DNA from: Sphingomonas sp.
Lineage (GTDB): Bacteria; Pseudomonadota; Alphaproteobacteria; Sphingomonadales; Sphingomonadaceae
Assembly: GCF_013816785.1 (NCBI RefSeq)
Contig: NZ_JACDDV010000006.1
Span: 18,020 to 76,345, forward strand
Length of the DNA: 58,326 nucleotides
Direction: 5' to 3'
Below are positions 1 to 58,326 of this stretch, one piece after another. The translations under genes and the position numbers were made by a program. The notes beneath the pieces were generated by a model. That model ran no database searches. It had not been told where the DNA came from and saw only the letters and a program-made list of their open reading frames with translations. The first letter of the stretch is position 1. The number at the start of each line of letters is the position of its first letter.

Positions 1-3
1 GCC

Positions 4-1386
4 ATGAGCCTTACCGTCGCGCTCGTCGCGATCCTGCTGATCGCCGTCGCTGCCGGTCTCTTCGCCCTCAATCGGGCGAAGGGGCTGCGCCGCGGCGGCC
101 AGCGGCTCAACAGCCTGCCCAATTACCATGCCTTCTATGTTGCGCTGTGGACCGCGCTACCGGCGTTGCTATTTCTCGCCATCTGGACCCCGGTCCAGGC
201 GAACCTCGTCAACCAGGCGGTGCTCGCCTCCCCGGCCGGCCAGAAATTGCCGGCGTTCGACATGGCGCGCGACACGATCCTCGGCGAAGCGCGCGATATC
301 GCCAGCGGTGCGATCGAAACCGGATTCAACCCCGAGTCCACTGCGCTGGCGCCGGTCTATGCGGAGGCCAGCGCCAGGTTCGCGGCGATCGGCGGCGGCA
401 TCGCCATCCTGATCGCGCTCGGAGGGGCGCTATTTGCGCTGCGCCGCGTCCGCGCCGACTTTCGCGCCCGGTCCGGGGTCGAACGCTGGGTGCATGGCTT
501 GCTGGTCGGCGCCTCGCTGATCGCCATATTGACCACGCTCGGCATCGTCCTGTCATTGATGTTCGAGAGCCTTCGGTTCTTCAACCTGGTCAGCCCGACC
601 GAATTCCTGTTCGGCACCGAATGGAGCCCACAGACCGCGCTGCGCGCCGATCAGGCCGGGTCGTCGGGTGCGTTCGGATCAATCCCGCTGTTCTGGGGCA
701 CTGCCTTCATCGGCGCGATCATCGCCATGATCGTCGCCATTCCGCTCGGCCTGATGAGCGCGATCTTCCTCACCCAATATGCGCCGTACCAGCTGCGCGC
801 CTGGCTTAAGCCGATGCTCGAGATTCTCGCCGGCGTGCCGACCGTGGTTTACGGCTATTTCGCCGCGCTGACGGTCGCACCAATTGTGCGCGACTTCGGC
901 ATTTCGATCGGCATCGAGTCCGCCAGCAGCGAGAGCGCGCTCGCGGCGGGTCTGGTGATGGGCATCATGATCATCCCGTTCGTCAGCTCGATGGCTGACG
1001 ATTCGATCGCCGCGGTGCCGCAGGCGATGCGCGATGGCAGCCTGGCCCTTGGCGCAACCCGGTCGGAAACGATCAAGAAGGTCGTCCTGCCCGCTGCCTT
1101 GCCCGGCGTGGTCGGCGGCGTCCTGCTGGCGGTCAGCCGGGCGATCGGCGAGACAATGATCGTCGTCATGGCCGCCGGCCTGGCCGCCAACCTGACCGCC
1201 AACCCGTTCGCCAGCGTGACCACCGTCACCACCCAGATCGTCCAGCTGCTAACGGGCGACCAGGAATTCGACAGCCCCAAAACCCTCGCCGCCTTTGCGC
1301 TCGGACTGGCGCTGTTCATCATCACGCTGATCCTCAACCTCATCGCGCTGCGCGTGGTGCGCAAATATCGGGAGGCTTATGAATAG
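4..1386 (+). CDS. pstC: Phosphate ABC transporter permease PstC
   Basis: One of the two inner-membrane permease subunits of the PstSCAB high-affinity phosphate importer. The 460-residue product is longer than the roughly 320 residues of enterobacterial PstC. An N-terminal membrane segment (about residues 5-23), a second around 45-65 and a large loop precede the transporter core. The core (about 215-455) carries the ABC permease loop near residue 345 (DGSLALGATRSETIKKVVLPAALPG split over the EAA region). Long PstC forms are usual in alphaproteobacteria. The ATG is three bases into the window, so the promoter and any PstS or PhoR gene lie outside. The gene overlaps pstA by 8 bases, implying one transcript. 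Confidence 0.95.
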   Translation: MSLTVALVAILLIAVAAGLFALNRAKGLRRGGQRLNSLPNYHAFYVALWTALPALLFLAIWTPVQANLVNQAVLASPAGQKLPAFDMARDTILGEARDIASGAIETGFNPESTALAPVYAEASARFAAIGGGIAILIALGGALFALRRVRADFRARSGVERWVHGLLVGASLIAILTTLGIVLSLMFESLRFFNLVSPTEFLFGTEWSPQTALRADQAGSSGAFGSIPLFWGTAFIGAIIAMIVAIPLGLMSAIFLTQYAPYQLRAWLKPMLEILAGVPTVVYGYFAALTVAPIVRDFGISIGIESASSESALAAGLVMGIMIIPFVSSMADDSIAAVPQAMRDGSLALGATRSETIKKVVLPAALPGVVGGVLLAVSRAIGETMIVVMAAGLAANLTANPFASVTTVTTQIVQLLTGDQEFDSPKTLAAFALGLALFIITLILNLIALRVVRKYREAYE

Positions 1387-2620
1387 CGCCACGCCTACCC
1401 GCTGGACTGATGGGTCGATGGAGAAGCGCGTCGCCAGGCGCTACGCCGCCGAGCGCCGCTTCAAGCTGTTCGGGCTGGCGGCCGTCGGCCTGTCGGTGGC
1501 CTTCCTCGCCTTCCTCCTCATCACCATGGTGTGGAAGGGCGCGGGCGGATTCACGCGGACCGAAATCAAACTAGCCATCGACTTCCCGCGCTCCGATCTG
1601 ATGCTCGACCCCGCGGCACTGAAGGGACCGGAGGCCGCCGAGGCGATCGGCGCGGCGGGGATTGACGGAGTCTTGGAGCAAGCTGCCACACAGCAATATG
1701 GCCAAGGCGGTAGCGACCTGTTCGGCGAAGCGAGCGCCCGCGCTCTGGAGCGGCAACTGGTCAAGGACCCGGACCTACTGGGCAGGCGCGCCGAGCTGTG
1801 GTTGCCGGCCTCGTCTAAGGCCGACGTCGCCGCCAAGCAGGAAGGCGATCCGGCGATCGAGAAGCTGGTTGCCGGGGCGCAGACCCGTCGCGTCGCCAAT
1901 CTCAATTTCCTGACCGCATCGGACGCCACCGACGCCTCGGTGGTCGGCGTGTGGGGGGCGCTCAAAGGCACCTTCCTGACGATCATGGTGACGATGCTGC
2001 TCGCTTTTCCGATTGGCGTGCTGGCCGCGCTTTATCTCGAGGAATTCGCGCCGCGGAACCGCTGGACCGACATGATCGAGGTCAGCATCAACAATCTCGC
2101 CGCGGTGCCGTCGATCATCTTCGGCCTGTTGGGCCTCGCGGTGTTCCTCAATTTCATGCACCTGCCGCGCTCAGCGCCGCTGGTCGGCGGGCTGACCCTG
2201 GCGCTGATGACCATGCCGGTGATCGTCATCGCCGGCCGTAACGCGATCACCTCGGTGCCGCCGTCGATCCGCGACGCGGCATTGGGGGTCGGCGCCTCAA
2301 AGATGCAGGTCGTGTTCCACCATGTCCTGCCGTTGGCGCTGCCCGGCATCCTGACCGGCACGATCATCGGCATGGCGCGGGCGCTGGGCGAGACCGCGCC
2401 GCTGCTGATGATCGGCATGCGCGCCTTCATCGCTTCGCCGCCCGGGGGTATCACCGACCCGTCAAGCGTCCTGCCCGTTCAGATTTTCCTCTGGTCCGAC
2501 GAGGTCGACCGCGGCTTCGTCGAGAAAACTTCGGCGGCGATTATCGTGCTGCTCATCTTCATGCTGCTGATGAACGGGCTCGCCATCTATCTCCGCAACA
2601 AATTCGAACGCCGCTGGTAG
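1379..2620 (+). CDS. pstA: Phosphate ABC transporter permease PstA
   Basis: Second permease subunit of the phosphate importer. The 413-residue product starts with a basic cytoplasmic segment and one membrane helix (about residues 32-52). A roughly 130-residue soluble, probably periplasmic, region follows (the DUF3333-type extension of alphaproteobacterial PstA). The ABC permease core runs from about 190 to the end, with the EAA loop around [20 protein letters not shown]. The start codon lies inside the end of pstC, and pstB follows after 13 bases, so the genes are co-transcribed. The N-terminal extension is absent from E. coli PstA; its role is not visible from the sequence. Confidence 0.95.
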
Positions 2621-2633
2621 GCTGGAAATCGAC

Positions 2634-3449
2634 ATGATCGACACTATTGTCCCCGTCCCCACCGACACTGCCGAACCGGCGATCGAGGATCGCTCGCCCA
2701 AGATGACGGCGCGCAATGTCCGCGTATCCTATGGCGGCAAGGAGGCGTTGAAGGGCGTCGGCATCGACATTCACGACGACCGGGTGACCGCATTCATCGG
2801 CCCCTCGGGTTGCGGCAAGTCGACCTTCCTCAGGTGTCTCAACCGAATGAACGACACGATTCCCGGCGCGCGCGTCACCGGCCAGATCGAGCTCGATGGG
2901 CAGGACATCAACTCCTCGGCGATGGACGTCGTCCAACTGCGCGCGCGGGTCGGGATGGTGTTCCAGAAGCCCAACCCCTTCCCCAAATCCATCTATGAGA
3001 ATGTCGCGTACGGCCCGCGCATTCATGGCCTCGCCCAGGGCAAAGCGGAGCTTGACGCGATCGTCGAGAAATCGCTGAAGCGCGCCGGCCTGTGGGAAGA
3101 AGCCAAGGACCGGTTGCAGGAAAGCGGCACGGCGCTGTCGGGCGGTCAGCAGCAGCGGCTGTGCATCGCCCGCGCCATCGCCGTTGATCCCGAAGTGATT
3201 TTGATGGACGAGCCCTGCTCGGCGCTCGATCCGATCGCCACCGCGAAAATCGAGGAGCTGATCCACGAGCTGCGCGGCCGCTATGCGATAACGATCGTGA
3301 CGCACAATATGCAGCAGGCCGCGCGCGTCAGTCAGCGGACCGCATTCTTCCATCTCGGCGAGATGGTCGAATATGGCAAAACCTCGGAAATCTTTACGAA
3401 CCCGCGCGAGCAGCGCACCCAGGATTATATTACCGGCCGCTACGGCTGA
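2634..3449 (+). CDS. pstB: Phosphate ABC transporter ATP-binding protein PstB
   Basis: The ATPase that drives phosphate import through PstC/PstA. The 271-residue product has Walker A (GPSGCGKST, about residues 58-66), the Q-loop, the ABC signature SGGQQQR, Walker B ([13 protein letters not shown]) and the H-loop ([13 protein letters not shown]). The [16 protein letters not shown] segment and the signature context are characteristic of PstB rather than other ABC ATPases. An N-terminal tail of about 22 residues precedes the conserved domain, so a start a few codons downstream is possible. It sits 13 bases after pstA and 14 bases before phoU. Confidence 0.96.
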
Positions 3450-3463
3450 TCGGAGCAACGGAC

Positions 3464-4162
3464 ATGGCGACCACCAGCGGACATACGATCAAGGCATTTG
3501 ACGAGGATCTCGACCGGCTGCGCGCGCTCATCAGCCAGATGGGCGGGCTGGCCGAGCATGCCATCCGCGAGTCGATGCGCTGCCTCGTCCAGCGCGATCT
3601 CGAAGGCGCCGAGCGCGTGGTCGAAAATGACAAGAAGCTCGACGCGCTCGAGATCGAGACCGAGAAGCGCGCCGTGCGGCTGATCGCCTTGCGCGCCCCG
3701 ATGGCCGGCGATTTGCGCGATGTCGTCGCGGCGATGAAAATTTCGAGCGTGGTTGAGCGGATCGGCGACTATGCCAAGAACATTTCCAAACGCGTCCCGC
3801 TGCTCGAGAATGTCGGCAACATCGAGCCATTGTCGTTGCTGCCCGAAATGGCGCGCATCGCCACCGAGATGGTCCATGATGTCTTGAACGCCTTCGTCGA
3901 GCGCGATGCCGATGCGGCGGTGCGGGTGGTCGAGCGCGACCGGGCGGTCGACGATTTCTACAACAGCATCTTCCGCACACTCCTCACCTTCATGATGGAA
4001 AACCCCAACAACATCGGGCAGTCGACGCATCTGCTGTTCATCGCCAAAAATGTCGAACGGGTCGGCGATCACGCCACCAACATCGCCGAAATGGTCTATT
4101 ACGCCGCCACCGGACAGCACCTCGCCGACCGTCCGCGCGGCGAAGACCTGTACAAGGCCTAG
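3464..4162 (+). CDS. phoU: Phosphate signalling complex protein PhoU
   Basis: Negative regulator linking Pst transporter activity to the PhoR/PhoB two-component system. The 232-residue product is the normal length and shows the two PhoU helical-bundle repeats. Each carries the acidic metal-binding helix motif: ERIGDYAKNIS in the first half and ERVGDHATNIAE in the second. It acts in the cytoplasm at the membrane. ATG start preceded by GGAGCAACGGAC. The phoB start codon lies 4 bases after its stop. Confidence 0.95.
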   Translation: MATTSGHTIKAFDEDLDRLRALISQMGGLAEHAIRESMRCLVQRDLEGAERVVENDKKLDALEIETEKRAVRLIALRAPMAGDLRDVVAAMKISSVVERIGDYAKNISKRVPLLENVGNIEPLSLLPEMARIATEMVHDVLNAFVERDADAAVRVVERDRAVDDFYNSIFRTLLTFMMENPNNIGQSTHLLFIAKNVERVGDHATNIAEMVYYAATGQHLADRPRGEDLYKA

Positions 4163-4166
4163 GGCG

Positions 4167-4856
4167 GTGGCTTCCAAACGCCTCCTGCTGGTTGAGGATG
4201 ACCGCGCGTTGGCCGAACTGGTCGCGTTCCATTTCGATCGCGCCGGCTATGCGGTCACCCGCACCGGCGACGGCGAGGAAGCGCTGATCCTGGCCGATGA
4301 AATCAAGCCCGACCTGGTCCTGCTCGACTGGATGATCGAGGGAATCAGCGGGATCGAGGTGTGCCGCCGCCTGCGCCGCCGCGGGGCGACCGCAAACGTG
4401 CCGATCATCATGCTCACCGCGCGCGGCGAGGAAGACGACCGCATTCGCGGGCTGGAAACGGGCGCCGACGATTATATGACCAAGCCGTTCAGTCCCAAGG
4501 AATTGGTCGCGCGCGCCGGCGCAGTGCTGCGCAGGGTCCGCCCCGCGCTTGCGGCCGAGGGGTTGAGCTATGCCGGGGTCGACATGGACCTTGTCGCACA
4601 TCGGGTGAAACGCGACGGTGGTGCGGTTCAGCTCGGGCCGACCGAATATCGACTGTTGCGCCATTTCCTCGAAAACCCGGGCCGTGTCTTTTCGCGCCAG
4701 CAATTGCTCGAAACCGTTTGGCCGCACAGCGAGGACATCGAGCTCAGAACAGTCGACGTCCATATCCGCCGATTGCGCATGGCGCTCGGCGAGCCGGACA
4801 TCGTGCGAACTGTGCGCAGCGCGGGCTATGCGTTGGATGCCGAAGGGGTTGCCTAA
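4167..4856 (+). CDS. phoB: Phosphate regulon response regulator PhoB
   Basis: OmpR-family transcription factor activating phosphate-starvation genes after phosphorylation by PhoR. I chose the GTG at 4167, which gives VASKRLLLVEDD at the N-terminus. The frame stays open further upstream inside phoU but that part does not match the family. The 229-residue product has a receiver domain (acidic EDD pair near residue 10, phospho-acceptor Asp in LVLLDWMIEG, conserved Lys in MTKPFSPKE). A winged-helix DNA-binding domain follows (about 130-227, with RTVDVHIRRLR). No histidine kinase is in the window. Confidence 0.94.
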   Translation: MASKRLLLVEDDRALAELVAFHFDRAGYAVTRTGDGEEALILADEIKPDLVLLDWMIEGISGIEVCRRLRRRGATANVPIIMLTARGEEDDRIRGLETGADDYMTKPFSPKELVARAGAVLRRVRPALAAEGLSYAGVDMDLVAHRVKRDGGAVQLGPTEYRLLRHFLENPGRVFSRQQLLETVWPHSEDIELRTVDVHIRRLRMALGEPDIVRTVRSAGYALDAEGVA

Positions 4857-4886
4857 GCCCCTCTCCTCGCCCCAATAGCCCACCCC

Positions 4887-5627
4887 ATGGCACGCAAGAA
4901 CAAGGGCAAGGGGGGCGGCAATCCTAATCGACCCCGATTCTGGGGCAAACACGCGGTGGCGGCGGCGCTCGACAATCCCGATCGCACGGTGTTCAAAGCT
5001 TGGTCGACCCGCGAAGCCGCGGAGTTTATGAACTTTCCCAAGGAAATGCCGGTGGTCCTTGCGGACGTCGCCGATCTGGGCCGCATGGTGCCCGGCGACA
5101 CGCCGCACCAAGGCGTGGTGGTCGAGGTCGAGCCGCTGGAGGATATCTGGCTGGCCGACCTGCTGGCTGGCGCGCCCGAACGCGCGGTGCTGCTGGTGCT
5201 CGACCAGGTCACCGACCCGCACAATGTCGGCGCCATCCTGCGTTCCGCCGCCGCGTTCGGGGCGATCGGCATCGTCACACAGGACCGCCACGCGCCGCCC
5301 GAAGGCGGGGCGCTGGCAAAAGCGGCGTCGGGCGCGTTGGAGCGGGTGCCGTGGGCGCGGGTGGTCAATTTGGCTCGCGCGCTGGAGGAAATAGCCGAAG
5401 CGGGTTTTTGGCGGATCGGGCTGGCGGGCGAAGCGCCGATGGAACTGAAGGAGGCGCTCGGCCCCCCGCGGATCGCGCTTGTGCTCGGCGCCGAAGGCCC
5501 GGGCATGCGCCACAATGTCCGCGAACATACCGACGCGCTGGCCAGGCTGCCGATTTCGGACGCGGTCGAAAGTTTGAACGTTTCCAACGCCGCCGCGGTG
5601 GCGCTTTACGCGGCGAGCGTCGCCTAA
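4887..5627 (+). CDS. rlmB: 23S rRNA 2'-O-methyltransferase, TrmH/RlmB family
   Basis: SpoU-family enzyme that 2'-O-methylates a guanosine of 23S rRNA (G2251 in E. coli RlmB). The 246-residue product has a basic, glycine-rich N-terminus and a substrate-binding domain (about residues 20-95). The SPOUT methyltransferase domain shows all three motifs: NVGAILRSA, VLGAEGPGM and LPISDAVESLNVSNAAAVALY. Lys- and Gly-rich tails of this kind are common in alphaproteobacterial members. The stop codon shares its last A with the next ATG, so the two genes are probably co-transcribed. The family is certain; the exact rRNA target is inferred. Confidence 0.9.
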   Translation: MARKNKGKGGGNPNRPRFWGKHAVAAALDNPDRTVFKAWSTREAAEFMNFPKEMPVVLADVADLGRMVPGDTPHQGVVVEVEPLEDIWLADLLAGAPERAVLLVLDQVTDPHNVGAILRSAAAFGAIGIVTQDRHAPPEGGALAKAASGALERVPWARVVNLARALEEIAEAGFWRIGLAGEAPMELKEALGPPRIALVLGAEGPGMRHNVREHTDALARLPISDAVESLNVSNAAAVALYAASVA

Positions 5628-6250
5628 TGGTCCGCACCGCGCAAAGCCTCAACGCCAGCCTCGATGCGTTGGCCAAACGAGAAAAGGCGTTTAAACGGGT
5701 GCTGAAAAGCCACGGCCGGCCCGAGCCTCGCCTTAGCGAGCCGGGCGTCGAGACGCTGCTCCGGACTATCGTCGGCCAACAGGTTAGTGTCGCCGCCGCG
5801 CGGTCGATGTGGAACAAGTTGATCGCCAAATATGGCCAGCCGGTCGATCTCGCCGCGCTCATCGAGGCGAGCGACGAGCAATTGCGCGAGGCCGGCCTGT
5901 CGCGGCAGAAGGCGAGCTATACGAGGAGCCTCGCGGGACTCGTCCTGTCGGGCGAGCTCGACCTCGCGCATTTACCCGAGGACGACGAGGAAGCGATTGC
6001 GCTTTTGATCAGAATCAAGGGGATTGGCCGCTGGTCGGCGGAAATCTATCTGCTGTTCGCCGAAGCGCGCGACGACATCTGGCCGGCGGGCGATCTCGCC
6101 GTGCAGATCGAGATCGGGCGGCTGCTCGGCCTCGACGAACGGCCTTCAGAAAAGCAGCTCCGCGAGCTGGCCGAGGCCTGGCGGCCTCATCGCGGCGCTG
6201 CAGCCGTGCTAGCCTGGCATAGCTATAACAGCATCGGCACGGCGCTCTAG
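5627..6250 (+). CDS. DNA-3-methyladenine glycosylase II-like (AlkA/HhH-GPD)
   Basis: Base-excision repair glycosylase removing alkylated purines. The start is taken at the ATG overlapping the rlmB stop (TAATG), giving 207 residues. Upstream in-frame sequence belongs to rlmB in another frame. The HhH-GPD fold is recognised by LLRTIVGQQVSVAAARSMW near residues 43-61, the helix-hairpin-helix IKGIGRWSAEIYLLFA (about 127-142) and the catalytic aspartate in WPAGDLAVQ (about 150-158). It lacks the N-terminal TBP-like domain of E. coli AlkA, as do many bacterial homologues. Confidence 0.88.
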   Translation: MVRTAQSLNASLDALAKREKAFKRVLKSHGRPEPRLSEPGVETLLRTIVGQQVSVAAARSMWNKLIAKYGQPVDLAALIEASDEQLREAGLSRQKASYTRSLAGLVLSGELDLAHLPEDDEEAIALLIRIKGIGRWSAEIYLLFAEARDDIWPAGDLAVQIEIGRLLGLDERPSEKQLRELAEAWRPHRGAAAVLAWHSYNSIGTAL

Positions 6251-6251
6251 C

Positions 6252-7505
6252 CTAACGCGACAGCCCCATGCTGTGGGCGCGGGTGCTGAGCCCGCGAAAG
6301 ATGCGCGGGCCGAGGTCAAGGCGGAACGGCGCGAGCTTTTCATCCTCATCGCCGCCGCGCCCAACGAGGAAGCTGGCCGATGCCTGGCCTTCACCGGCGG
6401 ACGAGCGGAAATGGACGTTGAAGGCCACCATCGGAACGAACAGGCGACGTCCCTCGACCTCGAAGTCGCGGACCTGATCGAGCGGCAGTCGCACCGCGCT
6501 TTTCAGGCTAACCCGGCCGAGCGGCGGGATTGCCGCCATGCGGTCGCCGGGACCTGCAGGCTGCTGAAAGAAGATGCCGATTTCCTCGTCCTGTGCGGCA
6601 TGAGCCGAAACCAGCTTGGCCTCGACCAGCACGTCGCGCGCGGGGGCGGAGCCGGCGTTGATGATCAGCATGTCATATTGAAGCATCACCTCGTGCTCGG
6701 TGACCACCGCCCGGTCGGGGGTGAACTGGACGCTGAGCTCGGGTTTGAGCCGGGTGGAGGTGATCAAACCGTCGCCGGCCGGGGGCGGAACGGGCACCGC
6801 GCGCGGCGGGATTGGATGATTGGCGGGGATGGGAGCAGGCGCGGGCGGAACCTTGCGCGGCAAGTCCGCAGCGGCGTCGGGCTGCGGTCCGGCAAACGCC
6901 AGCCGGCCGAAATCGGCGTAGCGGTCCCGCCGCGCGCGTCGATCCCGGAGCAAATAGAAAATACCGCCGGCCAGCGCGATCAGCGCGATGATCCACGGCC
7001 AGGTCGGGAACCCGCTTGGCGGTGACGCGGGCAGCGCGTCGTCCGCGGGCGGGGCCGTTACATCGAATGACGGCTGAGTGACCGCGCCGGGGGTGGGTCC
7101 GGAAAGGTCTTGCAGGCGCGAGGCCGGGGTCGCCGCGGGAAGCGTCGCATTGCCACGGGTGCGCGATGACTGGGCCGCTGCGGGCGGACGTGTCAGCGCT
7201 GGGCCGACCTGCGACACGGTGCCAGGTGAGACCGTCGATGGGGCGGCCCTCACTGGTCGCGCGGTGGGCGCAGGCTGGCCGGTCGCGGCCGTCGACGGCG
7301 TGTCGGCGCGGCGAGTGACGGTTCCGTTCAGCGTGAAGTTGCGCAATTGCGCTGGGCCAACGGTCTCGGCGGAGGGCGGCGGGGCGGCCGTGACGTCGAT
7401 CGGCGCATCGGTATTCTGTGCCCAGGCCGGGGCCGCGAGCGCGATCATCGATGCGGCGGTGGCGCTTCGGAAATTGGTCATCGTCATGCGGCGCAATGCC
7501 GTCAT
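6252..7505 (-). CDS. Signal-peptide membrane protein with Pro/Ala-rich linker, function unknown
   Basis: I do not recognise a characterised family. The 417-residue product has a signal peptide (about residues 1-29, ending APAWA) and a long Pro/Ala/Thr-rich, probably unstructured stretch to about residue 160. One membrane helix follows (about 168-187), then RDRRARR, then a C-terminal domain (about 235-400) of beta-strand character (VTEHEVMLQYDMLIINAG..APARDVLVEAKL). That region looks like an immunoglobulin-like or CARDB-like fold. The topology suggests a periplasmic linker and a cytoplasmic C-terminal domain. A GGCGGGGAA Shine-Dalgarno sequence supports the ATG at 7505. It runs convergent to the glycosylase gene with one base between them. 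Confidence 0.75.
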   Translation of the reverse strand: MTALRRMTMTNFRSATAASMIALAAPAWAQNTDAPIDVTAAPPPSAETVGPAQLRNFTLNGTVTRRADTPSTAATGQPAPTARPVRAAPSTVSPGTVSQVGPALTRPPAAAQSSRTRGNATLPAATPASRLQDLSGPTPGAVTQPSFDVTAPPADDALPASPPSGFPTWPWIIALIALAGGIFYLLRDRRARRDRYADFGRLAFAGPQPDAAADLPRKVPPAPAPIPANHPIPPRAVPVPPPAGDGLITSTRLKPELSVQFTPDRAVVTEHEVMLQYDMLIINAGSAPARDVLVEAKLVSAHAAQDEEIGIFFQQPAGPGDRMAAIPPLGRVSLKSAVRLPLDQVRDFEVEGRRLFVPMVAFNVHFRSSAGEGQASASFLVGRGGDEDEKLAPFRLDLGPRIFRGLSTRAHSMGLSR

Positions 7506-7520
7506 TTCCCCGCCCTGTCT

Positions 7521-7572
7521 GCCCTAAAGAAAAAGAAAGGCGCGCGCATCAGCCCCCGCGACGCACGCGCCT
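7521..7572 (-). terminator. Rho-independent terminator after the pirin gene
   Basis: Read on the minus strand, a GC-rich hairpin (arms about 7562-7572 and 7538-7548, roughly 9 of 11 pairs) is followed by a T-rich run (TTTCTTTTTCTTT). This is the position expected for termination of the pirin transcript before the next minus-strand gene. Confidence 0.7.
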
Positions 7573-7622
7573 CCACGCCCGCTTTTGCCTCGCAAGCCGC
7601 GCGAAGACAAGAGCTTGCATGC

Positions 7623-8314
7623 TTAGTGTTCGTCGACCAGCACCAGTTCCGCGTCGGAGACGGCTTCGATTGTGATGTGGGTCTCGCCGGTGATGGCGAC
7701 CCCATCGCCGCCGCTCGCCTCGATTCCGTTTACCTTCACGGCGGCCGACGGCACTAGATACAGATGGCGCTGGGGGTCGCCAACGTAGGCGAGGCTGGCC
7801 CCAGCTTTCAGCGTCGCGCCGAGTAACCGCGCGTCGGCATTGATCGATAGGGCGCCGTCGTCGGCATTGCCGCTGGCGAGCAATTGGAAGCTGCCTTCGC
7901 GAGCCCCTTTCGGGAACGGCATCATACCCCAGGCAGCTCCACCCCGGGCCGATCGGTTTCGACCCAGATCTGGAACAGCGTCGTCGGCTCGTCCTCCAAA
8001 TTATATTCGGCGTGGGTGACGCCGGATCCGGCGCTCATCACCTGGACGTCGCCGGCCGGCGTGCGGCCCTTGTTGCCGAGCGAATCCTGGTGGGTGATCG
8101 CGCCGGTGCGAACATAGGTGATAATTTCCATGTCGCGGTGCGGATGCGGCGGAAAGCCGCTTTTCGCCGCGATGCGGTCGTCGTTCCACACACGGATCGC
8201 GCCCCAGCCTGTGCGGGCCGGGTCGTGATAGTCGGCGAAGCTGAAATGGTGACGGGCGTCGAGCCAGCCATGGTCGGCGTGGCCGAGCGAAGCAAAGGGA
8301 CGAATGTCGATCAT
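7623..8314 (-). pseudogene. Pirin family protein, reading frame broken in two
   Basis: Pirins are bicupin proteins of about 230 residues, some with quercetinase activity. Here the family is split into two frames. Residues 1-130 (7922-8314) carry the N-terminal cupin with the metal-site motif HPHRDMEIITY and end in RPGVELPGV-stop. A second frame (7623-7925) begins MMPFPKGAREG and contains the C-terminal cupin. Adding one base near the junction (about 7930) restores the usual continuation AWGMMPFPKG, so a single-base deletion or sequencing error is the simplest explanation. Alternatively, the ATGA overlap at 7922-7925 could couple translation of two half-proteins. It lies downstream of the carbonic-anhydrase-like gene on the same strand. 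Confidence 0.8.
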
Positions 8315-8351
8315 GGCCGCAAAATGGCCCCTGGCGCCAAGCCTTCAAGTG

Positions 8352-8876
8352 TCAAGCATGTAACCGTAGTCTGGCGGCGTAAGCGGAGGCTTTTTCGGCA
8401 TAATGGGCGGCCGACAGGCGCAGCATCGCCACCTGCTGCTCGTCCAGCATACGCACCACCCGCGCCGGGGCGCCGACGATCAGGCTGCGCGGCTCGAACA
8501 TTTTGCCTTCGCTGACCAGCGCCCCGGCGCCGACGATGCACTGCGCGCCGATCACCGCCCCGTTCAAGATGCGTGCGCCCATGCCGATCAGCGCCTCGTC
8601 ATGGACCGTGCAGCCATGGAGGATCGCCTGGTGTCCGATGGTAACCCTCGCGCCGATGGTCAGCGGCGCATCGGGGTCGCTGTGGCCGATCGCGCCATCC
8701 TGGAAATTGCTGTCTTCGCCAATCAGGATCGGCGTGTTGTCGGCGCGGATTACCGCCCCGAACCACACCGACGCGCGCGGCCCCAGGCGGACATCGCCGA
8801 TCAGGTCGGCCGATGGCGCGACCCAAGCGCTGGCGTCGATCGAGGGAACATGGTGGTCGAGCGCGTAAAGCGGCAT
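8352..8876 (-). CDS. Gamma carbonic anhydrase family protein (YrdA/CaiE-like)
   Basis: Left-handed beta-helix trimeric protein of the gamma carbonic anhydrase/hexapeptide transferase superfamily. The 174-residue product matches family length. It shows the hexapeptide repeats and three candidate zinc-ligand histidines: one in NFQDGAIGH and two in TIGHQAILHGC. Many such proteins are metal-binding with unproven carbonic anhydrase activity, so only the family is firm. The ATG at 8876 fits the common N-terminus MPLYALDHHVP. Same strand as the pirin gene, 37 bases upstream of it, so co-transcription is likely. Confidence 0.88.
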   Translation of the reverse strand: MPLYALDHHVPSIDASAWVAPSADLIGDVRLGPRASVWFGAVIRADNTPILIGEDSNFQDGAIGHSDPDAPLTIGARVTIGHQAILHGCTVHDEALIGMGARILNGAVIGAQCIVGAGALVSEGKMFEPRSLIVGAPARVVRMLDEQQVAMLRLSAAHYAEKASAYAARLRLHA

Positions 8877-8949
8877 GGCAAGGAGGCTAATCCGAAATGG
8901 ATGAAACGTCGATGTATCGCGTCCGGAAAGCCGCGTACCGGCGGTCGCA

Positions 8950-9279
8950 ATGGCCTACGGCAGGGGACAAGATTTGCGCGACAGCATCGTTCCACGCCGG
9001 GCGGAGCGGATGCCCCTTCGTGCCGACGTCGACTTGCGCCGCGCCGGCGACCATCGCTATCGCGTCAATATCCTCGACTTCTCGCCAGCGGGGTGCCGCA
9101 TCGAGCTGCCCGAACGTGTGCTCTTGCAGGAAATCATCTGGGTCTCGCTGCCGGGCATCGAGACGCTCGAAGCGCGGGTTCAGTGGGTCAAGGACTGGGT
9201 CGCGGGCGTCGAATTCACTAGGCCGTTGCACCCGGCCGTGTTCGACATGGTGGCGCGCCGGATGAAAAGAGACGCTTGA
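8950..9279 (+). CDS. PilZ domain protein
   Basis: Small single-domain protein likely to bind cyclic di-GMP. The 109-residue product carries the two PilZ signatures: an Arg-rich RxxxR segment (PRRAERMPLR, about residues 15-24) and the (D/N)xSxxG motif in LDFSPAGCRIELP (about 42-54). Hydrophobic strands completing a beta barrel follow. It has no signal peptide or other domain, so it probably works as a stand-alone cytoplasmic adaptor. It is divergent from the carbonic-anhydrase-like gene with a 73-base gap. The start codon is not supported by a clear ribosome site. Confidence 0.82.
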   Translation: MAYGRGQDLRDSIVPRRAERMPLRADVDLRRAGDHRYRVNILDFSPAGCRIELPERVLLQEIIWVSLPGIETLEARVQWVKDWVAGVEFTRPLHPAVFDMVARRMKRDA

Positions 9280-9311
9280 GCTCGGCAAACCCGCTCATTT
9301 GTGCATTCACT

Positions 9312-9373
9312 CCCCCTTTTATTTACCGCTTTTCCGAAGGGGAGGAATTGCGGTAAAGGTAAATTAAAGGGGG
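9312..9373 (+). promoter_or_regulatory. 16-bp inverted repeat whose right arm holds the ribosome site of the next gene
   Basis: CCCCCTTTTATTTACC (9312-9327) is mirrored by GGTAAATTAAAGGGGG (9358-9373) with a single mismatch, separated by 30 bases. The right arm contains the Shine-Dalgarno AAAGGGGG 4 bases before the ATG at 9378. The repeat could be a protein operator, or an mRNA hairpin that hides the ribosome site. Confidence 0.6.
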
Positions 9374-9377
9374 CGGC

Positions 9378-10037
9378 ATGTCGAACATCGCGGGCAAAGC
9401 CTATGGCATGACGGTGGTGACACCGATGTCGCCCCGCCTGACCTGGTTGTGCTCCTATATCTTTCGCGCGGTGCGGTGCTTCCCGGCGACCTTGGGGCCG
9501 TTGATCGGCCTGTCGATTATCCACTTCGCTCGCTGGGCGATTATCAGGCGCGACCAATGGCCCAACCTCGGTAACGGACCGGAGCGGCTGCGACACGACT
9601 GCCTGCTGTTCTGCAGCAACTTCAATGGGACGTGGGACCAGTATATCGACGCCTTTTCGGCGGGCGTGCCCGCCGGGCTCAACCTCCTATGGTATCGCAA
9701 TGTCCGATTCCCCGGGGCGGTCCCGAATACGCCATTCAAGGAATATATTCGCGTCAATCAGCTCTTTACCGACTTTTACTACAACGCCACGCCAGGCGTC
9801 GCGCAACGTGACATCAAAAGCGCGCTCAGGGTGCGGCAAATGCTGCTCGACCTTGAGCGGGCCCATGCGCGGCTCAGCCCGGCCGAATTCGCCGGTGCCT
9901 ATCGCGCGGCGCTGATCGCAGTTCAAAACGATCTTGGCTCGCACGGGCCCTCGCCGGTGGCGTCAACCGACACGGCGACCGCCGATGCCAACAAGCTCCT
10001 CAGGATCGCCGAAGGGCAATATGCGGTAGCAATCTGA
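9378..10037 (+). CDS. Unrecognised protein with HFARWAII and LLFCSNFNG motifs
   Basis: I do not recognise a characterised family. The 219-residue product has HFARWAII at 49-56 and LLFCSNFNGTWDQYIDAF at 76-93. An aromatic-rich segment (YIRVNQLFTDFYYNATPG) and a helical C-terminus follow. The same two motif positions occur in the protein encoded next (HFARFAVI and LLFAAEFDPN), so the two appear to share a domain. The alternation of strand-like motifs would suit a ferredoxin-like alpha/beta fold of the kind found in DyP peroxidases; this is inference. Residues 22-47 are hydrophobic and could be membrane-associated. The start is supported by AAAGGGGG. First gene of a three-gene run ending in the DyP gene. 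Confidence 0.65.
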   Translation: MSNIAGKAYGMTVVTPMSPRLTWLCSYIFRAVRCFPATLGPLIGLSIIHFARWAIIRRDQWPNLGNGPERLRHDCLLFCSNFNGTWDQYIDAFSAGVPAGLNLLWYRNVRFPGAVPNTPFKEYIRVNQLFTDFYYNATPGVAQRDIKSALRVRQMLLDLERAHARLSPAEFAGAYRAALIAVQNDLGSHGPSPVASTDTATADANKLLRIAEGQYAVAI

Positions 10038-10065
10038 TCGGACCCCTCGCGGAAAGGCCGAACCC

Positions 10066-11028
10066 ATGCCGAATGTTGACGGCGGACATTATTTTCTGAC
10101 GGTGCTGGCGCCGTTACTGCTCAGCGACGAGCTGGCCGCCGACGGGTCGATCGAATGCCCCAGCAACATGTTGCGCAAGCTGCTGGCGCTTATGCCGACG
10201 ACCGGCGGCGGCCCCGAACCTACCCTTGCAGGATCGGAAATCGTCGGGCAGTTCGTCAGTCCGTTCGCACGCAACCGGCTTAACCACTTCGCCCGGTTCG
10301 CGGTAATCGAGGACGTTAATTACAATGGCCGGATCAACGGCGACGGGCTGTTCGAGGCGCTCAAAGGGATCAACCCGGCCGAGCTGCAAGCGGTCGATCA
10401 TCTGTCACGGCCCTATCTGCTGTTCGCAGCGGAGTTCGACCCCAATCGCGAAGGCGCGCCCGAGCCCGACGTCTATCTCGACAGGCTGTGGCAAACGATG
10501 GAGGTCGAGCTGCGCCAGATTTTTGGGCATTGTTATCGCTTCGTCGAGGTGCAGAACGCGGGCGATTTCGTCCGCTACATCAAGCGGTGCCAGGTCGAAA
10601 CGACCATGCCCTTCAACGATTACTGGATCGACCCGCCGCCGTTCAAGAGCTTGCGGATGTGGCCGCTCCTCGCAGGTGCAATCGCGCTGGCGGGCGCAGC
10701 CGGATTCGCCGTGTCGCGCGTCCTTCGATCCTTCATCGGCCCCGACCTGGAGTGGTCGCTAGCGTTCCTTGTGGGGATCGCCGTCCTGGTCTTCGTAATA
10801 TTGTTCGCGATACGCCGGCGCGCCGTCCAGCCGTTTGCCACCGCCCCCGGTTCGGATTTGGCGACCATCCTCAAGGCTCTCTATCTGCAGAAGAATTTCG
10901 TCGATTTTGCAATCACGAACCAAGGCGGCCCGCCCGACGCGCTGAGCACGGCGTTTGGCGATTTTCTCAAGCAGCATCGACCGCGCGAGGCTGAACCGTC
11001 GCAACCTCCTGCCGTGGTCAGCGCATGA
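10066..11028 (+). CDS. Unrecognised membrane protein sharing the HFAR motif
   Basis: No characterised family recognised. The 320-residue product has an N-terminal segment starting HYFLTVLAPL. HFARFAVIEDV (74-84) and LLFAAEFDPN (118-127) follow, equivalent in order and spacing to the motifs of the preceding protein. Two membrane helices come next (about 201-222 and 229-250, the second ending in RRR), and a cytoplasmic tail rich in Pro and Glu. It sits 28 bases after the previous gene. Its stop overlaps the start of the DyP gene (ATGA), so all three are probably translated from one mRNA. A membrane-anchored partner of the peroxidase is a plausible reading, not shown by sequence. Confidence 0.65.
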   Translation: MPNVDGGHYFLTVLAPLLLSDELAADGSIECPSNMLRKLLALMPTTGGGPEPTLAGSEIVGQFVSPFARNRLNHFARFAVIEDVNYNGRINGDGLFEALKGINPAELQAVDHLSRPYLLFAAEFDPNREGAPEPDVYLDRLWQTMEVELRQIFGHCYRFVEVQNAGDFVRYIKRCQVETTMPFNDYWIDPPPFKSLRMWPLLAGAIALAGAAGFAVSRVLRSFIGPDLEWSLAFLVGIAVLVFVILFAIRRRAVQPFATAPGSDLATILKALYLQKNFVDFAITNQGGPPDALSTAFGDFLKQHRPREAEPSQPPAVVSA

Positions 11029-12656
11029 CTACGGTCGTCGCACCACCCGGCAAGCCCGGCGCACTCGAACTAGCGGACATTCAGGGCAATATCCTTTCGG
11101 CCTATGGCAAGGAGGGCTTTCCCAAGGCGCGCTACCTCCTGATCAGTTCGAGCAACGCAGAGAAAGGCCGGGAGCTCGTCCGTTGGCTCTATCCAATGGT
11201 CACCACCGCCGTGCGCTGGCCGTCCAGCAAATATGGTCGCTTCGGCAAGGCCCGTGTCGAGCGACCGACAGTTGCACTCAACGTCGCCTTCTCATTTTGG
11301 GGCCTGGTCGCGCTTGGCGTGCCGGTGCGCACACTCGAAACCTTTCCCGACGAGTTCGTCCAGGGCATGGCGCGCCGTGGGATTATCCTGGGCGACATAT
11401 TGCCCGGCGTCGCCAAACCGCCGTGGGATCCTGTGTGGCAGAATGAGGAATCGCAGGACGGGGCGTCGAAAGGCCACATCCTCATCACGCTCAACGCACA
11501 GATGGACCCGGCCACGGGCGAGGCGGTGCCCGAACTTGAAGCGATGACATCGGCCATCCGCACGTTCTGCGTGAATAGCGCAGGCGCGCTTCAAATGCTC
11601 GCCGGGCATGATTCTTCCGGCGCCGATTTCCAGGCGCTCTCCGCGATCATCGAACCGACCACGGACGGCTTTCAACCGACGGCCAAGGAGCATTTCGGCT
11701 TCACCGACGCGATCAGCGATCCCGTGTTCAGCGGGCAGTTCCCGCGGGATCTCGAAGCCGAACGTGCGCGCGGCAACGGAAAAATGACGTCGAATGGTGA
11801 ATGGGTGCCGCTCGCGACGGGAGAGTTCCTGCTCGGCTACCCCGATGAGGCACAGGAAATCCCGGTGGGAGGAATGCTGCGCAGCTTCGGGCGCAACGGC
11901 ACCTTCATGGCTTACCGCAAGCTGCAGCAGAACGTCGTCGCGTTCCGAAAATGGATTGATGAGACGGCACCGCGATACGGCGCGGTCTCGGGCATTGTCG
12001 ACCCGATTGCGGCGCGCGCAACGCTGATGGCGAAAATCGCCGGACGCTGGCCGGATGGCGCGCCGATCTCGCTATTTCCCGATTATGCGACCTGGGTCGC
12101 GACTGAGGATTCGGCGACGGCGACGGTGGAGGAGCGGCGGCGCCTGTCCAATTTTGCCTATTTCGACGATCCGGACGGCGTCAAATGTCCGCTAACCTCC
12201 CATGTCCGGCGCGCCAATCCGCGCGACACCAATGGCCCGGCGCCATCGGATGGGCGCACCCCGTCGAAGAGCGGCACCGTGCTAACCGACCGCCGCCGCA
12301 TCTTGCGCCGCGGCCTTCCCTACGGTGTCTGCCCGGCCGACGCGACCGTCGAAGGCGAGCATGGCATTGTCATCCTGATCCTCTGTGCCAGCCTGCAGCG
12401 TCAGTTCGAATTCATGCAGCAGCAATGGGTCAATTACGGCGCCGATGCGCGTGCAGGCAACGACACCGACCCGCTGATAGGACTGCATGGCGACAAGGCC
12501 AAATTCGTTATCCCCGGCGACCCTTCGGAAGGCCGCCTGCCGTTCATCGCCGATGCGTTGCCGCAATTCGTCGAGACGCGCGGTGGCGCCTATTTCTTCG
12601 TGCCCAGCATGACCGCGTTGCAAATGCTTGGCCTGGGAATCATCGACCCGACCTGA
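11025..12656 (+). CDS. DyP-type heme peroxidase, long form with variant GxxDG motif
   Basis: Heme peroxidase of the dye-decolorizing family. The 543-residue product has the N-terminal family pattern (NVAFSFWGLVALGV..FPDEFVQGMA), the distal-pocket motif GFTDAISDP (225-233) and the segment GEFLLGYPDE. The proximal heme-ligand histidine is in CPLTSHVRRANPRD (His393), followed by RRRILRRGLPYG and ASLQRQFEFMQQQWVN. The catalytic Asp228 is kept, but the canonical GxxDG ends in Ala229 instead of Gly. Length and insertions place it with the large (C/D-type) DyPs. No signal peptide is seen, so it is probably cytoplasmic. Start codon overlaps the upstream stop (ATGA). Confidence 0.86.
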   Translation: MTTVVAPPGKPGALELADIQGNILSAYGKEGFPKARYLLISSSNAEKGRELVRWLYPMVTTAVRWPSSKYGRFGKARVERPTVALNVAFSFWGLVALGVPVRTLETFPDEFVQGMARRGIILGDILPGVAKPPWDPVWQNEESQDGASKGHILITLNAQMDPATGEAVPELEAMTSAIRTFCVNSAGALQMLAGHDSSGADFQALSAIIEPTTDGFQPTAKEHFGFTDAISDPVFSGQFPRDLEAERARGNGKMTSNGEWVPLATGEFLLGYPDEAQEIPVGGMLRSFGRNGTFMAYRKLQQNVVAFRKWIDETAPRYGAVSGIVDPIAARATLMAKIAGRWPDGAPISLFPDYATWVATEDSATATVEERRRLSNFAYFDDPDGVKCPLTSHVRRANPRDTNGPAPSDGRTPSKSGTVLTDRRRILRRGLPYGVCPADATVEGEHGIVILILCASLQRQFEFMQQQWVNYGADARAGNDTDPLIGLHGDKAKFVIPGDPSEGRLPFIADALPQFVETRGGAYFFVPSMTALQMLGLGIIDPT

Positions 12657-12662
12657 TCAGGC

Positions 12663-13955
12663 TCAAGCGGGGTCGAACTCGACCACCAAGTGCGCCGGGA
12701 ACGGTCCGTCCAGAGCCAGACGGCCCGCTTGGCCGGCGGCACGGCGCAGGTTGCGCTGGAGTAGCAAAGGTTTGAGCGTCTGGACTATCTGCGCCTCGGC
12801 CAGCGGCGCGCCGATGCACCAATGAATGCCGCTGCCAAGCGTTAGATTGTTGTGTGACGCGCGACCGGGATCGAACGCCTTCGGCCGCTCGATGCGGCGC
12901 GGATCGAACATCGCGGAGTGCGTGCTGACTAGCATTTTGGTGCCCTTGGGAATGCGCTTGGCGCGGCGCGTGCCTTGCGCCACGATTGCATCCTCGGCGC
13001 ATTCGCGAAACGGCCCCGGGTTGAGGGGCAGAAACCGAAACGCCTCCCACAGGCAGCGCTTCAGCAATTCGTCGTCATCGGCCCGCGCAGCGGCCTGCGT
13101 GGCGCGCATCATGTCTGGGCGCCTGAGCAGCATTTCGAGCATATGCCCACCGGCCATGGTGTTGGTGGGAACGAAGCCGGTGATCATGCCGATCAGGATC
13201 GCCCGGATGGTTTCGTCAGGAACTGGCGCTCCGTCGGCCCCTTTCGCCGATACTAGCCGTGCCGCGATCGTGTCGCTGCCGGCGGGCGCCGCGCGTGCCC
13301 CCGCAATCGCCGCGTCGATGATCGGGCGGAGTTCCGCACCCGCCTTGACGGCTTCGTCGCGCACCGTCGGATCGTTGGACGGGTCGCCGAACATGAAGGT
13401 GCTCATCGCGATCGTGATATGGGCAAAGCGAGTTTCGTTCGGGACCGCGACCCCATAATAGCGCTCGCAGATCCGGGTCGGTACGCGCGTCACCAGATCC
13501 TCAATCGCGTCGATCCGGCCGCGGCTGGACATGACCAGCGCCTCGGCTTCCTCGGCCGCGATGGGCCCGACGATCGCGCGATTGTCACTGGTAGGAAAGG
13601 TGTTGGCGACAAGTTCGTGGAGGGCCCGGTAATCGGCTCCGTCGGCCATGCCGAGGAGGAAATTCGGACCGCCGTTGAGCAATTCGATCTTAGGACCGAA
13701 CGGCACCGCGAACACGTCCTGGCGCTTCAACACTTCGATGACATCCTCGTAGCGGCTGATAAACGCCCACCCCCGAATCACGACGATTGGCCAGAATCGG
13801 CGCGCAAAGGCGTAAATCGCGTAGGGATGATCGAGCAGATAGGAGATCACGGCCGAGCCGATGCCGGGCTTCTTAGCCGCCACCCGGGCGGGCTGGAACC
13901 CGGTTCCGGACTGGCTCTGCTTTCGGCCTATCAGCGTGGCTGCTGCGTAGGTCAT
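12663..13955 (-). CDS. Cytochrome P450 with atypical I-helix and heme-binding motifs
   Basis: Heme-thiolate protein of 430 residues, normal bacterial P450 length. The K-helix ExxR is present (Glu304-Arg307) and the heme-loop cysteine is Cys380 in LGSGIHWCIG. Two departures are visible. The usual Phe of FGxGxHxCxG is Leu373. The I-helix oxygen-activation motif, normally acid-Thr, reads GFVPTNT (260-266), with Pro263 where the acid is expected. P450s without the acid-alcohol pair often use peroxide or catalyse rearrangements, so a peroxygenase-like role next to a DyP is possible (inference). No ferredoxin or reductase gene is nearby. ATG preceded by AAAGGGGG; 32 bases after the cyclase gene on the same strand. 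Confidence 0.88.
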   Translation of the reverse strand: MTYAAATLIGRKQSQSGTGFQPARVAAKKPGIGSAVISYLLDHPYAIYAFARRFWPIVVIRGWAFISRYEDVIEVLKRQDVFAVPFGPKIELLNGGPNFLLGMADGADYRALHELVANTFPTSDNRAIVGPIAAEEAEALVMSSRGRIDAIEDLVTRVPTRICERYYGVAVPNETRFAHITIAMSTFMFGDPSNDPTVRDEAVKAGAELRPIIDAAIAGARAAPAGSDTIAARLVSAKGADGAPVPDETIRAILIGMITGFVPTNTMAGGHMLEMLLRRPDMMRATQAAARADDDELLKRCLWEAFRFLPLNPGPFRECAEDAIVAQGTRRAKRIPKGTKMLVSTHSAMFDPRRIERPKAFDPGRASHNNLTLGSGIHWCIGAPLAEAQIVQTLKPLLLQRNLRRAAGQAGRLALDGPFPAHLVVEFDPA

Positions 13956-13961
13956 GTTATA

Positions 13962-13972
13962 CCCCCTTTACC
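13962..13972 (-). promoter_or_regulatory. Ribosome site and motif shared with the 9.3-kb inverted repeat
   Basis: On the minus strand GGTAAAGGGGG lies 6 bases before the P450 ATG. It provides the Shine-Dalgarno sequence and matches the ends of the GGTAAATTAAAGGGGG arm in front of the gene at 9378. It may be a shared regulatory or translational element of the two converging transcripts. Confidence 0.4.
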
Positions 13973-13987
13973 CGCGCAAGAACCAGG

Positions 13988-16900
13988 TCAGACGCGTATC
14001 TTGGCCACGATCGGCGATTGTTCTTCGAGCGACGCAAGCCCCGCGCGATAGCGCGACAGATGCAGTGCCGCCCCCTGACGCTCGGCAATCGCGATCGCGC
14101 GCCTGATGGCCGTCGTCGCCCCCTCAACATCGCCAAGTTGCCGCTGTAATTCGCCGCGCACCATAGCGATGTCCGCGCTGTCGTTGGCCATGCCGGTTTC
14201 GGCCATCACCGCCTCTGCCTTCGCGATTTCCTGACTGGCGGCCTCGAACTGCCCCCCCTCCATTAGCGCTTCGGCAAGCCACATGAAGAAGGTCGGCGCG
14301 TAGAGAACACTGCCGGTGCCGCGATAGTAGTCGATACCCGTCGACAGCACCGCAATCGCTTGCTCGATCGGGGCTGTGCTCATCAAGAGCCGGCCGCGCA
14401 GTATCTCGCATACGGCAGCATGGAATCCGATCTCATGCTCTCGCGTCAGGTCGGCCAGCTCGTTCACCATCGCTTCAGTCCCGTCGGTCAAGCCGTGGAA
14501 TAGGTTGACCAAAATCTGCCCGGTCAGCGCCTGGGCCAGATTATAAGGCTGGCCGAGCAGCCGCGCCTCGGCCACCGAATCCGCAGCCGCGGCGAACGCC
14601 TGGTCGCGATGGCCAAGGCTGCTGTGAACGAAGCCCGCGTACATCAACATCACGACGCGCGGATCGTCGACCACGATTTCCGCGTAGGCGCGCCGCCGCG
14701 ATGGGTCGAACTCGGCAAGTCCGCGTTCCAGAAAGGCAAGCGACCTGGCGAAATTGCCCAGCGGATAGCCGAGCACGCCTTGCGCGCGGCAACCAATCAC
14801 GACCCACACCGGATCGTTGGCCGCTTCGGCTTCCTTCAGCAATTCATCGGCCCGCGTTTCCGCCGAGTGCAGCCGGCCGCACAGCAGGTCGTTGATCCAC
14901 AGGCCGTGAAGAACGGCGAGCAGTTCCGCGCGATGCCCGGTGACCCCGCAAAGTTCACGCGCCCGTTCGAATGCGGCACCGGTTTCGGGGACGGCGTAAC
15001 CAACCGTGGCGATCAGCGCCTTGCCCAGCGCAAGCTGAAGCTTCAACTCGTCCTGCGAGCGCTCAGGTCCATCGGGCATCTGGGCGACGCAGGCCAGCCC
15101 GTGTTGCAGCCGTGCCTTGGCCTCGGGCATTGCCGAATTGGCCAGCGCCGCCAGCCCCGCCTTCAGCCAATAGCCAGCGGCGGCCCCGGCGTTGCCGCCT
15201 TCGGCCGCATAATGGGCAAGCCTTTCGGGCTTGTCACGAGCTATCGCCGACGAATCGGCCTCGAGCAATTCCAGCAATCGCAGGTTGAGCCGCCTTCGAT
15301 CGGCGCGCAGCAAAGTCGTGTAGGCCGCCTCCTGGATGAGCACGTGGCGAAACACGAATTGCTCCAGCCCGCGCGACGTGTCGGTCGTCACCAATCCGCT
15401 TTCGGTAAGCCGGTCGAGCGCGCCATTGATTTCGGCGATTGGAACCTCGGCCAGCGACGCCAGTAGGTCCCGTGTAAAACGGCGTCCGATTACAGATGCG
15501 ATCTGGGCAATGCGCTTGGCCGGGCCGAGCAGGGCGAGCCGGGCAAGGAGCGAGTCCTGCAGCGACATCGGCAGTTCGAACTCGTCGATCGGCATCTTGC
15601 CCTTTTCGGTCGCCAGCTCGACCGTCGACCGGGTCAATTCCTCCAGAAACAAGGGGACGCCGTCGGCCCGGCGGAGGATCGCCCGGCGGACGCTCGGCGG
15701 CAATCGCTCGGCTCCCGGCACGCTCAAGACCAGTGTGCCGGCCTCGACCAATTCCAGTGGCAGGAGGCGAAGCCGCTTGACGTGCGAAAGATCGGCCCAG
15801 CCGGGCTCAAACTCGGGCCGTGCAGTGACGATCAACAAAGCCTGGCCGAATTGACCGTCACGGATCGCGCGATCGAGCACGGTCAGTGACGTGGGATCGG
15901 CCCAGTGCGCGTCCTCGAAAAAGACCAATAGCGGAACCTGGTGCGAGAAGAGTTCGAATTGCCGCACAAGCGCATCGATCGTCCGATCAAGCCGCTGCGA
16001 CGCCGTGAGGTTGGCAACCGCCTCCGTCGCCGTCGCCTGGATACCAGCGAACCGGGCGAGCACTGCGGCGTCGTCCGGAGTGGTGTCGGGCGCCCAAGCC
16101 GCCACTCCGCCACGCGACGATCGCTGGAGATGGCTGACGAAAGGATAGAGCGGCGTTTCCGTGCTGTGCGCTGCGCACGATAGGTTGATGCGCTGCACGG
16201 GAACCGCCTGATCTTCAGCCAGGAAAGCGGTTGCCAGATGCGATTTACCGACACCCGGTTCGCCAATCAGCAGCAGCGCGCGGTCGGCCCCGGTCAGGGC
16301 ATCGCCTAGCGTCGACCGCATGGTCGCCAGTTCGGCATCGCGCCCGACCAGCAGGATAGACCGCTTGGCCGTCTGGGACGCCTCATGCAGCGTTGAATCG
16401 GAAACGCGCCAGGCCTGGACCGGGGCGACAAACCCCTTGACCTCGAATAGGCCAATATCGATCAGATCGAACGTCCCGCCGAGCACACGTCGTGTACCAT
16501 CCGAAACGACCACCGATTGGGGCGCCGCGCAGGATTGAAGCCGGGCAGCGAGATTGGCGACGGTGCCGACGACCTCATTGCCGCCTTCGCCGTCGCCCAA
16601 TTGATTGACGATGCCCTCTCCGGTGGCGATGCCGATACGGATACTCGCTGCTTCCCCATTTGGGAGAATCAGGTCGCTTGTTGCCGCGACCGCGCGAAGT
16701 CCGGCCAGCACGGCACGTTCGGCAGCATCCTCCTGTGCGGTCGGATAACCGAAATAGACCACGGCGCCGTCTCCGACTCGGCTGCCGACATAGCCACCAA
16801 GGCTCCGTGCCGCGCCTTCGACTGCGTGATGGAAATGTTCGACCGCGTCGCTGAAATCTTCCGGATCGCAAATGCCGGCAAGCGCGGTCGATCCGACCAG

Positions 16901-17065
16901 ATCGTAGAACATAATCGTCATCTGCCGCCGCTCGCCGGCGCGACGGGCACGATCGGGCAGCGCGACAATCGATCCTTCCCCACCCCCCTGGGTCAAGATA
17001 GAACCGCATTGGCCGCAGAAGCGGTTGCCCGCCGGTTGCTCCACGCGACACTTTTCGCAGTACAT
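13988..17065 (-). CDS. Zinc-ribbon / class III nucleotide cyclase / AAA ATPase / TPR-like regulator
   Basis: Large signalling protein of 1025 residues. Order of parts: a four-cysteine zinc ribbon (Cys3, Cys6, Cys17, Cys20); a class III adenylate/guanylate cyclase domain (about 45-220) with both metal-binding aspartates (Asp55 in FYDLVGST, Asp99 in VGDG); an AAA/STAND-type ATPase with Walker A GEPGVGKS near 268-275 and Walker B VFFEDAHWAD; then about 450 residues of helical TPR-like repeats to the C-terminus. No membrane helix is evident. Such fusions are known in proteobacteria and actinobacteria as presumed multi-input signal proteins. It precedes the P450 on the same strand and probably shares its transcript, suggesting a role in controlling the redox cluster. 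Confidence 0.88.
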   Translation of the reverse strand: MYCEKCRVEQPAGNRFCGQCGSILTQGGGEGSIVALPDRARRAGERRQMTIMFYDLVGSTALAGICDPEDFSDAVEHFHHAVEGAARSLGGYVGSRVGDGAVVYFGYPTAQEDAAERAVLAGLRAVAATSDLILPNGEAASIRIGIATGEGIVNQLGDGEGGNEVVGTVANLAARLQSCAAPQSVVVSDGTRRVLGGTFDLIDIGLFEVKGFVAPVQAWRVSDSTLHEASQTAKRSILLVGRDAELATMRSTLGDALTGADRALLLIGEPGVGKSHLATAFLAEDQAVPVQRINLSCAAHSTETPLYPFVSHLQRSSRGGVAAWAPDTTPDDAAVLARFAGIQATATEAVANLTASQRLDRTIDALVRQFELFSHQVPLLVFFEDAHWADPTSLTVLDRAIRDGQFGQALLIVTARPEFEPGWADLSHVKRLRLLPLELVEAGTLVLSVPGAERLPPSVRRAILRRADGVPLFLEELTRSTVELATEKGKMPIDEFELPMSLQDSLLARLALLGPAKRIAQIASVIGRRFTRDLLASLAEVPIAEINGALDRLTESGLVTTDTSRGLEQFVFRHVLIQEAAYTTLLRADRRRLNLRLLELLEADSSAIARDKPERLAHYAAEGGNAGAAAGYWLKAGLAALANSAMPEAKARLQHGLACVAQMPDGPERSQDELKLQLALGKALIATVGYAVPETGAAFERARELCGVTGHRAELLAVLHGLWINDLLCGRLHSAETRADELLKEAEAANDPVWVVIGCRAQGVLGYPLGNFARSLAFLERGLAEFDPSRRRAYAEIVVDDPRVVMLMYAGFVHSSLGHRDQAFAAAADSVAEARLLGQPYNLAQALTGQILVNLFHGLTDGTEAMVNELADLTREHEIGFHAAVCEILRGRLLMSTAPIEQAIAVLSTGIDYYRGTGSVLYAPTFFMWLAEALMEGGQFEAASQEIAKAEAVMAETGMANDSADIAMVRGELQRQLGDVEGATTAIRRAIAIAERQGAALHLSRYRAGLASLEEQSPIVAKIRV

Positions 17066-17314
17066 TTCGGCCTCAAGCCCGTTGTCTTACCGGGGAATTA
17101 AAACTGCAAGCGGATTCTGGCGGTTTGCGCCACCGAGTCAGGGGGAGCGAGGTGCATCAGCATGAGTTTGGTCCACGCCGCGGCGTTGCCCATGGCCCCG
17201 CCCAGGTGAGTTGGAATTACCCCGCGTGACCTCCCCAAAATGTTGAGCCGAGTTCAACCTGTGCTGAAATGGCACCGCAATGCCGCCACCCGCGCATTAG
17301 AATCTCTCAGCGAA

Positions 17315-17938
17315 TCATCCGCGATCCTTGCCGACGAACAGGCAATCGAGCTGGACCTTCAGAAGAGCGGAATGATCGAGCGGCTCAATCCGCTGGAACA
17401 GCCCGTGCCATAAGACCCCAACGACTATTGGCGCGCCGATCAGTTGAGGCAGTTCGGCGATGCCGGGATTGCAGAGCTCTCCGCGCGCCGCAGCGATCCG
17501 CAGCAGCGGCCGGAGCCGGCCGAACAGTTTCGACAATATTTCGCCGTGGTAGAAGTCCGCGAGCCGGGGAAAGCGCATCCCTTCGCTGATGAACAAGCGC
17601 AGCACGTCGCCGCGTGGCGTGGCAATTTCCTCGACCAACGGCGTGAGAAACGCCTCGATGACCGACCGGATCAGCATGTCGGGCGCCGGAACAAGCTGAT
17701 CGATCCGATCGACCCACGGCTGCAGCACGGCTCTAGCCATGCTTTCGAACAACCGCTCCTTGTCGGTAAAGTGATGAAACACCGTGCCCTTGGCAACGCC
17801 CGCCCGCTTGGCGACATCGTCGATGCGGGTCGCGGCGAATCCGTTGGCGACGAATTCGACAAGCGCGGCCGCAAGGATCGCGTCATTGCGAGCCTTCGCC
17901 TGTTCCACGCGACTGTGAGGGGTTAGCTGCTTTGCCAC
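17315..17938 (-). CDS. TetR family repressor of the efflux operon
   Basis: The start is the GTG at 17938, preceded by AGGGGA. It gives VAKQLTPHSRVEQAKARNDAIL and a 207-residue product; the frame is open upstream but that part runs antisense-like through the permease end. The N-terminal helix-turn-helix (about 18-65) has the classic ATRIDDVAKRAGVAKGTVFHHFTDKERLFE pattern, split here by position only. The C-terminal ligand-binding domain is helical. It is the last gene of a five-gene minus-strand operon, 14 bases after the permease. The palindrome at 22549-22568 in front of the operon is its likely operator, giving autoregulation by the transported compound. Confidence 0.88.
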   Translation of the reverse strand: MAKQLTPHSRVEQAKARNDAILAAALVEFVANGFAATRIDDVAKRAGVAKGTVFHHFTDKERLFESMARAVLQPWVDRIDQLVPAPDMLIRSVIEAFLTPLVEEIATPRGDVLRLFISEGMRFPRLADFYHGEILSKLFGRLRPLLRIAAARGELCNPGIAELPQLIGAPIVVGVLWHGLFQRIEPLDHSALLKVQLDCLFVGKDRG

Positions 17939-17952
17939 GGAGTTCCCCTGCC

Positions 17953-19092
17953 CTAATCGAGCGTCGTGCGCGAGCGCAGGATCGCGGCGGTCGAGACGAC
18001 CAGCATGAACAGGATGAGGGCCAGCAACTCGGCGCCCATGTCCGCCATCACCTGCTGCTTGAGCAACGCGCCGCGGACAATTCGCAGGAAATGGGTGACC
18101 GGGATGATTTCGCCGATGACCCGTGCCCACCCCGGCAGGCCGAGGAACGGGAAAGCAAAGCCCGATAGGAAGATCGACGGCAGCATGTAAAAGAACGACA
18201 TTTGCATCGCCTGCAATTGGCTGCGGGCGAGCGTCGAGATGAAATAGCCGAGCGCCAGATTGCCGATGATGAAGAAGACCACGCCGACCACCAGCGCAAA
18301 CCAGCCGGCAAGGCTGTCGGCCATGGGAACCGAAAACAGCAGTCGCGCCGCGGTCAGCACGACGATGGTCTGGATGATCCCGACAAGGACATAAGGGACC
18401 AGCTTGCCAATCATCACTTCGATCGGCCTGGCAGGCGTCGCGAGCAGGCTCTCGAGGGTTCCCCGTTCGCTTTCGCGGGTCACCGCCATCGCCGTCATCA
18501 TCACCAGCGTGAGTGACAGAATCACGCCGAGCAAGCCGGGCACGATGTTGTAAGAGGTGATGTTCTCGGGATTATAGAGGCGGTGAACGACCACCTCGAA
18601 CGCCGGATCGGCGCTATGCAGCGCGACCGCCCCGACCAATTCGCGGCGCAGCGCTTCCGTTGGAAGCTGCGCGACCGCAGCAAGCGCGCCCGCCGCGGCC
18701 ACCGGATCGGACGCATCGGCCTCGGCCAGGATTTGCGGCCGGTCGCGCTTCAGCACGCGGTGGGTGAAATCAGGCGGGATCGTGACGACCAGCATCACCT
18801 TGCCGCGGCGGATCAGGCGATCGGCCTCAGCTTCCGAGCGCGGCAGGTAACGCACATCGACATATTGCGTACGCTCGAGCGTCGCGACGACCGCGCGCGC
18901 AATCCCGCTGGTGTCGTGCGACACGACCGCCGCTGGCAAATGGCGCGGGTCATTGTTAATCGCATAGCCGAACAGCAGCAGTTGCATGATCGGAATGCCG
19001 AGGATCATCGCGAAGGTGATGCGATCGCGGCGGAGCTGGGTGAACTCCTTGGCGAGCACCGCATAGATGCGCAGGATCGAAAGGCGGTTCAT
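17953..19092 (-). CDS. ABC-2 type efflux permease (YhhJ/YbhS/YbhR-like)
   Basis: Inner-membrane half of an ABC drug or toxin exporter. The 379-residue product has one N-terminal membrane helix (about 25-45), a large periplasmic domain to about residue 175, and five further helices, the ABC2_membrane_3 arrangement. The conserved RESERGTLESLLATP coupling segment (about 208-222) precedes helix 3. The start codon overlaps the ATPase stop (ATGA-type). With the HlyD adaptor and outer-membrane factor in the same operon it should form an envelope-spanning pump. Substrate not deducible. Confidence 0.9.
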   Translation of the reverse strand: MNRLSILRIYAVLAKEFTQLRRDRITFAMILGIPIMQLLLFGYAINNDPRHLPAAVVSHDTSGIARAVVATLERTQYVDVRYLPRSEAEADRLIRRGKVMLVVTIPPDFTHRVLKRDRPQILAEADASDPVAAAGALAAVAQLPTEALRRELVGAVALHSADPAFEVVVHRLYNPENITSYNIVPGLLGVILSLTLVMMTAMAVTRESERGTLESLLATPARPIEVMIGKLVPYVLVGIIQTIVVLTAARLLFSVPMADSLAGWFALVVGVVFFIIGNLALGYFISTLARSQLQAMQMSFFYMLPSIFLSGFAFPFLGLPGWARVIGEIIPVTHFLRIVRGALLKQQVMADMGAELLALILFMLVVSTAAILRSRTTLD

Positions 19093-20012
19093 GCCGCGTA
19101 TCGCTGGTCGCGGTCATGGCCCATCAGCTGGATGAACACATCCTCGAGCGAGGGCGGAACCTCCTCCCAGCGATAGCCGTCGCGTCGCCAGGGATTGATC
19201 GCGGCTTCCAGCTTGGCGCGGTCCGTCCCGCTGACATGCACGTCCGCGCCGAAGGCCGAGGCGCTGATTACGCCTGGACTGTCCGCGAGATCGCGCGCCG
19301 CCCGGTCGATATCAGGGCCGCTGCCATTGAAAGTAATCAAGCCCGAGCGGCCAATGATTTCCTCAGCGGTCCCCCGCGCAATCAGCTCACCGTTGAGAAT
19401 ATAGCCGATGTCGTGGCAGCGTTCGGCCTCGTCCATATAATGCGTCGAGACGAGCACGGTCAGGCCGCGCGCGGCGAGTTCATGGATTTCGTCCCAAAAT
19501 ACTCGCCGCGCCTTGGGATCGACCCCGGCGGTCGGCTCGTCGAGCAATAGCAGTTTGGGCTCATGAAGGGTCGCCGCCGCCAGGGCCAGTCGCTGTTTCC
19601 ACCCGCCCGAAAGCGCGCCGGCGAGCTGATCTCGACGGTCCGTCAATCCAAGCCGGCCGAGCGCGTCGCTCACGCGCCGGTCACGCTGGTCGAGGCTGTA
19701 AACGCGCGCGAAGAAGCGCAGATTCTCGGCGATCGTCATGTCGTCATAAAGCGAGAAGCGCTGGGTCATATAGCCCGTCTCGCGCTTGATCGCCTCGCTC
19801 TCCCGGCGGAAATCGAGGCCGAGGACGGTTCCCTCGCCGCTGTTGGGGGTCAGCAGTCCGCACAACATGCGTAGCGTGGTCGTCTTGCCGGACCCGTTCG
19901 GGCCGAGGAAGCCGGTGATCCGCCCTACCCCGACCTCGATCGCGACATCGCGTACGACATGCTTGTCGCCGAACCATTTGTTGAGATTATGAACGTCGAT
20001 CGCGAGGGCCAT
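19089..20012 (-). CDS. ABC transporter ATP-binding protein of the efflux system
   Basis: Nucleotide-binding subunit powering the permease encoded next. I chose the ATG at 20012 (MALAIDVHNL), 1 base after the HlyD stop; an ATG 24 bases upstream (20036) is also possible. The 307-residue product has Walker A GPNGSGKTT, Q-loop MTQRFSLYDD, signature ALSGGWKQRLALA, Walker B LLLLDEPTAGVD and H-loop STHYMDEAERC. A C-terminal extension of about 80 residues is typical of the DrrA/YbhF type paired with ABC-2 permeases. Only one ATPase domain is present, whereas some relatives carry two. Confidence 0.92.
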   Translation of the reverse strand: MALAIDVHNLNKWFGDKHVVRDVAIEVGVGRITGFLGPNGSGKTTTLRMLCGLLTPNSGEGTVLGLDFRRESEAIKRETGYMTQRFSLYDDMTIAENLRFFARVYSLDQRDRRVSDALGRLGLTDRRDQLAGALSGGWKQRLALAAATLHEPKLLLLDEPTAGVDPKARRVFWDEIHELAARGLTVLVSTHYMDEAERCHDIGYILNGELIARGTAEEIIGRSGLITFNGSGPDIDRAARDLADSPGVISASAFGADVHVSGTDRAKLEAAINPWRRDGYRWEEVPPSLEDVFIQLMGHDRDQRYAA

Positions 20013-20013
20013 G

Positions 20014-21027
20014 TCAGCGGGCCTGCGGCGAGACATCGATCGGCTGACCGGGGATCAGCTTATGCGGAGCCGACGGGGCCGCCTCGACCAGGAAAACGAG
20101 CTTGTCGCGAGTTTTGAGGCTGTAGATCACCGGCGGCGTATATTCGGGGCGCGACGCGACATAGTTAACGGTCGCGGTCATGCCCGATGAACAGCCATCG
20201 CAGGCGATCGCGACCCGCGTGCCCGGTCGATAGGCGGCGATCAGCGCTTGCGGGACATAGAATCGGACCCGGATCTGATCGTCGGGGATCAAGCTGATGA
20301 TCGGCGCGTTGGCCGCCGCCCATTCCCCGCGCTGGAAGAGAACGTCCTCTATCCGCCCGCCGGCCGGTGCGAGCGGACTGAGATCCTGGACCTGCCGCTC
20401 TGCATCGGTCAGTCCGGCACGCTTGCTTCCGACCTGGGCCTCTGCCGACGAAATGCGAGCGGCGGCGGCGGCGAGTTCACCCTGAGCCGCGTCGCGCTGG
20501 CGCTGGGCGGCGACGGCGGCGGCGCGCGCCTGATCGATCTGCTGCTGCGCAACCGCGCCGGGCTTGGATCGTTGAGCCGCCAGATAACGTGCGAGGTCGG
20601 CGCTGGTGCGCTCAACCTCGGCGGCGTTCTCACCGAGCGCAGCCCGCGACTTGGCAAGGTTGGCGCGGTCGGTCGCGACCCCGGCCTGGGCCTCGTCGAT
20701 CTGAGCTCGGGCCTGGTCGGCGCGTGCGCTCAGCGACGTCGGATCGATGCGGAATAGCGGCGCGCCGGCGGCGACGCGTTGGCCGCGGGCTACCCACAGC
20801 TGTTGAACGCTGCCCGCCACGGGCGAGGAAAGGTAGAGATTGTCGGTGACGACATAGCCGGTAAATGCCTCCTCGGCTTTTCCGTCCGGACGCAGCAAGA
20901 GCCCGGCGATCAACGCGACAATCGCCACGCCGACGATCGCCAAGACCGCCCTCGGCGGACGTCGCTTGACGGGCGCCGACGATCGCGCCTCGGGCGGTCT
21001 TGTCGGCTCTTTGGCGGCTTCGCTCAC
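20014..21027 (-). CDS. HlyD-family periplasmic adaptor (membrane fusion protein)
   Basis: Adaptor joining the inner-membrane ABC pump to the outer-membrane channel. The start is taken as the GTG at 21027, which overlaps the upstream stop (GTGA) and has AGGAG 8 bases before it; an ATG at 21063 is less well placed. The 337-residue product has one N-terminal membrane helix (about 27-47) and a biotinyl-lipoyl domain half near VAGSVQQLWVARGQRV. A long Ala/Gln/Arg-rich alpha-hairpin (about 105-205) and the second lipoyl half plus beta-barrel follow (VNYVASRPEYTPPVIYS). Confidence 0.9.
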   Translation of the reverse strand: MSEAAKEPTRPPEARSSAPVKRRPPRAVLAIVGVAIVALIAGLLLRPDGKAEEAFTGYVVTDNLYLSSPVAGSVQQLWVARGQRVAAGAPLFRIDPTSLSARADQARAQIDEAQAGVATDRANLAKSRAALGENAAEVERTSADLARYLAAQRSKPGAVAQQQIDQARAAAVAAQRQRDAAQGELAAAAARISSAEAQVGSKRAGLTDAERQVQDLSPLAPAGGRIEDVLFQRGEWAAANAPIISLIPDDQIRVRFYVPQALIAAYRPGTRVAIACDGCSSGMTATVNYVASRPEYTPPVIYSLKTRDKLVFLVEAAPSAPHKLIPGQPIDVSPQAR

Positions 21028-22481
21028 CTGTCTTGCTCCTTCGCTTTTGGCTCCTCGCTCCACCCGCCGCCGAGTGCCTTGTAGAGCGCGATCATGTCGC
21101 GGCGCGCGTCGGTTTCGGCCCTGGCCAGCGTGTCGGCAGCGGCAATGCTCGCCGATTCGGCGTCGAGAACGTCGAGGAACGGCGTGAGGCCCGCGCGATA
21201 TCGCACGCGCGTCGTATCGAGCGCGTCGCGGGCGGCGGCGGCTCCGGCCCTGAGCGATGCGGCCCGCAGGCGGTCGGCGGCGGAACGGCTGAGCGCGTCC
21301 TCGACGTCGCGAAGCGCGCCGAACACTGTCGCCCGATAGGCCAGTTCGTTTTCGCGATAGAGTTCTTCGCGCAGCTTGACCGTGGCTCGACGGCGGCCGC
21401 CGTCGAGCAGCGGCAAGCTCAGCCCCGCTGCCGCGGTCGCCTGGATGCTGTCGGTCGAGAGCGGGCTGGCGAGCGCGGTCGAGACAAGCTCAAGCGCGCC
21501 GGTCAGATTGAGCTTGGGAAACAGATCGGCGGTGGCCACCCCGATATCGGCGTTGGCGGCAGAGAGCCGGCGCTCAGCGGCCCGAATGTCGGGCCGGCGG
21601 CGCAAAAGCTCCGACGGCAGCCCGGCCGGAATCTGGCGGTTGGCAGACGGCAACGGCGCATCGGCGGCCAACTGGCCACGCAGTGCTTCTGGCGTCGTGC
21701 CGATTAAGATGCCGAGCGCATGCCGAAGGCCCTCGCGCTCGGCCTGCAGCGCGGCGCGGCTCGCGACGGCGGTAGCAATTTCGCGCTCCTCGCGCCGCGC
21801 GTCAAGCGTCGTCACCAGCCCCGAGCGGATACGGACGTTGATGAAATCGAGCAGTTCGCGGCGGGCGCGAAGGTCAGCGTCGGCAAGCGCGGTGCGCGAG
21901 CCCAGCGTAAGATACTGGAAATAGGCGTCGGCAATTTCGGCCGCGATCATCACCTGCGCGTCGCGGCGGCTCCATTCGGCGGCGTCGGCGCGCGCCTTGG
22001 CGGCCTGGACCGAGCGCGCGCCTCCGCCGAACAGGTCGATCTCCCACGACGCATCGAAGCCGGCGCGAAAACTGGTGAAGTCGCTGCCGGGCCGCCCCCT
22101 GCCTGGACGGTCGCCCGCCGACCCGCCGGAAAGACTGCCAAGTGGCGCGTTGCTGCTGAGCTTGGTATAGGATCCCTGGCCCTCAGCATCGATCTGCGGC
22201 TTGTTCGCCGCCCCCGCAATGGTCACCTGAATACGCGCTTGCCTGACCCGCGATGCGGCTTGCGCGACATCAAGGTTGTCGGTGAGGCCGCGGCGGATCA
22301 GGTCATTGAGGAACGGGTCGTTCCAGCCCGTCCACCAATCCCGTAGATCGAACGGTTGCGAGGCGGACCTGCCCTCGTGCTCGTAGGTAGCCGGCATTTG
22401 GACTGTGCCAGGCACATGATCGGGTCCGACCACGCATCCGGACAAGCACAAGCCTGCGGCCGCCACAACGCGCAGTCGCAA
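21024..22481 (-). CDS. Outer-membrane efflux lipoprotein, NodT/OprM family
   Basis: TolC-type outer-membrane channel for the ABC exporter. The 485-residue product has a lipoprotein signal with lipobox LSGC (Cys16). Two internally repeated helical halves follow, each with OEP-family patterns: around LDVAQAASRVRQARIQVTIAGA in the first and RAAERRLSAANADIGVATADLFP in the second. The length is standard. It is the first gene of the minus-strand operon and its start is 67 bases from the palindromic operator. An outer-membrane factor encoded first in an ABC-2/HlyD operon indicates a dedicated tripartite pump. Confidence 0.92.
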   Translation of the reverse strand: MRLRVVAAAGLCLSGCVVGPDHVPGTVQMPATYEHEGRSASQPFDLRDWWTGWNDPFLNDLIRRGLTDNLDVAQAASRVRQARIQVTIAGAANKPQIDAEGQGSYTKLSSNAPLGSLSGGSAGDRPGRGRPGSDFTSFRAGFDASWEIDLFGGGARSVQAAKARADAAEWSRRDAQVMIAAEIADAYFQYLTLGSRTALADADLRARRELLDFINVRIRSGLVTTLDARREEREIATAVASRAALQAEREGLRHALGILIGTTPEALRGQLAADAPLPSANRQIPAGLPSELLRRRPDIRAAERRLSAANADIGVATADLFPKLNLTGALELVSTALASPLSTDSIQATAAAGLSLPLLDGGRRRATVKLREELYRENELAYRATVFGALRDVEDALSRSAADRLRAASLRAGAAAARDALDTTRVRYRAGLTPFLDVLDAESASIAAADTLARAETDARRDMIALYKALGGGWSEEPKAKEQDR

Positions 22482-22548
22482 TCGGGCACACTGGACAAAG
22501 CTGAAGGGTCGTACGATCGGCTGCCTCCCAAGGCCGATGGCTTATCAT

Positions 22549-22568
22549 TTGACTGACCGGTCGGTCAA
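22549..22568. promoter_or_regulatory. Palindromic operator, probably for the TetR repressor
   Basis: TTGACTGACCGGTCGGTCAA is a 20-bp dyad with only one mismatched pair. It lies 67 bases upstream of the first gene of the efflux operon. Nested GACCGGTC and GTCA half-sites are typical of TetR-family operators (compare GACCGACCGGTC-type sites). Confidence 0.75.
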
Positions 22569-22614
22569 TAGTAATGCCGCGCGGCTCGAGGCGCCTGCCT
22601 TCACTTGACAATTT

Positions 22615-23124
22615 TTAAGAGGCCGCGCCCAACGCGCGGCCGAGATGCCGGGTTCTTTCCTTTGGCGTCAGAGCGACCGCTAACCCGAGCAGCATCTGGT
22701 TATGAAAGTGGCCAACGATCATCTAGAAGAACATTTGGGCCGCGGCGACCGGATCATCGATCTTGAGCATCCCGGCTTGCCGGACCGGCTTCAAAGAGCT
22801 GAGGCTCCAGGTCAGGGGCCGTCCGGTAGTATCGTTGGCTAATCTCGGATTTCTCGACCCCCGGGGCCGAGGTGTAAGCCGGTGCGCATCTCCGAATAAA
22901 AGCCGCGCCGGGGGCGATGCATTTGGGATCGCCGAGATTGGCCAGCGGAACGATATCTCGCGCGTGATTGCGTGATGGCGCTCCCGCTCGTGCTCGAGGG
23001 TCATTGTAACCAGTTCTGCATGCGGTTCATCAGCGCCGATGTTGTAGACACCGGCGTAGATGAACGCTCCGGCGAAGCCTGCAATCCCAAACAGGCCCAA
23101 CAGAATAAATGCGGTGCTGGGCAA
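22615..23124 (-). pseudogene. Decayed composite: cytochrome c-like N-terminus joined to a TetR C-terminus
   Basis: The minus-strand frame starts with a hydrophobic helix and YNIGADEPH..LEHERERHHAITRE, the N-terminus of a membrane-anchored cytochrome c family often found beside copper genes. After a frameshift (about 22970) the match continues in another frame (ARDIVPLANLGDPKCIAPG..CAPAYTSAPG..RTAPDLEPQLFEAG). There the heme motif CxxCH has been lost. The original frame then reads KIDDPVAAAQMFF, a stop (22723-22725), then MIVGHFHNQMLLGL and stops at 22615; this looks like the last third of a TetR C-terminal domain. Fusion, frameshift, stop and lost heme motif all indicate decay. Confidence 0.6.
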
Positions 23125-23202
23125 ATGCCGGTGCAGATCGAGAAACTTGTCCCTTCGCCATCTGGAATCCCCCTCTTAATGATCTGCTCCCGCGGCTTCG
23201 GA

Positions 23203-23709
23203 TCAGGACCCCTTGGGTTTGCGCGCGCTGTTATGCATCGAGACGATTTTCCATCGGCCACCAACCTTTATGAGCACGCTGGTCGCGACTCCCAATCGTT
23301 CAGCGATCTCACCCTTCTTCGTTTCGATCCGGTATTTGTAGCTTTCTGCGGCGAGTGCGATGGGGCCTTCGAAACGGACGTCGATCTTGTAATCCGAGAA
23401 TCTGAATACCTTAAATTCAGCGAGCTCCGGCGTGAGGTGATGAGCGAGGTAGTTGCCGTACGTCCCTTCGACGCCGCCGGTTTCGAAAATCGCCGAATCC
23501 GTGGTGAAAAGGCGTTCGGTGCCGGTCGCGTCGAGCCGCTCGTTTGCCGACTTATATTGAGCCAGAACCGACCGGACCGCGGCCGCTTCGGACTCGGTGG
23601 CCGCATTGGTGGTGGCCGCCTTTGGTGCGGTAGGGTGCGGCGAACCCGGGTGTGCCGCTACGGGTTGAGCCGCCAGTGTTGCGGTCGCAATCGTAAGAAT
23701 GATCTTCAT
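23203..23709 (-). CDS. Secreted NTF2/SnoaL-like (DUF4440) protein
   Basis: The start is the ATG at 23709, with GGGGA just before it; an in-frame ATG lies 15 bases upstream. The 168-residue product has a signal peptide (about 1-20, ending PVAA) and a His/Pro/Ala-rich spacer. An NTF2-like domain (about 45-160) follows, recognised by the DUF4440 pattern: an opening helix with LAQYKSANERLDATGTERLF, then TTDSAIFETGG and the closing GGRWKIVSMHNSARKP. Function unknown; such proteins often accompany copper-resistance genes in sphingomonads (family knowledge). It is last in the copA-copB transcript, 24 bases after copB. Confidence 0.75.
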   Translation of the reverse strand: MKIILTIATATLAAQPVAAHPGSPHPTAPKAATTNAATESEAAAVRSVLAQYKSANERLDATGTERLFTTDSAIFETGGVEGTYGNYLAHHLTPELAEFKVFRFSDYKIDVRFEGPIALAAESYKYRIETKKGEIAERLGVATSVLIKVGGRWKIVSMHNSARKPKGS

Positions 23710-23733
23710 TGTCGTCCCCATCATGATTGAATT

Positions 23734-24933
23734 TCAAAACCAGCCGCGAATGCCGGTGAGCAAGCTCCAGTCATTGGCGTCCTCCCCGGCCTCACGCAGG
23801 TATCGACGGGTGTCGCCGAATGCGCGGCGGTATTGGACGCCGACATAGGGCGCGAACTCGCGGCGGATGTCGTAACGCAAGCGCAGCCCGACCTCGGCGT
23901 CACTCAATCCCGAACCGGTCAGCGTTTCGCGGGTGTCCTGCGCGGCGAAGTTCAACTCCGCGCGCGGCTGGAGAATCAATCGTTGCGTAATTCGCTGGTC
24001 GTAATAGCCTTCGGCCCGCGCCAGCAATTCGCCCTTGTTGGACAGGAACAGCGCGCCTTCAACATCGAAGAAACTCGGTGCGAGGCCCTCGAAACCGACA
24101 GTGGCATAGACTCGCGAGGGGTTGGGTTTGAAATCGTATCGAAGCCCGCCCTGCAGATTGAAATAGGGCCCGACCGCGCGGCTGTAGAGCGCCTGGACCT
24201 CGGCCCGGTCGATCGAGCGGCCGAAGGCACCGTCGCCCTCGCTCTTGACCCATAGTCGATTGATGTCGCCGCCATACCAGCCCTCGCCATCCCACTCGAA
24301 CCCGTCGCGGCCCTTGCGGAACTGGACCTCGGCGATGTTGAACATGATCTGGGTGAACTTCTGCCCGCCGTGGAACTCGTTGAGATGGTGGACGCCCATG
24401 TGCATGGCCGCATCGCTATAAACCGCATCGGCGGCGCGGGCGGCGGGAACCGGCGGCGGTGGCGCGTTGCCGGCGGGCAGATCGGTGCCGGTAGGCGCGA
24501 TGTTTTCCATGCTGCTCATATCATGGCCCGCCGGCATCTCCGTTCCGGGCATTGAGTTCATGTCGTGGCCGGCCGGCATATCCATCCCTGGCATCGTCGA
24601 CATGTCGTGGCCTGTCGGCGTCTCCAGTCCGGGCATGGTCGACATGTCATGACCGGCATGAAGGTCGGTTTTCTTTGCCGGAGCCACGAAACGCTTCGCC
24701 GCGGGCTTCGTCGCAGGTGATCGCTTCGAAGGCGCCGTAGTTTTCGACGTGGCCTTCTTCGCCGTCGGTTTTTTTGCGGTCGGCTTCTTGGCCTGCACGG
24801 TTTTCTTGGGAGCCGGCATTTTCATCCCCGGCATGTTCATGCCGGGCATCATGCTATGGTCCTGCGCGACGGCGGGTTGGGCAAGAGCCAACGCGGCCGC
24901 ACCTGCCAACAGGGTCAGGCTAAGCGGCTTCAT
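23734..24933 (-). CDS. copB: Copper resistance outer-membrane protein CopB
   Basis: Outer-membrane protein of the PcoB/CopB family, thought to sequester or export copper. The 399-residue product has a signal peptide (about 1-23) and a Met-rich start (HSMMPGMNMPGMKMP). A Lys/Ala/Thr linker (43-88) and four tandem copies of a GHDMSxMPG-type repeat (92-145) follow, probable copper-binding sites. The C-terminal beta-barrel domain runs from about 180 to the end, with MGVHHLNEFHGGQ and the terminal aromatic W-F. The start overlaps the copA end by 14 bases, indicating coupled expression. Confidence 0.92.
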   Translation of the reverse strand: MKPLSLTLLAGAAALALAQPAVAQDHSMMPGMNMPGMKMPAPKKTVQAKKPTAKKPTAKKATSKTTAPSKRSPATKPAAKRFVAPAKKTDLHAGHDMSTMPGLETPTGHDMSTMPGMDMPAGHDMNSMPGTEMPAGHDMSSMENIAPTGTDLPAGNAPPPPVPAARAADAVYSDAAMHMGVHHLNEFHGGQKFTQIMFNIAEVQFRKGRDGFEWDGEGWYGGDINRLWVKSEGDGAFGRSIDRAEVQALYSRAVGPYFNLQGGLRYDFKPNPSRVYATVGFEGLAPSFFDVEGALFLSNKGELLARAEGYYDQRITQRLILQPRAELNFAAQDTRETLTGSGLSDAEVGLRLRYDIRREFAPYVGVQYRRAFGDTRRYLREAGEDANDWSLLTGIRGWF

Positions 24934-27019
24934 TTTGATTTTCTCCAGCCGGACGGATGGTCACGACCCGCATCATCCCGGCGGTCATGTGGTAGAGATT
25001 GTGGCAATGGAAAGCCCAGTCGCCGGCCGCGTCGGCTGTGACGTCGAAAGTCATCTTGCCGCCGGGCGGGACATTCACCGTATGCTTGCGCGGGCCATAG
25101 GCGCCATGACCCGTCACCAACTCGAAGAAATGGCCGTGAAGGTGGATCGGGTGCGGCATCATCGTGTCGTTGATCAGCGTCACCCGCACCCGCTCGTTGA
25201 GGCGGAATGGGATCGGCTCGGCCGGCTCGCTCATCTTCACCCCGTCGAACGACCACATATAGCGTTCCATGTTGCCGGTCAGGTGAATATCGAACGAGCG
25301 CGACGGCGCGCGGACGTCGGGATTGCGTGTCAGCGCCACCAGGTCGCGATAGAGCAACACGCGATGGTCGAGGCCTTCGAGCCCGACCGGTGGTTCACCA
25401 GTGCGGTCGGTCGGGTTCGGCGAGATGGTCTGGACGCCGGGACCATCCTTGACCTGCGGAGCGTTGCTTAAATCGCGCATGCTCATCGAGCTATGGTCCA
25501 TGCCCTGCATCGCCGGCGAAGCCCCGGGCGTGCCGGCCATCGAACCGTGGTCCATTCCCTGCATCGCAGCCGGAGCGTTGGCTGGGGTAGATGCGGCTGC
25601 GCCGTGGCCCATCGCGGAATGGTCCATTCCTGCCATGGGATCCAACGGCGTAGAAGCGGCGGGCGGTGTGGCGGCGTGCCCCATCGCCGAGTGATCCATC
25701 CCGGCCATCGAGGCCGCAGCGGAAGCCGCCGAGACCGCTACAGCAGCGGCCTTGACGCTCCCGTGGTCGGTAGGTCCGTTCCAGCCCGTGAGTTTCCACA
25801 GATTGCCCGAGGCGTTCTGCTCGGCGGACGGATCGACGCCGCGCACCGCCGCCGGATTGGGCGAGTTCGGCATATCCATGCCAGCCATACCCGCATGGCC
25901 ACCGGCGCCCATTCCCATGTCCTTCATGGTAAGGATTGGGCGCGGCCGGAGTGGGGGCACCGGAGCGGACATGCCCTCGCGCGGTGCCAGCGTCGCGCGG
26001 CCAAGACCGGAACGATCGATTGACTCGCTGACGAACGAATAGGCCCGGTCGCCTGGCATGACGATCACGTCGTAAGTCTCGGCGACTCCGATCTGGAACT
26101 CGTCGACGGTGACGGGCCGGACATTCTGCCCGTCGGCTTGAACCACCGTCATCGGCAAATCGGGAATGCGAACGTTGAAATTGGTCTGGGCGGCGGCGTT
26201 GATGATCCGCAGCCTCACCCGTTCGCCGGGCTTGAACAGGCCGGTCCAATTGTCGAACGGACCCGCCCCATTGACGGTGAAGTTGTAGGTCGAACCGGTG
26301 ACGTCGGCGATGTCGGCGGGGTCCATCCGCATCTTCGCCCATTCGCGGCGCTCGGCCGCGCTCAGGTCGCGGCCGGCAAGCAGGCCGGACAGTGTCAGCC
26401 GCTGCATGTTGAAGTAGCCGCCACCCATCTGCTTCAATTTCTTGTAGATCGCGGCGCCGCTCATGGGGCTGTGATCGGACAGAACTAGCACATGCTCGCG
26501 ATCGTAGGCGACCGGGTCGGCCCCGGCCGGATCGATGACGATCGGGCCGTAGAGGCCATCCTCTTCTTGGTACGCCGAATGGCTATGATACCAGTAGGTG
26601 CCCGATTGGCCGACCTCGAACGCATAATCGAAGGTCGAATGGGGTTTGATGCCCGGGAAACTGATTCCGGGCACCCCATCCATCGGGAATGGCACGAGCA
26701 GGCCATGCCAGTGGATCGAGCTGTCTTCATCGAGGGTGTTGGTGACCCGCAGGCGGACCCTCTGACCTTCCTTCAGGCGGACGAGCGGCCCTGGAATGGT
26801 GCCGTTGATCCCGACCGCCCGGCTGACCTTGCCATCGACCCTTACCGCGACCTTGCCGATGGTAAGCGCGATGTCAGTGCCGCTCACTGTGGCCAGGGGG
26901 CGAACCAGTCCCTGCGAAAGGGGCTGCGCCCAAGCCGGCCTGTACGCCGACAGGGCGAGGCCGCCGCCGGCCAGCGCGGCGCCGCTCAGGAATCGGCGAC
27001 GGTCAAGTCTTGGGCTCAT
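24920..27019 (-). CDS. copA: Copper resistance multicopper oxidase CopA (PcoA type)
   Basis: Periplasmic oxidase that converts Cu(I) to less toxic Cu(II). The 699-residue product has a Tat signal (DRRRFLSGAA, residues 6-15). Four copper-ligand motifs are present: HWHG (103-106), WYHSHS (143-148), HPIHLHGHFF (623-632) and HCHNLYHM (671-678). Between the second and third cupredoxin domains lies a Met/His-rich insert (about 365-515) with repeated MDHSAMGH-like units, longer than the equivalent in E. coli PcoA. It is separated from the ECF sigma gene by 141 bases, so it may have its own promoter. Confidence 0.94.
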   Translation of the reverse strand: MSPRLDRRRFLSGAALAGGGLALSAYRPAWAQPLSQGLVRPLATVSGTDIALTIGKVAVRVDGKVSRAVGINGTIPGPLVRLKEGQRVRLRVTNTLDEDSSIHWHGLLVPFPMDGVPGISFPGIKPHSTFDYAFEVGQSGTYWYHSHSAYQEEDGLYGPIVIDPAGADPVAYDREHVLVLSDHSPMSGAAIYKKLKQMGGGYFNMQRLTLSGLLAGRDLSAAERREWAKMRMDPADIADVTGSTYNFTVNGAGPFDNWTGLFKPGERVRLRIINAAAQTNFNVRIPDLPMTVVQADGQNVRPVTVDEFQIGVAETYDVIVMPGDRAYSFVSESIDRSGLGRATLAPREGMSAPVPPLRPRPILTMKDMGMGAGGHAGMAGMDMPNSPNPAAVRGVDPSAEQNASGNLWKLTGWNGPTDHGSVKAAAVAVSAASAAASMAGMDHSAMGHAATPPAASTPLDPMAGMDHSAMGHGAAASTPANAPAAMQGMDHGSMAGTPGASPAMQGMDHSSMSMRDLSNAPQVKDGPGVQTISPNPTDRTGEPPVGLEGLDHRVLLYRDLVALTRNPDVRAPSRSFDIHLTGNMERYMWSFDGVKMSEPAEPIPFRLNERVRVTLINDTMMPHPIHLHGHFFELVTGHGAYGPRKHTVNVPPGGKMTFDVTADAAGDWAFHCHNLYHMTAGMMRVVTIRPAGENQNEAA

Positions 27020-27131
27020 AATATCCTCTGCAAATATTTTATCGATCGCGAGCGTCCGGCGTGCCCGGGTGGTTCCTTTCCAATACGCCGGGCGCGGGCC
27101 GACCCCTCATGACCGGCGAGGATCGTTAGAA

Positions 27132-27154
27132 CCGTGGAGGGCGCGCCTCCGCGG
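27132..27154 (-). terminator. Possible hairpin terminator after the ECF sigma gene
   Basis: On the minus strand CCGCGGAGG and CCTCCACGG form a 9-bp stem with one mismatch around a 5-base loop, starting 6 bases after the sigma-factor stop. Only a short T-rich stretch (TTCT) follows, so termination may be partial. It sits between the sigma operon and copA. Confidence 0.4.
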
Positions 27155-27160
27155 GATCAA

Positions 27161-27727
27161 TTACTGACGCTCGATTGCCGAAGAGAGAGCGGCGCGCGCG
27201 CGGCGTATCCTCGTCTCAACGGCCTTTTCGCTAATCCCAAGCGCCTCGGCTGTTTCCGCCTGACTGAGACCCTCGATGGCATGCATGATGAGTGGTTCGC
27301 GAAGCGAAGTGGGAAGGATTGCTATGGCCCGTTTCACGCGCTCGAGTTCCTGCCGGTCTGCAGCGATATCCTCTGCTCCGCGCGCGTCGTCGATGACGGC
27401 GCGGGTTTCGTCAACGGGGAGGATAAACGAGATCAGCCGACGGACCTTACGCCTTCGCGCCCAGTCGCGGCATTTGTTGATCGCGATGCGCGACAGCCAG
27501 GCGCGCATCGGCCGGGACTGATCATATTGAGTGAGAGATCGATAGGCTGCAACCAGAGTCTCCTGAAGGATGTCGAGCGCTTCGTCTGCATCGCGTAAAT
27601 TGTGGGCGATTAAACGAAAGAGGGGTTCCTTGTTGCGGCGCACGATTTCGGAGAACGCGGCATCCCGCCCGGCAAGGCTCAGCGCAGCGAGCTCGCCATC
27701 GGTAAGAGCCGAAGGATCGAAACTCAC
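27161..27727 (-). CDS. ECF RNA polymerase sigma factor, CnrH-like
   Basis: Extracytoplasmic-function sigma factor of 188 residues. Region 2 (about 25-95) includes DADEALDILQETLVAAYRSL and AWLSRIAINKCRDWARRR. Region 4 (about 130-182) ends with EGLSQAETAEALGISEKAVETRIRRARAAL, read in two parts. The next genes upstream on the same strand encode a CnrX-like periplasmic sensor and a small membrane protein in the CnrY position, and copA/copB lie downstream. This suggests a metal-released sigma factor driving the copper genes. The start overlaps the stop of the sensor gene (ATGA). The promoter it recognises could not be identified. Confidence 0.88.
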   Translation of the reverse strand: MSFDPSALTDGELAALSLAGRDAAFSEIVRRNKEPLFRLIAHNLRDADEALDILQETLVAAYRSLTQYDQSRPMRAWLSRIAINKCRDWARRRKVRRLISFILPVDETRAVIDDARGAEDIAADRQELERVKRAIAILPTSLREPLIMHAIEGLSQAETAEALGISEKAVETRIRRARAALSSAIERQ

Positions 27728-28155
27728 CGCGCGTCGTCGGTGAGCGCTCCGACCACCGCGCGGTCGAACTCTGCCGCTTGGTCCGGACGGAGGATCTGAC
27801 GCATCGCGAAAATGTGTGCGAGTGTCTCTTTTTGAAATTCGCCCATCGTCGCATGGCAGCGATCGACCGCTTCACGAACGCGCGGTCCGTTGCCATGCTC
27901 GGTCTCAATGGCATCGGCCAGACGCGCATTTTCCGCGCGTAGTTCCAGCTCCAGCGCACGCCGGCGCACTGCAAACCGCGCCTCTATGTTCGCCAGGGCG
28001 ACCTGTTGCCGGGTATCCAGCTCAAGCCGATGATGAAGCACGTCGTGCAGTTCGGCATCCGCGTGAAGTTTCGGGTCGAAGAGCTCGCGTCCGATAAATA
28101 CACCGGCAATGGCGGCGATCAGCGCCAGGGCAATTGTAAGGAGGTTGCGGCGCAC
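27724..28155 (-). CDS. CnrX-like periplasmic heavy-metal sensor
   Basis: Membrane-anchored periplasmic protein of 143 residues. An N-terminal helix (about 5-23) is followed by an all-helical domain of the Metal_resist/CnrX/ZraP type. A His-rich first segment (HADAELHDVLHHRLELD) could bind metal, then come long amphipathic helices rich in Arg, Glu and Ala and the pattern LRPDQAAEFDRAV. In Cupriavidus, CnrX senses Ni/Co and controls the CnrY-CnrH pair; here the adjacent genes point to copper. Three bases from the preceding gene and overlapping the sigma gene. Confidence 0.8.
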   Translation of the reverse strand: MRRNLLTIALALIAAIAGVFIGRELFDPKLHADAELHDVLHHRLELDTRQQVALANIEARFAVRRRALELELRAENARLADAIETEHGNGPRVREAVDRCHATMGEFQKETLAHIFAMRQILRPDQAAEFDRAVVGALTDDAR

Positions 28156-28158
28156 GGT

Positions 28159-28443
28159 CTAGCGAGCACCAACAAGAAGGGTCGAAGGTGCCAAAGGCGC
28201 GTCGAGTCCGAACGGCATGGATTGACCAGCGGCCCGCGCAGGATTCGCCGTAAACCCGCCGCCGGCCACGCCCAATATCAGTGCCGACATCAATATACCC
28301 GCTGCAAAGCCACCCCGCGTTCGACCCATAGGGGCACGGCCGATCGCCGCGACGCGCGCCAGCACCATCGCTTCCAGACCATCCAATGCGCCCGGCAATG
28401 GCGCGCCGGCCAACCCCGAAAGCGCTTCATCAATTCGGTTCAT
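28159..28443 (-). CDS. Small single-pass membrane protein in the CnrY (anti-sigma) position
   Basis: The 94-residue product has a short N-terminal cytoplasmic part with a basic segment, one membrane helix (about 45-65, FAAGILMSALILGVAGGG) and a short C-terminal periplasmic tail. Sequence similarity to CnrY is not obvious to me. Topology, size and position as first gene of a three-gene unit with the CnrX-like sensor and ECF sigma factor support an anti-sigma role. Likely transcribed from the divergent region at 28444-28581. Confidence 0.65.
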   Translation of the reverse strand: MNRIDEALSGLAGAPLPGALDGLEAMVLARVAAIGRAPMGRTRGGFAAGILMSALILGVAGGGFTANPARAAGQSMPFGLDAPLAPSTLLVGAR

Positions 28444-28493
28444 CGTGTCCTCCGACCCTGCCCGTGCTCAGTATACGCATATCGGCGGCTCAG

Positions 28494-28524
28494 CCCTCAA
28501 TCGTCCGGACGGGAAGTTTGAGGG
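28494..28524. promoter_or_regulatory. Nested palindromes in the divergent copC / sigma-operon promoter
   Basis: CCCTCAA (28494-28500) and TTGAGGG (28518-28524) form a 7-bp inverted repeat. Between them lies the perfect 10-bp palindrome CGTCCGGACG (28502-28511). This is the only region that can drive both the minus-strand sigma operon (start 28443) and copC (start 28582), so it is a candidate operator. Confidence 0.5.
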
Positions 28525-28581
28525 ATGACGCGACGAGACACGTATTAGCAGTCGCACACCCTGCATATGGAGACCATCGCC

Positions 28582-28962
28582 ATGTATATTCAAAACGCCC
28601 TCGTCGCGCTGGCCGCTTCGGCCCTCATCCCCACAGCTGCATGGGCGCATCCCAAGCTCCTTATTGCCAGTCCGGCCGCCCGATCGACGGTCGCGGCTCC
28701 TGCGGCGATCAAACTTCGGTTCAGCGAACGTCTGATGCCGAAAATGTCGGGCGGGACGATCGTCATGACCGGCATGCCTGGGATGGCGGGCCATGCCCCC
28801 ATGCCAATTAACGGTGTGGCAAGTGCGGTCGGCAAGGATGGCAAGACGCTGATCCTGAAACCCAGGGCACGGCTGAGTCCGGGCACCTATCGCATCAATT
28901 GGCACATTGTCTCTGTCGATACGCACCGCGTGACCGGCACGCACGTCTTCGCGGTGCGATAA
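28582..28962 (+). CDS. copC: Periplasmic copper-binding protein CopC
   Basis: Small periplasmic copper carrier of 126 residues. The start is the ATG at 28582, with GGAGA 8 bases upstream; the ATG at 28567 has no ribosome site. A signal peptide (about 1-22, ending AAWA) exposes an N-terminal His-Pro, the histidine expected to bind Cu(II). The beta-sandwich carries a Met-rich loop (VMTGMPGMAGHAPMP) and the C-terminal IVSVDTHRVTGTHVFAVR with the second Cu(II) histidine. Fits the CopC/PcoC family in length. Four bases separate it from copD. Confidence 0.92.
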   Translation: MYIQNALVALAASALIPTAAWAHPKLLIASPAARSTVAAPAAIKLRFSERLMPKMSGGTIVMTGMPGMAGHAPMPINGVASAVGKDGKTLILKPRARLSPGTYRINWHIVSVDTHRVTGTHVFAVR

Positions 28963-28966
28963 GCCG

Positions 28967-29869
28967 ATGCCGGATTGGGCCTTAGTAACGCTGCGGCTTG
29001 GCCTTTATATCGACCTGACCCTGCTGTTCGGAATCGGCGCTTACAATTTGTACGGGCGATGGCCGGCGCGACCGTCTTCGCGTCGGATCCTGGTCGGGCT
29101 GGCCTTTGCCGGAGTGCCGCTGACCGTCGCGGCCTTCCTGCAAATGACGGCGAACATGTTGGGCACGTCGCTTGCCGAAATCGACGCTGCCACGGCGTCG
29201 ATGGTCTTGTTCGAAACCAATCCCGGGACAGCCGCGCTGGGCCGCCTAGCGGCGCTGGCGGTCGCGGCGGTGGCCGCCATGCGATTCCGCTCAACCGCCG
29301 GCCGCGGCATTTTTGCTCTGTCAGCGGCTGTTGCGTTGAGTTCCCTCGCCTGGTCGGGACATGGCGCGATGAGTGAAGGAAGGGTCGGCTGGCTCCATCT
29401 TGTCGCCGACATCGCCCACTTGCTCTCGGCGGCTGCGTGGGTGGGCGCGCTAGCGATGCTGCTCTTGGCGGTATTCCGGAGCAACGACAGTCGGACGGCT
29501 GTCGAGGAGGCGCACGCCGCGCTCGACAGGTTCGCGCTCGCCGGCACGGTGATTGTCGCGCTGGTCTTGATCTCGGGCCTGGTCAACAGCTGGATCCTGG
29601 TCGGCCCGGATAATGTCGCGGCCTTGCCGGATTCCCTCTACGGGCAACTCCTGATTGCGAAGCTGGTGCTGTTCGTCGCGATGCTCGCGCTTGCATCCGC
29701 AAATCGCTATTTTCTGACGCCGCGACTAGGTACCGCACTCGCCGCTGGCGACATCCGTTCCGCGGTGACGGCGGTAAGGGTCAGCGTTGGCGCCGAGATT
29801 TCAGCTGCCGTGATCATTCTCGCCTTGGTCGCTTGGTTCGGTACATTGATACCGCCAGCGGCGGCATGA
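28967..29869 (+). CDS. copD: Copper resistance inner-membrane protein CopD
   Basis: Multi-pass inner-membrane protein of 300 residues with about eight predicted helices, matching PcoD/CopD and thought to move copper together with CopC. Conserved features include LHLVADIAHLLSAAAWVGALAML near the middle and LYGQLLIAKLVLFVAMLALASANR in the C-terminal half, both given here by position rather than in full. It follows copC by 4 bases. The ATPase gene starts 84 bases downstream behind its own CueR-type promoter. Confidence 0.9.
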   Translation: MPDWALVTLRLGLYIDLTLLFGIGAYNLYGRWPARPSSRRILVGLAFAGVPLTVAAFLQMTANMLGTSLAEIDAATASMVLFETNPGTAALGRLAALAVAAVAAMRFRSTAGRGIFALSAAVALSSLAWSGHGAMSEGRVGWLHLVADIAHLLSAAAWVGALAMLLLAVFRSNDSRTAVEEAHAALDRFALAGTVIVALVLISGLVNSWILVGPDNVAALPDSLYGQLLIAKLVLFVAMLALASANRYFLTPRLGTALAAGDIRSAVTAVRVSVGAEISAAVIILALVAWFGTLIPPAAA

Positions 29870-29899
29870 TGGAAACGCCCGGCACGCAAAAATGAGCGC

Positions 29900-29930
29900 T
29901 TGACCTTGACATGATGTCAGGACTCATGAC
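29900..29930 (+). promoter_or_regulatory. CueR/MerR-type promoter with 19-bp spacer
   Basis: A -35-like TTGACC (29900-29905) and a weak -10-like CATGAC (29925-29930) are 19 bp apart, the stretched spacing typical of MerR-family promoters. The spacer holds the dyad CCTTGACAT-G-ATGTCAGG with one mismatched pair. The regulated unit would be the P1B ATPase and the MerR gene behind it. Confidence 0.7.
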
Positions 29931-29953
29931 GCAAGCGTGAAGGGAATAATCCG

Positions 29954-32317
29954 ATGAATCACGCCGATCACGAGACAAGTTCGAAGCACGGGTGTTGCGG
30001 AGGCAACAAAGCTGGCGGCCTGGTCGCAGAAGCTGTGAAGGATCCGGTCTGCGGCATGACGGTCGATCCCGCCGCGACACCGCATCATGCGCATCATGGC
30101 GGCGAGGAATATCATTTCTGCAGCGCGGGCTGTCGTACGAAGTTCGTCGCCAATCCGGACCGCTATCTGGGCGACTCAACTCGGCCCGAACCGGAGGCGA
30201 CGCCGGGCGCGATGTGGACCTGTCCGATGCACCCCGAAATCAGGCAGGTGGGCCCTGGCACCTGCCCGATCTGTGGAATGGCGCTCGAGCCCGAAGAACC
30301 GTCGCTTGACGGCGCGCCCAATCCCGAACTGGTCGACTTTACCCGGCGGCTTTGGGTTGCCGGCGCCCTGACCGTGCCCTTGTTGATTGTTTCGATGATC
30401 GCCGAGATGCTCGGGCTGCGCATCGTCAGTCCCGCGGCATCGCCCTGGGTCCAGTTGGCGCTCACCGCGCCGATCGTGCTGTGGGCGGGAAAGCCCTTCT
30501 TCGAGCGCGGCTGGACATCGATCCGGACATGGCGCCTGAACATGTTCACGTTGATCGCAATCGGCGTCGGCGCGGCGTTCCTGTACAGCCTTGTGGCAAC
30601 GCTGCTCCCAGATCTCTTTCCCAGCACGTTCCGCATGCATGGCGGGGTGGTGCCTGTTTACTATGAGGCGGCGGGCGTCGTCGTGACGCTGGTCCTGCTC
30701 GGCCAGGTTCTCGAGTTGCGCGCGCGCGCCGCCACCGGAAAGGCGATCCGCGCACTCATGGACCTCGCGCCGAAAACCGCGCGCCGCGTCGGCGCGGACG
30801 GTTCCGAGGAAGAGGTTTCGCTGAGTGACGTGGTGGCCGGCGATCGGCTTCGCGTCCGGCCGGGCGAGGCCATCCCGGTTGACGGGGTCGTGCTTGAAGG
30901 CAGCTCCCCGGTCGACGAGTCGATGCTGACCGGCGAGTCCATTCCGGTCGAAAAAGCGATTGATTCAACTGTCACCGGGGGCACTGTCAACGGAACCGGC
31001 AGCCTTCTCATTGAGGCACGCGCGGTCGGCGCGGACACCATGCTGGGGCGAATCGTGCGGATGGTCGCCGAAGCGCAGCGCAGCCGGGCTCCCATCCAGA
31101 CGGTTGCCGACCGCATCTCGGGCTGGTTCGTGCCCGCCGTGGTGCTCGTCGCGGTTGCAACCTTCATTGTCTGGAATCTCGTTGGTCCTGAGCCGCGCTT
31201 CGGCCACGCTTTGCTGAACGCAATCGCGGTTCTCATCATCGCCTGTCCCTGCGCGCTCGGATTGGCCACGCCGATGTCGATCATGGTTGGTGCCGGGCGT
31301 GGGGCGCATGCAGGCGTGCTAATCAAGAATGCCGAGGCGCTGCAGGCGTTCGAGACCGTCGACACGCTGGTTATCGACAAGACCGGCACGCTGACCGAAG
31401 GCAAACCCAAGCTGATCGGGATCGAAACCGTCGGCGAGGTCTCGGACGATGATCTGCTGCGGCTTTCGGCGGCAGTCGAAGCGCAATCTGAACATCCCCT
31501 CGCCCACGCCATCGTTACCGCCGCAAAAGAGCGCGGGCTGTCGGTCCCTCCAGTCGACGACTTCGCCTCGCAGACGGGACTCGGAGTCAGCGCAATGATC
31601 GAGGGTCGCGATGTCGTCCTCGGCAACGCCGCCCAGATGCAGCGGATCGGCGTCGACACCTCATCGATCGAAGCAGCGGCCGAGGCCCGCCGGACCGAAG
31701 GTGCGGGTGTCATGTTGGTCGCGATCGACGGCCGTCTGGCCGGCCTGCTGGCGGTCGCCGATCCCGTCCGGCCTGCCGCCCGCGACGCGATCGATGCCTT
31801 GCGAAAGGAGGGATTGCGGGTCGTCATGCTCACCGGTGACAATCAGACCACGGCGCAAGCGGTTGCCCGCGCGGTGGGCGGCTTGGAAGACGTCCGTGCC
31901 GGGCTGCTGCCTGAAGACAAGGCGCGGATCGTCACCGAATTGAAGGCGGGCGGAGCCAAGGTGGCGATGGCCGGCGACGGCATCAACGATGCCCCAGCGC
32001 TTGCTGCGGCCGATGTCGGACTAGCGATGGGCACCGGCACCGATGTCGCCATCGAAAGCGCTGGAATGACGCTGACCCGCGGCGATCTATCTGCTATCGT
32101 GCGTGCGCGGCGCCTGGCCCGCGCAACGATGCGCAACATTCGCCAGAATTTGCTCTTTTCGTTCCTGTTCAACGGCATTGGCGTACCGGTGGCCGCTGGG
32201 GTGCTTTACCCGGTCAGCGGCACGCTCATGTCGCCGATGTTCGCCGGCGTCGCGATGGCGCTGTCGTCGTTCACCGTCGTCGCCAACGCGCTGCGCCTCA
32301 ACACGGTGAAGCTGTGA
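29954..32317 (+). CDS. P1B-type heavy-metal (copper) translocating ATPase with YHS and HMBD domains
   Basis: Inner-membrane pump expelling Cu(I) from the cytoplasm. The 787-residue product begins with a Cys/His-rich tail (KHGCCGGNK). A YHS-type metal domain (about 28-72, [16 protein letters not shown]) and an HMBD motif (about 88-112, [15 protein letters not shown]) follow; a GMxCxxC domain is lacking. The ATPase core has [10 protein letters not shown] near residue 430, the phosphorylation site DKTGTLTEG near 475, SEHPLAHAI and [10 protein letters not shown] near 674. The YHS/HMBD N-terminus is common in pumps of copper islands. Start has AAGGGA upstream; stop overlaps the regulator start (GTGA). 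Confidence 0.94.
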
Positions 32318-32712
32318 ATATCGGGCAGGCGTCGGGTGCAACCGGCGTGTCGCAGCGGATGATCCGCCATTATGAGAAAATCGGGCTGATCGCGCCGCCG
32401 CCCCGGCGCGAGAGCGGCTATCGCGACTATGGGCAAGCGGACCTCCACCGATTGCGATTCATCGCCAATGCCCGCGACCTCGGCTTTCCGATCGAGGAAA
32501 TACGGTCGTTGCTGGAATTGTGGGGCGACCGCGCCCGGTCCAGCGCGGAGGTCAAGACGCTCGCTCTGGCGCGCGCGGATGAACTCCATCGCAAGTCGGT
32601 GGCGCTGGAGGGGATGCGGACAGTGCTGCTCGAACTTGCCGATCACTGCGCCGGCGATGCACGTCCCGACTGTCCAATCATATCGCGGCTGGCGGACGAC
32701 ACCGAGAAGTAG
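32314..32712 (+). CDS. cueR: CueR-like MerR family copper-responsive regulator
   Basis: MerR-family activator of 132 residues starting with GTG that overlaps the ATPase stop (GTGA). The N-terminal winged helix reads [21 protein letters not shown] and continues [17 protein letters not shown] dimerisation helix and the metal loop CAGDARPDC follow, two cysteines seven residues apart as in CueR (Cys112/Cys120). That spacing indicates monovalent metal sensing (Cu, Ag, Au). It should act on the promoter at 29900-29930. Confidence 0.88.
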
Positions 32713-32849
32713 CCAACAGCTTTGTGACGGCTGAGTTTGCTGGGGTGCCCGCTCTGAATATCCCGCGCCAGGCGTCACATCTGACTCAAGGCCTTTTCTT
32801 CGACATTAGCGCGTCGGTGGCTCGACTTTTCGTCCTGCGAGAAGCAAAT

Positions 32850-33491
32850 TCATTTTGAATGGCGCTGGCTTGCCAGCTCATTCAATCGGGCCGCTGCTTC
32901 GGCGCCATCGTCGCGCATGCCCTTCGCGATGCCGAGCTGGTCGGGCTCCCTATAGTTCTGGCTCAGCTTGAACTTGCCTTCGATGGCCGCGATCTCGATC
33001 TCGATTCCGACGATTGCCTTCAATTGTCCGGCGAGGAATTTTTCGGGCGCGTCGCTGGCGGCCCATGGGTTTTCGCGGCCCTGCTCCTGAGTTAAGGTCA
33101 GCGCGTCGACATGCGCGCGAATCCATGACGGATCGTCGATAATTCTCGGCCTTCCCCTCACCTGCACGACGGCATAATGCCAGGTGGGGACCACTTTCCC
33201 GTGGATTGCCTTCGCCGGATACCATGAAGGCGAAACATAAGCTTGCGGGCCGCGAAAGATGATCAGCGCCTCAGGATCATCCCTGAGCACCGGAACATGG
33301 TCATTCGCCTTTGCCAGATGGGCGCGCAGCGTACCGTGTTCCGAAGCATGGGCATCGACCAGAAAGGGGATGAGGTTGGCGATCAGGCCATGCGGACTAG
33401 CCGTCACCAATGAACCCAGCGGATGACTGCGGATCAGATCGTGCATGACCTCGAGGCAGTCTTCGCGAAAGGCGGGCTGTCGGTACATCAT
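32850..33491 (-). CDS. FMN-binding negative transcriptional regulator, PaiB family
   Basis: Protein of 213 residues matching PaiB: N-terminal MYRQPAFREDCLEVMHDLIRS-type start, IRSHPLGSLVTASPHGL, then HGTLRAHLAKANDH and the signature YVSPSWYPAKAIHGKVVPTW with NYAVV replaced by HYAVV. The fold is a split-barrel flavin-binding domain. In Bacillus, PaiB with PaiA affects sporulation and protease genes; elsewhere its role is unclear. A GGAGG ribosome site supports a start at 33491 or the next ATG three bases later. First gene of the accessory region next to the copper island. Confidence 0.87.
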   Translation of the reverse strand: MMYRQPAFREDCLEVMHDLIRSHPLGSLVTASPHGLIANLIPFLVDAHASEHGTLRAHLAKANDHVPVLRDDPEALIIFRGPQAYVSPSWYPAKAIHGKVVPTWHYAVVQVRGRPRIIDDPSWIRAHVDALTLTQEQGRENPWAASDAPEKFLAGQLKAIVGIEIEIAAIEGKFKLSQNYREPDQLGIAKGMRDDGAEAAARLNELASQRHSK

Positions 33492-33541
33492 TGGCCTCCG
33501 AAACTCTGGCGGTCTTATTTCCCCGCGGAAATGGGGCGCGC

Positions 33542-33874
33542 TTAATCATGTGCAAGTCCGGCATCGCCTGGATTCTGATCGATCCAGGTCAAATGCAGGT
33601 GCCCGACTTCGGTGCTCTGCGAACCCCGCAGGAATCCCCGAGCCAGAATCTGATCGACGATCGCGCGGTAGATAGAGGACTTGTCCAGTGCAGCAACGTC
33701 TTGCTCGGAGCGCCAAAGGGTCAGGACGGTGCATCGTTCCTCATTTCGGAACATCAGAACGCCAACGCACCCAGTGATGGATTGAAACATCGGGAGCGAG
33801 ATGTCGCGAGCGAACGCCTCATACTCCTCAACACGAGACGGATCGACTTCGGTCCACCAGCTTCTAGCTATCAT
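33542..33874 (-). CDS. Antibiotic biosynthesis monooxygenase (ABM)-like protein
   Basis: Small protein of about 110 residues. The start is taken at the ATG at 33874 (MIARSWWTEV) with AAAGG upstream; an ATG at 33904 is possible. It has a ferredoxin-like alpha+beta pattern of the ABM superfamily: SRVEEYEAFARDISLPMFQSI, then GCVGVLMFRNEERCTVLTLW and the alternating C-terminal strand. Members act as heme-degrading or quinone-forming monooxygenases, or merely as small-molecule binders, so the substrate is unknown. Codon use is less GC-biased than the core genes. Confidence 0.7.
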   Translation of the reverse strand: MIARSWWTEVDPSRVEEYEAFARDISLPMFQSITGCVGVLMFRNEERCTVLTLWRSEQDVAALDKSSIYRAIVDQILARGFLRGSQSTEVGHLHLTWIDQNPGDAGLAHD

Positions 33875-34067
33875 TTCATGCCTTTTCGTAGCGCGCGCGA
33901 CCAACGGAATGCGGTCGGCGGGCTGCCCCCTATCCGGAATTGCGCGCCTACTAAAGCGATCAGGTCAGCTCCCCCGTCCTCTGGTAAGGGCGAAATACTT
34001 TGCTTTACGAGGCACTGTGTCACCGGTCTTGGGTCGCGACCCAAACTCTCTCTGGGGTCAGTCGTGC

Positions 34068-34478
34068 CTACCGTTTCGCTTCGGTATTGATCAACCATGG
34101 AACTCCGAATTTGTCGGTTAGCATTCCGAATCCCGGTGACCATGGAGCTGCCTGGAACGGCATCGAGGCGCTTCCCCCCACAAGAAGGGCATCGAAAATT
34201 CGCCGCGCCTCCATCTTGTCTGCGACATGTACCGCCACGCTAAAGCCGCCGAGTTTCACGTCGTCCTCGGTAGGAGCATCGCAACCCATCAACGACTGAT
34301 CACCAACATCCAGCCACGCATGCATAATAAGTTTTTCGAATGCAGGGCCGAGCTTCTCCTCGCCAGGTACTTCTCCGAACGTAACCATCGCTTTAATTTC
34401 GCCGCCAAGAACTTCCGTGTAACGCTCGAACGCCTCTGCGCAATCACCCTTGAAATACAAATTAGAGATAATCTTCAC
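34068..34478 (-). CDS. VOC superfamily protein, PhnB/YjdN-like
   Basis: Glyoxalase-fold protein of 136 residues. The pattern NLYFKGDCAEAFERYTEVLGGE at the start and WSPGFGMLTDKFGVPWLIN at the end is characteristic of PhnB-like VOC proteins (3-demethylubiquinone methyltransferase-like annotation). Paired beta-alpha-beta modules lie between. The metal and substrate are not evident. Monocistronic on the minus strand, with a hairpin (34531-34548) upstream. Confidence 0.85.
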   Translation of the reverse strand: MKIISNLYFKGDCAEAFERYTEVLGGEIKAMVTFGEVPGEEKLGPAFEKLIMHAWLDVGDQSLMGCDAPTEDDVKLGGFSVAVHVADKMEARRIFDALLVGGSASMPFQAAPWSPGFGMLTDKFGVPWLINTEAKR

Positions 34479-34530
34479 AATATACTCCGCGTTAAACGAT
34501 CAGAACGACCTGTTTTAAATTTGTTGCCTG

Positions 34531-34548
34531 GCCGAACTAATGTTCGGC
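34531..34548. terminator. Perfect 7-bp hairpin between the LytTR and VOC genes
   Basis: GCCGAAC-TAAT-GTTCGGC is a perfect stem with a four-base loop in the AT-rich gap between two minus-strand genes. It could terminate the LytTR transcript (no clean T run follows) or serve as an operator for the VOC gene. Confidence 0.45.
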
Positions 34549-34635
34549 TTCAGTTTAATGTGATGCGCAGTACTGACTTCTGTCTGCGTCCGCCGGGCGT
34601 AATATCGCGAAAAGCTCTGAACGTGCGAATGTTAC

Positions 34636-35490
34636 TCAATTAATGTTCGACGGATTATAGACACGAGATTGAGCTTCCTGCCTTCCTCTTTCCGAAGAAT
34701 GGAAAAAAGTTGTGCGCGCTGCCCTCGAATATTTACGACCAACCGGAAGTTCATCGCCACTGGCAAAACGAACAATCGTCCTCCCATGAATCGAGCGGCG
34801 TACCGAGGTAACATAGTCTTGCCGAACGATGTACGATCGATGGATCCTTACAAATTTTTGAGGATTAAGCTTATTTGAAAACGAGCCGATCATCTCTCGA
34901 TATAGATGCGTTGAATTTCCGGTATAAAGGCGCACATATCCGCCTTCCGCCTGGATCCAATCAATTTGATTGAAATCGACTCTCACGAACTCGCCGCGGC
35001 GCGGGATCCAAAGGTGGTCGGACTCGAAGTCTGGATGCCGGTGTTGGTTGCGAAGGACTTCGAGAGCAAGCTTGATCTCGCCAAACCGGATTACAGACTC
35101 ACGTGCTTCAAGCGCAGTCCGCGCGCGCGTGAGTGCGACTTCAAGGCGTGAGCGGCGAACGGGTTTTGCCAGGAAATCAAGCGCGCCGGTGTCGAATGCG
35201 TGTACGGCGAACGCGGGAAAAGCACTCACGAAAACTACTAGCGGCGGAGCACGGCTGCCATCTACGAGTTGACCAAATTGCTTAGCGATATTGAAGCCGT
35301 GAAGCCCGGGCATCCCAATGTCCAGCAACAGCAAATTGGGCGATAAAGCCACAATCTGCGAAAGCGCCTCCCCCACGCTACGTGTCCGCGCGACGACCTC
35401 AACACCCGCGCACCGCGAAAGCATGCCCGAAAGCCGATCAACCGCAAGCGGCTCTTCATCGTAAACAAGCACCCGTAAACTTGTCGTCAC
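34636..35490 (-). CDS. LytTR family response regulator
   Basis: Two-domain regulator of 284 residues from a GTG start. The receiver domain (about 5-125) has the acidic pair Asp11/Glu12, phospho-acceptor Asp57 in LLLLDIGMPG, and the conserved Lys in LAKPVRRS. The LytTR DNA-binding domain (about 160-265) shows VRVDFNQIDWIQAEGGYVRLY and NPQKFVRIHRSYIVRQDYV. LytTR regulators normally pair with a membrane 5TM or LytS-type histidine kinase, but none is encoded nearby. Base composition is clearly lower in GC than in the core genes, suggesting acquisition. Confidence 0.9.
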   Translation of the reverse strand: MTTSLRVLVYDEEPLAVDRLSGMLSRCAGVEVVARTRSVGEALSQIVALSPNLLLLDIGMPGLHGFNIAKQFGQLVDGSRAPPLVVFVSAFPAFAVHAFDTGALDFLAKPVRRSRLEVALTRARTALEARESVIRFGEIKLALEVLRNQHRHPDFESDHLWIPRRGEFVRVDFNQIDWIQAEGGYVRLYTGNSTHLYREMIGSFSNKLNPQKFVRIHRSYIVRQDYVTSVRRSIHGRTIVRFASGDELPVGRKYSRAARTTFFHSSERGRQEAQSRVYNPSNIN

Positions 35491-35529
35491 TGCGCTCAGC
35501 CCATGGTTAAAAGATGCACGACTTGAATA

Positions 35530-36138
35530 TCAGCGATTGAAATCCGCGATCCAATTGACTTCCCAAGTTCTGCCGGCGTCCGCGGAGAAGGACTGCTCAA
35601 TGCGGAAAGTGGCCCCAGTCGTCCCGCTGAAGATGAAGCGGGCGAGAATCTGCCGACCGCCGAAAGTGTCGGCGTTGTAGAACTCACCCCCGCCCTTGCC
35701 GTCGAACACGCCGACCATGGGAGGGGTGAGCGCACCGTCCCGGCTGTTGGCCCAGCTGATCTTCCACTCCCGGCTCGCGGGGTCGTACAATCGTAGGCTC
35801 AGGCCCTGGATTTCCCCAGTTGGCCCGGTGACACGAAGTTCCCCGAAGTTCGCCGCGCCATTCCACACCTTGGCCACCGTCGAGATCCCGTCGAATTGGA
35901 CCCACTCGCTGGAACCGGTGAGCGGGCGAAGGCGGCGTGCAACATGGGCTTTCCAAGTTCCGAACTCGAAGTCGAAGTCATGGCTGCCATCGCGCGGCTG
36001 AGGCGCCCGGATCGGCGCCGGCCGTGTTGGAATATCCTGCGCGGCGGGAATAGCGAGGGCTGTTCGGGTTTCGGCCTGCGCGGACGCGGCGAGAATGCCG
36101 CAAAACAAGATTGCGGCTGTCCGGCAAATAATTGTCAT
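35530..36138 (-). CDS. Exported DUF1579-like protein (paralogue 1)
   Basis: The product from the ATG at 36138 is 202 residues with a signal peptide (about 1-22, ending SAQA). The mature part starts the family pattern HDFDFEFGTWKAHVARRL, continues with a central SLRLYDPASREWKISW and ends TWEVNWIADFNR. This matches two cytoplasmic proteins encoded at 44558-45597, so the three are paralogues. No enzymatic residues are evident; the family fold is a lipocalin-like barrel by analogy. The signal peptide makes this the exported copy. It lies divergent from the MocR-type regulator. Confidence 0.72.
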   Translation of the reverse strand: MTIICRTAAILFCGILAASAQAETRTALAIPAAQDIPTRPAPIRAPQPRDGSHDFDFEFGTWKAHVARRLRPLTGSSEWVQFDGISTVAKVWNGAANFGELRVTGPTGEIQGLSLRLYDPASREWKISWANSRDGALTPPMVGVFDGKGGGEFYNADTFGGRQILARFIFSGTTGATFRIEQSFSADAGRTWEVNWIADFNR

Positions 36139-36196
36139 GCAGGGAGAGTTACGCCTAAAGTGGCTTAGGCCAATGACCACTTGGGATTAAATCCAT

Positions 36197-37696
36197 ATGA
36201 CCTCTCGCGGCAGGAGAGCCTCGGGCCGCTTTCCGGCCCCAATGGCGATCGACCATTCGTCACGCGTCCCGATCCACCGTCAGATTTTCGATTGGTATCA
36301 AGCTGCCGTGGTCACTGGCCAGTTGCGCCCGAGCCAGGGCGTCCCTTCGACGAGGGGGCTGGCGAGGGAATTGCAGGTGTCGCGCGCACCCGTGCTGGCG
36401 GCGTTCGAGCAACTCGTGGCCGAGGGGTATTTCGTTGCCTTGATTGGCGCAGGGACCAGGGTAGCGGACAGCATCCCTGCGCAGTTCGCGCCTGCTCGGC
36501 AAGGGCACGAAACTTTCGTTCGGCCTCTCGGCGGGGCACGTTTTGTCTCAAGGCGCGCGGCACGCCTGTCCGTCGACGACGGTCCCTGGCTAACGCATGC
36601 TGGAGCGTTCCGGGCCAGTATTCCTGCCCTGGATCATTTCCCTATCGCGATCTGGGGATCGATGCTCGCGCGTTATGGGCGCAGCGCGGCGCATTCGATG
36701 TTGGGATACGGCAATTCGATGGGACACCCGTCGCTTCGAGAGGCTATCTCCGGCTATCTTGGAGCGGCGCGCGGCGTGCGCTGTGGCGCCGATCAGATCA
36801 TGATCGTCTCAGGATCGCAGCAAGGCCTCCAGATCGCGGCGCGTGTGCTGCTCGATCACGGTGACGCGGTATTGATGGAGGAGCCTGGGTACCCCGGTGC
36901 GCACGCCGCGTTCAGGTCGGCCGGTCTGCGCATGGCTCCAGTGCCGGTTGATGCCGACGGAATGGACGTCGCTGAGGGCCGCCGCAGGGCGCCTGGCGCA
37001 GGCGCGGCCTACGTGACCCCGTCGCACCAGTACCCGCTCGGGATGGGGATGAGCGCGACGCGTCGGCTGCAGTTACTCCAGTGGGCCACCGAAGAAGATG
37101 CATGGATAATCGAGGACGATTACGACAGCGAATTCAGATACGGAGCTCGGCCGGTGCTGTCGCTGCAGGGACTCGATACCGCGGCCCGGGTGATCTACCT
37201 CGGCACGTTCAGCAAGGTGATGTTCCCCGCGCTTAGGATCGGGTACCTCGTCATCCCTGAAGATTTGATTTCATCATTCCGCGCGATGCGGGAGGCAATG
37301 GATATCTTCCCGCCAACCCTAACGCAGGCCGCGCTCGCGGACTTTGTCTCCGAGGGGCACTTCGCGCGCCACCTTCGCCGCATGCGCATTCTCTACGACC
37401 GCCGGCGCAAGCGTCTGGTCGCCTCCGTGACTTCGCAGTTCGGCAACGATGTCCGTATCGTCGGGATCGAGGCCGGGATGCATCTGACTCTTCTATTGCC
37501 CGACGCATGTGACGACGTCGACGTCGCCCGGCGCGCGAGCGCCGCGGGCCTTTCGGTTATCCCGCTGTCGACGTGCTGGCTGGAAGAGCCCGAGGTTAGC
37601 GGCATCGTTCTCGGATTTGGGAGCGTGGATGAGGGTGCGATCGACAGCGCTGTGGAGCGGCTGGCTAGGATCGTAGAGGCGTCCCCTGGTTTTTAG
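36197..37696 (+). CDS. MocR/PdxR-type regulator (GntR HTH fused to aminotransferase fold)
   Basis: Chimeric PLP-dependent regulator of 499 residues. The N-terminal GntR winged helix (about 25-92) has VPSTRGLARELQVSRAPVLAAFEQL. The C-terminal fold-type I aminotransferase domain (about 140-495) has YGNSMGHPSLREAISGYL, EDDYDSEFRY and the PLP lysine in GTFSKVMFP (Lys340). Members regulate vitamin B6, GABA or amino-acid metabolism, usually of a divergent gene. Here the divergent gene encodes the exported DUF1579-like protein. Start codon at 36197 has no strong ribosome site; Met16 is an alternative. Confidence 0.88.
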   Translation: MTSRGRRASGRFPAPMAIDHSSRVPIHRQIFDWYQAAVVTGQLRPSQGVPSTRGLARELQVSRAPVLAAFEQLVAEGYFVALIGAGTRVADSIPAQFAPARQGHETFVRPLGGARFVSRRAARLSVDDGPWLTHAGAFRASIPALDHFPIAIWGSMLARYGRSAAHSMLGYGNSMGHPSLREAISGYLGAARGVRCGADQIMIVSGSQQGLQIAARVLLDHGDAVLMEEPGYPGAHAAFRSAGLRMAPVPVDADGMDVAEGRRRAPGAGAAYVTPSHQYPLGMGMSATRRLQLLQWATEEDAWIIEDDYDSEFRYGARPVLSLQGLDTAARVIYLGTFSKVMFPALRIGYLVIPEDLISSFRAMREAMDIFPPTLTQAALADFVSEGHFARHLRRMRILYDRRRKRLVASVTSQFGNDVRIVGIEAGMHLTLLLPDACDDVDVARRASAAGLSVIPLSTCWLEEPEVSGIVLGFGSVDEGAIDSAVERLARIVEASPGF

Positions 37697-37780
37697 GTCC
37701 TACCCAAGCGACACCGAGGCTATTGGTCCGGTCGACGTTCACCGAACTGGTCGAACACATGCTCCAGGCGGGAGCCGACC

Positions 37781-38461
37781 TTAATTCCGGGAAGGCACCA
37801 GCATGCTCAATCGGGAACCAGCTATCGCTGTTCGCATCTCGTCCAGTACCTTCACCACGACAGGCGCGTTCTGGATCCGATTCCAGTAAGCTGAGACCTT
37901 CGCATGTCTTTCGATAATCGATGAGATGCCCAAAGCCTCGGTCATCCGGTCCGCGAAGAAGAAGAGGTAGGGTACCAGCGCGCAATCGGCGATCGTGATG
38001 GCGCCACTCGCCGCGGCTCCGTCTTCTTCCATGAAATGGTCCAGATGCGAGAGCCCCTGGTCCATGGCCATGACGCAGCGCTCGATAGTGCTCTGGTCGC
38101 GATCAGATGCGAAGAGTTGTCCGAACAGCGGGCCGGCCGGAGCCTGCAAGTATATTTCAGCCAGGTGCGCGATAAGGCGTACCCGCGCGACGGCTGTGGC
38201 TGCGAGGGGTCGAAGCCCACACCCTGGGAAAGCGTCGGCCAGATATTCGACGATTACGGTCGACTCGGGTAACGCGCTGCCGTCGTCGAGCACCAAGGTC
38301 GGCACGCGCCCGATCGGATTGAGGGCCAGATATTTCGGCGACTTCTCGTAGTTCGGCAACCATTGCCCTGAGGGCGCTATCTCCACCGGAAGATCATGGG
38401 CGTAGACCCCGAGCCTGACACGCGCTGCGAACGGCGAGACGAAGGAATTCAGAAGTATCAC
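37781..38461 (-). CDS. Glutathione S-transferase family protein
   Basis: The start is the GTG at 38461 with TGGAG upstream, giving VILLNSFVSPFAARVRLGVY; the frame runs further upstream without family similarity. The 226-residue product has a thioredoxin-like N-terminal domain with the conserved glutathione-binding stretch NPIGRVPTLVLDDG..LPESTVIVEYLAD and a helical C-terminal domain with ITIADCALVPYLFF. The likely catalytic residue is Ser near position 9 (SFVSPF). Substrate unknown. Confidence 0.87.
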   Translation of the reverse strand: MILLNSFVSPFAARVRLGVYAHDLPVEIAPSGQWLPNYEKSPKYLALNPIGRVPTLVLDDGSALPESTVIVEYLADAFPGCGLRPLAATAVARVRLIAHLAEIYLQAPAGPLFGQLFASDRDQSTIERCVMAMDQGLSHLDHFMEEDGAAASGAITIADCALVPYLFFFADRMTEALGISSIIERHAKVSAYWNRIQNAPVVVKVLDEMRTAIAGSRLSMLVPSRN

Positions 38462-38564
38462 AGTGGTTCTCCAAGCGATCGAACGAGGATCAGGCTTGCT
38501 ATGGTCGAATGAGGGGAGGGCGGGCGCGGTCCATGAGGAATGGCCGCGCATTGGCCCGTTGACG

Positions 38565-39068
38565 CTAGGCGGCCTCGGCCAGCAATGCCGATAGCTTGTT
38601 CAATTCGCTCTCCCAGCCCGCCCGCTTCCTTTCCGTCCAGATCTGGTCGTGCATCCGATGGAATGACAATATCAGCCGGGTCCCTTGCGCGACCTCTATC
38701 AGCTGGACCTGGGTTTGGAGTTCGTACGTCGCCACGCCCGGGACGAAATCCACGATGTCGGTATATTCGAGCTGGTGAGGAGGATTCACCAAGGTAAAAA
38801 CGAGCCTCGTTTCCGTCTCTAGCGGCATGCCAGATTGAAGCATGAAGGCACGCGTCTCGTCGGTATCAGCTGTCATCGTGTAACGCAGCGCTCCGCCGGC
38901 TTTCAGATCCATCGATGTCACCGTGACTCGGAAACCCTGCGGCCCCCACCATGCTTCGATGCCCTGCTTCGTCGTCCAAAGGTCCCACACCTGATCGACA
39001 GGCGCCTTCAAGATTCGTTCAATGGTCAGATAGTCGGGTTTTTCCGCGCCGTTGGATCGAAAGTGCAT
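38565..39068 (-). CDS. SRPBCC (AHSA1-like) domain protein
   Basis: START/Bet v1-type ligand-binding protein of 167 residues. It has the AHSA1 pattern: LTIERILKAPVDQVWDLWTT near the start, WWGPQGFRVT, then GGALRYTM and LVFTLVNPPHQLEYTD. The C-terminal helix contains WESELNKLSALLAE. The start codon directly follows the ArsR stop, a pairing repeated across many bacteria in which the ArsR protein controls the SRPBCC gene. Its ligand is unknown. Confidence 0.86.
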   Translation of the reverse strand: MHFRSNGAEKPDYLTIERILKAPVDQVWDLWTTKQGIEAWWGPQGFRVTVTSMDLKAGGALRYTMTADTDETRAFMLQSGMPLETETRLVFTLVNPPHQLEYTDIVDFVPGVATYELQTQVQLIEVAQGTRLILSFHRMHDQIWTERKRAGWESELNKLSALLAEAA

Positions 39069-39410
39069 TTAGTCTTCCTTCGTGGCCGAGTTGGGGGTGG
39101 CGCGACGCGTCAGTTCGTTTTCAAGTCGCTCCAGTCGCGGCTCCCATGTCGCCCGCACGTCGTCGATCCACGAGGCCGCTTCGGTAAATGGTTCGGGGCG
39201 AAGCGAGTAGAGGCGACGCTGCCCGTCACGTCGGACGGTAACGATGCCGGCATCGCGTAGAATACCAAGATGTCTCGATACCCCCGATTGCTGAATCCGT
39301 GATGCACGGACGACGTCGGTTACGGAGCTTTCCCCATTCCGCAGGTACTCGACGATGCGAAAACGCGCCGGATCCGTTAGCGCGGTGAATAATGCTATAT
39401 GCCCGATCAT
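39069..39410 (-). CDS. ArsR family transcriptional regulator
   Basis: Winged-helix repressor of 113 residues: LFTALTDPARFRIVEYLRNGESSVTDVVRASRIQQSGVSRHLGILRDAGIVTVRRDGQRRLYSL, described here by its helices at about 7-65. No Cys metal-binding pair is present, so it is not a classic arsenic sensor. It likely controls itself and the SRPBCC gene that follows without spacing. A TGTATATACA palindrome overlaps its start codon. Confidence 0.88.
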   Translation of the reverse strand: MIGHIALFTALTDPARFRIVEYLRNGESSVTDVVRASRIQQSGVSRHLGILRDAGIVTVRRDGQRRLYSLRPEPFTEAASWIDDVRATWEPRLERLENELTRRATPNSATKED

Positions 39411-39419
39411 GTATATACA
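39410..39419. promoter_or_regulatory. TGTATATACA palindrome at the ArsR start
   Basis: Perfect 10-bp palindrome overlapping the first base of the ArsR start codon on the minus strand. AT-rich dyads at this position are typical ArsR-family autoregulatory sites. Confidence 0.5.
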
Positions 39420-39595
39420 CTTAATTCACTTCATGGCGCGGTGTCAATGACAAGAAATCGCTAACTCGGCAATTTTCGATGCTGGGAATGACGTGCTTTC
39501 GCATCACCTTTCGGAGGAGGTGGCGCTCTATGACGTCGTCTGCGCCCGCGAGCTCCTGTCCCGGGCGACAATACGGCGAGCCCCGGATCGACGCG

Positions 39596-40189
39596 TCAGA
39601 CCGAGGCCGAATATGGTGGCGCAGGAAAATACTCGATGCCCTTCTGCACGGCCCTTGCAAATCCGGGGTCGCCTAATTCGCCGACCAACCAGAGTGCCAT
39701 ATCGATTCCTGCTGACACTCCAGCGGCGGTGACGACGTTTCCGTCGCGCACGAACCGCACGTCGTCCAGCACCTCGAGCGCCAAGCCGCTGGAGCGAATC
39801 TCGGCGATCGCGCCCCAATGGGTCGTCACGCGTTTGCCTACCGCAGGACCCGCGGCGAGCAGGACGCGCACGCCAGTGCAGACGCTCGTCACCCAACGAC
39901 ACCGGGCCGCCTGTTCGCGGACGTAGTCGAGCACCGCCGCATTCTGAGCTAGCTCGCGGGTGCCCACGCCACCCGGCACGATCAGCACGTCGAGTGGGGG
40001 CGCGGTTTCGAGCGAGTAATCGGGAACAATGCGCATCCCTTTGGCGCAGCGGACCGGGTCTGTAGTCACCGCCATCGTGAAGACGTCCGCAAAGCCTTCA
40101 CGCTCACCCGCTGCCCATGTCAGCACCTCATAGGGCCCGACCGCGTCCAGTTCCTCAACGTCGTCGAAGAGAAATATTCCGATGTTCAT
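39596..40189 (-). CDS. DJ-1/PfpI family protein (isonitrile hydratase-like)
   Basis: The start is taken at the ATG at 40189 (MNIGIFLFDDVEELD); an ATG 27 bases upstream overlaps the RidA gene. The 197-residue product has the DJ-1/PfpI fold with the nucleophile elbow Cys in VTSVCTGVRVLLAAG, preceding acidic residues in LFDDVEELDAVGPYEVL, and LIVPGGVGTREL. The arrangement resembles isonitrile hydratase and related glutamine-amidotransferase-like enzymes. It is the last gene of a minus-strand block. Confidence 0.82.
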   Translation of the reverse strand: MNIGIFLFDDVEELDAVGPYEVLTWAAGEREGFADVFTMAVTTDPVRCAKGMRIVPDYSLETAPPLDVLIVPGGVGTRELAQNAAVLDYVREQAARCRWVTSVCTGVRVLLAAGPAVGKRVTTHWGAIAEIRSSGLALEVLDDVRFVRDGNVVTAAGVSAGIDMALWLVGELGDPGFARAVQKGIEYFPAPPYSASV

Positions 40190-40208
40190 ACTCCGCGCTC
40201 CTGAGTGC

Positions 40209-40631
40209 TTATCCATCGCTTTCCGGGCCTCCCACGGACGCGGCCTCGCCTTTCTCTGACCGGGCGCAGGCGATCATGTCCACTTCGACGACAGCTCCCA
40301 ACGGAAGACCCGCGGCGGCGAGCGCCGTCCTGGCAGGCCGAAGGTCGCCGAACGCTTCGATGTAGGCCGCGTTCATGGCGGCAAAGTCGTCCATTGCTGC
40401 GAGATAGACCGTGCATTTCACGACGTCGGCGAGCGACAGGCCCTGAGATTGCAGAACCGCTTCTGCGTTGCGGATGGCACGTTTCGTCTGCGGGCCGATC
40501 CCACCTCGCACCAGCGCTCCATCATCGTCCAAGCCGACCCGGCCAGAAAGGAAGATGAGCCCCGCCGCCTCGATTCCATCCGAATAGGGACCCAGGTTCG
40601 CGCCGGGCAAATTGAAATGCCTGTTATTCAT
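40209..40631 (-). CDS. RidA/YjgF family protein
   Basis: Enamine/imine deaminase family member of 140 residues. It has YSDGIEAAGLIFLSGRVGLD at the start and the C-terminal substrate-binding Arg in FGDLRPARTALAAAGLPLGAVVEVDMIA. RidA proteins hydrolyse reactive enamines formed by PLP enzymes; variants in catabolic clusters work on pathway imines. It sits 7 bases after the PhzF gene and just ahead of the DJ-1 gene. Confidence 0.87.
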   Translation of the reverse strand: MNNRHFNLPGANLGPYSDGIEAAGLIFLSGRVGLDDDGALVRGGIGPQTKRAIRNAEAVLQSQGLSLADVVKCTVYLAAMDDFAAMNAAYIEAFGDLRPARTALAAAGLPLGAVVEVDMIACARSEKGEAASVGGPESDG

Positions 40632-40638
40632 GTTCCAC

Positions 40639-41529
40639 TCACTCCAATTCGAGGCTGGCAGCGCCTGCGAGTACGGGTACGCATCTGCCGGCTACTGTGG
40701 CTTTAATTCCGTCGCCGGTACGCGTGGCAGTCACGCGCAGAAGGCTGGGACGCCCCATCTCCACCCCCTGACGGACAGTCAATTCCAAGCGATCTTCGGC
40801 CCCAAGAGACAGGAGCAGACCCGCAAGCGGAGCGTTGGCGCTCCCCGTGGCCGGATCCTCTATCGTGCCTGCGAGCGGCGCAAACATGCGGGCGTACAGA
40901 TTTGAGCCGTTGCGGACGTACAGATGAAGGGAAAACCGGTCACCAAGTTCGGGGTGCCGGGCACGAAAGTCCCGAAAGGCCCGCTGGTCGGGCACGCATT
41001 GCCCAAGCGCCGTCGGAGTAACGCAGGCGACAACGTACGGGTTACCCATCGCCACCGCCAAGGGCGGGTGGTCGTGCACGAGCACATCGCCGGACGCAAT
41101 TCCGACGCAGATCGCGATCTCCTCCGGGCTGTATTCCGCGCCCTTCCAAAGAGGCTGTGGAGCGGTCAGAAGTGCGCCAACGACCGCATCGGCGACGCGC
41201 TCGATCTCGATGTGCACCACGCCTGCCGGAACCTCGAAGCGCATACTGGAGTGCTTTGCAGTGGCGCGGCGCGCGAGGACGTACGCAGTCCCGATGCACG
41301 GGTGGCCCGCGAACGCCATCTCAGCCGTACGATTGAAAATTCTCAGCCGCGCGGTGTTTCCCGGCTGCGTCGGTGGCAGCACGAAGGTCGTCTCGCTGAG
41401 GTTCATCTCGGCGGCGAGCGACTGCATCTGTGAATCGGAGAGTCCGCGGGCATCGACGAACACCGCCAGAGGGTTACCGCCGAACCGTCTCTCCGTAAAG
41501 ACGTCGACCGTCTCGAATGCGTAATCCAT
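40639..41529 (-). CDS. PhzF family isomerase
   Basis: Diaminopimelate-epimerase-like protein of 296 residues. Features are VDVFTERRFGGNPLAVFVDA at the N-terminus and the catalytic Glu in MNLSETTFVLPP (about residue 45). The GHPCIGTAYVL motif and the second-half pattern ATGSANAPLAGLLLSLG follow. PhzF-type enzymes catalyse proton shifts in phenazine and other pathways; the substrate here is unknown. No phenazine genes are in the window. Confidence 0.88.
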   Translation of the reverse strand: MDYAFETVDVFTERRFGGNPLAVFVDARGLSDSQMQSLAAEMNLSETTFVLPPTQPGNTARLRIFNRTAEMAFAGHPCIGTAYVLARRATAKHSSMRFEVPAGVVHIEIERVADAVVGALLTAPQPLWKGAEYSPEEIAICVGIASGDVLVHDHPPLAVAMGNPYVVACVTPTALGQCVPDQRAFRDFRARHPELGDRFSLHLYVRNGSNLYARMFAPLAGTIEDPATGSANAPLAGLLLSLGAEDRLELTVRQGVEMGRPSLLRVTATRTGDGIKATVAGRCVPVLAGAASLELE

Positions 41530-41676
41530 TCTCTCTCCCCCAACAGCGGTCGTTCGTCTACTCCGGCGCAGCCGAAGCCGCCGCAGGCCCGCGCACGGCC
41601 TTTCTCCGGGCCGACGCTTCGGTCAATGACGGATGAATTCTCGCCACGCCGACACTCACTTCGGATCGCGCGGAAC

Positions 41677-42870
41677 TCAGAGGTAACTCAGCCACCATTG
41701 AGACCGTTTGGACTTAATATTGGCGAACCAGATGGCGATCGGCCGCAGGATCAATAGCGTCGCAATCCAAATTGCATAGACCCAGCCAAGGCCAAATCCC
41801 CAACCCGCTTCCTTCAAGGGCGCCGAACTTTCGATGAAGCCGGCGAAGCTCGAGGCTGGCAGGCCCAACGCCATGCCGATCAGCAGTGCCGCGGTGTGGA
41901 TCAAGTAGATATGCAGGACGTAGGTGAAAAACGGGGCGCGCCCAAACGCGCGGAGCATGGGCAGTCGGCGCGGGCCCACCGGCGACAGCGCTGCGAGCAG
42001 CAGCGCCGACACACCGAGCGTTAGCAGCACATACTGGGGCGTCGGCGGATATTTGGTAACGTTGAAAAAGGATAGCGCGCGCAACAGGATCGTCGGTCCG
42101 ATGCCGAATGAACGAGGATCGCCGATCCCCGAAACACGAAGGATAACGAAACATACCAGCATGACCGCCCCGGCGACCAGCACTCGCCGCCTCCTTATCA
42201 CTCCTTCGCCAACGATTGTCGTTGCCAGGCCGTATCCGAGCAGCAGTATTCCCGCCCACGGAAGTGCCGGATAGGCGACGACGCCGGGCAAGCGCGCCAG
42301 TGGGCCTGGTGAGAAGAGCATGTGCCACAATGCTTTGGGCAAGTACGGGGCCACCGCAGCTCCAAGCACGTAATCAAACATCAAGAGAATAAAACCGACC
42401 GCCGCGATTGCGATCGACGGAGCCTCGATGAGCAAGGCGAGCAGGATCATCCCGAAGCCGATCGCCCAAATCACCTGGAGAAAGATGAAGGGCTCGGCGA
42501 AATTGAACGCGAACCCAACGAGTGTGACCTCCAGCAGGATCAACCACATGCCGCGCGCTAACAATCTCTTGCGGAGCGCGGCGCCGACCCGCCCATTGGC
42601 TCGCTGCAGGTACACCGACATGCCCGAAAGGAACACAAAGGTCGGCGCGCATAGATGCGTGACCCAGCGCGTGGCGAACAGCGCGGGTGTCGTTTGCAGC
42701 ATGACGGTAGGTTCGAACTGGAGCGCAGCGGCGCTGAAGTATTCGCGGACGTGGTCCAACACCATCAGTGCCACCATTAAACCGCGCAGCAAGTCTATGG
42801 CCTCGATGCGCCCGAGCGGCGCCGACGGGGCTGCCTGCTGCGTCGTCCTCATCGGTTCGCCGCCATCCAT
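41677..42870 (-). CDS. DUF1624/heparan-alpha-glucosaminide acetyltransferase-like membrane protein
   Basis: Polytopic membrane protein of 397 residues with about ten helices. RIEAIDLLRGLMVALMVLDHVREYF near the N-terminus is the DUF1624 signature, and the HLCAPTFVFLSGMS segment (periplasmic His) is the family's presumed acyl-transfer site. It lies 2 bases after the dienelactone hydrolase gene on the same strand. An alternative start is five codons downstream. Function of bacterial members is unknown. Confidence 0.83.
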   Translation of the reverse strand: MDGGEPMRTTQQAAPSAPLGRIEAIDLLRGLMVALMVLDHVREYFSAAALQFEPTVMLQTTPALFATRWVTHLCAPTFVFLSGMSVYLQRANGRVGAALRKRLLARGMWLILLEVTLVGFAFNFAEPFIFLQVIWAIGFGMILLALLIEAPSIAIAAVGFILLMFDYVLGAAVAPYLPKALWHMLFSPGPLARLPGVVAYPALPWAGILLLGYGLATTIVGEGVIRRRRVLVAGAVMLVCFVILRVSGIGDPRSFGIGPTILLRALSFFNVTKYPPTPQYVLLTLGVSALLLAALSPVGPRRLPMLRAFGRAPFFTYVLHIYLIHTAALLIGMALGLPASSFAGFIESSAPLKEAGWGFGLGWVYAIWIATLLILRPIAIWFANIKSKRSQWWLSYL

Positions 42871-42872
42871 CT

Positions 42873-43700
42873 CTACTGGATCCTTTCATTCGCACCGTGA
42901 GCGGGTAGCGCGCCAGCGAAGAGCGCGGTCAGTTCGCGCCAGTGGCGCTCGGCGGCGGGGGCGTCGAAGGCGGGTAGGTCTGCCATCGTCCAGCCGTGCT
43001 TTGCGCCCAGGAACGTCTCGCAGCGGTGATCTACACCCGCGTCGCGAAATTCGGTCTCCAGCCGCTCGGCCATCTCCGGCGGATAGGATGGGTCTCCATC
43101 AGCACTGGCCACCAGCACGCGGCCACGGATCTTGTGCACCGAGAGGTGCGGGCTGGTGGGCAAGTCCGTCGCGAGATGACCGCCGTGGAAGCTGGCGGCG
43201 ACGGCGATCCGGTCGGCGAAATCGCCGGCGACGGTGAGCGCGACGCCGCCACCGAGGCAGTAGCCAACGACTCCGACGGCGGGACCCGACACGTCCGACC
43301 TTGAATCCAGGTAGGCTAGGTACGCTTCGGTGTCTTGCGAGGCGAGACGGTTGTCTGTCACCGACATCAGCTTCCTGAAATCGGCGCGCGCTCCGTCATC
43401 CGCGGAGATCCGGGCTGCGTCGGGGGTGTCGTATGATCCGGCACGGTAGAATAGATCCGGTAGAAGGACGACGTAACCGCAACATGCCAGACGTTTAGCC
43501 ATGGCAAGTAGCGCGGGGCGGATCGCCAACCCGTCCATGTAGAAGATGACGCCCGGCCATGGCCCGACATCGTTCGGAATCATCACGTGGGCAGGACAGA
43601 GGCCGTCGCCCGTCCGAATGGCAATCTGTTCATGGTAGGGGCTTTGCCTGGGATCGCAGGGCGCCGCCGCGTCTCCCTGCTCGATGCCGTTACGCTCCAT
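42873..43700 (-). CDS. Dienelactone hydrolase family protein
   Basis: Alpha/beta hydrolase of 275 residues with the dienelactone hydrolase triad: nucleophile Cys in VGYCLGGGVAL, Asp in SADGDPSYPPE and His in GAKHGWTM. GVIFYMDGLAIRPALLAMAKRLA forms the oxyanion region. It could open a lactone or other ester; the pathway is not known. 33 bases after the NIPSNAP gene. Confidence 0.88.
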   Translation of the reverse strand: MERNGIEQGDAAAPCDPRQSPYHEQIAIRTGDGLCPAHVMIPNDVGPWPGVIFYMDGLAIRPALLAMAKRLACCGYVVLLPDLFYRAGSYDTPDAARISADDGARADFRKLMSVTDNRLASQDTEAYLAYLDSRSDVSGPAVGVVGYCLGGGVALTVAGDFADRIAVAASFHGGHLATDLPTSPHLSVHKIRGRVLVASADGDPSYPPEMAERLETEFRDAGVDHRCETFLGAKHGWTMADLPAFDAPAAERHWRELTALFAGALPAHGANERIQ

Positions 43701-43733
43701 CGCCGAATTCTCCGGACGCTTGCCCGAACCCCA

Positions 43734-44537
43734 CTAAAGTCGTGAGCGCGGAGTCGATTTGAGACGGAGAACCTGAGCGGGCCGCTCCTCGAGATCGGGC
43801 ATCAGCATCTGCGATCCGCGCTTGACGGCGGCACGCCCGCGCAGCGCCGACATCGCGCGTTCGTAATCAGCCATGCTGTCAACGTGTGTGAACCATACAA
43901 ATACTTTTTCACCTTGGCGAACCGGCAGGCGCGGGAATTCGTTGGGGCGGTTTTCACCGATGTAGCTCCCTAGAACGCGCGCACCCGCGCGTTCTAGGGC
44001 GGATCGTCCGCTAGTCTCGAAGAACGGAGAAAAGCCTTCCTTCGGCGCTTTCCAGAGATAGTGAACGGTCGCCACCATGAACCCGGATTTTGCCGGTTGA
44101 CCGAGCCGCCGTTCGACCGGCCTAAACCCCAGCCCTTCGGCCGATGGCTTCAGGAGCAAGACGTTATCGTTATCGTCGATCATCGAATTCGCCTCGTTGC
44201 GATGCGCCAGCCACAAAGGGCCGGTGTAAAATTCGGTAAGCGACGCAGCTCGGCCGGCCATGGTGGGGAATTCACGAATCCAGGTAAACCTGTTCGGATC
44301 GTCCATATCGCGGAATTGTCCAAGGAGTCGCATGCCTAGCTTCTCCTGGGAATCGACGAACTCGCGGTCGAAAAGCGTGATGAATGCGTCTCGTCTTCCC
44401 GTATTGAGCTTGTACTGGCGAAGCTCGATTACCGGATCCGCAACAGCGGGCACGACGGCCGCGCCGGAGGCAGTCTTACCCACTGCTGCCGTTGCAACCG
44501 CCGCAACCGATCCCGCGATAACCGTGCGTCTCGACAT
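43734..44537 (-). CDS. NIPSNAP family protein with Tat-like signal
   Basis: The start is the ATG at 44537, with TTGGAGAA upstream. The 267-residue product begins MSRRTVIAGSVAAVATAAVG, a twin-arginine-like signal. Two NIPSNAP (dimeric alpha-beta barrel) domains follow: IELRQYKLNTGRRDAFITLFD..FRDMDDPNRFTWIREFP in the first half and VHYLWKAPKEGFSPFF..VFVWFTHVDSMADYERAM in the second. NIPSNAP domains resemble ABM monooxygenases; activity unknown. 20 bases after the preceding gene. Confidence 0.84.
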   Translation of the reverse strand: MSRRTVIAGSVAAVATAAVGKTASGAAVVPAVADPVIELRQYKLNTGRRDAFITLFDREFVDSQEKLGMRLLGQFRDMDDPNRFTWIREFPTMAGRAASLTEFYTGPLWLAHRNEANSMIDDNDNVLLLKPSAEGLGFRPVERRLGQPAKSGFMVATVHYLWKAPKEGFSPFFETSGRSALERAGARVLGSYIGENRPNEFPRLPVRQGEKVFVWFTHVDSMADYERAMSALRGRAAVKRGSQMLMPDLEERPAQVLRLKSTPRSRL

Positions 44538-44557
44538 AATGGTTTCTCCAATAATTT

Positions 44558-45052
44558 TCACGCTTGCTGCCTCGCAAAATTCATGATCCAATTTGTTTCC
44601 CACATATTGCCCTCGTCGATGGAAAAGGCTTGCTCCCAACGTGCCGCGTTCCCGGCGATCTCAGACCAGATAAATCGAATTAGGATCTTGCGCTCGTCGA
44701 TCACGTCGTTGCCGACGAAAACACCACGTCCGCTCATGAAGCTTCCGACCACAGGAGGGTCAGGTCGCGGATGGCGCCCGTCGATCCAATAAATCATCCA
44801 AAGTGCCGACGAAGGATCGAACATTCTTACCGTGCAAGCGCGATAGGTGCCTTGAGGGTCGTTCAGGACGTTTTCGTCGAAGTTACCGCCACCGGCGAGG
44901 ATGGCGCGGGCGTTCATAGTGCCGTCGAACTCGTCCCAAACATCGTCGCCAACGAGGCGCTTGCGCAACTTGCGGTGGTGGACTGTCCAAGACCCGTGGA
45001 TAAAGTCGAAGTCGCGTGAACCACTAGGGGGACTTACTGCCAAAGCTGTCAT
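44558..45052 (-). CDS. DUF1579-like protein (paralogue 2)
   Basis: The start is the ATG at 45052 within an ATGA overlap with the preceding gene, giving 164 residues. Family pattern: RDFDFIHGSWTVHHRKLRKRL, then AILAGGGNFDENVLND and RACTVRMFDPSSALWMIYW. It ends MWETNWIMNFARQQA. It lacks a signal peptide and is closest to the protein encoded just upstream, so the pair is probably a tandem duplication. Function not known. Confidence 0.75.
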   Translation of the reverse strand: MTALAVSPPSGSRDFDFIHGSWTVHHRKLRKRLVGDDVWDEFDGTMNARAILAGGGNFDENVLNDPQGTYRACTVRMFDPSSALWMIYWIDGRHPRPDPPVVGSFMSGRGVFVGNDVIDERKILIRFIWSEIAGNAARWEQAFSIDEGNMWETNWIMNFARQQA

Positions 45053-45597
45053 TGGGGGCGTCTTGAGAAGTCCATGATCCAGTTCACCTCCCAATTGCTT
45101 TCCTCGTCGCGCCAGAACGCCTGCGTCCATTGAGCGTCGTTCGCGCCCAAAGGTTCGTAGCTGGTTCGCACCCTGATCGGCTTCCCCCTGAACATATCCT
45201 CACCAAAGAGCGTAATCTTGAGACCTTCGAAGCGCCCCACGACCGCAGGTCCCAACCCCGCAGAGGTGTCTCTGGAGTCGAGCCACCAGATGGACCACTC
45301 CCGCGAAGCTGAAGAATAGAGTCTTAGCGAATGGGCCGAGTAGGAGCCCTCCGGGTCGGCAAGGCCGTTATAATCGAAGTTCCCCAGCCCTCCGAGGATC
45401 GGCCCAACTTCCAGAGTTCCGGGAAAGGCAAACCATTCAGCGCACCCGGCCAGTCGCTCGCGAAGCTTGCGATGCTGCACGCTCCAGCGGCCAAATAAGA
45501 AATCGAAGTTCCCGGCGGCCGGCGCGCTGAGTTCGCTGCGCGCCTTTTTCCCGACCTCTATATTCCCTCCGAACTCCTGTTCGTCGCGTTCAATCAT
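45049..45597 (-). CDS. DUF1579-like protein (paralogue 3)
   Basis: The start is taken at the ATG at 45597 (MIERDEQEFGG), giving 182 residues; the longer open frame upstream crosses the inverted repeat and is unlikely to be coding. Family pattern: NFDFLFGRWSVQHRKLRERL, GPILGGLGNFDYNGLADPEG, SLRLYSSASREWSIWWLD and the ending NWEVNWIMDFSRRPQ. First gene of a same-strand run of eight genes down to 39596. Confidence 0.77.
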   Translation of the reverse strand: MIERDEQEFGGNIEVGKKARSELSAPAAGNFDFLFGRWSVQHRKLRERLAGCAEWFAFPGTLEVGPILGGLGNFDYNGLADPEGSYSAHSLRLYSSASREWSIWWLDSRDTSAGLGPAVVGRFEGLKITLFGEDMFRGKPIRVRTSYEPLGANDAQWTQAFWRDEESNWEVNWIMDFSRRPQ

Positions 45598-45628
45598 CGA
45601 TTCCGACTCTTTTCCGCCCGCATTCGTT

Positions 45629-45650
45629 AAACAGGCCGGTTGTCCTGTTT
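45629..45650. promoter_or_regulatory. Inverted repeat upstream of the eight-gene accessory run
   Basis: AAACAGG (45629-45635) and CCTGTTT (45644-45650) form perfect 7-bp arms with an 8-bp spacer, 32 bases before the start at 45597. Next to it is the palindrome TTGATCAA (45649-45656). A likely operator for the run of genes; regulator unknown. Confidence 0.55.
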
Positions 45651-45869
45651 GATCAATCGTGTCAATCGGGGAATGATGGATTGCGGGCGTTCGCCATGAT
45701 GGCAAAACGTCTGCTCAGACCAATACCAGCTGCTTGGGAATACGAAGTCGACGGACCGCTGATCACCCAGATCGACGCCGCATCAGCCATACGGAGTTCG
45801 CGCATCGTCATCATCGGCGCGGAACGACTAACTCGATTGACCGACGTTGCCATTTCTGGCGCGGGGGCT

Positions 45870-46550
45870 TCACCCTCCCGCAAGCTCTTGGCCCGTAGAC
45901 GCGCCTAGAGACGAGCGAATTCGCGCATAGTGACGGCGCGCTTTCGCCCGATTGCCGCACACAGTCATGTCGCACCAACGCCTATTGGCTCGGGGCGACC
46001 GATCGAGGAAATACCAGTCGCACGTCGCGGACGAGCATAGCTTGACTCGCTGCCGTTTCGCGTCGGTCGTCAGCAGGTCCGCCAACGATGCGACGAGGGG
46101 CCGAAGGACCGAGCAAAGCGTGTTGCCCGGCGCCACGGAGGACCATGATAGCCCGCCCTTTCGCCCAGTCAAGAACTTGGTTTCGGACGGTATCCAACGA
46201 TTGAGGACACTTAACGGTCGCTGGGCGGGCCGCCGGGCCGCGCAGCTTGACTGCAGCACTGTAAACATCGCTTCTCGCAATGAGATTGCTGACGCGAGGA
46301 CATTGCCGGCTTCTTCGGGCTGTTCCGTTGCAAGGCTACCTAACCGGCTAAAGGCCTCGGCCTCCAGCGCGCCTGACTGTCGCAAGAAATCCAGCAACCT
46401 CAGGTAGCTGACCAGGCGCTCGATGCCGCCGGCGGGCCGTTCGTCACGCGTGTTCACGAAATCCAACGCCAGCGCGCCACCGCTGAGCTCGAAGAAAAAT
46501 TCTCCCTCCGATACGATGCCGCCGAAACGAGCGTTAGGCTTGTCATTCAT
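45870..46550 (-). CDS. CGNR zinc-finger transcriptional regulator
   Basis: Protein of 226 residues of the ABATE/CGNR family. An N-terminal ligand-binding-like domain (ELSGGALALDFVNTRDERP..LVSYLRLLDFL) is followed by a C-terminal CGNR zinc finger with CSSATCDWYFLDRSPRANRRWCDMTVCGNRAKARRHYAR, given here by position (about residues 170-208). The four Cys of the finger are visible. Such proteins are predicted repressors, usually of adjacent genes. Divergent from the ABM-like gene at 46607; 272 bases upstream of the DUF1579 gene on the same strand. Confidence 0.85.
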   Translation of the reverse strand: MNDKPNARFGGIVSEGEFFFELSGGALALDFVNTRDERPAGGIERLVSYLRLLDFLRQSGALEAEAFSRLGSLATEQPEEAGNVLASAISLREAMFTVLQSSCAARRPAQRPLSVLNRWIPSETKFLTGRKGGLSWSSVAPGNTLCSVLRPLVASLADLLTTDAKRQRVKLCSSATCDWYFLDRSPRANRRWCDMTVCGNRAKARRHYARIRSSLGASTGQELAGG

Positions 46551-46553
46551 TAT

Positions 46554-46583
46554 CTAACCTATTAGGCCAGTCGAATCGGTTAG
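46554..46583. promoter_or_regulatory. CTAACC/GGTTAG repeats in the CGNR divergent promoter
   Basis: CTAACC (46554-46559) and GGTTAG (46578-46583) are inverted copies flanking a third TTAGG (46562-46566). They fill the 56-bp gap between the CGNR gene and the divergent ABM-like gene, a natural operator position. Confidence 0.5.
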
Positions 46584-46606
46584 GCAAGTGACGAAGGATG
46601 TGAACC

Positions 46607-46984
46607 ATGACTATACTCTTGCATCCCACCATGATTCAGCGCCGGTGGAAATCGACCATTAGATCCAGCGATCGGGCTGAATATGTCCGGTACATCGCGC
46701 GCACCGGCGTGGTCGATTACCTGAACACACCGGGCAATCTCGGATGTCAGATGCTTACCCGCGATATGGAAGATGGCTCGACCGAGGTCACGACGCTGAG
46801 TTGGTGGGAGTCGATGGAGTCGATCCGTGCATTCGCCGGAGATGACGTCGATCGCGCACGCTACTATCCGCAGGACGACAAATTCTTGCTCGAAAAGCCC
46901 GAGCGGGTCGAGCATCACAAAGTAGCCATCGATGCCGTGGGGGTTGGCCAGCGCACGCGACTTGGCCACGAAATAGGAACTTGA
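46607..46984 (+). CDS. ABM-superfamily-like small protein
   Basis: Protein of 125 residues with a dimeric alpha-beta barrel pattern: RRWKSTIRSSDRAEYVRYIARTGVVDYLNTPGNLG at the start, MLTRDMEDGSTEVTTLSWWESMESIRAFAGDD in the middle and YYPQDDKFLLEKPERVEHHKV near the end, given by position. The GAAGGA ribosome site supports the ATG at 46607. The family contains heme-degrading and antibiotic monooxygenases but no function can be assigned. Divergent from the CGNR regulator and probably under its control. Confidence 0.72.
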   Translation: MTILLHPTMIQRRWKSTIRSSDRAEYVRYIARTGVVDYLNTPGNLGCQMLTRDMEDGSTEVTTLSWWESMESIRAFAGDDVDRARYYPQDDKFLLEKPERVEHHKVAIDAVGVGQRTRLGHEIGT

Positions 46985-47126
46985 TGCCTAAGTCGGCGAT
47001 CGGCGGATGCAGCTCGCGACCGAACTTTGATCAATTCTGGCCTGCTCCGAATGAAGCGGGGCGCCGAACGATCCCGGTTGATGCAAATTCGACTAGGAAA
47101 CCGACCTGCCGCATACTGTCGTAACA

Positions 47127-47537
47127 GTGAGGAACAAGCGCTTGACCAATCAAAAAATCTTGGAAGCGTGCCGCCGGGCCTACAGCGACTTCGACAATAA
47201 CGATCGCGGAGCACTCGCACCCTATCTGTCTCCCGACATAGTTTTTGATTTTCCGACGTCATTGCCGTACGGGGGCACTTATCGAGGACTGGATGAGTTT
47301 CAACAATATTGGACCAATTTGTTTGAAAACTACTTCGATAGCTTTACTTACGACGCTCACTTCATTCTCGATGCCGGAAGCCATGTGATCGTTCCGGTTC
47401 GGGCGAAAGCAAGTTCGAAATCGGGGAGGCAAGGTGAAATGGAGAATTGCATCTTGTTCACCACCGTCGGCGGAATGATCACTCACGCGAGGATCTATGC
47501 GGACACCGCGGTCGGGCGCGACTTGATTGCACCCTGA
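47127..47537 (+). CDS. SnoaL/NTF2-like protein
   Basis: Protein of 136 residues from a GTG start (47127); a TTG five codons downstream is possible. The NTF2-like pattern is clear: ACRRAYSDFDNNDRGALAPYLSPDIVFDFPTSLPYGGTYRGLDEFQQYW at about 14-60, then alternating strands to ITHARIYADTAVGRDL. It may be a polyketide-cyclase-like or ketosteroid-isomerase-like enzyme, or a small-molecule binder. GC content is below that of the core genes. Confidence 0.77.
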   Translation: MRNKRLTNQKILEACRRAYSDFDNNDRGALAPYLSPDIVFDFPTSLPYGGTYRGLDEFQQYWTNLFENYFDSFTYDAHFILDAGSHVIVPVRAKASSKSGRQGEMENCILFTTVGGMITHARIYADTAVGRDLIAP

Positions 47538-47790
47538 CAGACTTGAGCGATGAATCGTTGCGAGCAGGTGGCAACTGGACCGGTCTGGATCCAGCGGCGA
47601 GATCGACGAGATTCGCTGTGCGATGCGGGCGGCCAGGCGATGAACCTTGGGGTGCGACAATCGGGGAATTGCAACCTCGCGTACCTCCATCCATAGGAGC
47701 GATGATCCGAATGCCAAGCCAAGCCAAGTCCAGAGTCCGCCGTAATCCAGTTACTGCGGGCGCTTTCCCCTCGTTGGAGGCGCAGAGTCG

Positions 47791-48333
47791 ATGACAAGCC
47801 CGAACAACGGTGCCCCAAACCAGTTGCGGCTCATGGTTCAATATATGGCTTGGGCTAACCAGACGATGCTGGCTTCGGTCGCGGAGTTGCCGGACGAGGA
47901 GATATATCGCCCGCGGCAAGCGTTATTCGGAAACATCGCGCGGACGTTCGATCATATCATGGCTGTCGAAGACATCTTTCGTGCCCATCTCGAAGGCCGA
48001 AAACATCAATATCTGATCCGAAACAGCGATGAGTGCCCTTCATTCGAGGAAATTCGAGCCAAAATCGCTGATCTCGATCGCTACTATGTCCGTCTGACCG
48101 ACGATTTGTCGGCGGCCGACATGGATGAAATGGTCAATTTCGAGTTCCTGAATGGAGGTAGGGGTGCGATGCGACGTACGGAAATTCTCCTGCATCTGGT
48201 CAACCACGCTACCTATCACAGGGGTTTCGTCAGCGACATGTTGCAGCAGATTCCTTTCAATGTCCCGCCGACAGACTTCACGGTTTTTGTTCAGCGTGGG
48301 TTACCATCGATCGAATCGTTGAGGTTCGGTTGA
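47791..48333 (+). CDS. DinB family metal-dependent protein
   Basis: Four-helix-bundle protein of 180 residues. The three metal-binding histidines of the DinB fold are visible: one in RTFDHIMAVEDIF and two in LHLVNHATYHRGFV. YMAWANQTMLASVAELPDEEI is the usual DinB start. Members include nickel/zinc-dependent thiol transferases and DNA-damage proteins; the role is unknown. A GGAGG-like ribosome site precedes the ATG. Confidence 0.87.
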   Translation: MTSPNNGAPNQLRLMVQYMAWANQTMLASVAELPDEEIYRPRQALFGNIARTFDHIMAVEDIFRAHLEGRKHQYLIRNSDECPSFEEIRAKIADLDRYYVRLTDDLSAADMDEMVNFEFLNGGRGAMRRTEILLHLVNHATYHRGFVSDMLQQIPFNVPPTDFTVFVQRGLPSIESLRFG

Positions 48334-48505
48334 GTTCTCGCGCCCCTCTCCAGTTGGTCCGCAGCAGCGCTTGAGACAAGCTGGTCGGGTACCATCGAGA
48401 ATAGGTCGGCAGGCGGCGAGGCTCGAAGGGCCGGCTCGATCAACGGCCGCGATTGATCCGGCAGATATAACCCATGTCGTTTCCGGACATTGCCGGAAAG
48501 CCCAG

Positions 48506-48592
48506 TGGTGCCCAGGAGAGGACTCGAACCTCCACGCCCTTGCGAGCGCCAGCACCTGAAGCTGGTGCGTCTACCAATTCCGCCACCTGGGC
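48506..48592 (-). tRNA. tRNA-Leu (anticodon CAG)
   Basis: On the minus strand GCCCAGGTGGCGGAATTGGT begins a complete class II tRNA: 7-bp acceptor stem (GCCCAGG/CCTGGGC), D-loop GGTAGACG, anticodon stem CCAGC/GCTGG with loop TTCAGGT (anticodon CAG). A long variable arm and the T-loop GGTTCGAGTCC follow, with CCA encoded. The length of 87 bases and the variable arm are typical of tRNA-Leu. Its 3' end faces the accessory region. Confidence 0.95.
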
Positions 48593-48624
48593 ACAGGTGC
48601 ATCGTCTGCTTGGGTAGGCGGCGC

Positions 48625-48653
48625 GCTTAGAGGGGGGCTTGGCCGCTTGTCAA
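48625..48653 (-). promoter_or_regulatory. Probable sigma-70 promoter of tRNA-Leu
   Basis: On the minus strand TTGACA (48648-48653) is 17 bp from CTAAGC (48625-48630), about 32 bases upstream of the tRNA 5' end. The -35 element is perfect; the -10 is weak. Confidence 0.5.
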
Positions 48654-48684
48654 TGCGCTTGGCGAGGCGCTAGGGACCGGCCCC

Positions 48685-49632
48685 ATGATCGACCGCAATT
48701 CCTCGCTCGTGACCATCTTCGGCGGCAGCGGCTTTATCGGCCGCTACGTCTGCGAGGCGCTGCTTAAGACCGGCGCGCGGGTGCGCATCGCCGAGCGTGA
48801 CCCGCGCCGCGCCTTCTTCCTCCAGCCGCTCGGCGGGATCGGCCAGGTCGCGACGATCGCTGCCGACCTGGGTCGCCCGGCGACGATCGAGCGCGCGGTC
48901 GAGGGGGCCGATGCGGTCATCAACCTGGTCGGCATCTTCAAGGGCGACCTCCACAAAATCCACGTCGAAGGTGCGGGCAAGGCAGCGGCGGCAGCCAGGG
49001 CGGCGGGCGCATCGGCCTTCGTCCAGGTCAGCGCGATTGGCGCCGATCCCGACGCCGCGTCGACGTATGGCCGTACCAAAGGGCTCGGCGAGGAAGCCGT
49101 CCGCAAGGCCTTCCCGGGCGCGACCATCGTCCGCCCAAGCGTGGTATTCGGGCCGGAAGACGAGCTGACCAATCGCTTCGCCTCGATGGCGCGGCTGCCG
49201 ATCCTGCCGGTGATCGCGCCCCGCACCCGCTTCCAGCCCGTTTATGTCCGCGACCTGGCCCGGGCGATCGCCGCAGCGGCGATCGATCCCAATCGCTACG
49301 GCGGCAAGACCTACGAGCTGGGCGGACCCGAAACGCTGAAGATGCGCGAAATGAACGCCCAGATCGCCGGGTTGGCCGACCAGTCGCCGGCGCTCGTCGA
49401 TGTCCCCGATTTCGCTGCTGCCGGAATGGCCAGCCTCGGTTTCCTGCCGGGCGCTCCGCTCAGCAAGGATCAGTGGCTGATGCTCCAGCGCGACAATGTC
49501 GCGAGCGGCGACCTGCCCGGCTTCGACGCCTTCGGCATCGTCCCGGCGCCGATGTCGGCGGTCGCGCCCGAATGGCTGGGCCGTTTCCGCCGTGGGGGCC
49601 GCTTCGCCCCGTCACGCGACCTCAACGCCTGA
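48685..49632 (+). CDS. Complex I NDUFA9 subunit-like NAD(P)-binding protein
   Basis: Extended short-chain dehydrogenase-like protein of 315 residues. The N-terminal Rossmann motif VTIFGGSGFIGRYVCEALLKTG binds NAD(P). The ASAFVQVSAIGADPDAAS, YGRTKGLGEEAV and TIVRPSVVFGPEDELTNRF segments match the atypical NDUFA9/YwnB-like family. The catalytic Tyr-Lys pair is altered, as is usual in this family. In alphaproteobacteria these proteins are associated with complex I. Its stop shares a base with the uppP start. Confidence 0.88.
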   Translation: MIDRNSSLVTIFGGSGFIGRYVCEALLKTGARVRIAERDPRRAFFLQPLGGIGQVATIAADLGRPATIERAVEGADAVINLVGIFKGDLHKIHVEGAGKAAAAARAAGASAFVQVSAIGADPDAASTYGRTKGLGEEAVRKAFPGATIVRPSVVFGPEDELTNRFASMARLPILPVIAPRTRFQPVYVRDLARAIAAAAIDPNRYGGKTYELGGPETLKMREMNAQIAGLADQSPALVDVPDFAAAGMASLGFLPGAPLSKDQWLMLQRDNVASGDLPGFDAFGIVPAPMSAVAPEWLGRFRRGGRFAPSRDLNA

Positions 49633-50453
49633 TGCCAATCCTCCTGCTGATCGTCATCCTCGGCATCGTCGAGGGCCTGACCGAATATCTGCCGGTGTCG
49701 TCGACCGGGCATTTGATCCTGGCGACCGAGCTGCTCGGCTTCGACGCCGAGCGCTGGGCACTGTTCAACGTGGCGATCCAGCCGGGCGCGATCCTGGCGA
49801 TCGTCGTGCTTTATTGGCGCACCTTCCGCGACGTGCTCGTCGGCCTTTGGCGGCGTGACCGCACCGCGTGGACCTTCACCCGCAACCTGTTGATCGCCTT
49901 TTTCCCCGCGGTTGTGCTCGGCGTCGCGCTCGGCGATCAGATCGATGCCTTGCTCGAAAATGCCACGGTGGTCGCCTGGGCGCTGATCGTCGGCGGGATC
50001 GCGATCATTCTGATCGAGCGCGTCGGCCACCCCAAGCCCTCGCCTAAAGTCGAACGGCCCGACCAGATGGTCGCCGCGGTCAGCCTCAAACAATCGATCC
50101 TGATCGGCCTGGCCCAGTGCCTCGCGATGGTCCCCGGGGTCAGCCGCTCGGGCGCGACGATCATGGGCGCGGTGGCGCTCGGCATCGACCGCAAGACCGC
50201 CGCCGACTTCAGCTTCTTCCTCGCCGTGCCGACGCTCGCCGGGGCGACCGCGCTGCAGCTGGCCAAGCATTACGATCAGCTCGAAGCGGGGATGACTGGG
50301 CACATATTGATCGGTGCGGCAGTGTCGTTCGTAGTCGCGATCGTCGTGGTGAAAGCGTTCGTTGCCTTCATCCAGCGCCACGGCTTCACCCCGTTCGGTT
50401 GGTACCGCATCATCGCCGGCGCGGCGGCGCTGGTGTGGCTGGCGATGCGCTGA
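49632..50453 (+). CDS. uppP: Undecaprenyl-diphosphate phosphatase UppP
   Basis: Inner-membrane phosphatase recycling the undecaprenyl lipid carrier for peptidoglycan and other polymers; its overproduction is known to give bacitracin resistance in E. coli (BacA). The start is the ATG at 49632 overlapping the upstream stop, giving 273 residues of about eight helices. Both family motifs are present: GIVEGLTEYLPVSSTGHLIL near the N-terminus and GVSRSGATIMGAVALGIDRKTAADFSFFLAVP in the middle, with the conserved Glu, Ser and Arg. Confidence 0.95.
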   Translation: MPILLLIVILGIVEGLTEYLPVSSTGHLILATELLGFDAERWALFNVAIQPGAILAIVVLYWRTFRDVLVGLWRRDRTAWTFTRNLLIAFFPAVVLGVALGDQIDALLENATVVAWALIVGGIAIILIERVGHPKPSPKVERPDQMVAAVSLKQSILIGLAQCLAMVPGVSRSGATIMGAVALGIDRKTAADFSFFLAVPTLAGATALQLAKHYDQLEAGMTGHILIGAAVSFVVAIVVVKAFVAFIQRHGFTPFGWYRIIAGAAALVWLAMR

Positions 50454-50522
50454 CCCCTGTTCACCGGCACGCAAGTTTGGCATGATAGGATCAGCTAAAT
50501 ACCTGATTCGAGGAGCGAAGCT

Positions 50523-50969
50523 ATGCGCCACCTGATCATCGCTTTGTCGGTTTTCACCGCCGCCACCCCGGCGCTGGCCGCGCCGCGCTATGCGCCGCCG
50601 CCGCCGATGCCGGGGCCGGACATGGAGCGCGCGCTCAACGATCCAGCGATGGCCGACCAGATCGGCCGCGTCGCCGGCGTGCTGACCAAATCGCTGATGA
50701 ACTTGCCAGTCGGCGAGATCGAAGCGGCAATCGAAGGACGGCCGCCGACCCCCTACGACCGCGCCCGCACGGTGCGCGACGAGGTTGGCGACCCCTATCT
50801 CGAGCAACGAGTCGCTGCCGAGGCCGCCCAGTCGGGCCGGACGATGCAGGCCGCCGGCCGGGCGATGATGTCGTCGCTCCCGGCGATCATGGGCGCCCTC
50901 GGACAGGCGCAGGACGCGATCGAACGTGCCGTCGCCAATATGCCCAGTCCTACCTACCCACGCCGCTAA
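50523..50969 (+). CDS. Secreted hypothetical protein, Ala/Pro-rich
   Basis: Protein of 148 residues, family not recognised. A signal peptide (about 1-19, ending PALA) is followed by a Pro-rich start (RYAPPPPMPGPDME) and an amphipathic helical region (about 35-145) with no Cys. A GAGGAGCGAAGCT ribosome site precedes the ATG. Similar small periplasmic proteins occur in many sphingomonads. No function assigned. Followed by a 91-bp inverted repeat. Confidence 0.68.
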   Translation: MRHLIIALSVFTAATPALAAPRYAPPPPMPGPDMERALNDPAMADQIGRVAGVLTKSLMNLPVGEIEAAIEGRPPTPYDRARTVRDEVGDPYLEQRVAAEAAQSGRTMQAAGRAMMSSLPAIMGALGQAQDAIERAVANMPSPTYPRR

Positions 50970-51060
50970 CGTCATTGCGAGGAGCTGAAGGCGACGCGGC
51001 AATCTACACGGTCGCGTCTCTGACTTGCGGGTAGATTGCTTCGCTACGCTCGCAATGACG
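50970..51060. repeat. 91-bp imperfect palindromic intergenic repeat
   Basis: Outer ends CGTCATTGCGA (50970-50980) and TCGCAATGACG (51050-51060) are perfect inverted copies. Inside, GCAATCTAC and GTAGATTGC are also inverted (about 50999-51038). This is the structure of the short CGTCATTGCGAG-type palindromic elements common in alphaproteobacteria. It can also serve as a bidirectional terminator. Confidence 0.75.
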
Positions 51061-51099
51061 GGTTGTGGCCTTCGCCTACCGCGTTAAAGCTGCCGCTTC

Positions 51100-51771
51100 A
51101 TGTGGCAGCTGTTCCAATTTCCCCTTTGTCCTTTCTCGCGGAAAGTCCGGCTGGTGCTCGGCGAGAAGGGCATCGCCCATGAGCTGGTGCGTGAAAATCC
51201 GTGGGAGCGACGCGACGAGTTTATCGACCTTAATCCGGCCGGCGAAACCCCGGTGCTGGTCGATACCGCCGCCAGCATCGTCCTGATCGGCAGCCAGCCG
51301 ATCGTCGAATATTTCGACGAAACGGTCGACAAGATGCCGATGATCCACGGTAACGCCGTTGCTCGCGCCGAAATCCGCCGCCTGACCGCCTGGTTCGACG
51401 AAAAACTGTTCCGCGAAGTGGTCGAGCCGCTGATGCACGAACGAATGCGCAAGCGGCTGGTGTCGCAGGAATCGCCCGACACCCGCGTGCTGCGCGAGGC
51501 GATGCGCATCGCCAACGGCCACCTCGACTACCTCGACTATTTGCTCGACCACCGCCGCTGGGTCGCCGGCGCGGGCCTAAGCCTCGCCGACTTCACCGCC
51601 GCGGCGCATTTGTCGGTGGTCGACTATCTGGGCGCGCTCGACTGGCGCGGGCACAAGCAGACCAAGGACTGGTACGCGGTGATGAAGTCGCGGCCGTGCT
51701 TTAGGCCTTTGCTCGGCGAGCGGATGGAGGTGATCAATCCTCCCGCCCATTATGACAAGGTGGACTTCTGA
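51100..51771 (+). CDS. Glutathione S-transferase family protein
   Basis: Protein of 223 residues. The N-terminal thioredoxin-like domain has WQLFQFPLCPFSRKVRLVLGEKG with CPFS at the active-site position, and NPAGETPVLVD. The all-helical C-terminal domain has GAGLSLADFTAAAHLSVVDYLGALDW. The CPFS motif with Cys points to an Omega/Beta-like or glutaredoxin-like activity, reducing or thiol-transferring; substrate unknown. It follows the palindromic repeat. Confidence 0.88.
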   Translation: MWQLFQFPLCPFSRKVRLVLGEKGIAHELVRENPWERRDEFIDLNPAGETPVLVDTAASIVLIGSQPIVEYFDETVDKMPMIHGNAVARAEIRRLTAWFDEKLFREVVEPLMHERMRKRLVSQESPDTRVLREAMRIANGHLDYLDYLLDHRRWVAGAGLSLADFTAAAHLSVVDYLGALDWRGHKQTKDWYAVMKSRPCFRPLLGERMEVINPPAHYDKVDF

Positions 51772-52105
51772 GCGAATTTCGCAGTTTTGCGTCGAAGTTG
51801 ATGCGCTGATGCGTTGAAATCCTATTCGTATCAACTTCGAGGCTTTAGACCCCTTTTTCCGAGCTTTCTCAGCGATATGACGCAAAGTTGAAACGATAGT
51901 CCGGCGATCCGGCCCCATTGCCGCAGTCAGGGTGAAGCGATCGATGATTGAGAAGGAGCCGAGTCGAGCCTGGCAAACGAAATCCTACATTGCCAGCCGT
52001 TTCTTCGCGGACGCAAGCCGATCGGCGCAAAGCGACCGGATCGCTGGCGCGGCTTCCCTGCGCCGCTGGTTAGCTGCACCCGGCTCAATCGCGCCGGAAC
52101 AACTC
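51772..52105. other. Intergenic region with nested inverted repeats
   Basis: No convincing gene in these 334 bases. The first third holds a structured element. TCGAAGTTGAT (51792-51802) and ATCAACTTCGA (51830-51840) are perfect inverted copies. TTTGCGTC (51786-51793) and GACGCAAA (51879-51886) form an outer pair. It may act as terminator for the upstream GST gene or be a small repeat element. The rest has one unsupported open frame on the plus strand from 51932. Confidence 0.6.
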
Positions 52106-52306
52106 CTATTGTCGGTACGTGTCGATCAGAAAGAACGCCATGAGTCCCGCAATATATGTCCCACATCCGAAAAAGACAGTTGTGACCGGCAAGATCATTT
52201 CGATTCCGCCCCACGTCGAACCGACAAGTCCCAATAGACCACCCATGATCGCTCCTGACAGCGTAACCAGGCTAAGGATTATCCTCCGAGAAGGAGCGTG
52301 CGTCAC
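52106..52306 (-). CDS. 66-residue two-helix membrane protein coupled to ubiG
   Basis: Small gene too short for most gene finders. The GTG at 52306 overlaps the ubiG stop (GTGA). The product is VTHAPSRRIILSLVTLSGAI followed by GGLLGLVGSTWGG and a second hydrophobic helix (ILPVTTVFFGCGTYIAGLMAFFL), ending IDTYRQ. Both helices are about 20 residues. The tight overlap supports translation. No family recognised; it may be a subunit of a ubiquinone-synthesis complex or an unrelated membrane peptide. Confidence 0.6.
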   Translation of the reverse strand: MTHAPSRRIILSLVTLSGAIMGGLLGLVGSTWGGIEMILPVTTVFFGCGTYIAGLMAFFLIDTYRQ

Positions 52307-53022
52307 GGCCACTTCGCCGCGACAAGATAGTTGAGCCGCACATCCTCGCTTAGATGCAGCCCGCGCGTCGGGCTCATCGCGATGCCTTCGAAGTCGATCA
52401 CTTCCAACCCCGTCTTGGTGAGCAGCCCGCGCATCGTGTCGGGATCGATGAATTTGGCATAATCGTGGGTGCCCTTGGGGATTTTCCCGAACCCCTCGGC
52501 GAGCGTGATGGTCAGCAGCTTCGACCAGGCGGTGCGGTTCGGCGTCGACAAAATCAACAGACCGCCGGGTGCGAGGCGGGCGGCGAGGCTGGTGACGAAC
52601 GCTTGCGGGTCGGCGACATGTTCGATCACTTCCATTGCGGTGACTAGGTCGAAGGCGCCGCCCAATTCCTCGACGCCGATCGCGCGATAGTCGATGGCGA
52701 TCCCCTGCCCTTCGGCATGTGCCTTGGCCGCCGCGATCAGTTCCGGCGCCGCGTCGACCGCGGTGACCTCCGCGCCCATCCGCGCCAGCGGCTCGGCGAG
52801 CAGCCCGGCGCCGCAGCCGACGTCGAGCGCACGCTTGCCCTGAAGCGGGCTGAAGCTGCACTCGTCGAGACCGAAATGCTGGTCGACCATGTCGCGGATA
52901 TAGCCAAGCCGCACCGGGTTCAGCTTGTGCAGCATCGCCGATGCGCCGTCGGGATCCCACCAGTCGCGTGCCAGTCCGCCGAAGTGAGCGGCCTCGGACT
53001 CTACGATGCTTGTCTTGGCCAT
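52303..53022 (-). CDS. ubiG: Ubiquinone biosynthesis O-methyltransferase UbiG
   Basis: SAM-dependent methyltransferase that performs two O-methylations in ubiquinone synthesis. The 239-residue product has the UbiG start (EAAHFGGLARDWWDPDGASAMLHKLNPVRLGYI at about 10-42, given by position). The SAM motif LDVGCGAGLLAEPLARMGA, DYRAIGVEEL and FDLVTAMEVIEHVADP are present, then PGGLLILSTPNRT. Divergent from the aspartate kinase gene with 44 bases between the starts. Confidence 0.93.
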   Translation of the reverse strand: MAKTSIVESEAAHFGGLARDWWDPDGASAMLHKLNPVRLGYIRDMVDQHFGLDECSFSPLQGKRALDVGCGAGLLAEPLARMGAEVTAVDAAPELIAAAKAHAEGQGIAIDYRAIGVEELGGAFDLVTAMEVIEHVADPQAFVTSLAARLAPGGLLILSTPNRTAWSKLLTITLAEGFGKIPKGTHDYAKFIDPDTMRGLLTKTGLEVIDFEGIAMSPTRGLHLSEDVRLNYLVAAKWP

Positions 53023-53066
53023 GCGTCAACCCTAACAGGACGCGCCTCAACAGCCAAGGATCGTCT

Positions 53067-54299
53067 TTGTCCCGTATCGTGATGAAATTTGGCGGCACAT
53101 CGATGGCCGGGATCGAGCGCATTCGCTCGGTCGCAAGCCGGGTGAAGCGCGAGGCCGAGGCGGGAAACGAAGTGCTGGTGGTCGTATCGGCGATGGCCGG
53201 CGAGACCGACCGGCTGGTCCAGCTATGCCGCGAAGCAGCCGCGCTCCACGACCGCCAAGAATATGACGTCGTCGTCGCCTCGGGCGAGCAGGTCACCGCC
53301 GGGCTGCTGGCAATGACCCTCCAGAATATGGGGGTGAAGGCGCGCAGCTTCATGGGTTGGCAATTGCTTCGGGCTACCGGCGTTCACGGCAACGCCCGGG
53401 TCGAAGCGGTCGAAGGCGCCCTTCTCGGCGAGGCGCTCAGCGGCGGCACGGTCGCGGTGATTCCCGGGTTTCAAGGAGTCAGCGAGGACGGCCGGGTCGC
53501 GACCCTTGGACGCGGCGGGTCGGACACTTCCGCCGTCGCCATCGCCGCTGGGATCAAGGCCGACCGCTGCGACATCTACACCGACGTCGACGGGGTCTAT
53601 ACGACCGACCCACGGATCGTCCCGCGCGCCCGCAAGCTGACAAAAATCACCTTCGAGGAAATGCTCGAGCTGGCGGGGGTCGGCGCGAAAGTGCTCAATG
53701 TCCGCTCGGTCGGCCTCGCGATGCGCGAGAAGATGCCGTTGCGCGTGCTAAGCGCATTCGAAGACCTGCCGGGGACCAAGATCGTCCCCGACCTTGGAGA
53801 TGATATGGAAAGAAACGCGATTGCCGGCATCGCCGCCGACCGCAACGAGGCGCGGATCACGCTGACCGGCATCGCCGACGCTCCGGGCACGGTCGCGGCG
53901 GTGATGGGGCCGCTCGCCAAGGCGGGCATCCAGGTCGACATGATCGTCCACGCCGCAACCCCGGACGCGGGGGCGAGCGACCTCACTTTCACTGTCCCGC
54001 GCGCCAGCCTGAGCCAGGCGGTGAGAGCGATCGAATCCAGCGGAGCGAAGGGCGACGGCGCGATCCTGACCGATGCGGCGGTCGCCAAGGTTTCGATCGT
54101 CGGGGTCGGCATCCGCTCAAACCCCGAGCTTGCTGCGACCATGTTCGCCACCCTGGCGGAGCGCGGCATCAACTTGCTCGCGGTCAGCGCGAGCGAGATC
54201 AAGGTCAGCGTGTTGGTGGCCGAGGAGCAGATGGAGCTCGCCGTGCGGGTGCTCCACACCGCTTTCGGCCTCGATGCACCACGGGAGAATGACGTATGA
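53067..54299 (+). CDS. lysC: Aspartate kinase
   Basis: First enzyme of the aspartate pathway (lysine, threonine, methionine). The start is the TTG at 53067, preceded by AAGGA, giving the family N-terminus SRIVMKFGGTSMAG and 410 residues; a GTG at 53079 and an ATG at 53082 are alternatives. The kinase domain has KFGGTS, GFQGVSEDGRVATLGRGGSDTSA and YTDVDGVYTTDP. Two C-terminal ACT domains (about 265-405) indicate feedback regulation, with GIADAPGTVAAVMGPLAKAG and VGVGIRSNPELAATMF. Stop overlaps the next start. Confidence 0.94.
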   Translation: MSRIVMKFGGTSMAGIERIRSVASRVKREAEAGNEVLVVVSAMAGETDRLVQLCREAAALHDRQEYDVVVASGEQVTAGLLAMTLQNMGVKARSFMGWQLLRATGVHGNARVEAVEGALLGEALSGGTVAVIPGFQGVSEDGRVATLGRGGSDTSAVAIAAGIKADRCDIYTDVDGVYTTDPRIVPRARKLTKITFEEMLELAGVGAKVLNVRSVGLAMREKMPLRVLSAFEDLPGTKIVPDLGDDMERNAIAGIAADRNEARITLTGIADAPGTVAAVMGPLAKAGIQVDMIVHAATPDAGASDLTFTVPRASLSQAVRAIESSGAKGDGAILTDAAVAKVSIVGVGIRSNPELAATMFATLAERGINLLAVSASEIKVSVLVAEEQMELAVRVLHTAFGLDAPRENDV

Positions 54300-55354
54300 G
54301 CGGCGAGGGAATGATTGCGGAGCCGCGGCAGATTCACGGTGACGCCGGCATGCTGCGCCTCAAGCAATTGATGCATCGCGGCACCGAATTCCTCGGCGCC
54401 GAATGGGCGATCCTCGGCGGGGCGATGAGCTGGATTTCCGAGCGCCACCTGGTCTCGGCGATCAGCAATGCCGGCGGATTCGGCGTGATCGCCTGCGGCG
54501 CGATGGGACCGGAACTGCTCGACACCGAAATTGCCGAGACCAAGAAGCGGACAACCAAAACGTTCGGCGTCAATCTGATCACCATGCACCCGCAGTTGAG
54601 CGAGCTGATCGATGTCTGCGCCAACCATCGCGTTACCCATGTCGTGCTTGCGGGCGGCCTTCCGCCGGGCGGGGCGATCGACCGGATCAAGGGCAATGGC
54701 GCCAAGCTAATCGCCTTCACTCCCGCGCTGGCGCTGGCCATGAAGCTTATGCGATCGGGCGCCGACGCGCTGGTGATCGAGGGGATGGAGGCCGGCGGCC
54801 ATATCGGCCCGGTGTCGACCAGCGTGCTTGCGCAGGAAATCCTGCCCCACGTCTCCCACGACATCCCGGTGTTCGTGGCCGGCGGGATCGGGCGCGGCGA
54901 AGCGATTGCCGCCTATCTCGAAATGGGCGCGGTCGGGGTCCAACTCGGGACCCGCTTCGTTTGCGCGACCGAATGCATTGCTCACGCCAATTTCAAGAAG
55001 GCGTTCATCCGCGCCTCGGCGCGCGACGCGATCCCCTCGGTCCAGATCGACCCGCGCCTGCCGGTGATCCCCGTGCGCGCGCTCAAGAACCGCGAGATGG
55101 AGGCGTTCGCCGCTAAGCAGCGCGAGGTTGCGCAGCGGCTCGACGAGGGCGGGATCGAGATGGCCGAGGCCCAGCTGCAGATCGAGCATTATTGGGCGGG
55201 CGCGCTGCGCCGTGCGGTCATCGACGGGGACGTTGAAAGCGGGTCGATGATGGCCGGGCAATCGGTCGGGATGGTCAAGCGCGAGGAACCGGTCGCTGAC
55301 ATTCTGGCCGAACTGGTCGACGAAGCCGCCACCGCGTTGGGATCGCGCGGCTAG
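54296..55354 (+). CDS. NAD(P)H-dependent flavin oxidoreductase / nitronate monooxygenase family
   Basis: FMN-binding TIM-barrel enzyme of 352 residues. It has LGGAMSWISERHLVSAISNAGGFGVIACG at the start, then IEGMEAGGHIGPV with the conserved catalytic His, VFVAGGIGRGEAIAAYLEMGAVGVQLGTRF and the FMN-phosphate site. Members oxidise nitronates or act as quinone or enoyl reductases. The lysC stop overlaps its ATG (ATGA), so both are co-expressed; no functional link is evident. It converges on the hemerythrin-like gene with a 4-base overlap. Confidence 0.9.
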   Translation: MSGEGMIAEPRQIHGDAGMLRLKQLMHRGTEFLGAEWAILGGAMSWISERHLVSAISNAGGFGVIACGAMGPELLDTEIAETKKRTTKTFGVNLITMHPQLSELIDVCANHRVTHVVLAGGLPPGGAIDRIKGNGAKLIAFTPALALAMKLMRSGADALVIEGMEAGGHIGPVSTSVLAQEILPHVSHDIPVFVAGGIGRGEAIAAYLEMGAVGVQLGTRFVCATECIAHANFKKAFIRASARDAIPSVQIDPRLPVIPVRALKNREMEAFAAKQREVAQRLDEGGIEMAEAQLQIEHYWAGALRRAVIDGDVESGSMMAGQSVGMVKREEPVADILAELVDEAATALGSRG

Positions 55355-55791
55355 GCTGCGGTGCGCAACGCGTCGGCCAATCGGTCGGCGAGCGGATAAA
55401 GCTCCTCGTTCTCGCGCCGGATGCGCGCCTCGAGCTTTGCAAAAATGGTCAACGCGTCATATCTGAACCGGTCGAACCGCGCGGCGATCACCGCCGAGGA
55501 CGACCAGCGCGCCGCGAACCGCTCGAAGCGCTCGGCAAGATCGCCCATTTCCATGGCGATGCTGAGCGCCGCCGCTCCTGCTTGCGGATCGCCGGACTGG
55601 ATCATTGCCGGATAGAAATGCACGTCCTCCTGGGCCAGATGAGTCCGTAGCAGGCCGAGCAACTTGGAAAGATCGAGGCTGATCCGATAAGCATCGTCGG
55701 GGCCCGAATAATGGTCGATCTTATCGATTATGCGCGACACGATCTGGGCGGCAAGGCCGTGTTGATGACGGAGCGGGTCGGTACGGGCCAT
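55351..55791 (-). CDS. Hemerythrin domain protein
   Basis: The start is the ATG at 55791 (MARTDPLRHQHG), giving 146 residues; a longer frame upstream has no family similarity. The hemerythrin HHE pattern is visible: His in PLRHQHGLAAQI, HLAQEDVHFYPAMI in the middle, and the final ENEELYPLADRLADAL. It may bind oxygen or nitric oxide through a di-iron site. Divergent from ptsP, with about 130 bases between the starts. Confidence 0.85.
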   Translation of the reverse strand: MARTDPLRHQHGLAAQIVSRIIDKIDHYSGPDDAYRISLDLSKLLGLLRTHLAQEDVHFYPAMIQSGDPQAGAAALSIAMEMGDLAERFERFAARWSSSAVIAARFDRFRYDALTIFAKLEARIRRENEELYPLADRLADALRTAA

Positions 55792-55919
55792 GCGGCAAAG
55801 TCCCTGTTGGGCGACCGATTTAAACCCCGACTGCTTGCCACGCTCTTTCGCACTCCTCCATATCGGCGTGATTGACCGCGCTTGGAAAGCCGCCGCTTTC
55901 CCTGCTAGCGCTATCGGCG

Positions 55920-58187
55920 ATGCCCATGAGCGCCGTAGCCTCCGCCCGCGAGATATTGACCGGCCTTCACGACGTGATGGCGCGGCGCGGTTCGGCGCAG
56001 GCCAAGCTCGACCGGGTTGTCGACCTGATCGCCGCGGCGATGGCCAGCGAGGTCTGCTCGATCTACCTGCTGCGGGACCAGTCACTCGAATTGTTCGCAA
56101 CCCATGGTCTGCGCAAGGAAGCGGTTCACGTCACCCGGTTGGCGATGGGCGAGGGACTCGTCGGGACGATCGCCGAGGAGGGCCGCATTCTTAATCTCGC
56201 CGAGGCTTCGAACCATCCCGAATTCGTCTATCGTCCGGAAACCGGCGAGGAGCATTTCCACAGTTTCGCCGGCGTGCCGATCATTCGCCGCGAAAGCTCG
56301 ATCGGCGTGCTTTCGGTCCAGCACGCCGAGCCGCGGCGTTACGACGAAGTCGAAATCGAGGCGCTGCAAACCGTGGCCATGGTCCTGTCAGAGCTGATCG
56401 CCAGCGCGCGGCTGGTCGATGGCTCGCGCGGCGCCCGGCGCGACGCCGGGATGCAGCGTATGGCGGGGCTCAAGTTGGTGACCGGCATGGCCAAGGGCGT
56501 CGCCGTCTTCCACCAGCCGCGCGTGATCGTCGAACATACTGTCGCCGAGGACACCGAGGCCGAGCGCGCGCGGGTCTATGCCGCCTTTCGTCGGATGCGC
56601 GAGCAGATCGACAATATGACCCGCGAAGCCGAATTCGGCACCGCTGGCGAGCACAATGAGATACTCGAGACCTACAAGATGTTCGCCTATGACGAGGGCT
56701 GGTCGCGGCGGATCAACGAGGCAATCGACAGTGGCTTGACCGCCGAGGCGGCGATCGAGCGGGTTCAGCAGCGCACCCGCGCCCGGATGCGCGAAATCGA
56801 CGATCCGCTGCTCAAGGAGCGGATGCACGACCTTGAGGATCTGTCCAACCGGTTGATGCGGATCGTCTCGGGCCGCATGGGCACAGCCGCCCAGACGGGT
56901 CTCGCCAGGGACGCAATCCTGATCGCCCGCAACCTCGGACCGGCCGAACTGCTCGAATATGACCGCCGCCGGCTGAAGGGCGTGGTGCTCGCCGAAGGCT
57001 CCCTGACCGCCCACGTTACGATCGTCGCGCGGGCGATGGGCGTACCGGTCGTCGGGCGCATTGCCGACATCCGCCACATCGCCAACGAAGGCGACGCGGT
57101 GCTGGTCGACGGCGACATGGGCGCGGTCACCGCCCGCCCTACCCGCCCGATCACCATCGCCTTCGATCAGCGGATGGCGATGAGCCACAAGCGTCGCGCC
57201 GAATATGCGACCATCCGCGCCCTGCCGGCCCAAACGCTGAACGGCGAGCGGATGACGCTGATGGTCAACGCCGGCCTGGCCGAGGATGCGGCCATGCTCG
57301 AGACTGCGGGGGCCGACGGCATCGGCTTGTTCCGTACCGAATTCCAGTTCCTGATTGCCGCCACCCTGCCCGGTCGCGAAAGCCAGCAGCGCCTCTACAA
57401 AAGCGTGCTCGACGCCGCCGGGGACAAGCCCGTGGTGTTCCGCACGGTCGACATCGGCGGCGACAAGGCGCTGCCCTATTTGAGCGACGAGCAGAAGGAC
57501 GAGAGCGAAAATCCGGCGATGGGCTGGCGCGCGCTTCGCCTCAGCCTGGAGCGCAAAACGCTGATGAAGGCGCAGGCTCGTGCGCTGGTCGAGGCATCGG
57601 CGGGCAAGGTGCTGCGCGTGATGTTCCCAATGGTCAGCGAGCCTTGGGAATATGAGGAGGCTCGCGCCCTGTTCGAGGAGCAGATCGCCTGGGCCAAGAG
57701 CGCGAAGCTGGCCGGCCCGAAAAGCGTCGAATTCGGGGCGATGCTCGAAGTGCCGAGTCTCGCCGAAGTGCTCGACATTCTCCTTCCGCGAGTCGATTTC
57801 CTATCGATCGGGACCAACGATCTGACCCAATTTCTGTTCGCCGCAGACCGCGCCGACCCGCGGCTGGCCGAGCGCTACGACTGGTTGTCGCCAGCGATCC
57901 TGCGCTTCCTCCACCGCGTCGTGCGCGAGGCCAAGGCGGCGGGCGTGCCGTTGCGGGTCTGCGGCGAAATGGGCGGTCGGCCGTTGGAAGCGATGGCGCT
58001 CATCGGGATCGGCATCGACAGCCTGTCGATCACGCCGGCGGCGGTGGGGCCGGTCAAGGCGATGATTCGGTCGATCGATGCCGTCGCGGTTCGCGCCAAG
58101 GTCGAAACATTGCTTGCCAAGCCCCCCGCCAACATGCGCAAGTCGCTAAGCGATTGGGCGAAGCGGCATGGAGTGGCGCTCGACTGA
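55920..58187 (+). CDS. ptsP: PTS-Ntr phosphoenolpyruvate-protein phosphotransferase PtsP
   Basis: Enzyme I of the nitrogen-related phosphotransferase system, passing phosphate from PEP to NPr and EIIA-Ntr. The start is taken at the ATG at 55920; a TTG at 55872 and ATG at 55926 are alternatives. The product of about 755 residues has a GAF sensor domain (about 10-150), then the EI domains. These include the phospho-His in AEGSLTAHVTIVARAMGVPVVG, GADGIGLFRTEFQFL, FRTVDIGGDKALPYL and the PEP-binding LSIGTNDLTQFLFAADR. The GAF domain distinguishes it from sugar-PTS EI. Confidence 0.95.
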   Translation: MPMSAVASAREILTGLHDVMARRGSAQAKLDRVVDLIAAAMASEVCSIYLLRDQSLELFATHGLRKEAVHVTRLAMGEGLVGTIAEEGRILNLAEASNHPEFVYRPETGEEHFHSFAGVPIIRRESSIGVLSVQHAEPRRYDEVEIEALQTVAMVLSELIASARLVDGSRGARRDAGMQRMAGLKLVTGMAKGVAVFHQPRVIVEHTVAEDTEAERARVYAAFRRMREQIDNMTREAEFGTAGEHNEILETYKMFAYDEGWSRRINEAIDSGLTAEAAIERVQQRTRARMREIDDPLLKERMHDLEDLSNRLMRIVSGRMGTAAQTGLARDAILIARNLGPAELLEYDRRRLKGVVLAEGSLTAHVTIVARAMGVPVVGRIADIRHIANEGDAVLVDGDMGAVTARPTRPITIAFDQRMAMSHKRRAEYATIRALPAQTLNGERMTLMVNAGLAEDAAMLETAGADGIGLFRTEFQFLIAATLPGRESQQRLYKSVLDAAGDKPVVFRTVDIGGDKALPYLSDEQKDESENPAMGWRALRLSLERKTLMKAQARALVEASAGKVLRVMFPMVSEPWEYEEARALFEEQIAWAKSAKLAGPKSVEFGAMLEVPSLAEVLDILLPRVDFLSIGTNDLTQFLFAADRADPRLAERYDWLSPAILRFLHRVVREAKAAGVPLRVCGEMGGRPLEAMALIGIGIDSLSITPAAVGPVKAMIRSIDAVAVRAKVETLLAKPPANMRKSLSDWAKRHGVALD

Positions 58188-58273
58188 CCGGCGTGCCCAA
58201 GGCCGGTTGACAGGGGCACGGGTCGCCCCGACAAAAGGTTCAAATTCAAGCCTGTTACAGGCGGGGGAAGCGA

Positions 58274-58326
58274 ATGGACGAGATCGAACCCGACGGCATG
58301 GTGACGGTTGGCCAGCGGCTTAAGCA
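58274..58326 (+). CDS. Start of a RodZ-like helix-turn-helix protein (cut by window edge)
   Basis: Only 17 complete codons are present (MDEIEPDGMVTVGQRLK). The TVGQRLK segment resembles the start of the N-terminal helix-turn-helix of RodZ-type proteins, which often follow ptsP in sphingomonads. A GGGGGAAGCGA ribosome site is well placed. Identity is inferred from position and this short stretch. Confidence 0.45.
   Translation, partial: MDEIEPDGMVTVGQRLK

Follow-up and report, generated by a model that had tools for sequence, protein, structure and literature searches.

Several described enzyme systems pair an oxidising heme or lipoxygenase module with a second enzyme that works on its product. 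Catalase-related allene oxide synthases and hydroperoxide lyases (AOS/HPL) are described as fused to lipoxygenase and acting on fatty-acid hydroperoxides (PMC5617202), and a P450 fused to a dioxygenase as acting on the fatty-acid hydroperoxides made by its partner (PMC13049297). The fungal dioxygenase-P450 fusions of the linoleate diol synthase or PpoA type consist of a peroxidase-like domain and a P450 that does without a redox partner (PMC13049297, PMC4420034).

The gene set studied here resembles these systems in part. Like the fungal enzymes, it can place two heme domains in one polypeptide (PMC13049297, PMC4420034). Their first domain belongs to the peroxidase-cyclooxygenase superfamily, whereas ours is a DyP peroxidase by Pfam; moreover, the fused chain here begins with the P450, which HFAR domains and membrane helices separate from the DyP. 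As in the AOS/HPL-lipoxygenase systems, a small catalase-superfamily protein may be paired with an oxidising enzyme, but DyP and HFAR replace the lipoxygenase and a P450 is the commoner partner. CYP152 peroxygenases share with our P450s an altered acid-alcohol pair containing Pro; theirs is Arg-Pro (PMC5377825), whereas ours is mostly Pro-Thr, with no Arg. Finally, both Pfam domains of DyP-type peroxidases are present here together with the proximal His, Asp and Arg; unlike those enzymes, the DyP accompanies HFAR proteins and in many cases has a P450 or catalase-like protein as its neighbour or fusion partner. In the open-access PMC literature we found no published description of an HFAR-DyP-P450 system.

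The window locus and the HFAR proteins

The window, i.e. the whole 58,326-nucleotide stretch of DNA that was analysed, carries five genes of interest (Table 1), whose positions were confirmed as first given. The sequence-only reading had described two converging units six bases apart, and this distance indeed separates the stop codons of the DyP and P450 genes. It had also described close or overlapping starts on the plus strand, which correspond to a 28-bp gap between HFAR1 and HFAR2 and a 4-bp overlap of HFAR2 with DyP. The cyclase gene shares the strand of the P450 gene and lies 32 bp upstream of it. Nothing specific emerged from scans for promoters, terminators, Rfam families and repeats.

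Table 1. Genes of the window locus, with positions in the window
Gene	Position	Strand	Product
HFAR1	9378..10037	+	219 aa; His49 conserved in IHFARW, SNFNGTWDQYIDAF motif
HFAR2	10066..11028	+	320 aa; second HFAR-family protein, globular domain then two predicted TM helices
DyP-type peroxidase	11025..12656	+	543 aa; proximal His393, Asp228, Arg425/Arg428
Cytochrome P450	12663..13955	-	430 aa; Cys380, ExxR, Pro263 in acid position, Thr264
Class III cyclase + AAA_16 ATPase + TPR region	13988..17065	-	1025 aa

Pfam supports the assignment of the P450 (PF00067), the cyclase (PF00211, PF13191) and the DyP, the last with 33.5 bits for PF21105 (cut-off 27.5) and 27.6 for PF20628 (cut-off 20); its TIGR01413 score of 90.9 is below the cut-off of that model (100.5). 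For HFAR1 and HFAR2, no family in Pfam or NCBIfam scored above cut-off.

The two HFAR proteins nevertheless belong to one family. After one round of extension, a profile based on HFAR1 recovers homologues of HFAR2, including the one encoded in L005, a close relative (2.3e-13). The His of the motif is kept in 172 of 178 aligned units. The HFAR motif first noticed in the sequence-only reading is thus a real shared feature, and in most loci HFAR occurs as a pair. Hydropathy predicts the transmembrane helices of HFAR2 at residues 198-216 and 231-249, and the model of its residues 1-195 (pLDDT 82.6) shows a beta-alpha-beta-beta-alpha order. As a candidate for HFAR we considered the ferredoxin-like fold of dimeric alpha+beta barrels. 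Foldseek returned nothing for the HFAR2 model at E<=0.001, the match of best probability being 3hfk (probability 0.44, E 0.12), and HFAR2 had no sequence match among solved structures. The HFAR1 model was poor (pLDDT 64.8) and gave no significant fold match. The idea that HFAR is a diverged half of a DyP was rejected, since similarity to DyP was absent in hhalign.

Conserved linkage and a variable second heme enzyme

Out of three genome samples we obtained 33 genomes with HFAR domains, and in every one of them a DyP adjoins HFAR. This places the arrangement beyond chance; together with the gene fusions, it led us to reject the view that these are accidental neighbours. Among the 80 named loci a DyP was present in 75, the other five all stopping at contig edges, and a P450 in 54, in 50 of which it directly follows the DyP on the same strand. 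P450 and DyP are fused in nine loci (L054 being a DyP-P450 fusion), and eight loci encode P450-HFAR-DyP as a single polypeptide with membrane helices between. The profile detects a second HFAR unit in seven of these eight triple fusions (E 5e-5 or better; not in L064), and at least one hydrophobic helix lies ahead of the last HFAR unit in all eight. WP_011907039.1 of Novosphingobium aromaticivorans is an example of a natural triple fusion. L073 is a DyP-catalase fusion, neither half of which is matched by Pfam. Because ORF calling was mechanical and the DNA is high in GC, starts and some overlaps in this survey are unreliable.

These results bear out the proposal that the genes are one system: linkage of HFAR and DyP is universal in the sampled genomes, the P450, where present, mostly comes next, and fusions recur. 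A neighbourhood lacking DyP, named beforehand as contrary evidence, was found in none of the 33. We conclude that the genes form a genuine conserved system in several bacterial groups.

The P450 behaves differently. The sequence-only reading had included it in the system and had named a neighbourhood without it as a refuting case; such neighbourhoods do occur, in 11 of the 33 sampled genomes, and an obligatory P450 was rejected. Seven of these 11 carry a catalase-like protein instead. In full, the partner was a P450 in 22 genomes, catalase-like in 7, neither in 4 and both in none (hypergeometric 7.7e-5 for mutual exclusion, uncorrected for relatedness). That the two enzymes replace each other in the same place suggests a chemical step common to both. 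A quick-method DyP tree, for which every third named row was taken and short ones were omitted (62 rows out of 115), requires four changes of partner; L054, L074, L060 and L055 form long branches on it. Twenty partner-less loci had searched genomes: twelve showed no P450 of the family at E 1e-15, four had a strong one elsewhere and four had weak or partial matches only. A catalase-like gene was present in one of 14 genomes of partner-less loci.

Catalase-like partners were found in nine loci in all. The proteins of L077 and L052 score above cut-off for PF00199, and the matches of the set's profile among solved structures include 3e4w, 1u5u and 3dy5. In L060, L067 and L073 the His of the HAK motif, which we take to be the distal His, is replaced by Asn, so these proteins are unlikely to be true catalases; the other aligned members keep His.

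Active sites and neighbouring genes

In the DyP family of these loci (115 aligned rows) the His is invariant (115/115), Arg425 and Arg428 are present in 100% and Asp in 109, with five gaps and one X. We take His393 to be the proximal residue, and Asp228 and Arg to be distal. The window DyP and ten other rows have GFTDA in place of GxxDG. The nearest solved DyP by sequence is 8re2/8re3, entered as 'Peroxidase, putative'.

All 79 P450s carry the heme-thiolate Cys and ExxR. In the I helix, the acid column holds Pro in 75, Asp in two, Ala in one and Gly in one, and the alcohol column Thr in 75 and Gln in four. The acid-alcohol pair is therefore not intact in the window P450 and 76 others, and a normal Asp-Thr occurs in L053 and L056. 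The register was taken from the profile alignment and is consistent with these two loci; reading Pro as a replaced alcohol, as in a single-sequence alignment, was rejected as one residue off. The P450 had been called atypical, and with a residue other than Asp or Glu in the acid position of 77 of 79 it is. The reading that no redox partner adjoins it was likewise supported as far as ferredoxins go: when 78 P450 loci and the surroundings of the window genes were scanned for motifs, no credible ferredoxin ORF came to light beside the P450. The window P450 is the sole one found in its genome (99.95% complete). Fer2 proteins are encoded elsewhere in that genome, which has an Isc-type ferredoxin and a PaaE-like reductase (names assigned by eye), and a housekeeping ferredoxin could serve the P450. 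Judged by residues, 'peroxide-driven' chemistry of P450 and DyP would be consistent with these active sites.

The link between cyclase and cassette recurs as well. With 10 of 119 loci dropped as near-copies, class III cyclases account for 8 of the 172 genes lying no more than 300 bp from the cassette versus 1 of 766 farther away, and this enrichment above background helps the signalling idea. The drop removed four near and one far ORF; counting all loci gives 14 cyclase ORFs, of which 12 are no farther than 191 bp and the other two are 4.7 and 5.3 kb away. Eight loci have a Crp-like regulator next to them, a raw count without a background figure. A core role for the cyclase was rejected, as it is adjacent in a minority of loci; it is probably a regulatory accessory. 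A GST-like fifth gene follows the P450 in ten loci. Of 280 neighbours chosen, our tally of families covered the 102 that come from L096-L160 and not the other 178; GST domains recur there (9 members), and any other family has at most three. Lipid genes are scattered in the same tally, and a recurrent lipid-gene neighbourhood was rejected.

A possible membrane-tethered cascade and competing explanations

We tentatively favour, at somewhat less than even probability, a membrane-tethered two-heme cascade: a lipophilic substrate would be oxidised by HFAR-DyP, and the (hydro)peroxide would be the target of the P450 or catalase-like protein, which would need no redox partner. HFAR1 and HFAR2 would hold or feed the substrate and anchor the complex at the membrane, and DyP would oxidise the held substrate with peroxide. 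The second enzyme would rearrange or reduce the resulting (hydro)peroxide, or take peroxide directly, and neither NAD(P)H nor ferredoxin would be needed for this step. In certain lineages, control is probably exerted by the Crp-type regulator and the class III cyclase that adjoin the cassette. Complex formation, membrane side and substrate class are putative elements of this scheme, as are hydroperoxide chemistry, relay direction and regulation.

The cascade gains support from the HFAR-DyP linkage, the fusions, the mutual exclusion of P450 and catalase-like partners, the loss of the P450 acid, the single P450 of the window genome, the lack of a credible adjacent ferredoxin ORF and the GST-like gene after the P450, and from the description of members of both partner superfamilies as fused to makers of fatty-acid hydroperoxides, on which they act. 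Several observations count against it: Thr is kept in most of the P450s and two retain Asp-Thr pairs, the four sampled loci mentioned above have neither partner, 12 of the 20 partner-less loci with searched genomes lack a P450 of the family at E 1e-15, a housekeeping ferredoxin could serve the P450, HFAR gave no significant fold match, none of the neighbours happened to be noted as a lipoxygenase or dioxygenase, and lipid genes do not recur in the neighbour tally. To our knowledge, no DyP makes lipid hydroperoxides.

The compounds that the system processes may be fatty-acid-like peroxides, and cyclic nucleotides may control it. A bacterial oxylipin-like cascade, in which the HFAR pair would present a lipid, DyP would make a hydroperoxide or radical, the P450 or catalase-like protein would convert it into an oxylipin-like signal and cyclase/Crp would exert control, is possible but doubtful; the HFAR pair itself would then possibly bind heme or substrate through its conserved His.

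A peroxygenase pathway of the kind proposed in the sequence-only reading is unlikely. In it, both P450 and DyP would draw on H2O2 to oxidise one position after another of the same secondary metabolite, whether aromatic, terpenoid or other, with no hydroperoxide intermediate passed on. The loss of the acid and the lack of a credible adjacent ferredoxin ORF agree with such a pathway, and CYP152 peroxygenases also lack the acid-alcohol pair (PMC5377825). However, the Arg-Pro of CYP152 is absent from our mostly Pro-Thr enzymes, the carboxylate-binding Arg is missing, and the swap of the P450 for a catalase-like protein would go unexplained.

We regard as quite improbable a membrane detoxification unit, in which DyP and the second heme enzyme would remove peroxides or lipid hydroperoxides and the P450 would be a hydroperoxide-reducing or -isomerising scavenger. 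The catalase-like partners and the intact DyP active site fit this explanation, but the three Asn-bearing proteins do not, and scavenging has no obvious need for an HFAR pair and a triple fusion. Least probable of all is an ordinary electron-transfer P450 running on a housekeeping ferredoxin and co-located with a DyP of the same catabolic route: the retained Thr, the Asp-Thr loci and the ferredoxin and reductase of the genome speak for it, but Pro replaces the acid in nearly all members, no credible ferredoxin ORF accompanies them, and the second enzyme is swapped for a catalase-like protein.

If the favoured two-heme cascade is true, it would provide a defined pathway context for DyP peroxidases, which often have no clear role in nature, introduce a domain family unnamed in Pfam and NCBIfam, and supply a natural example of DyP and P450 coupled within one chain. 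Should the oxylipin-like reading hold, the system would be a bacterial parallel, assembled from unrelated parts, to the cascades of cyclooxygenase with thromboxane synthase and of lipoxygenase with allene oxide synthase.

The window genes and the HFAR family

All five genes of the sequence-only reading were recovered by ORF calling at the positions it had assigned, and a sequence check agreed with it that six bases separate the stop codons of the two converging units. On the plus strand, HFAR1 and HFAR2 are spaced by 28 bp, and HFAR2 overlaps the DyP gene by 4 bp; on the minus strand, the cyclase is followed by the P450 after a 32-bp gap. Pfam backs the identities of DyP, P450 and cyclase/AAA, while neither HFAR1 nor HFAR2 has a match reaching the cut-off in Pfam or NCBIfam. 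The cyclase was not assigned to the NCBIfam TOMM kinase/cyclase family because its score, 354.6 bits, is far under the cut-off of 705.75. A PilZ-domain gene next to HFAR1 (Table) is probably incidental, since no PilZ-like ORF was noted by eye upstream of HFAR1 in the homologous locus L005.

HFAR domains were detected in 3 of 61 relatives with the HFAR1 protein as query. A three-row profile scored 10 genomes among 385 from the class, and 25 among 398 from the phylum. Once overlaps between the three samples are taken out, 33 distinct genomes remain; in the genus of the window, 2 of 37 genomes are positive, the window genome counted. A second-round profile revealed the same domain in HFAR2-type and longer proteins, frequently as a pair, and the motif His is present in 172 of 178 aligned units. 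On sequence grounds, HFAR is one protein family.

The predicted model of the HFAR2 globular part (pLDDT 82.6) has the order beta-alpha-beta-beta-alpha; the HFAR1 model was of poor quality. Foldseek gave no significant fold match for the HFAR2 model: the top-probability match (0.44, E 0.12) was 3hfk, methylmuconolactone methylisomerase, with 9lmn and 3bf4 lower. All three are of the ferredoxin-like kind. Two hydrophobic segments occur in the window HFAR2 and in 38 of the 46 named HFAR2 proteins of scorable length to which the count was limited (one segment in 6, three in 2). In the three double-HFAR proteins tested, at least one segment precedes the last HFAR unit. The window HFAR1 and P450 carry none, and the single moderate segment of the window DyP (aa 83-101) is probably not a membrane helix.

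The conserved pair and its second partner

The neighbourhood set comprised the window and 32 other loci from the 33 HFAR genomes, with ORFs called in all 32. The sequence-only reading had treated HFAR proteins, DyP and P450 as one linked set. This held for DyP, which adjoins or is fused to HFAR in 33 of 33 genomes, but for P450 only in part: it is nearby in 22, a catalase-like protein is found in 7, neither in 4 and both in 0.

A contig-collection scan matched 426 stretches, 331 of them encoding relatives. The named set is the best 80 of these 331, and its titles include Caulobacter, Burkholderia, Caballeronia, Azospirillum, Roseomonas, Methylosinus, Mesorhizobium, Agrobacterium vitis, many Rhodobacterales, Erythrobacter, Thiohalocapsa and a Verrucomicrobia MAG. 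Among these best 80, DyP was seen in 75; in the other five (L091, L098, L113, L133, L136) a contig edge lies at most 1.1 kb from the HFAR1 gene. A P450 was identified in 54 of the 80; it shares the DyP strand in 50 and is convergent in 4. No catalase-like protein was seen. Contig ends truncate some of the 26 loci that lack a P450, and others have space yet no P450. A plasmid search yielded 19 more records, of which seven were examined. Acinetobacter lwoffii is among the records carrying the cassette, and a Granulicella (Acidobacteriota) plasmid has HFAR1-HFAR2-DyP with no P450 within the stretch.

The P450 place is taken, in A. lwoffii pALWED3.4 as well as on a Sphingomonas plasmid, by a protein annotated as 'catalase family protein'; catalase-like homologues occur in 9 loci, all without P450. 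The non-overlap among the 33 genomes has a chance of 7.7e-5 if the two were independent, a figure that ignores kinship. On a quick DyP tree covering 62 of 115 rows, four with long branches, P450 versus catalase partners require 4 changes; the catalase label against all others requires 5, 3 of them forced by well-supported branches. We interpret this as a swap of partners at a single position in the system. Three of the catalase-like proteins (Table) have GNTK for HAK; since Asn thereby replaces the His of the others aligned, they are unlikely to be true catalases.

The search for family P450s covered 22 genomes, including two positive controls with adjacent P450, both recovered. The 20 partner-less genomes held a strong match elsewhere in 4 cases (two of these in separate frames of about 1440 aa), a weak or partial one in 4 and none at E 1e-15 in 12; a catalase-like gene was found in 1 of 14 partner-less genomes. 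HFAR-DyP can therefore stand alone.

Features and loci of the cassette and its surroundings
Feature	Locus or record	Position (strand)	Remark
Pirin-like gene	window	7623-8314 (-)	two overlapping ORFs, 7922-8314 (Pfam Pirin match) then 7623-7925
PilZ-domain gene	window	8950-9279 (+)	immediately upstream of HFAR1
Lower GC	window	34001-36000, 44001-48000	GC 0.55-0.58, below remainder of window
RoxA-like cytochrome c gene	L061	5385-6779 (-)	near HFAR-DyP
HFAR-DyP-catalase set	L077 (pALWED3.4)		12.4 kb plasmid, permafrost strain; 3-hydroxyacyl-CoA dehydrogenase gene follows
Catalase-like protein, GNTK	L060	10833-12029	
Catalase-like protein, GNTK	L067	5847-7118	
Catalase-like protein, GNTK	L073	8688-11390	
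TPR protein upstream of fused gene	L063	5158-6906	
TPR protein upstream of fused gene	L064	4453-6111	
TPR protein upstream of fused gene	L079	1858-3546	
Triple fusion	L059, L063, L064, L066, L068, L069		within the 32 loci
Triple fusion	Pararhizobium qamdonense, WP_276121424.1		plasmid
Triple fusion	Novosphingobium aromaticivorans pNL2, WP_011907039.1		plasmid
Convergent P450	L082, L099, L135, L143		window-like
Neither P450 nor catalase-like protein	L050, L057, L058, L061		
Adjoining cyclase	L005/L082, L052, L059, L066, L068, L069, L074, L076, L099, L126, L143		L005 and L082 are one and the same contig, to judge from length and layout
GST-like gene	L096, L109, L125, L137, L138, L140, L145, L148, L149, L153		same strand, directly after P450

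Fusions and neighbouring genes

In 6 of the 32 loci, P450, HFAR and DyP form a single protein of 1408-1535 aa. Together with two plasmids (Table), there are 8 triple fusions. Behind the P450, 7 of the 8 carry another HFAR unit (E 1e-10 to 5e-5; not significant in L064), and hydrophobic helices precede the last HFAR unit in all 8. L054 encodes a DyP-P450 fusion, and L073 a DyP-catalase fusion recognized by a profile built for this analysis and by BLAST, neither half being matched by Pfam. Two-frame genes are the DyP of L006 and the DyP and P450 of L145. Fusion of a DyP to another domain has precedent, since PMC5041501 already reports DyP joined to a pyruvate-formate-lyase domain.

A class III cyclase gene lies at most 191 bp from the cassette in 12 loci. 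With 10 of 119 loci omitted as near-copies, 172 genes lie within 300 bp of the cassette and 8 of them are such cyclases, versus 1 of 766 farther (Fisher p 8.5e-6, kinship only partly corrected); without this removal, 12 are near and 2 far. The architectures vary (AAA or AAA/TPR, TPR, and one carrying a MASE2-like region that scores slightly below the cut-off), which argues for repeated association with the cassette. The window cyclase is one of two in its genome. Crp-like genes, counted without a background rate, lie within 154 bp in L059, L066, L068, L069, L076, L099, L135 and L143. The upstream TPR proteins of three loci (Table) measure about 550-590 aa and have no cyclase domain at E 1e-4; the same place in L059, L066, L068, L069 and L076 holds a cyclase of 591-593 aa.

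The fifth-gene check covered twelve chosen proteins, two of them unrelated; a GST-domain protein follows the P450 in ten named loci, of which, going by their titles, nine are from Rhodobacterales and one is from Nitrococcus. Eicosanoid pathways include GST-like proteins, and such a gene would fit a hydroperoxide product.

Heme enzymes and a putative hydroperoxide step

The DyP alignment of 115 rows retains the proximal His in 115, both Arg in 100% and the Asp in 109 (5 gaps, one X). In the P450 alignment, Cys and ExxR are present in 79 of 79 rows. With the register set by aligning 'GaiPT' with 'AAHDT' of the solved P450 3aba, the acid column holds Pro in 75 rows, Asp in 2, Ala in 1 and Gly in 1, and the alcohol column Thr in 75 and Gln in 4. 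These mostly Pro and Thr residues differ from the Arg-Pro that PMC5377825 gives for CYP152 peroxygenases, so the P450 is not a CYP152.

The window P450 is the sole PF00067 match in its genome, which is 99.95% complete and also encodes four Fer2 proteins. Two of these, judged by their neighbours, we take to be a PaaE-type reductase and an Isc-type ferredoxin. The proposal that the P450 has no ferredoxin neighbour was borne out by a motif scan, which gave 25 small ORF matches in 78 P450 loci, by eye resembling non-coding frames, and 0 around the window genes.

P450s and catalase-related proteins have an unusual task in common: both convert fatty-acid hydroperoxides to further products with no need of a reductase, and both are often fused to the hydroperoxide-making enzyme (PMC13049297 for P450s, PMC5617202 for catalase-related proteins). 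Because of the partner exchange, the missing acid, the absent redox-partner gene and the membrane helices, the best single reading would be a second step that handles a hydroperoxide and is performed by either the P450 or the catalase-like protein. The role of DyP ahead of this step is the weakest link of the reading.

No matching named family or system was found for HFAR and the assembled system, nor a description in the open-access literature. DyP, P450, catalase and cyclase each belong to established families; what would be new is the assembled system and the HFAR module, not the component enzymes.
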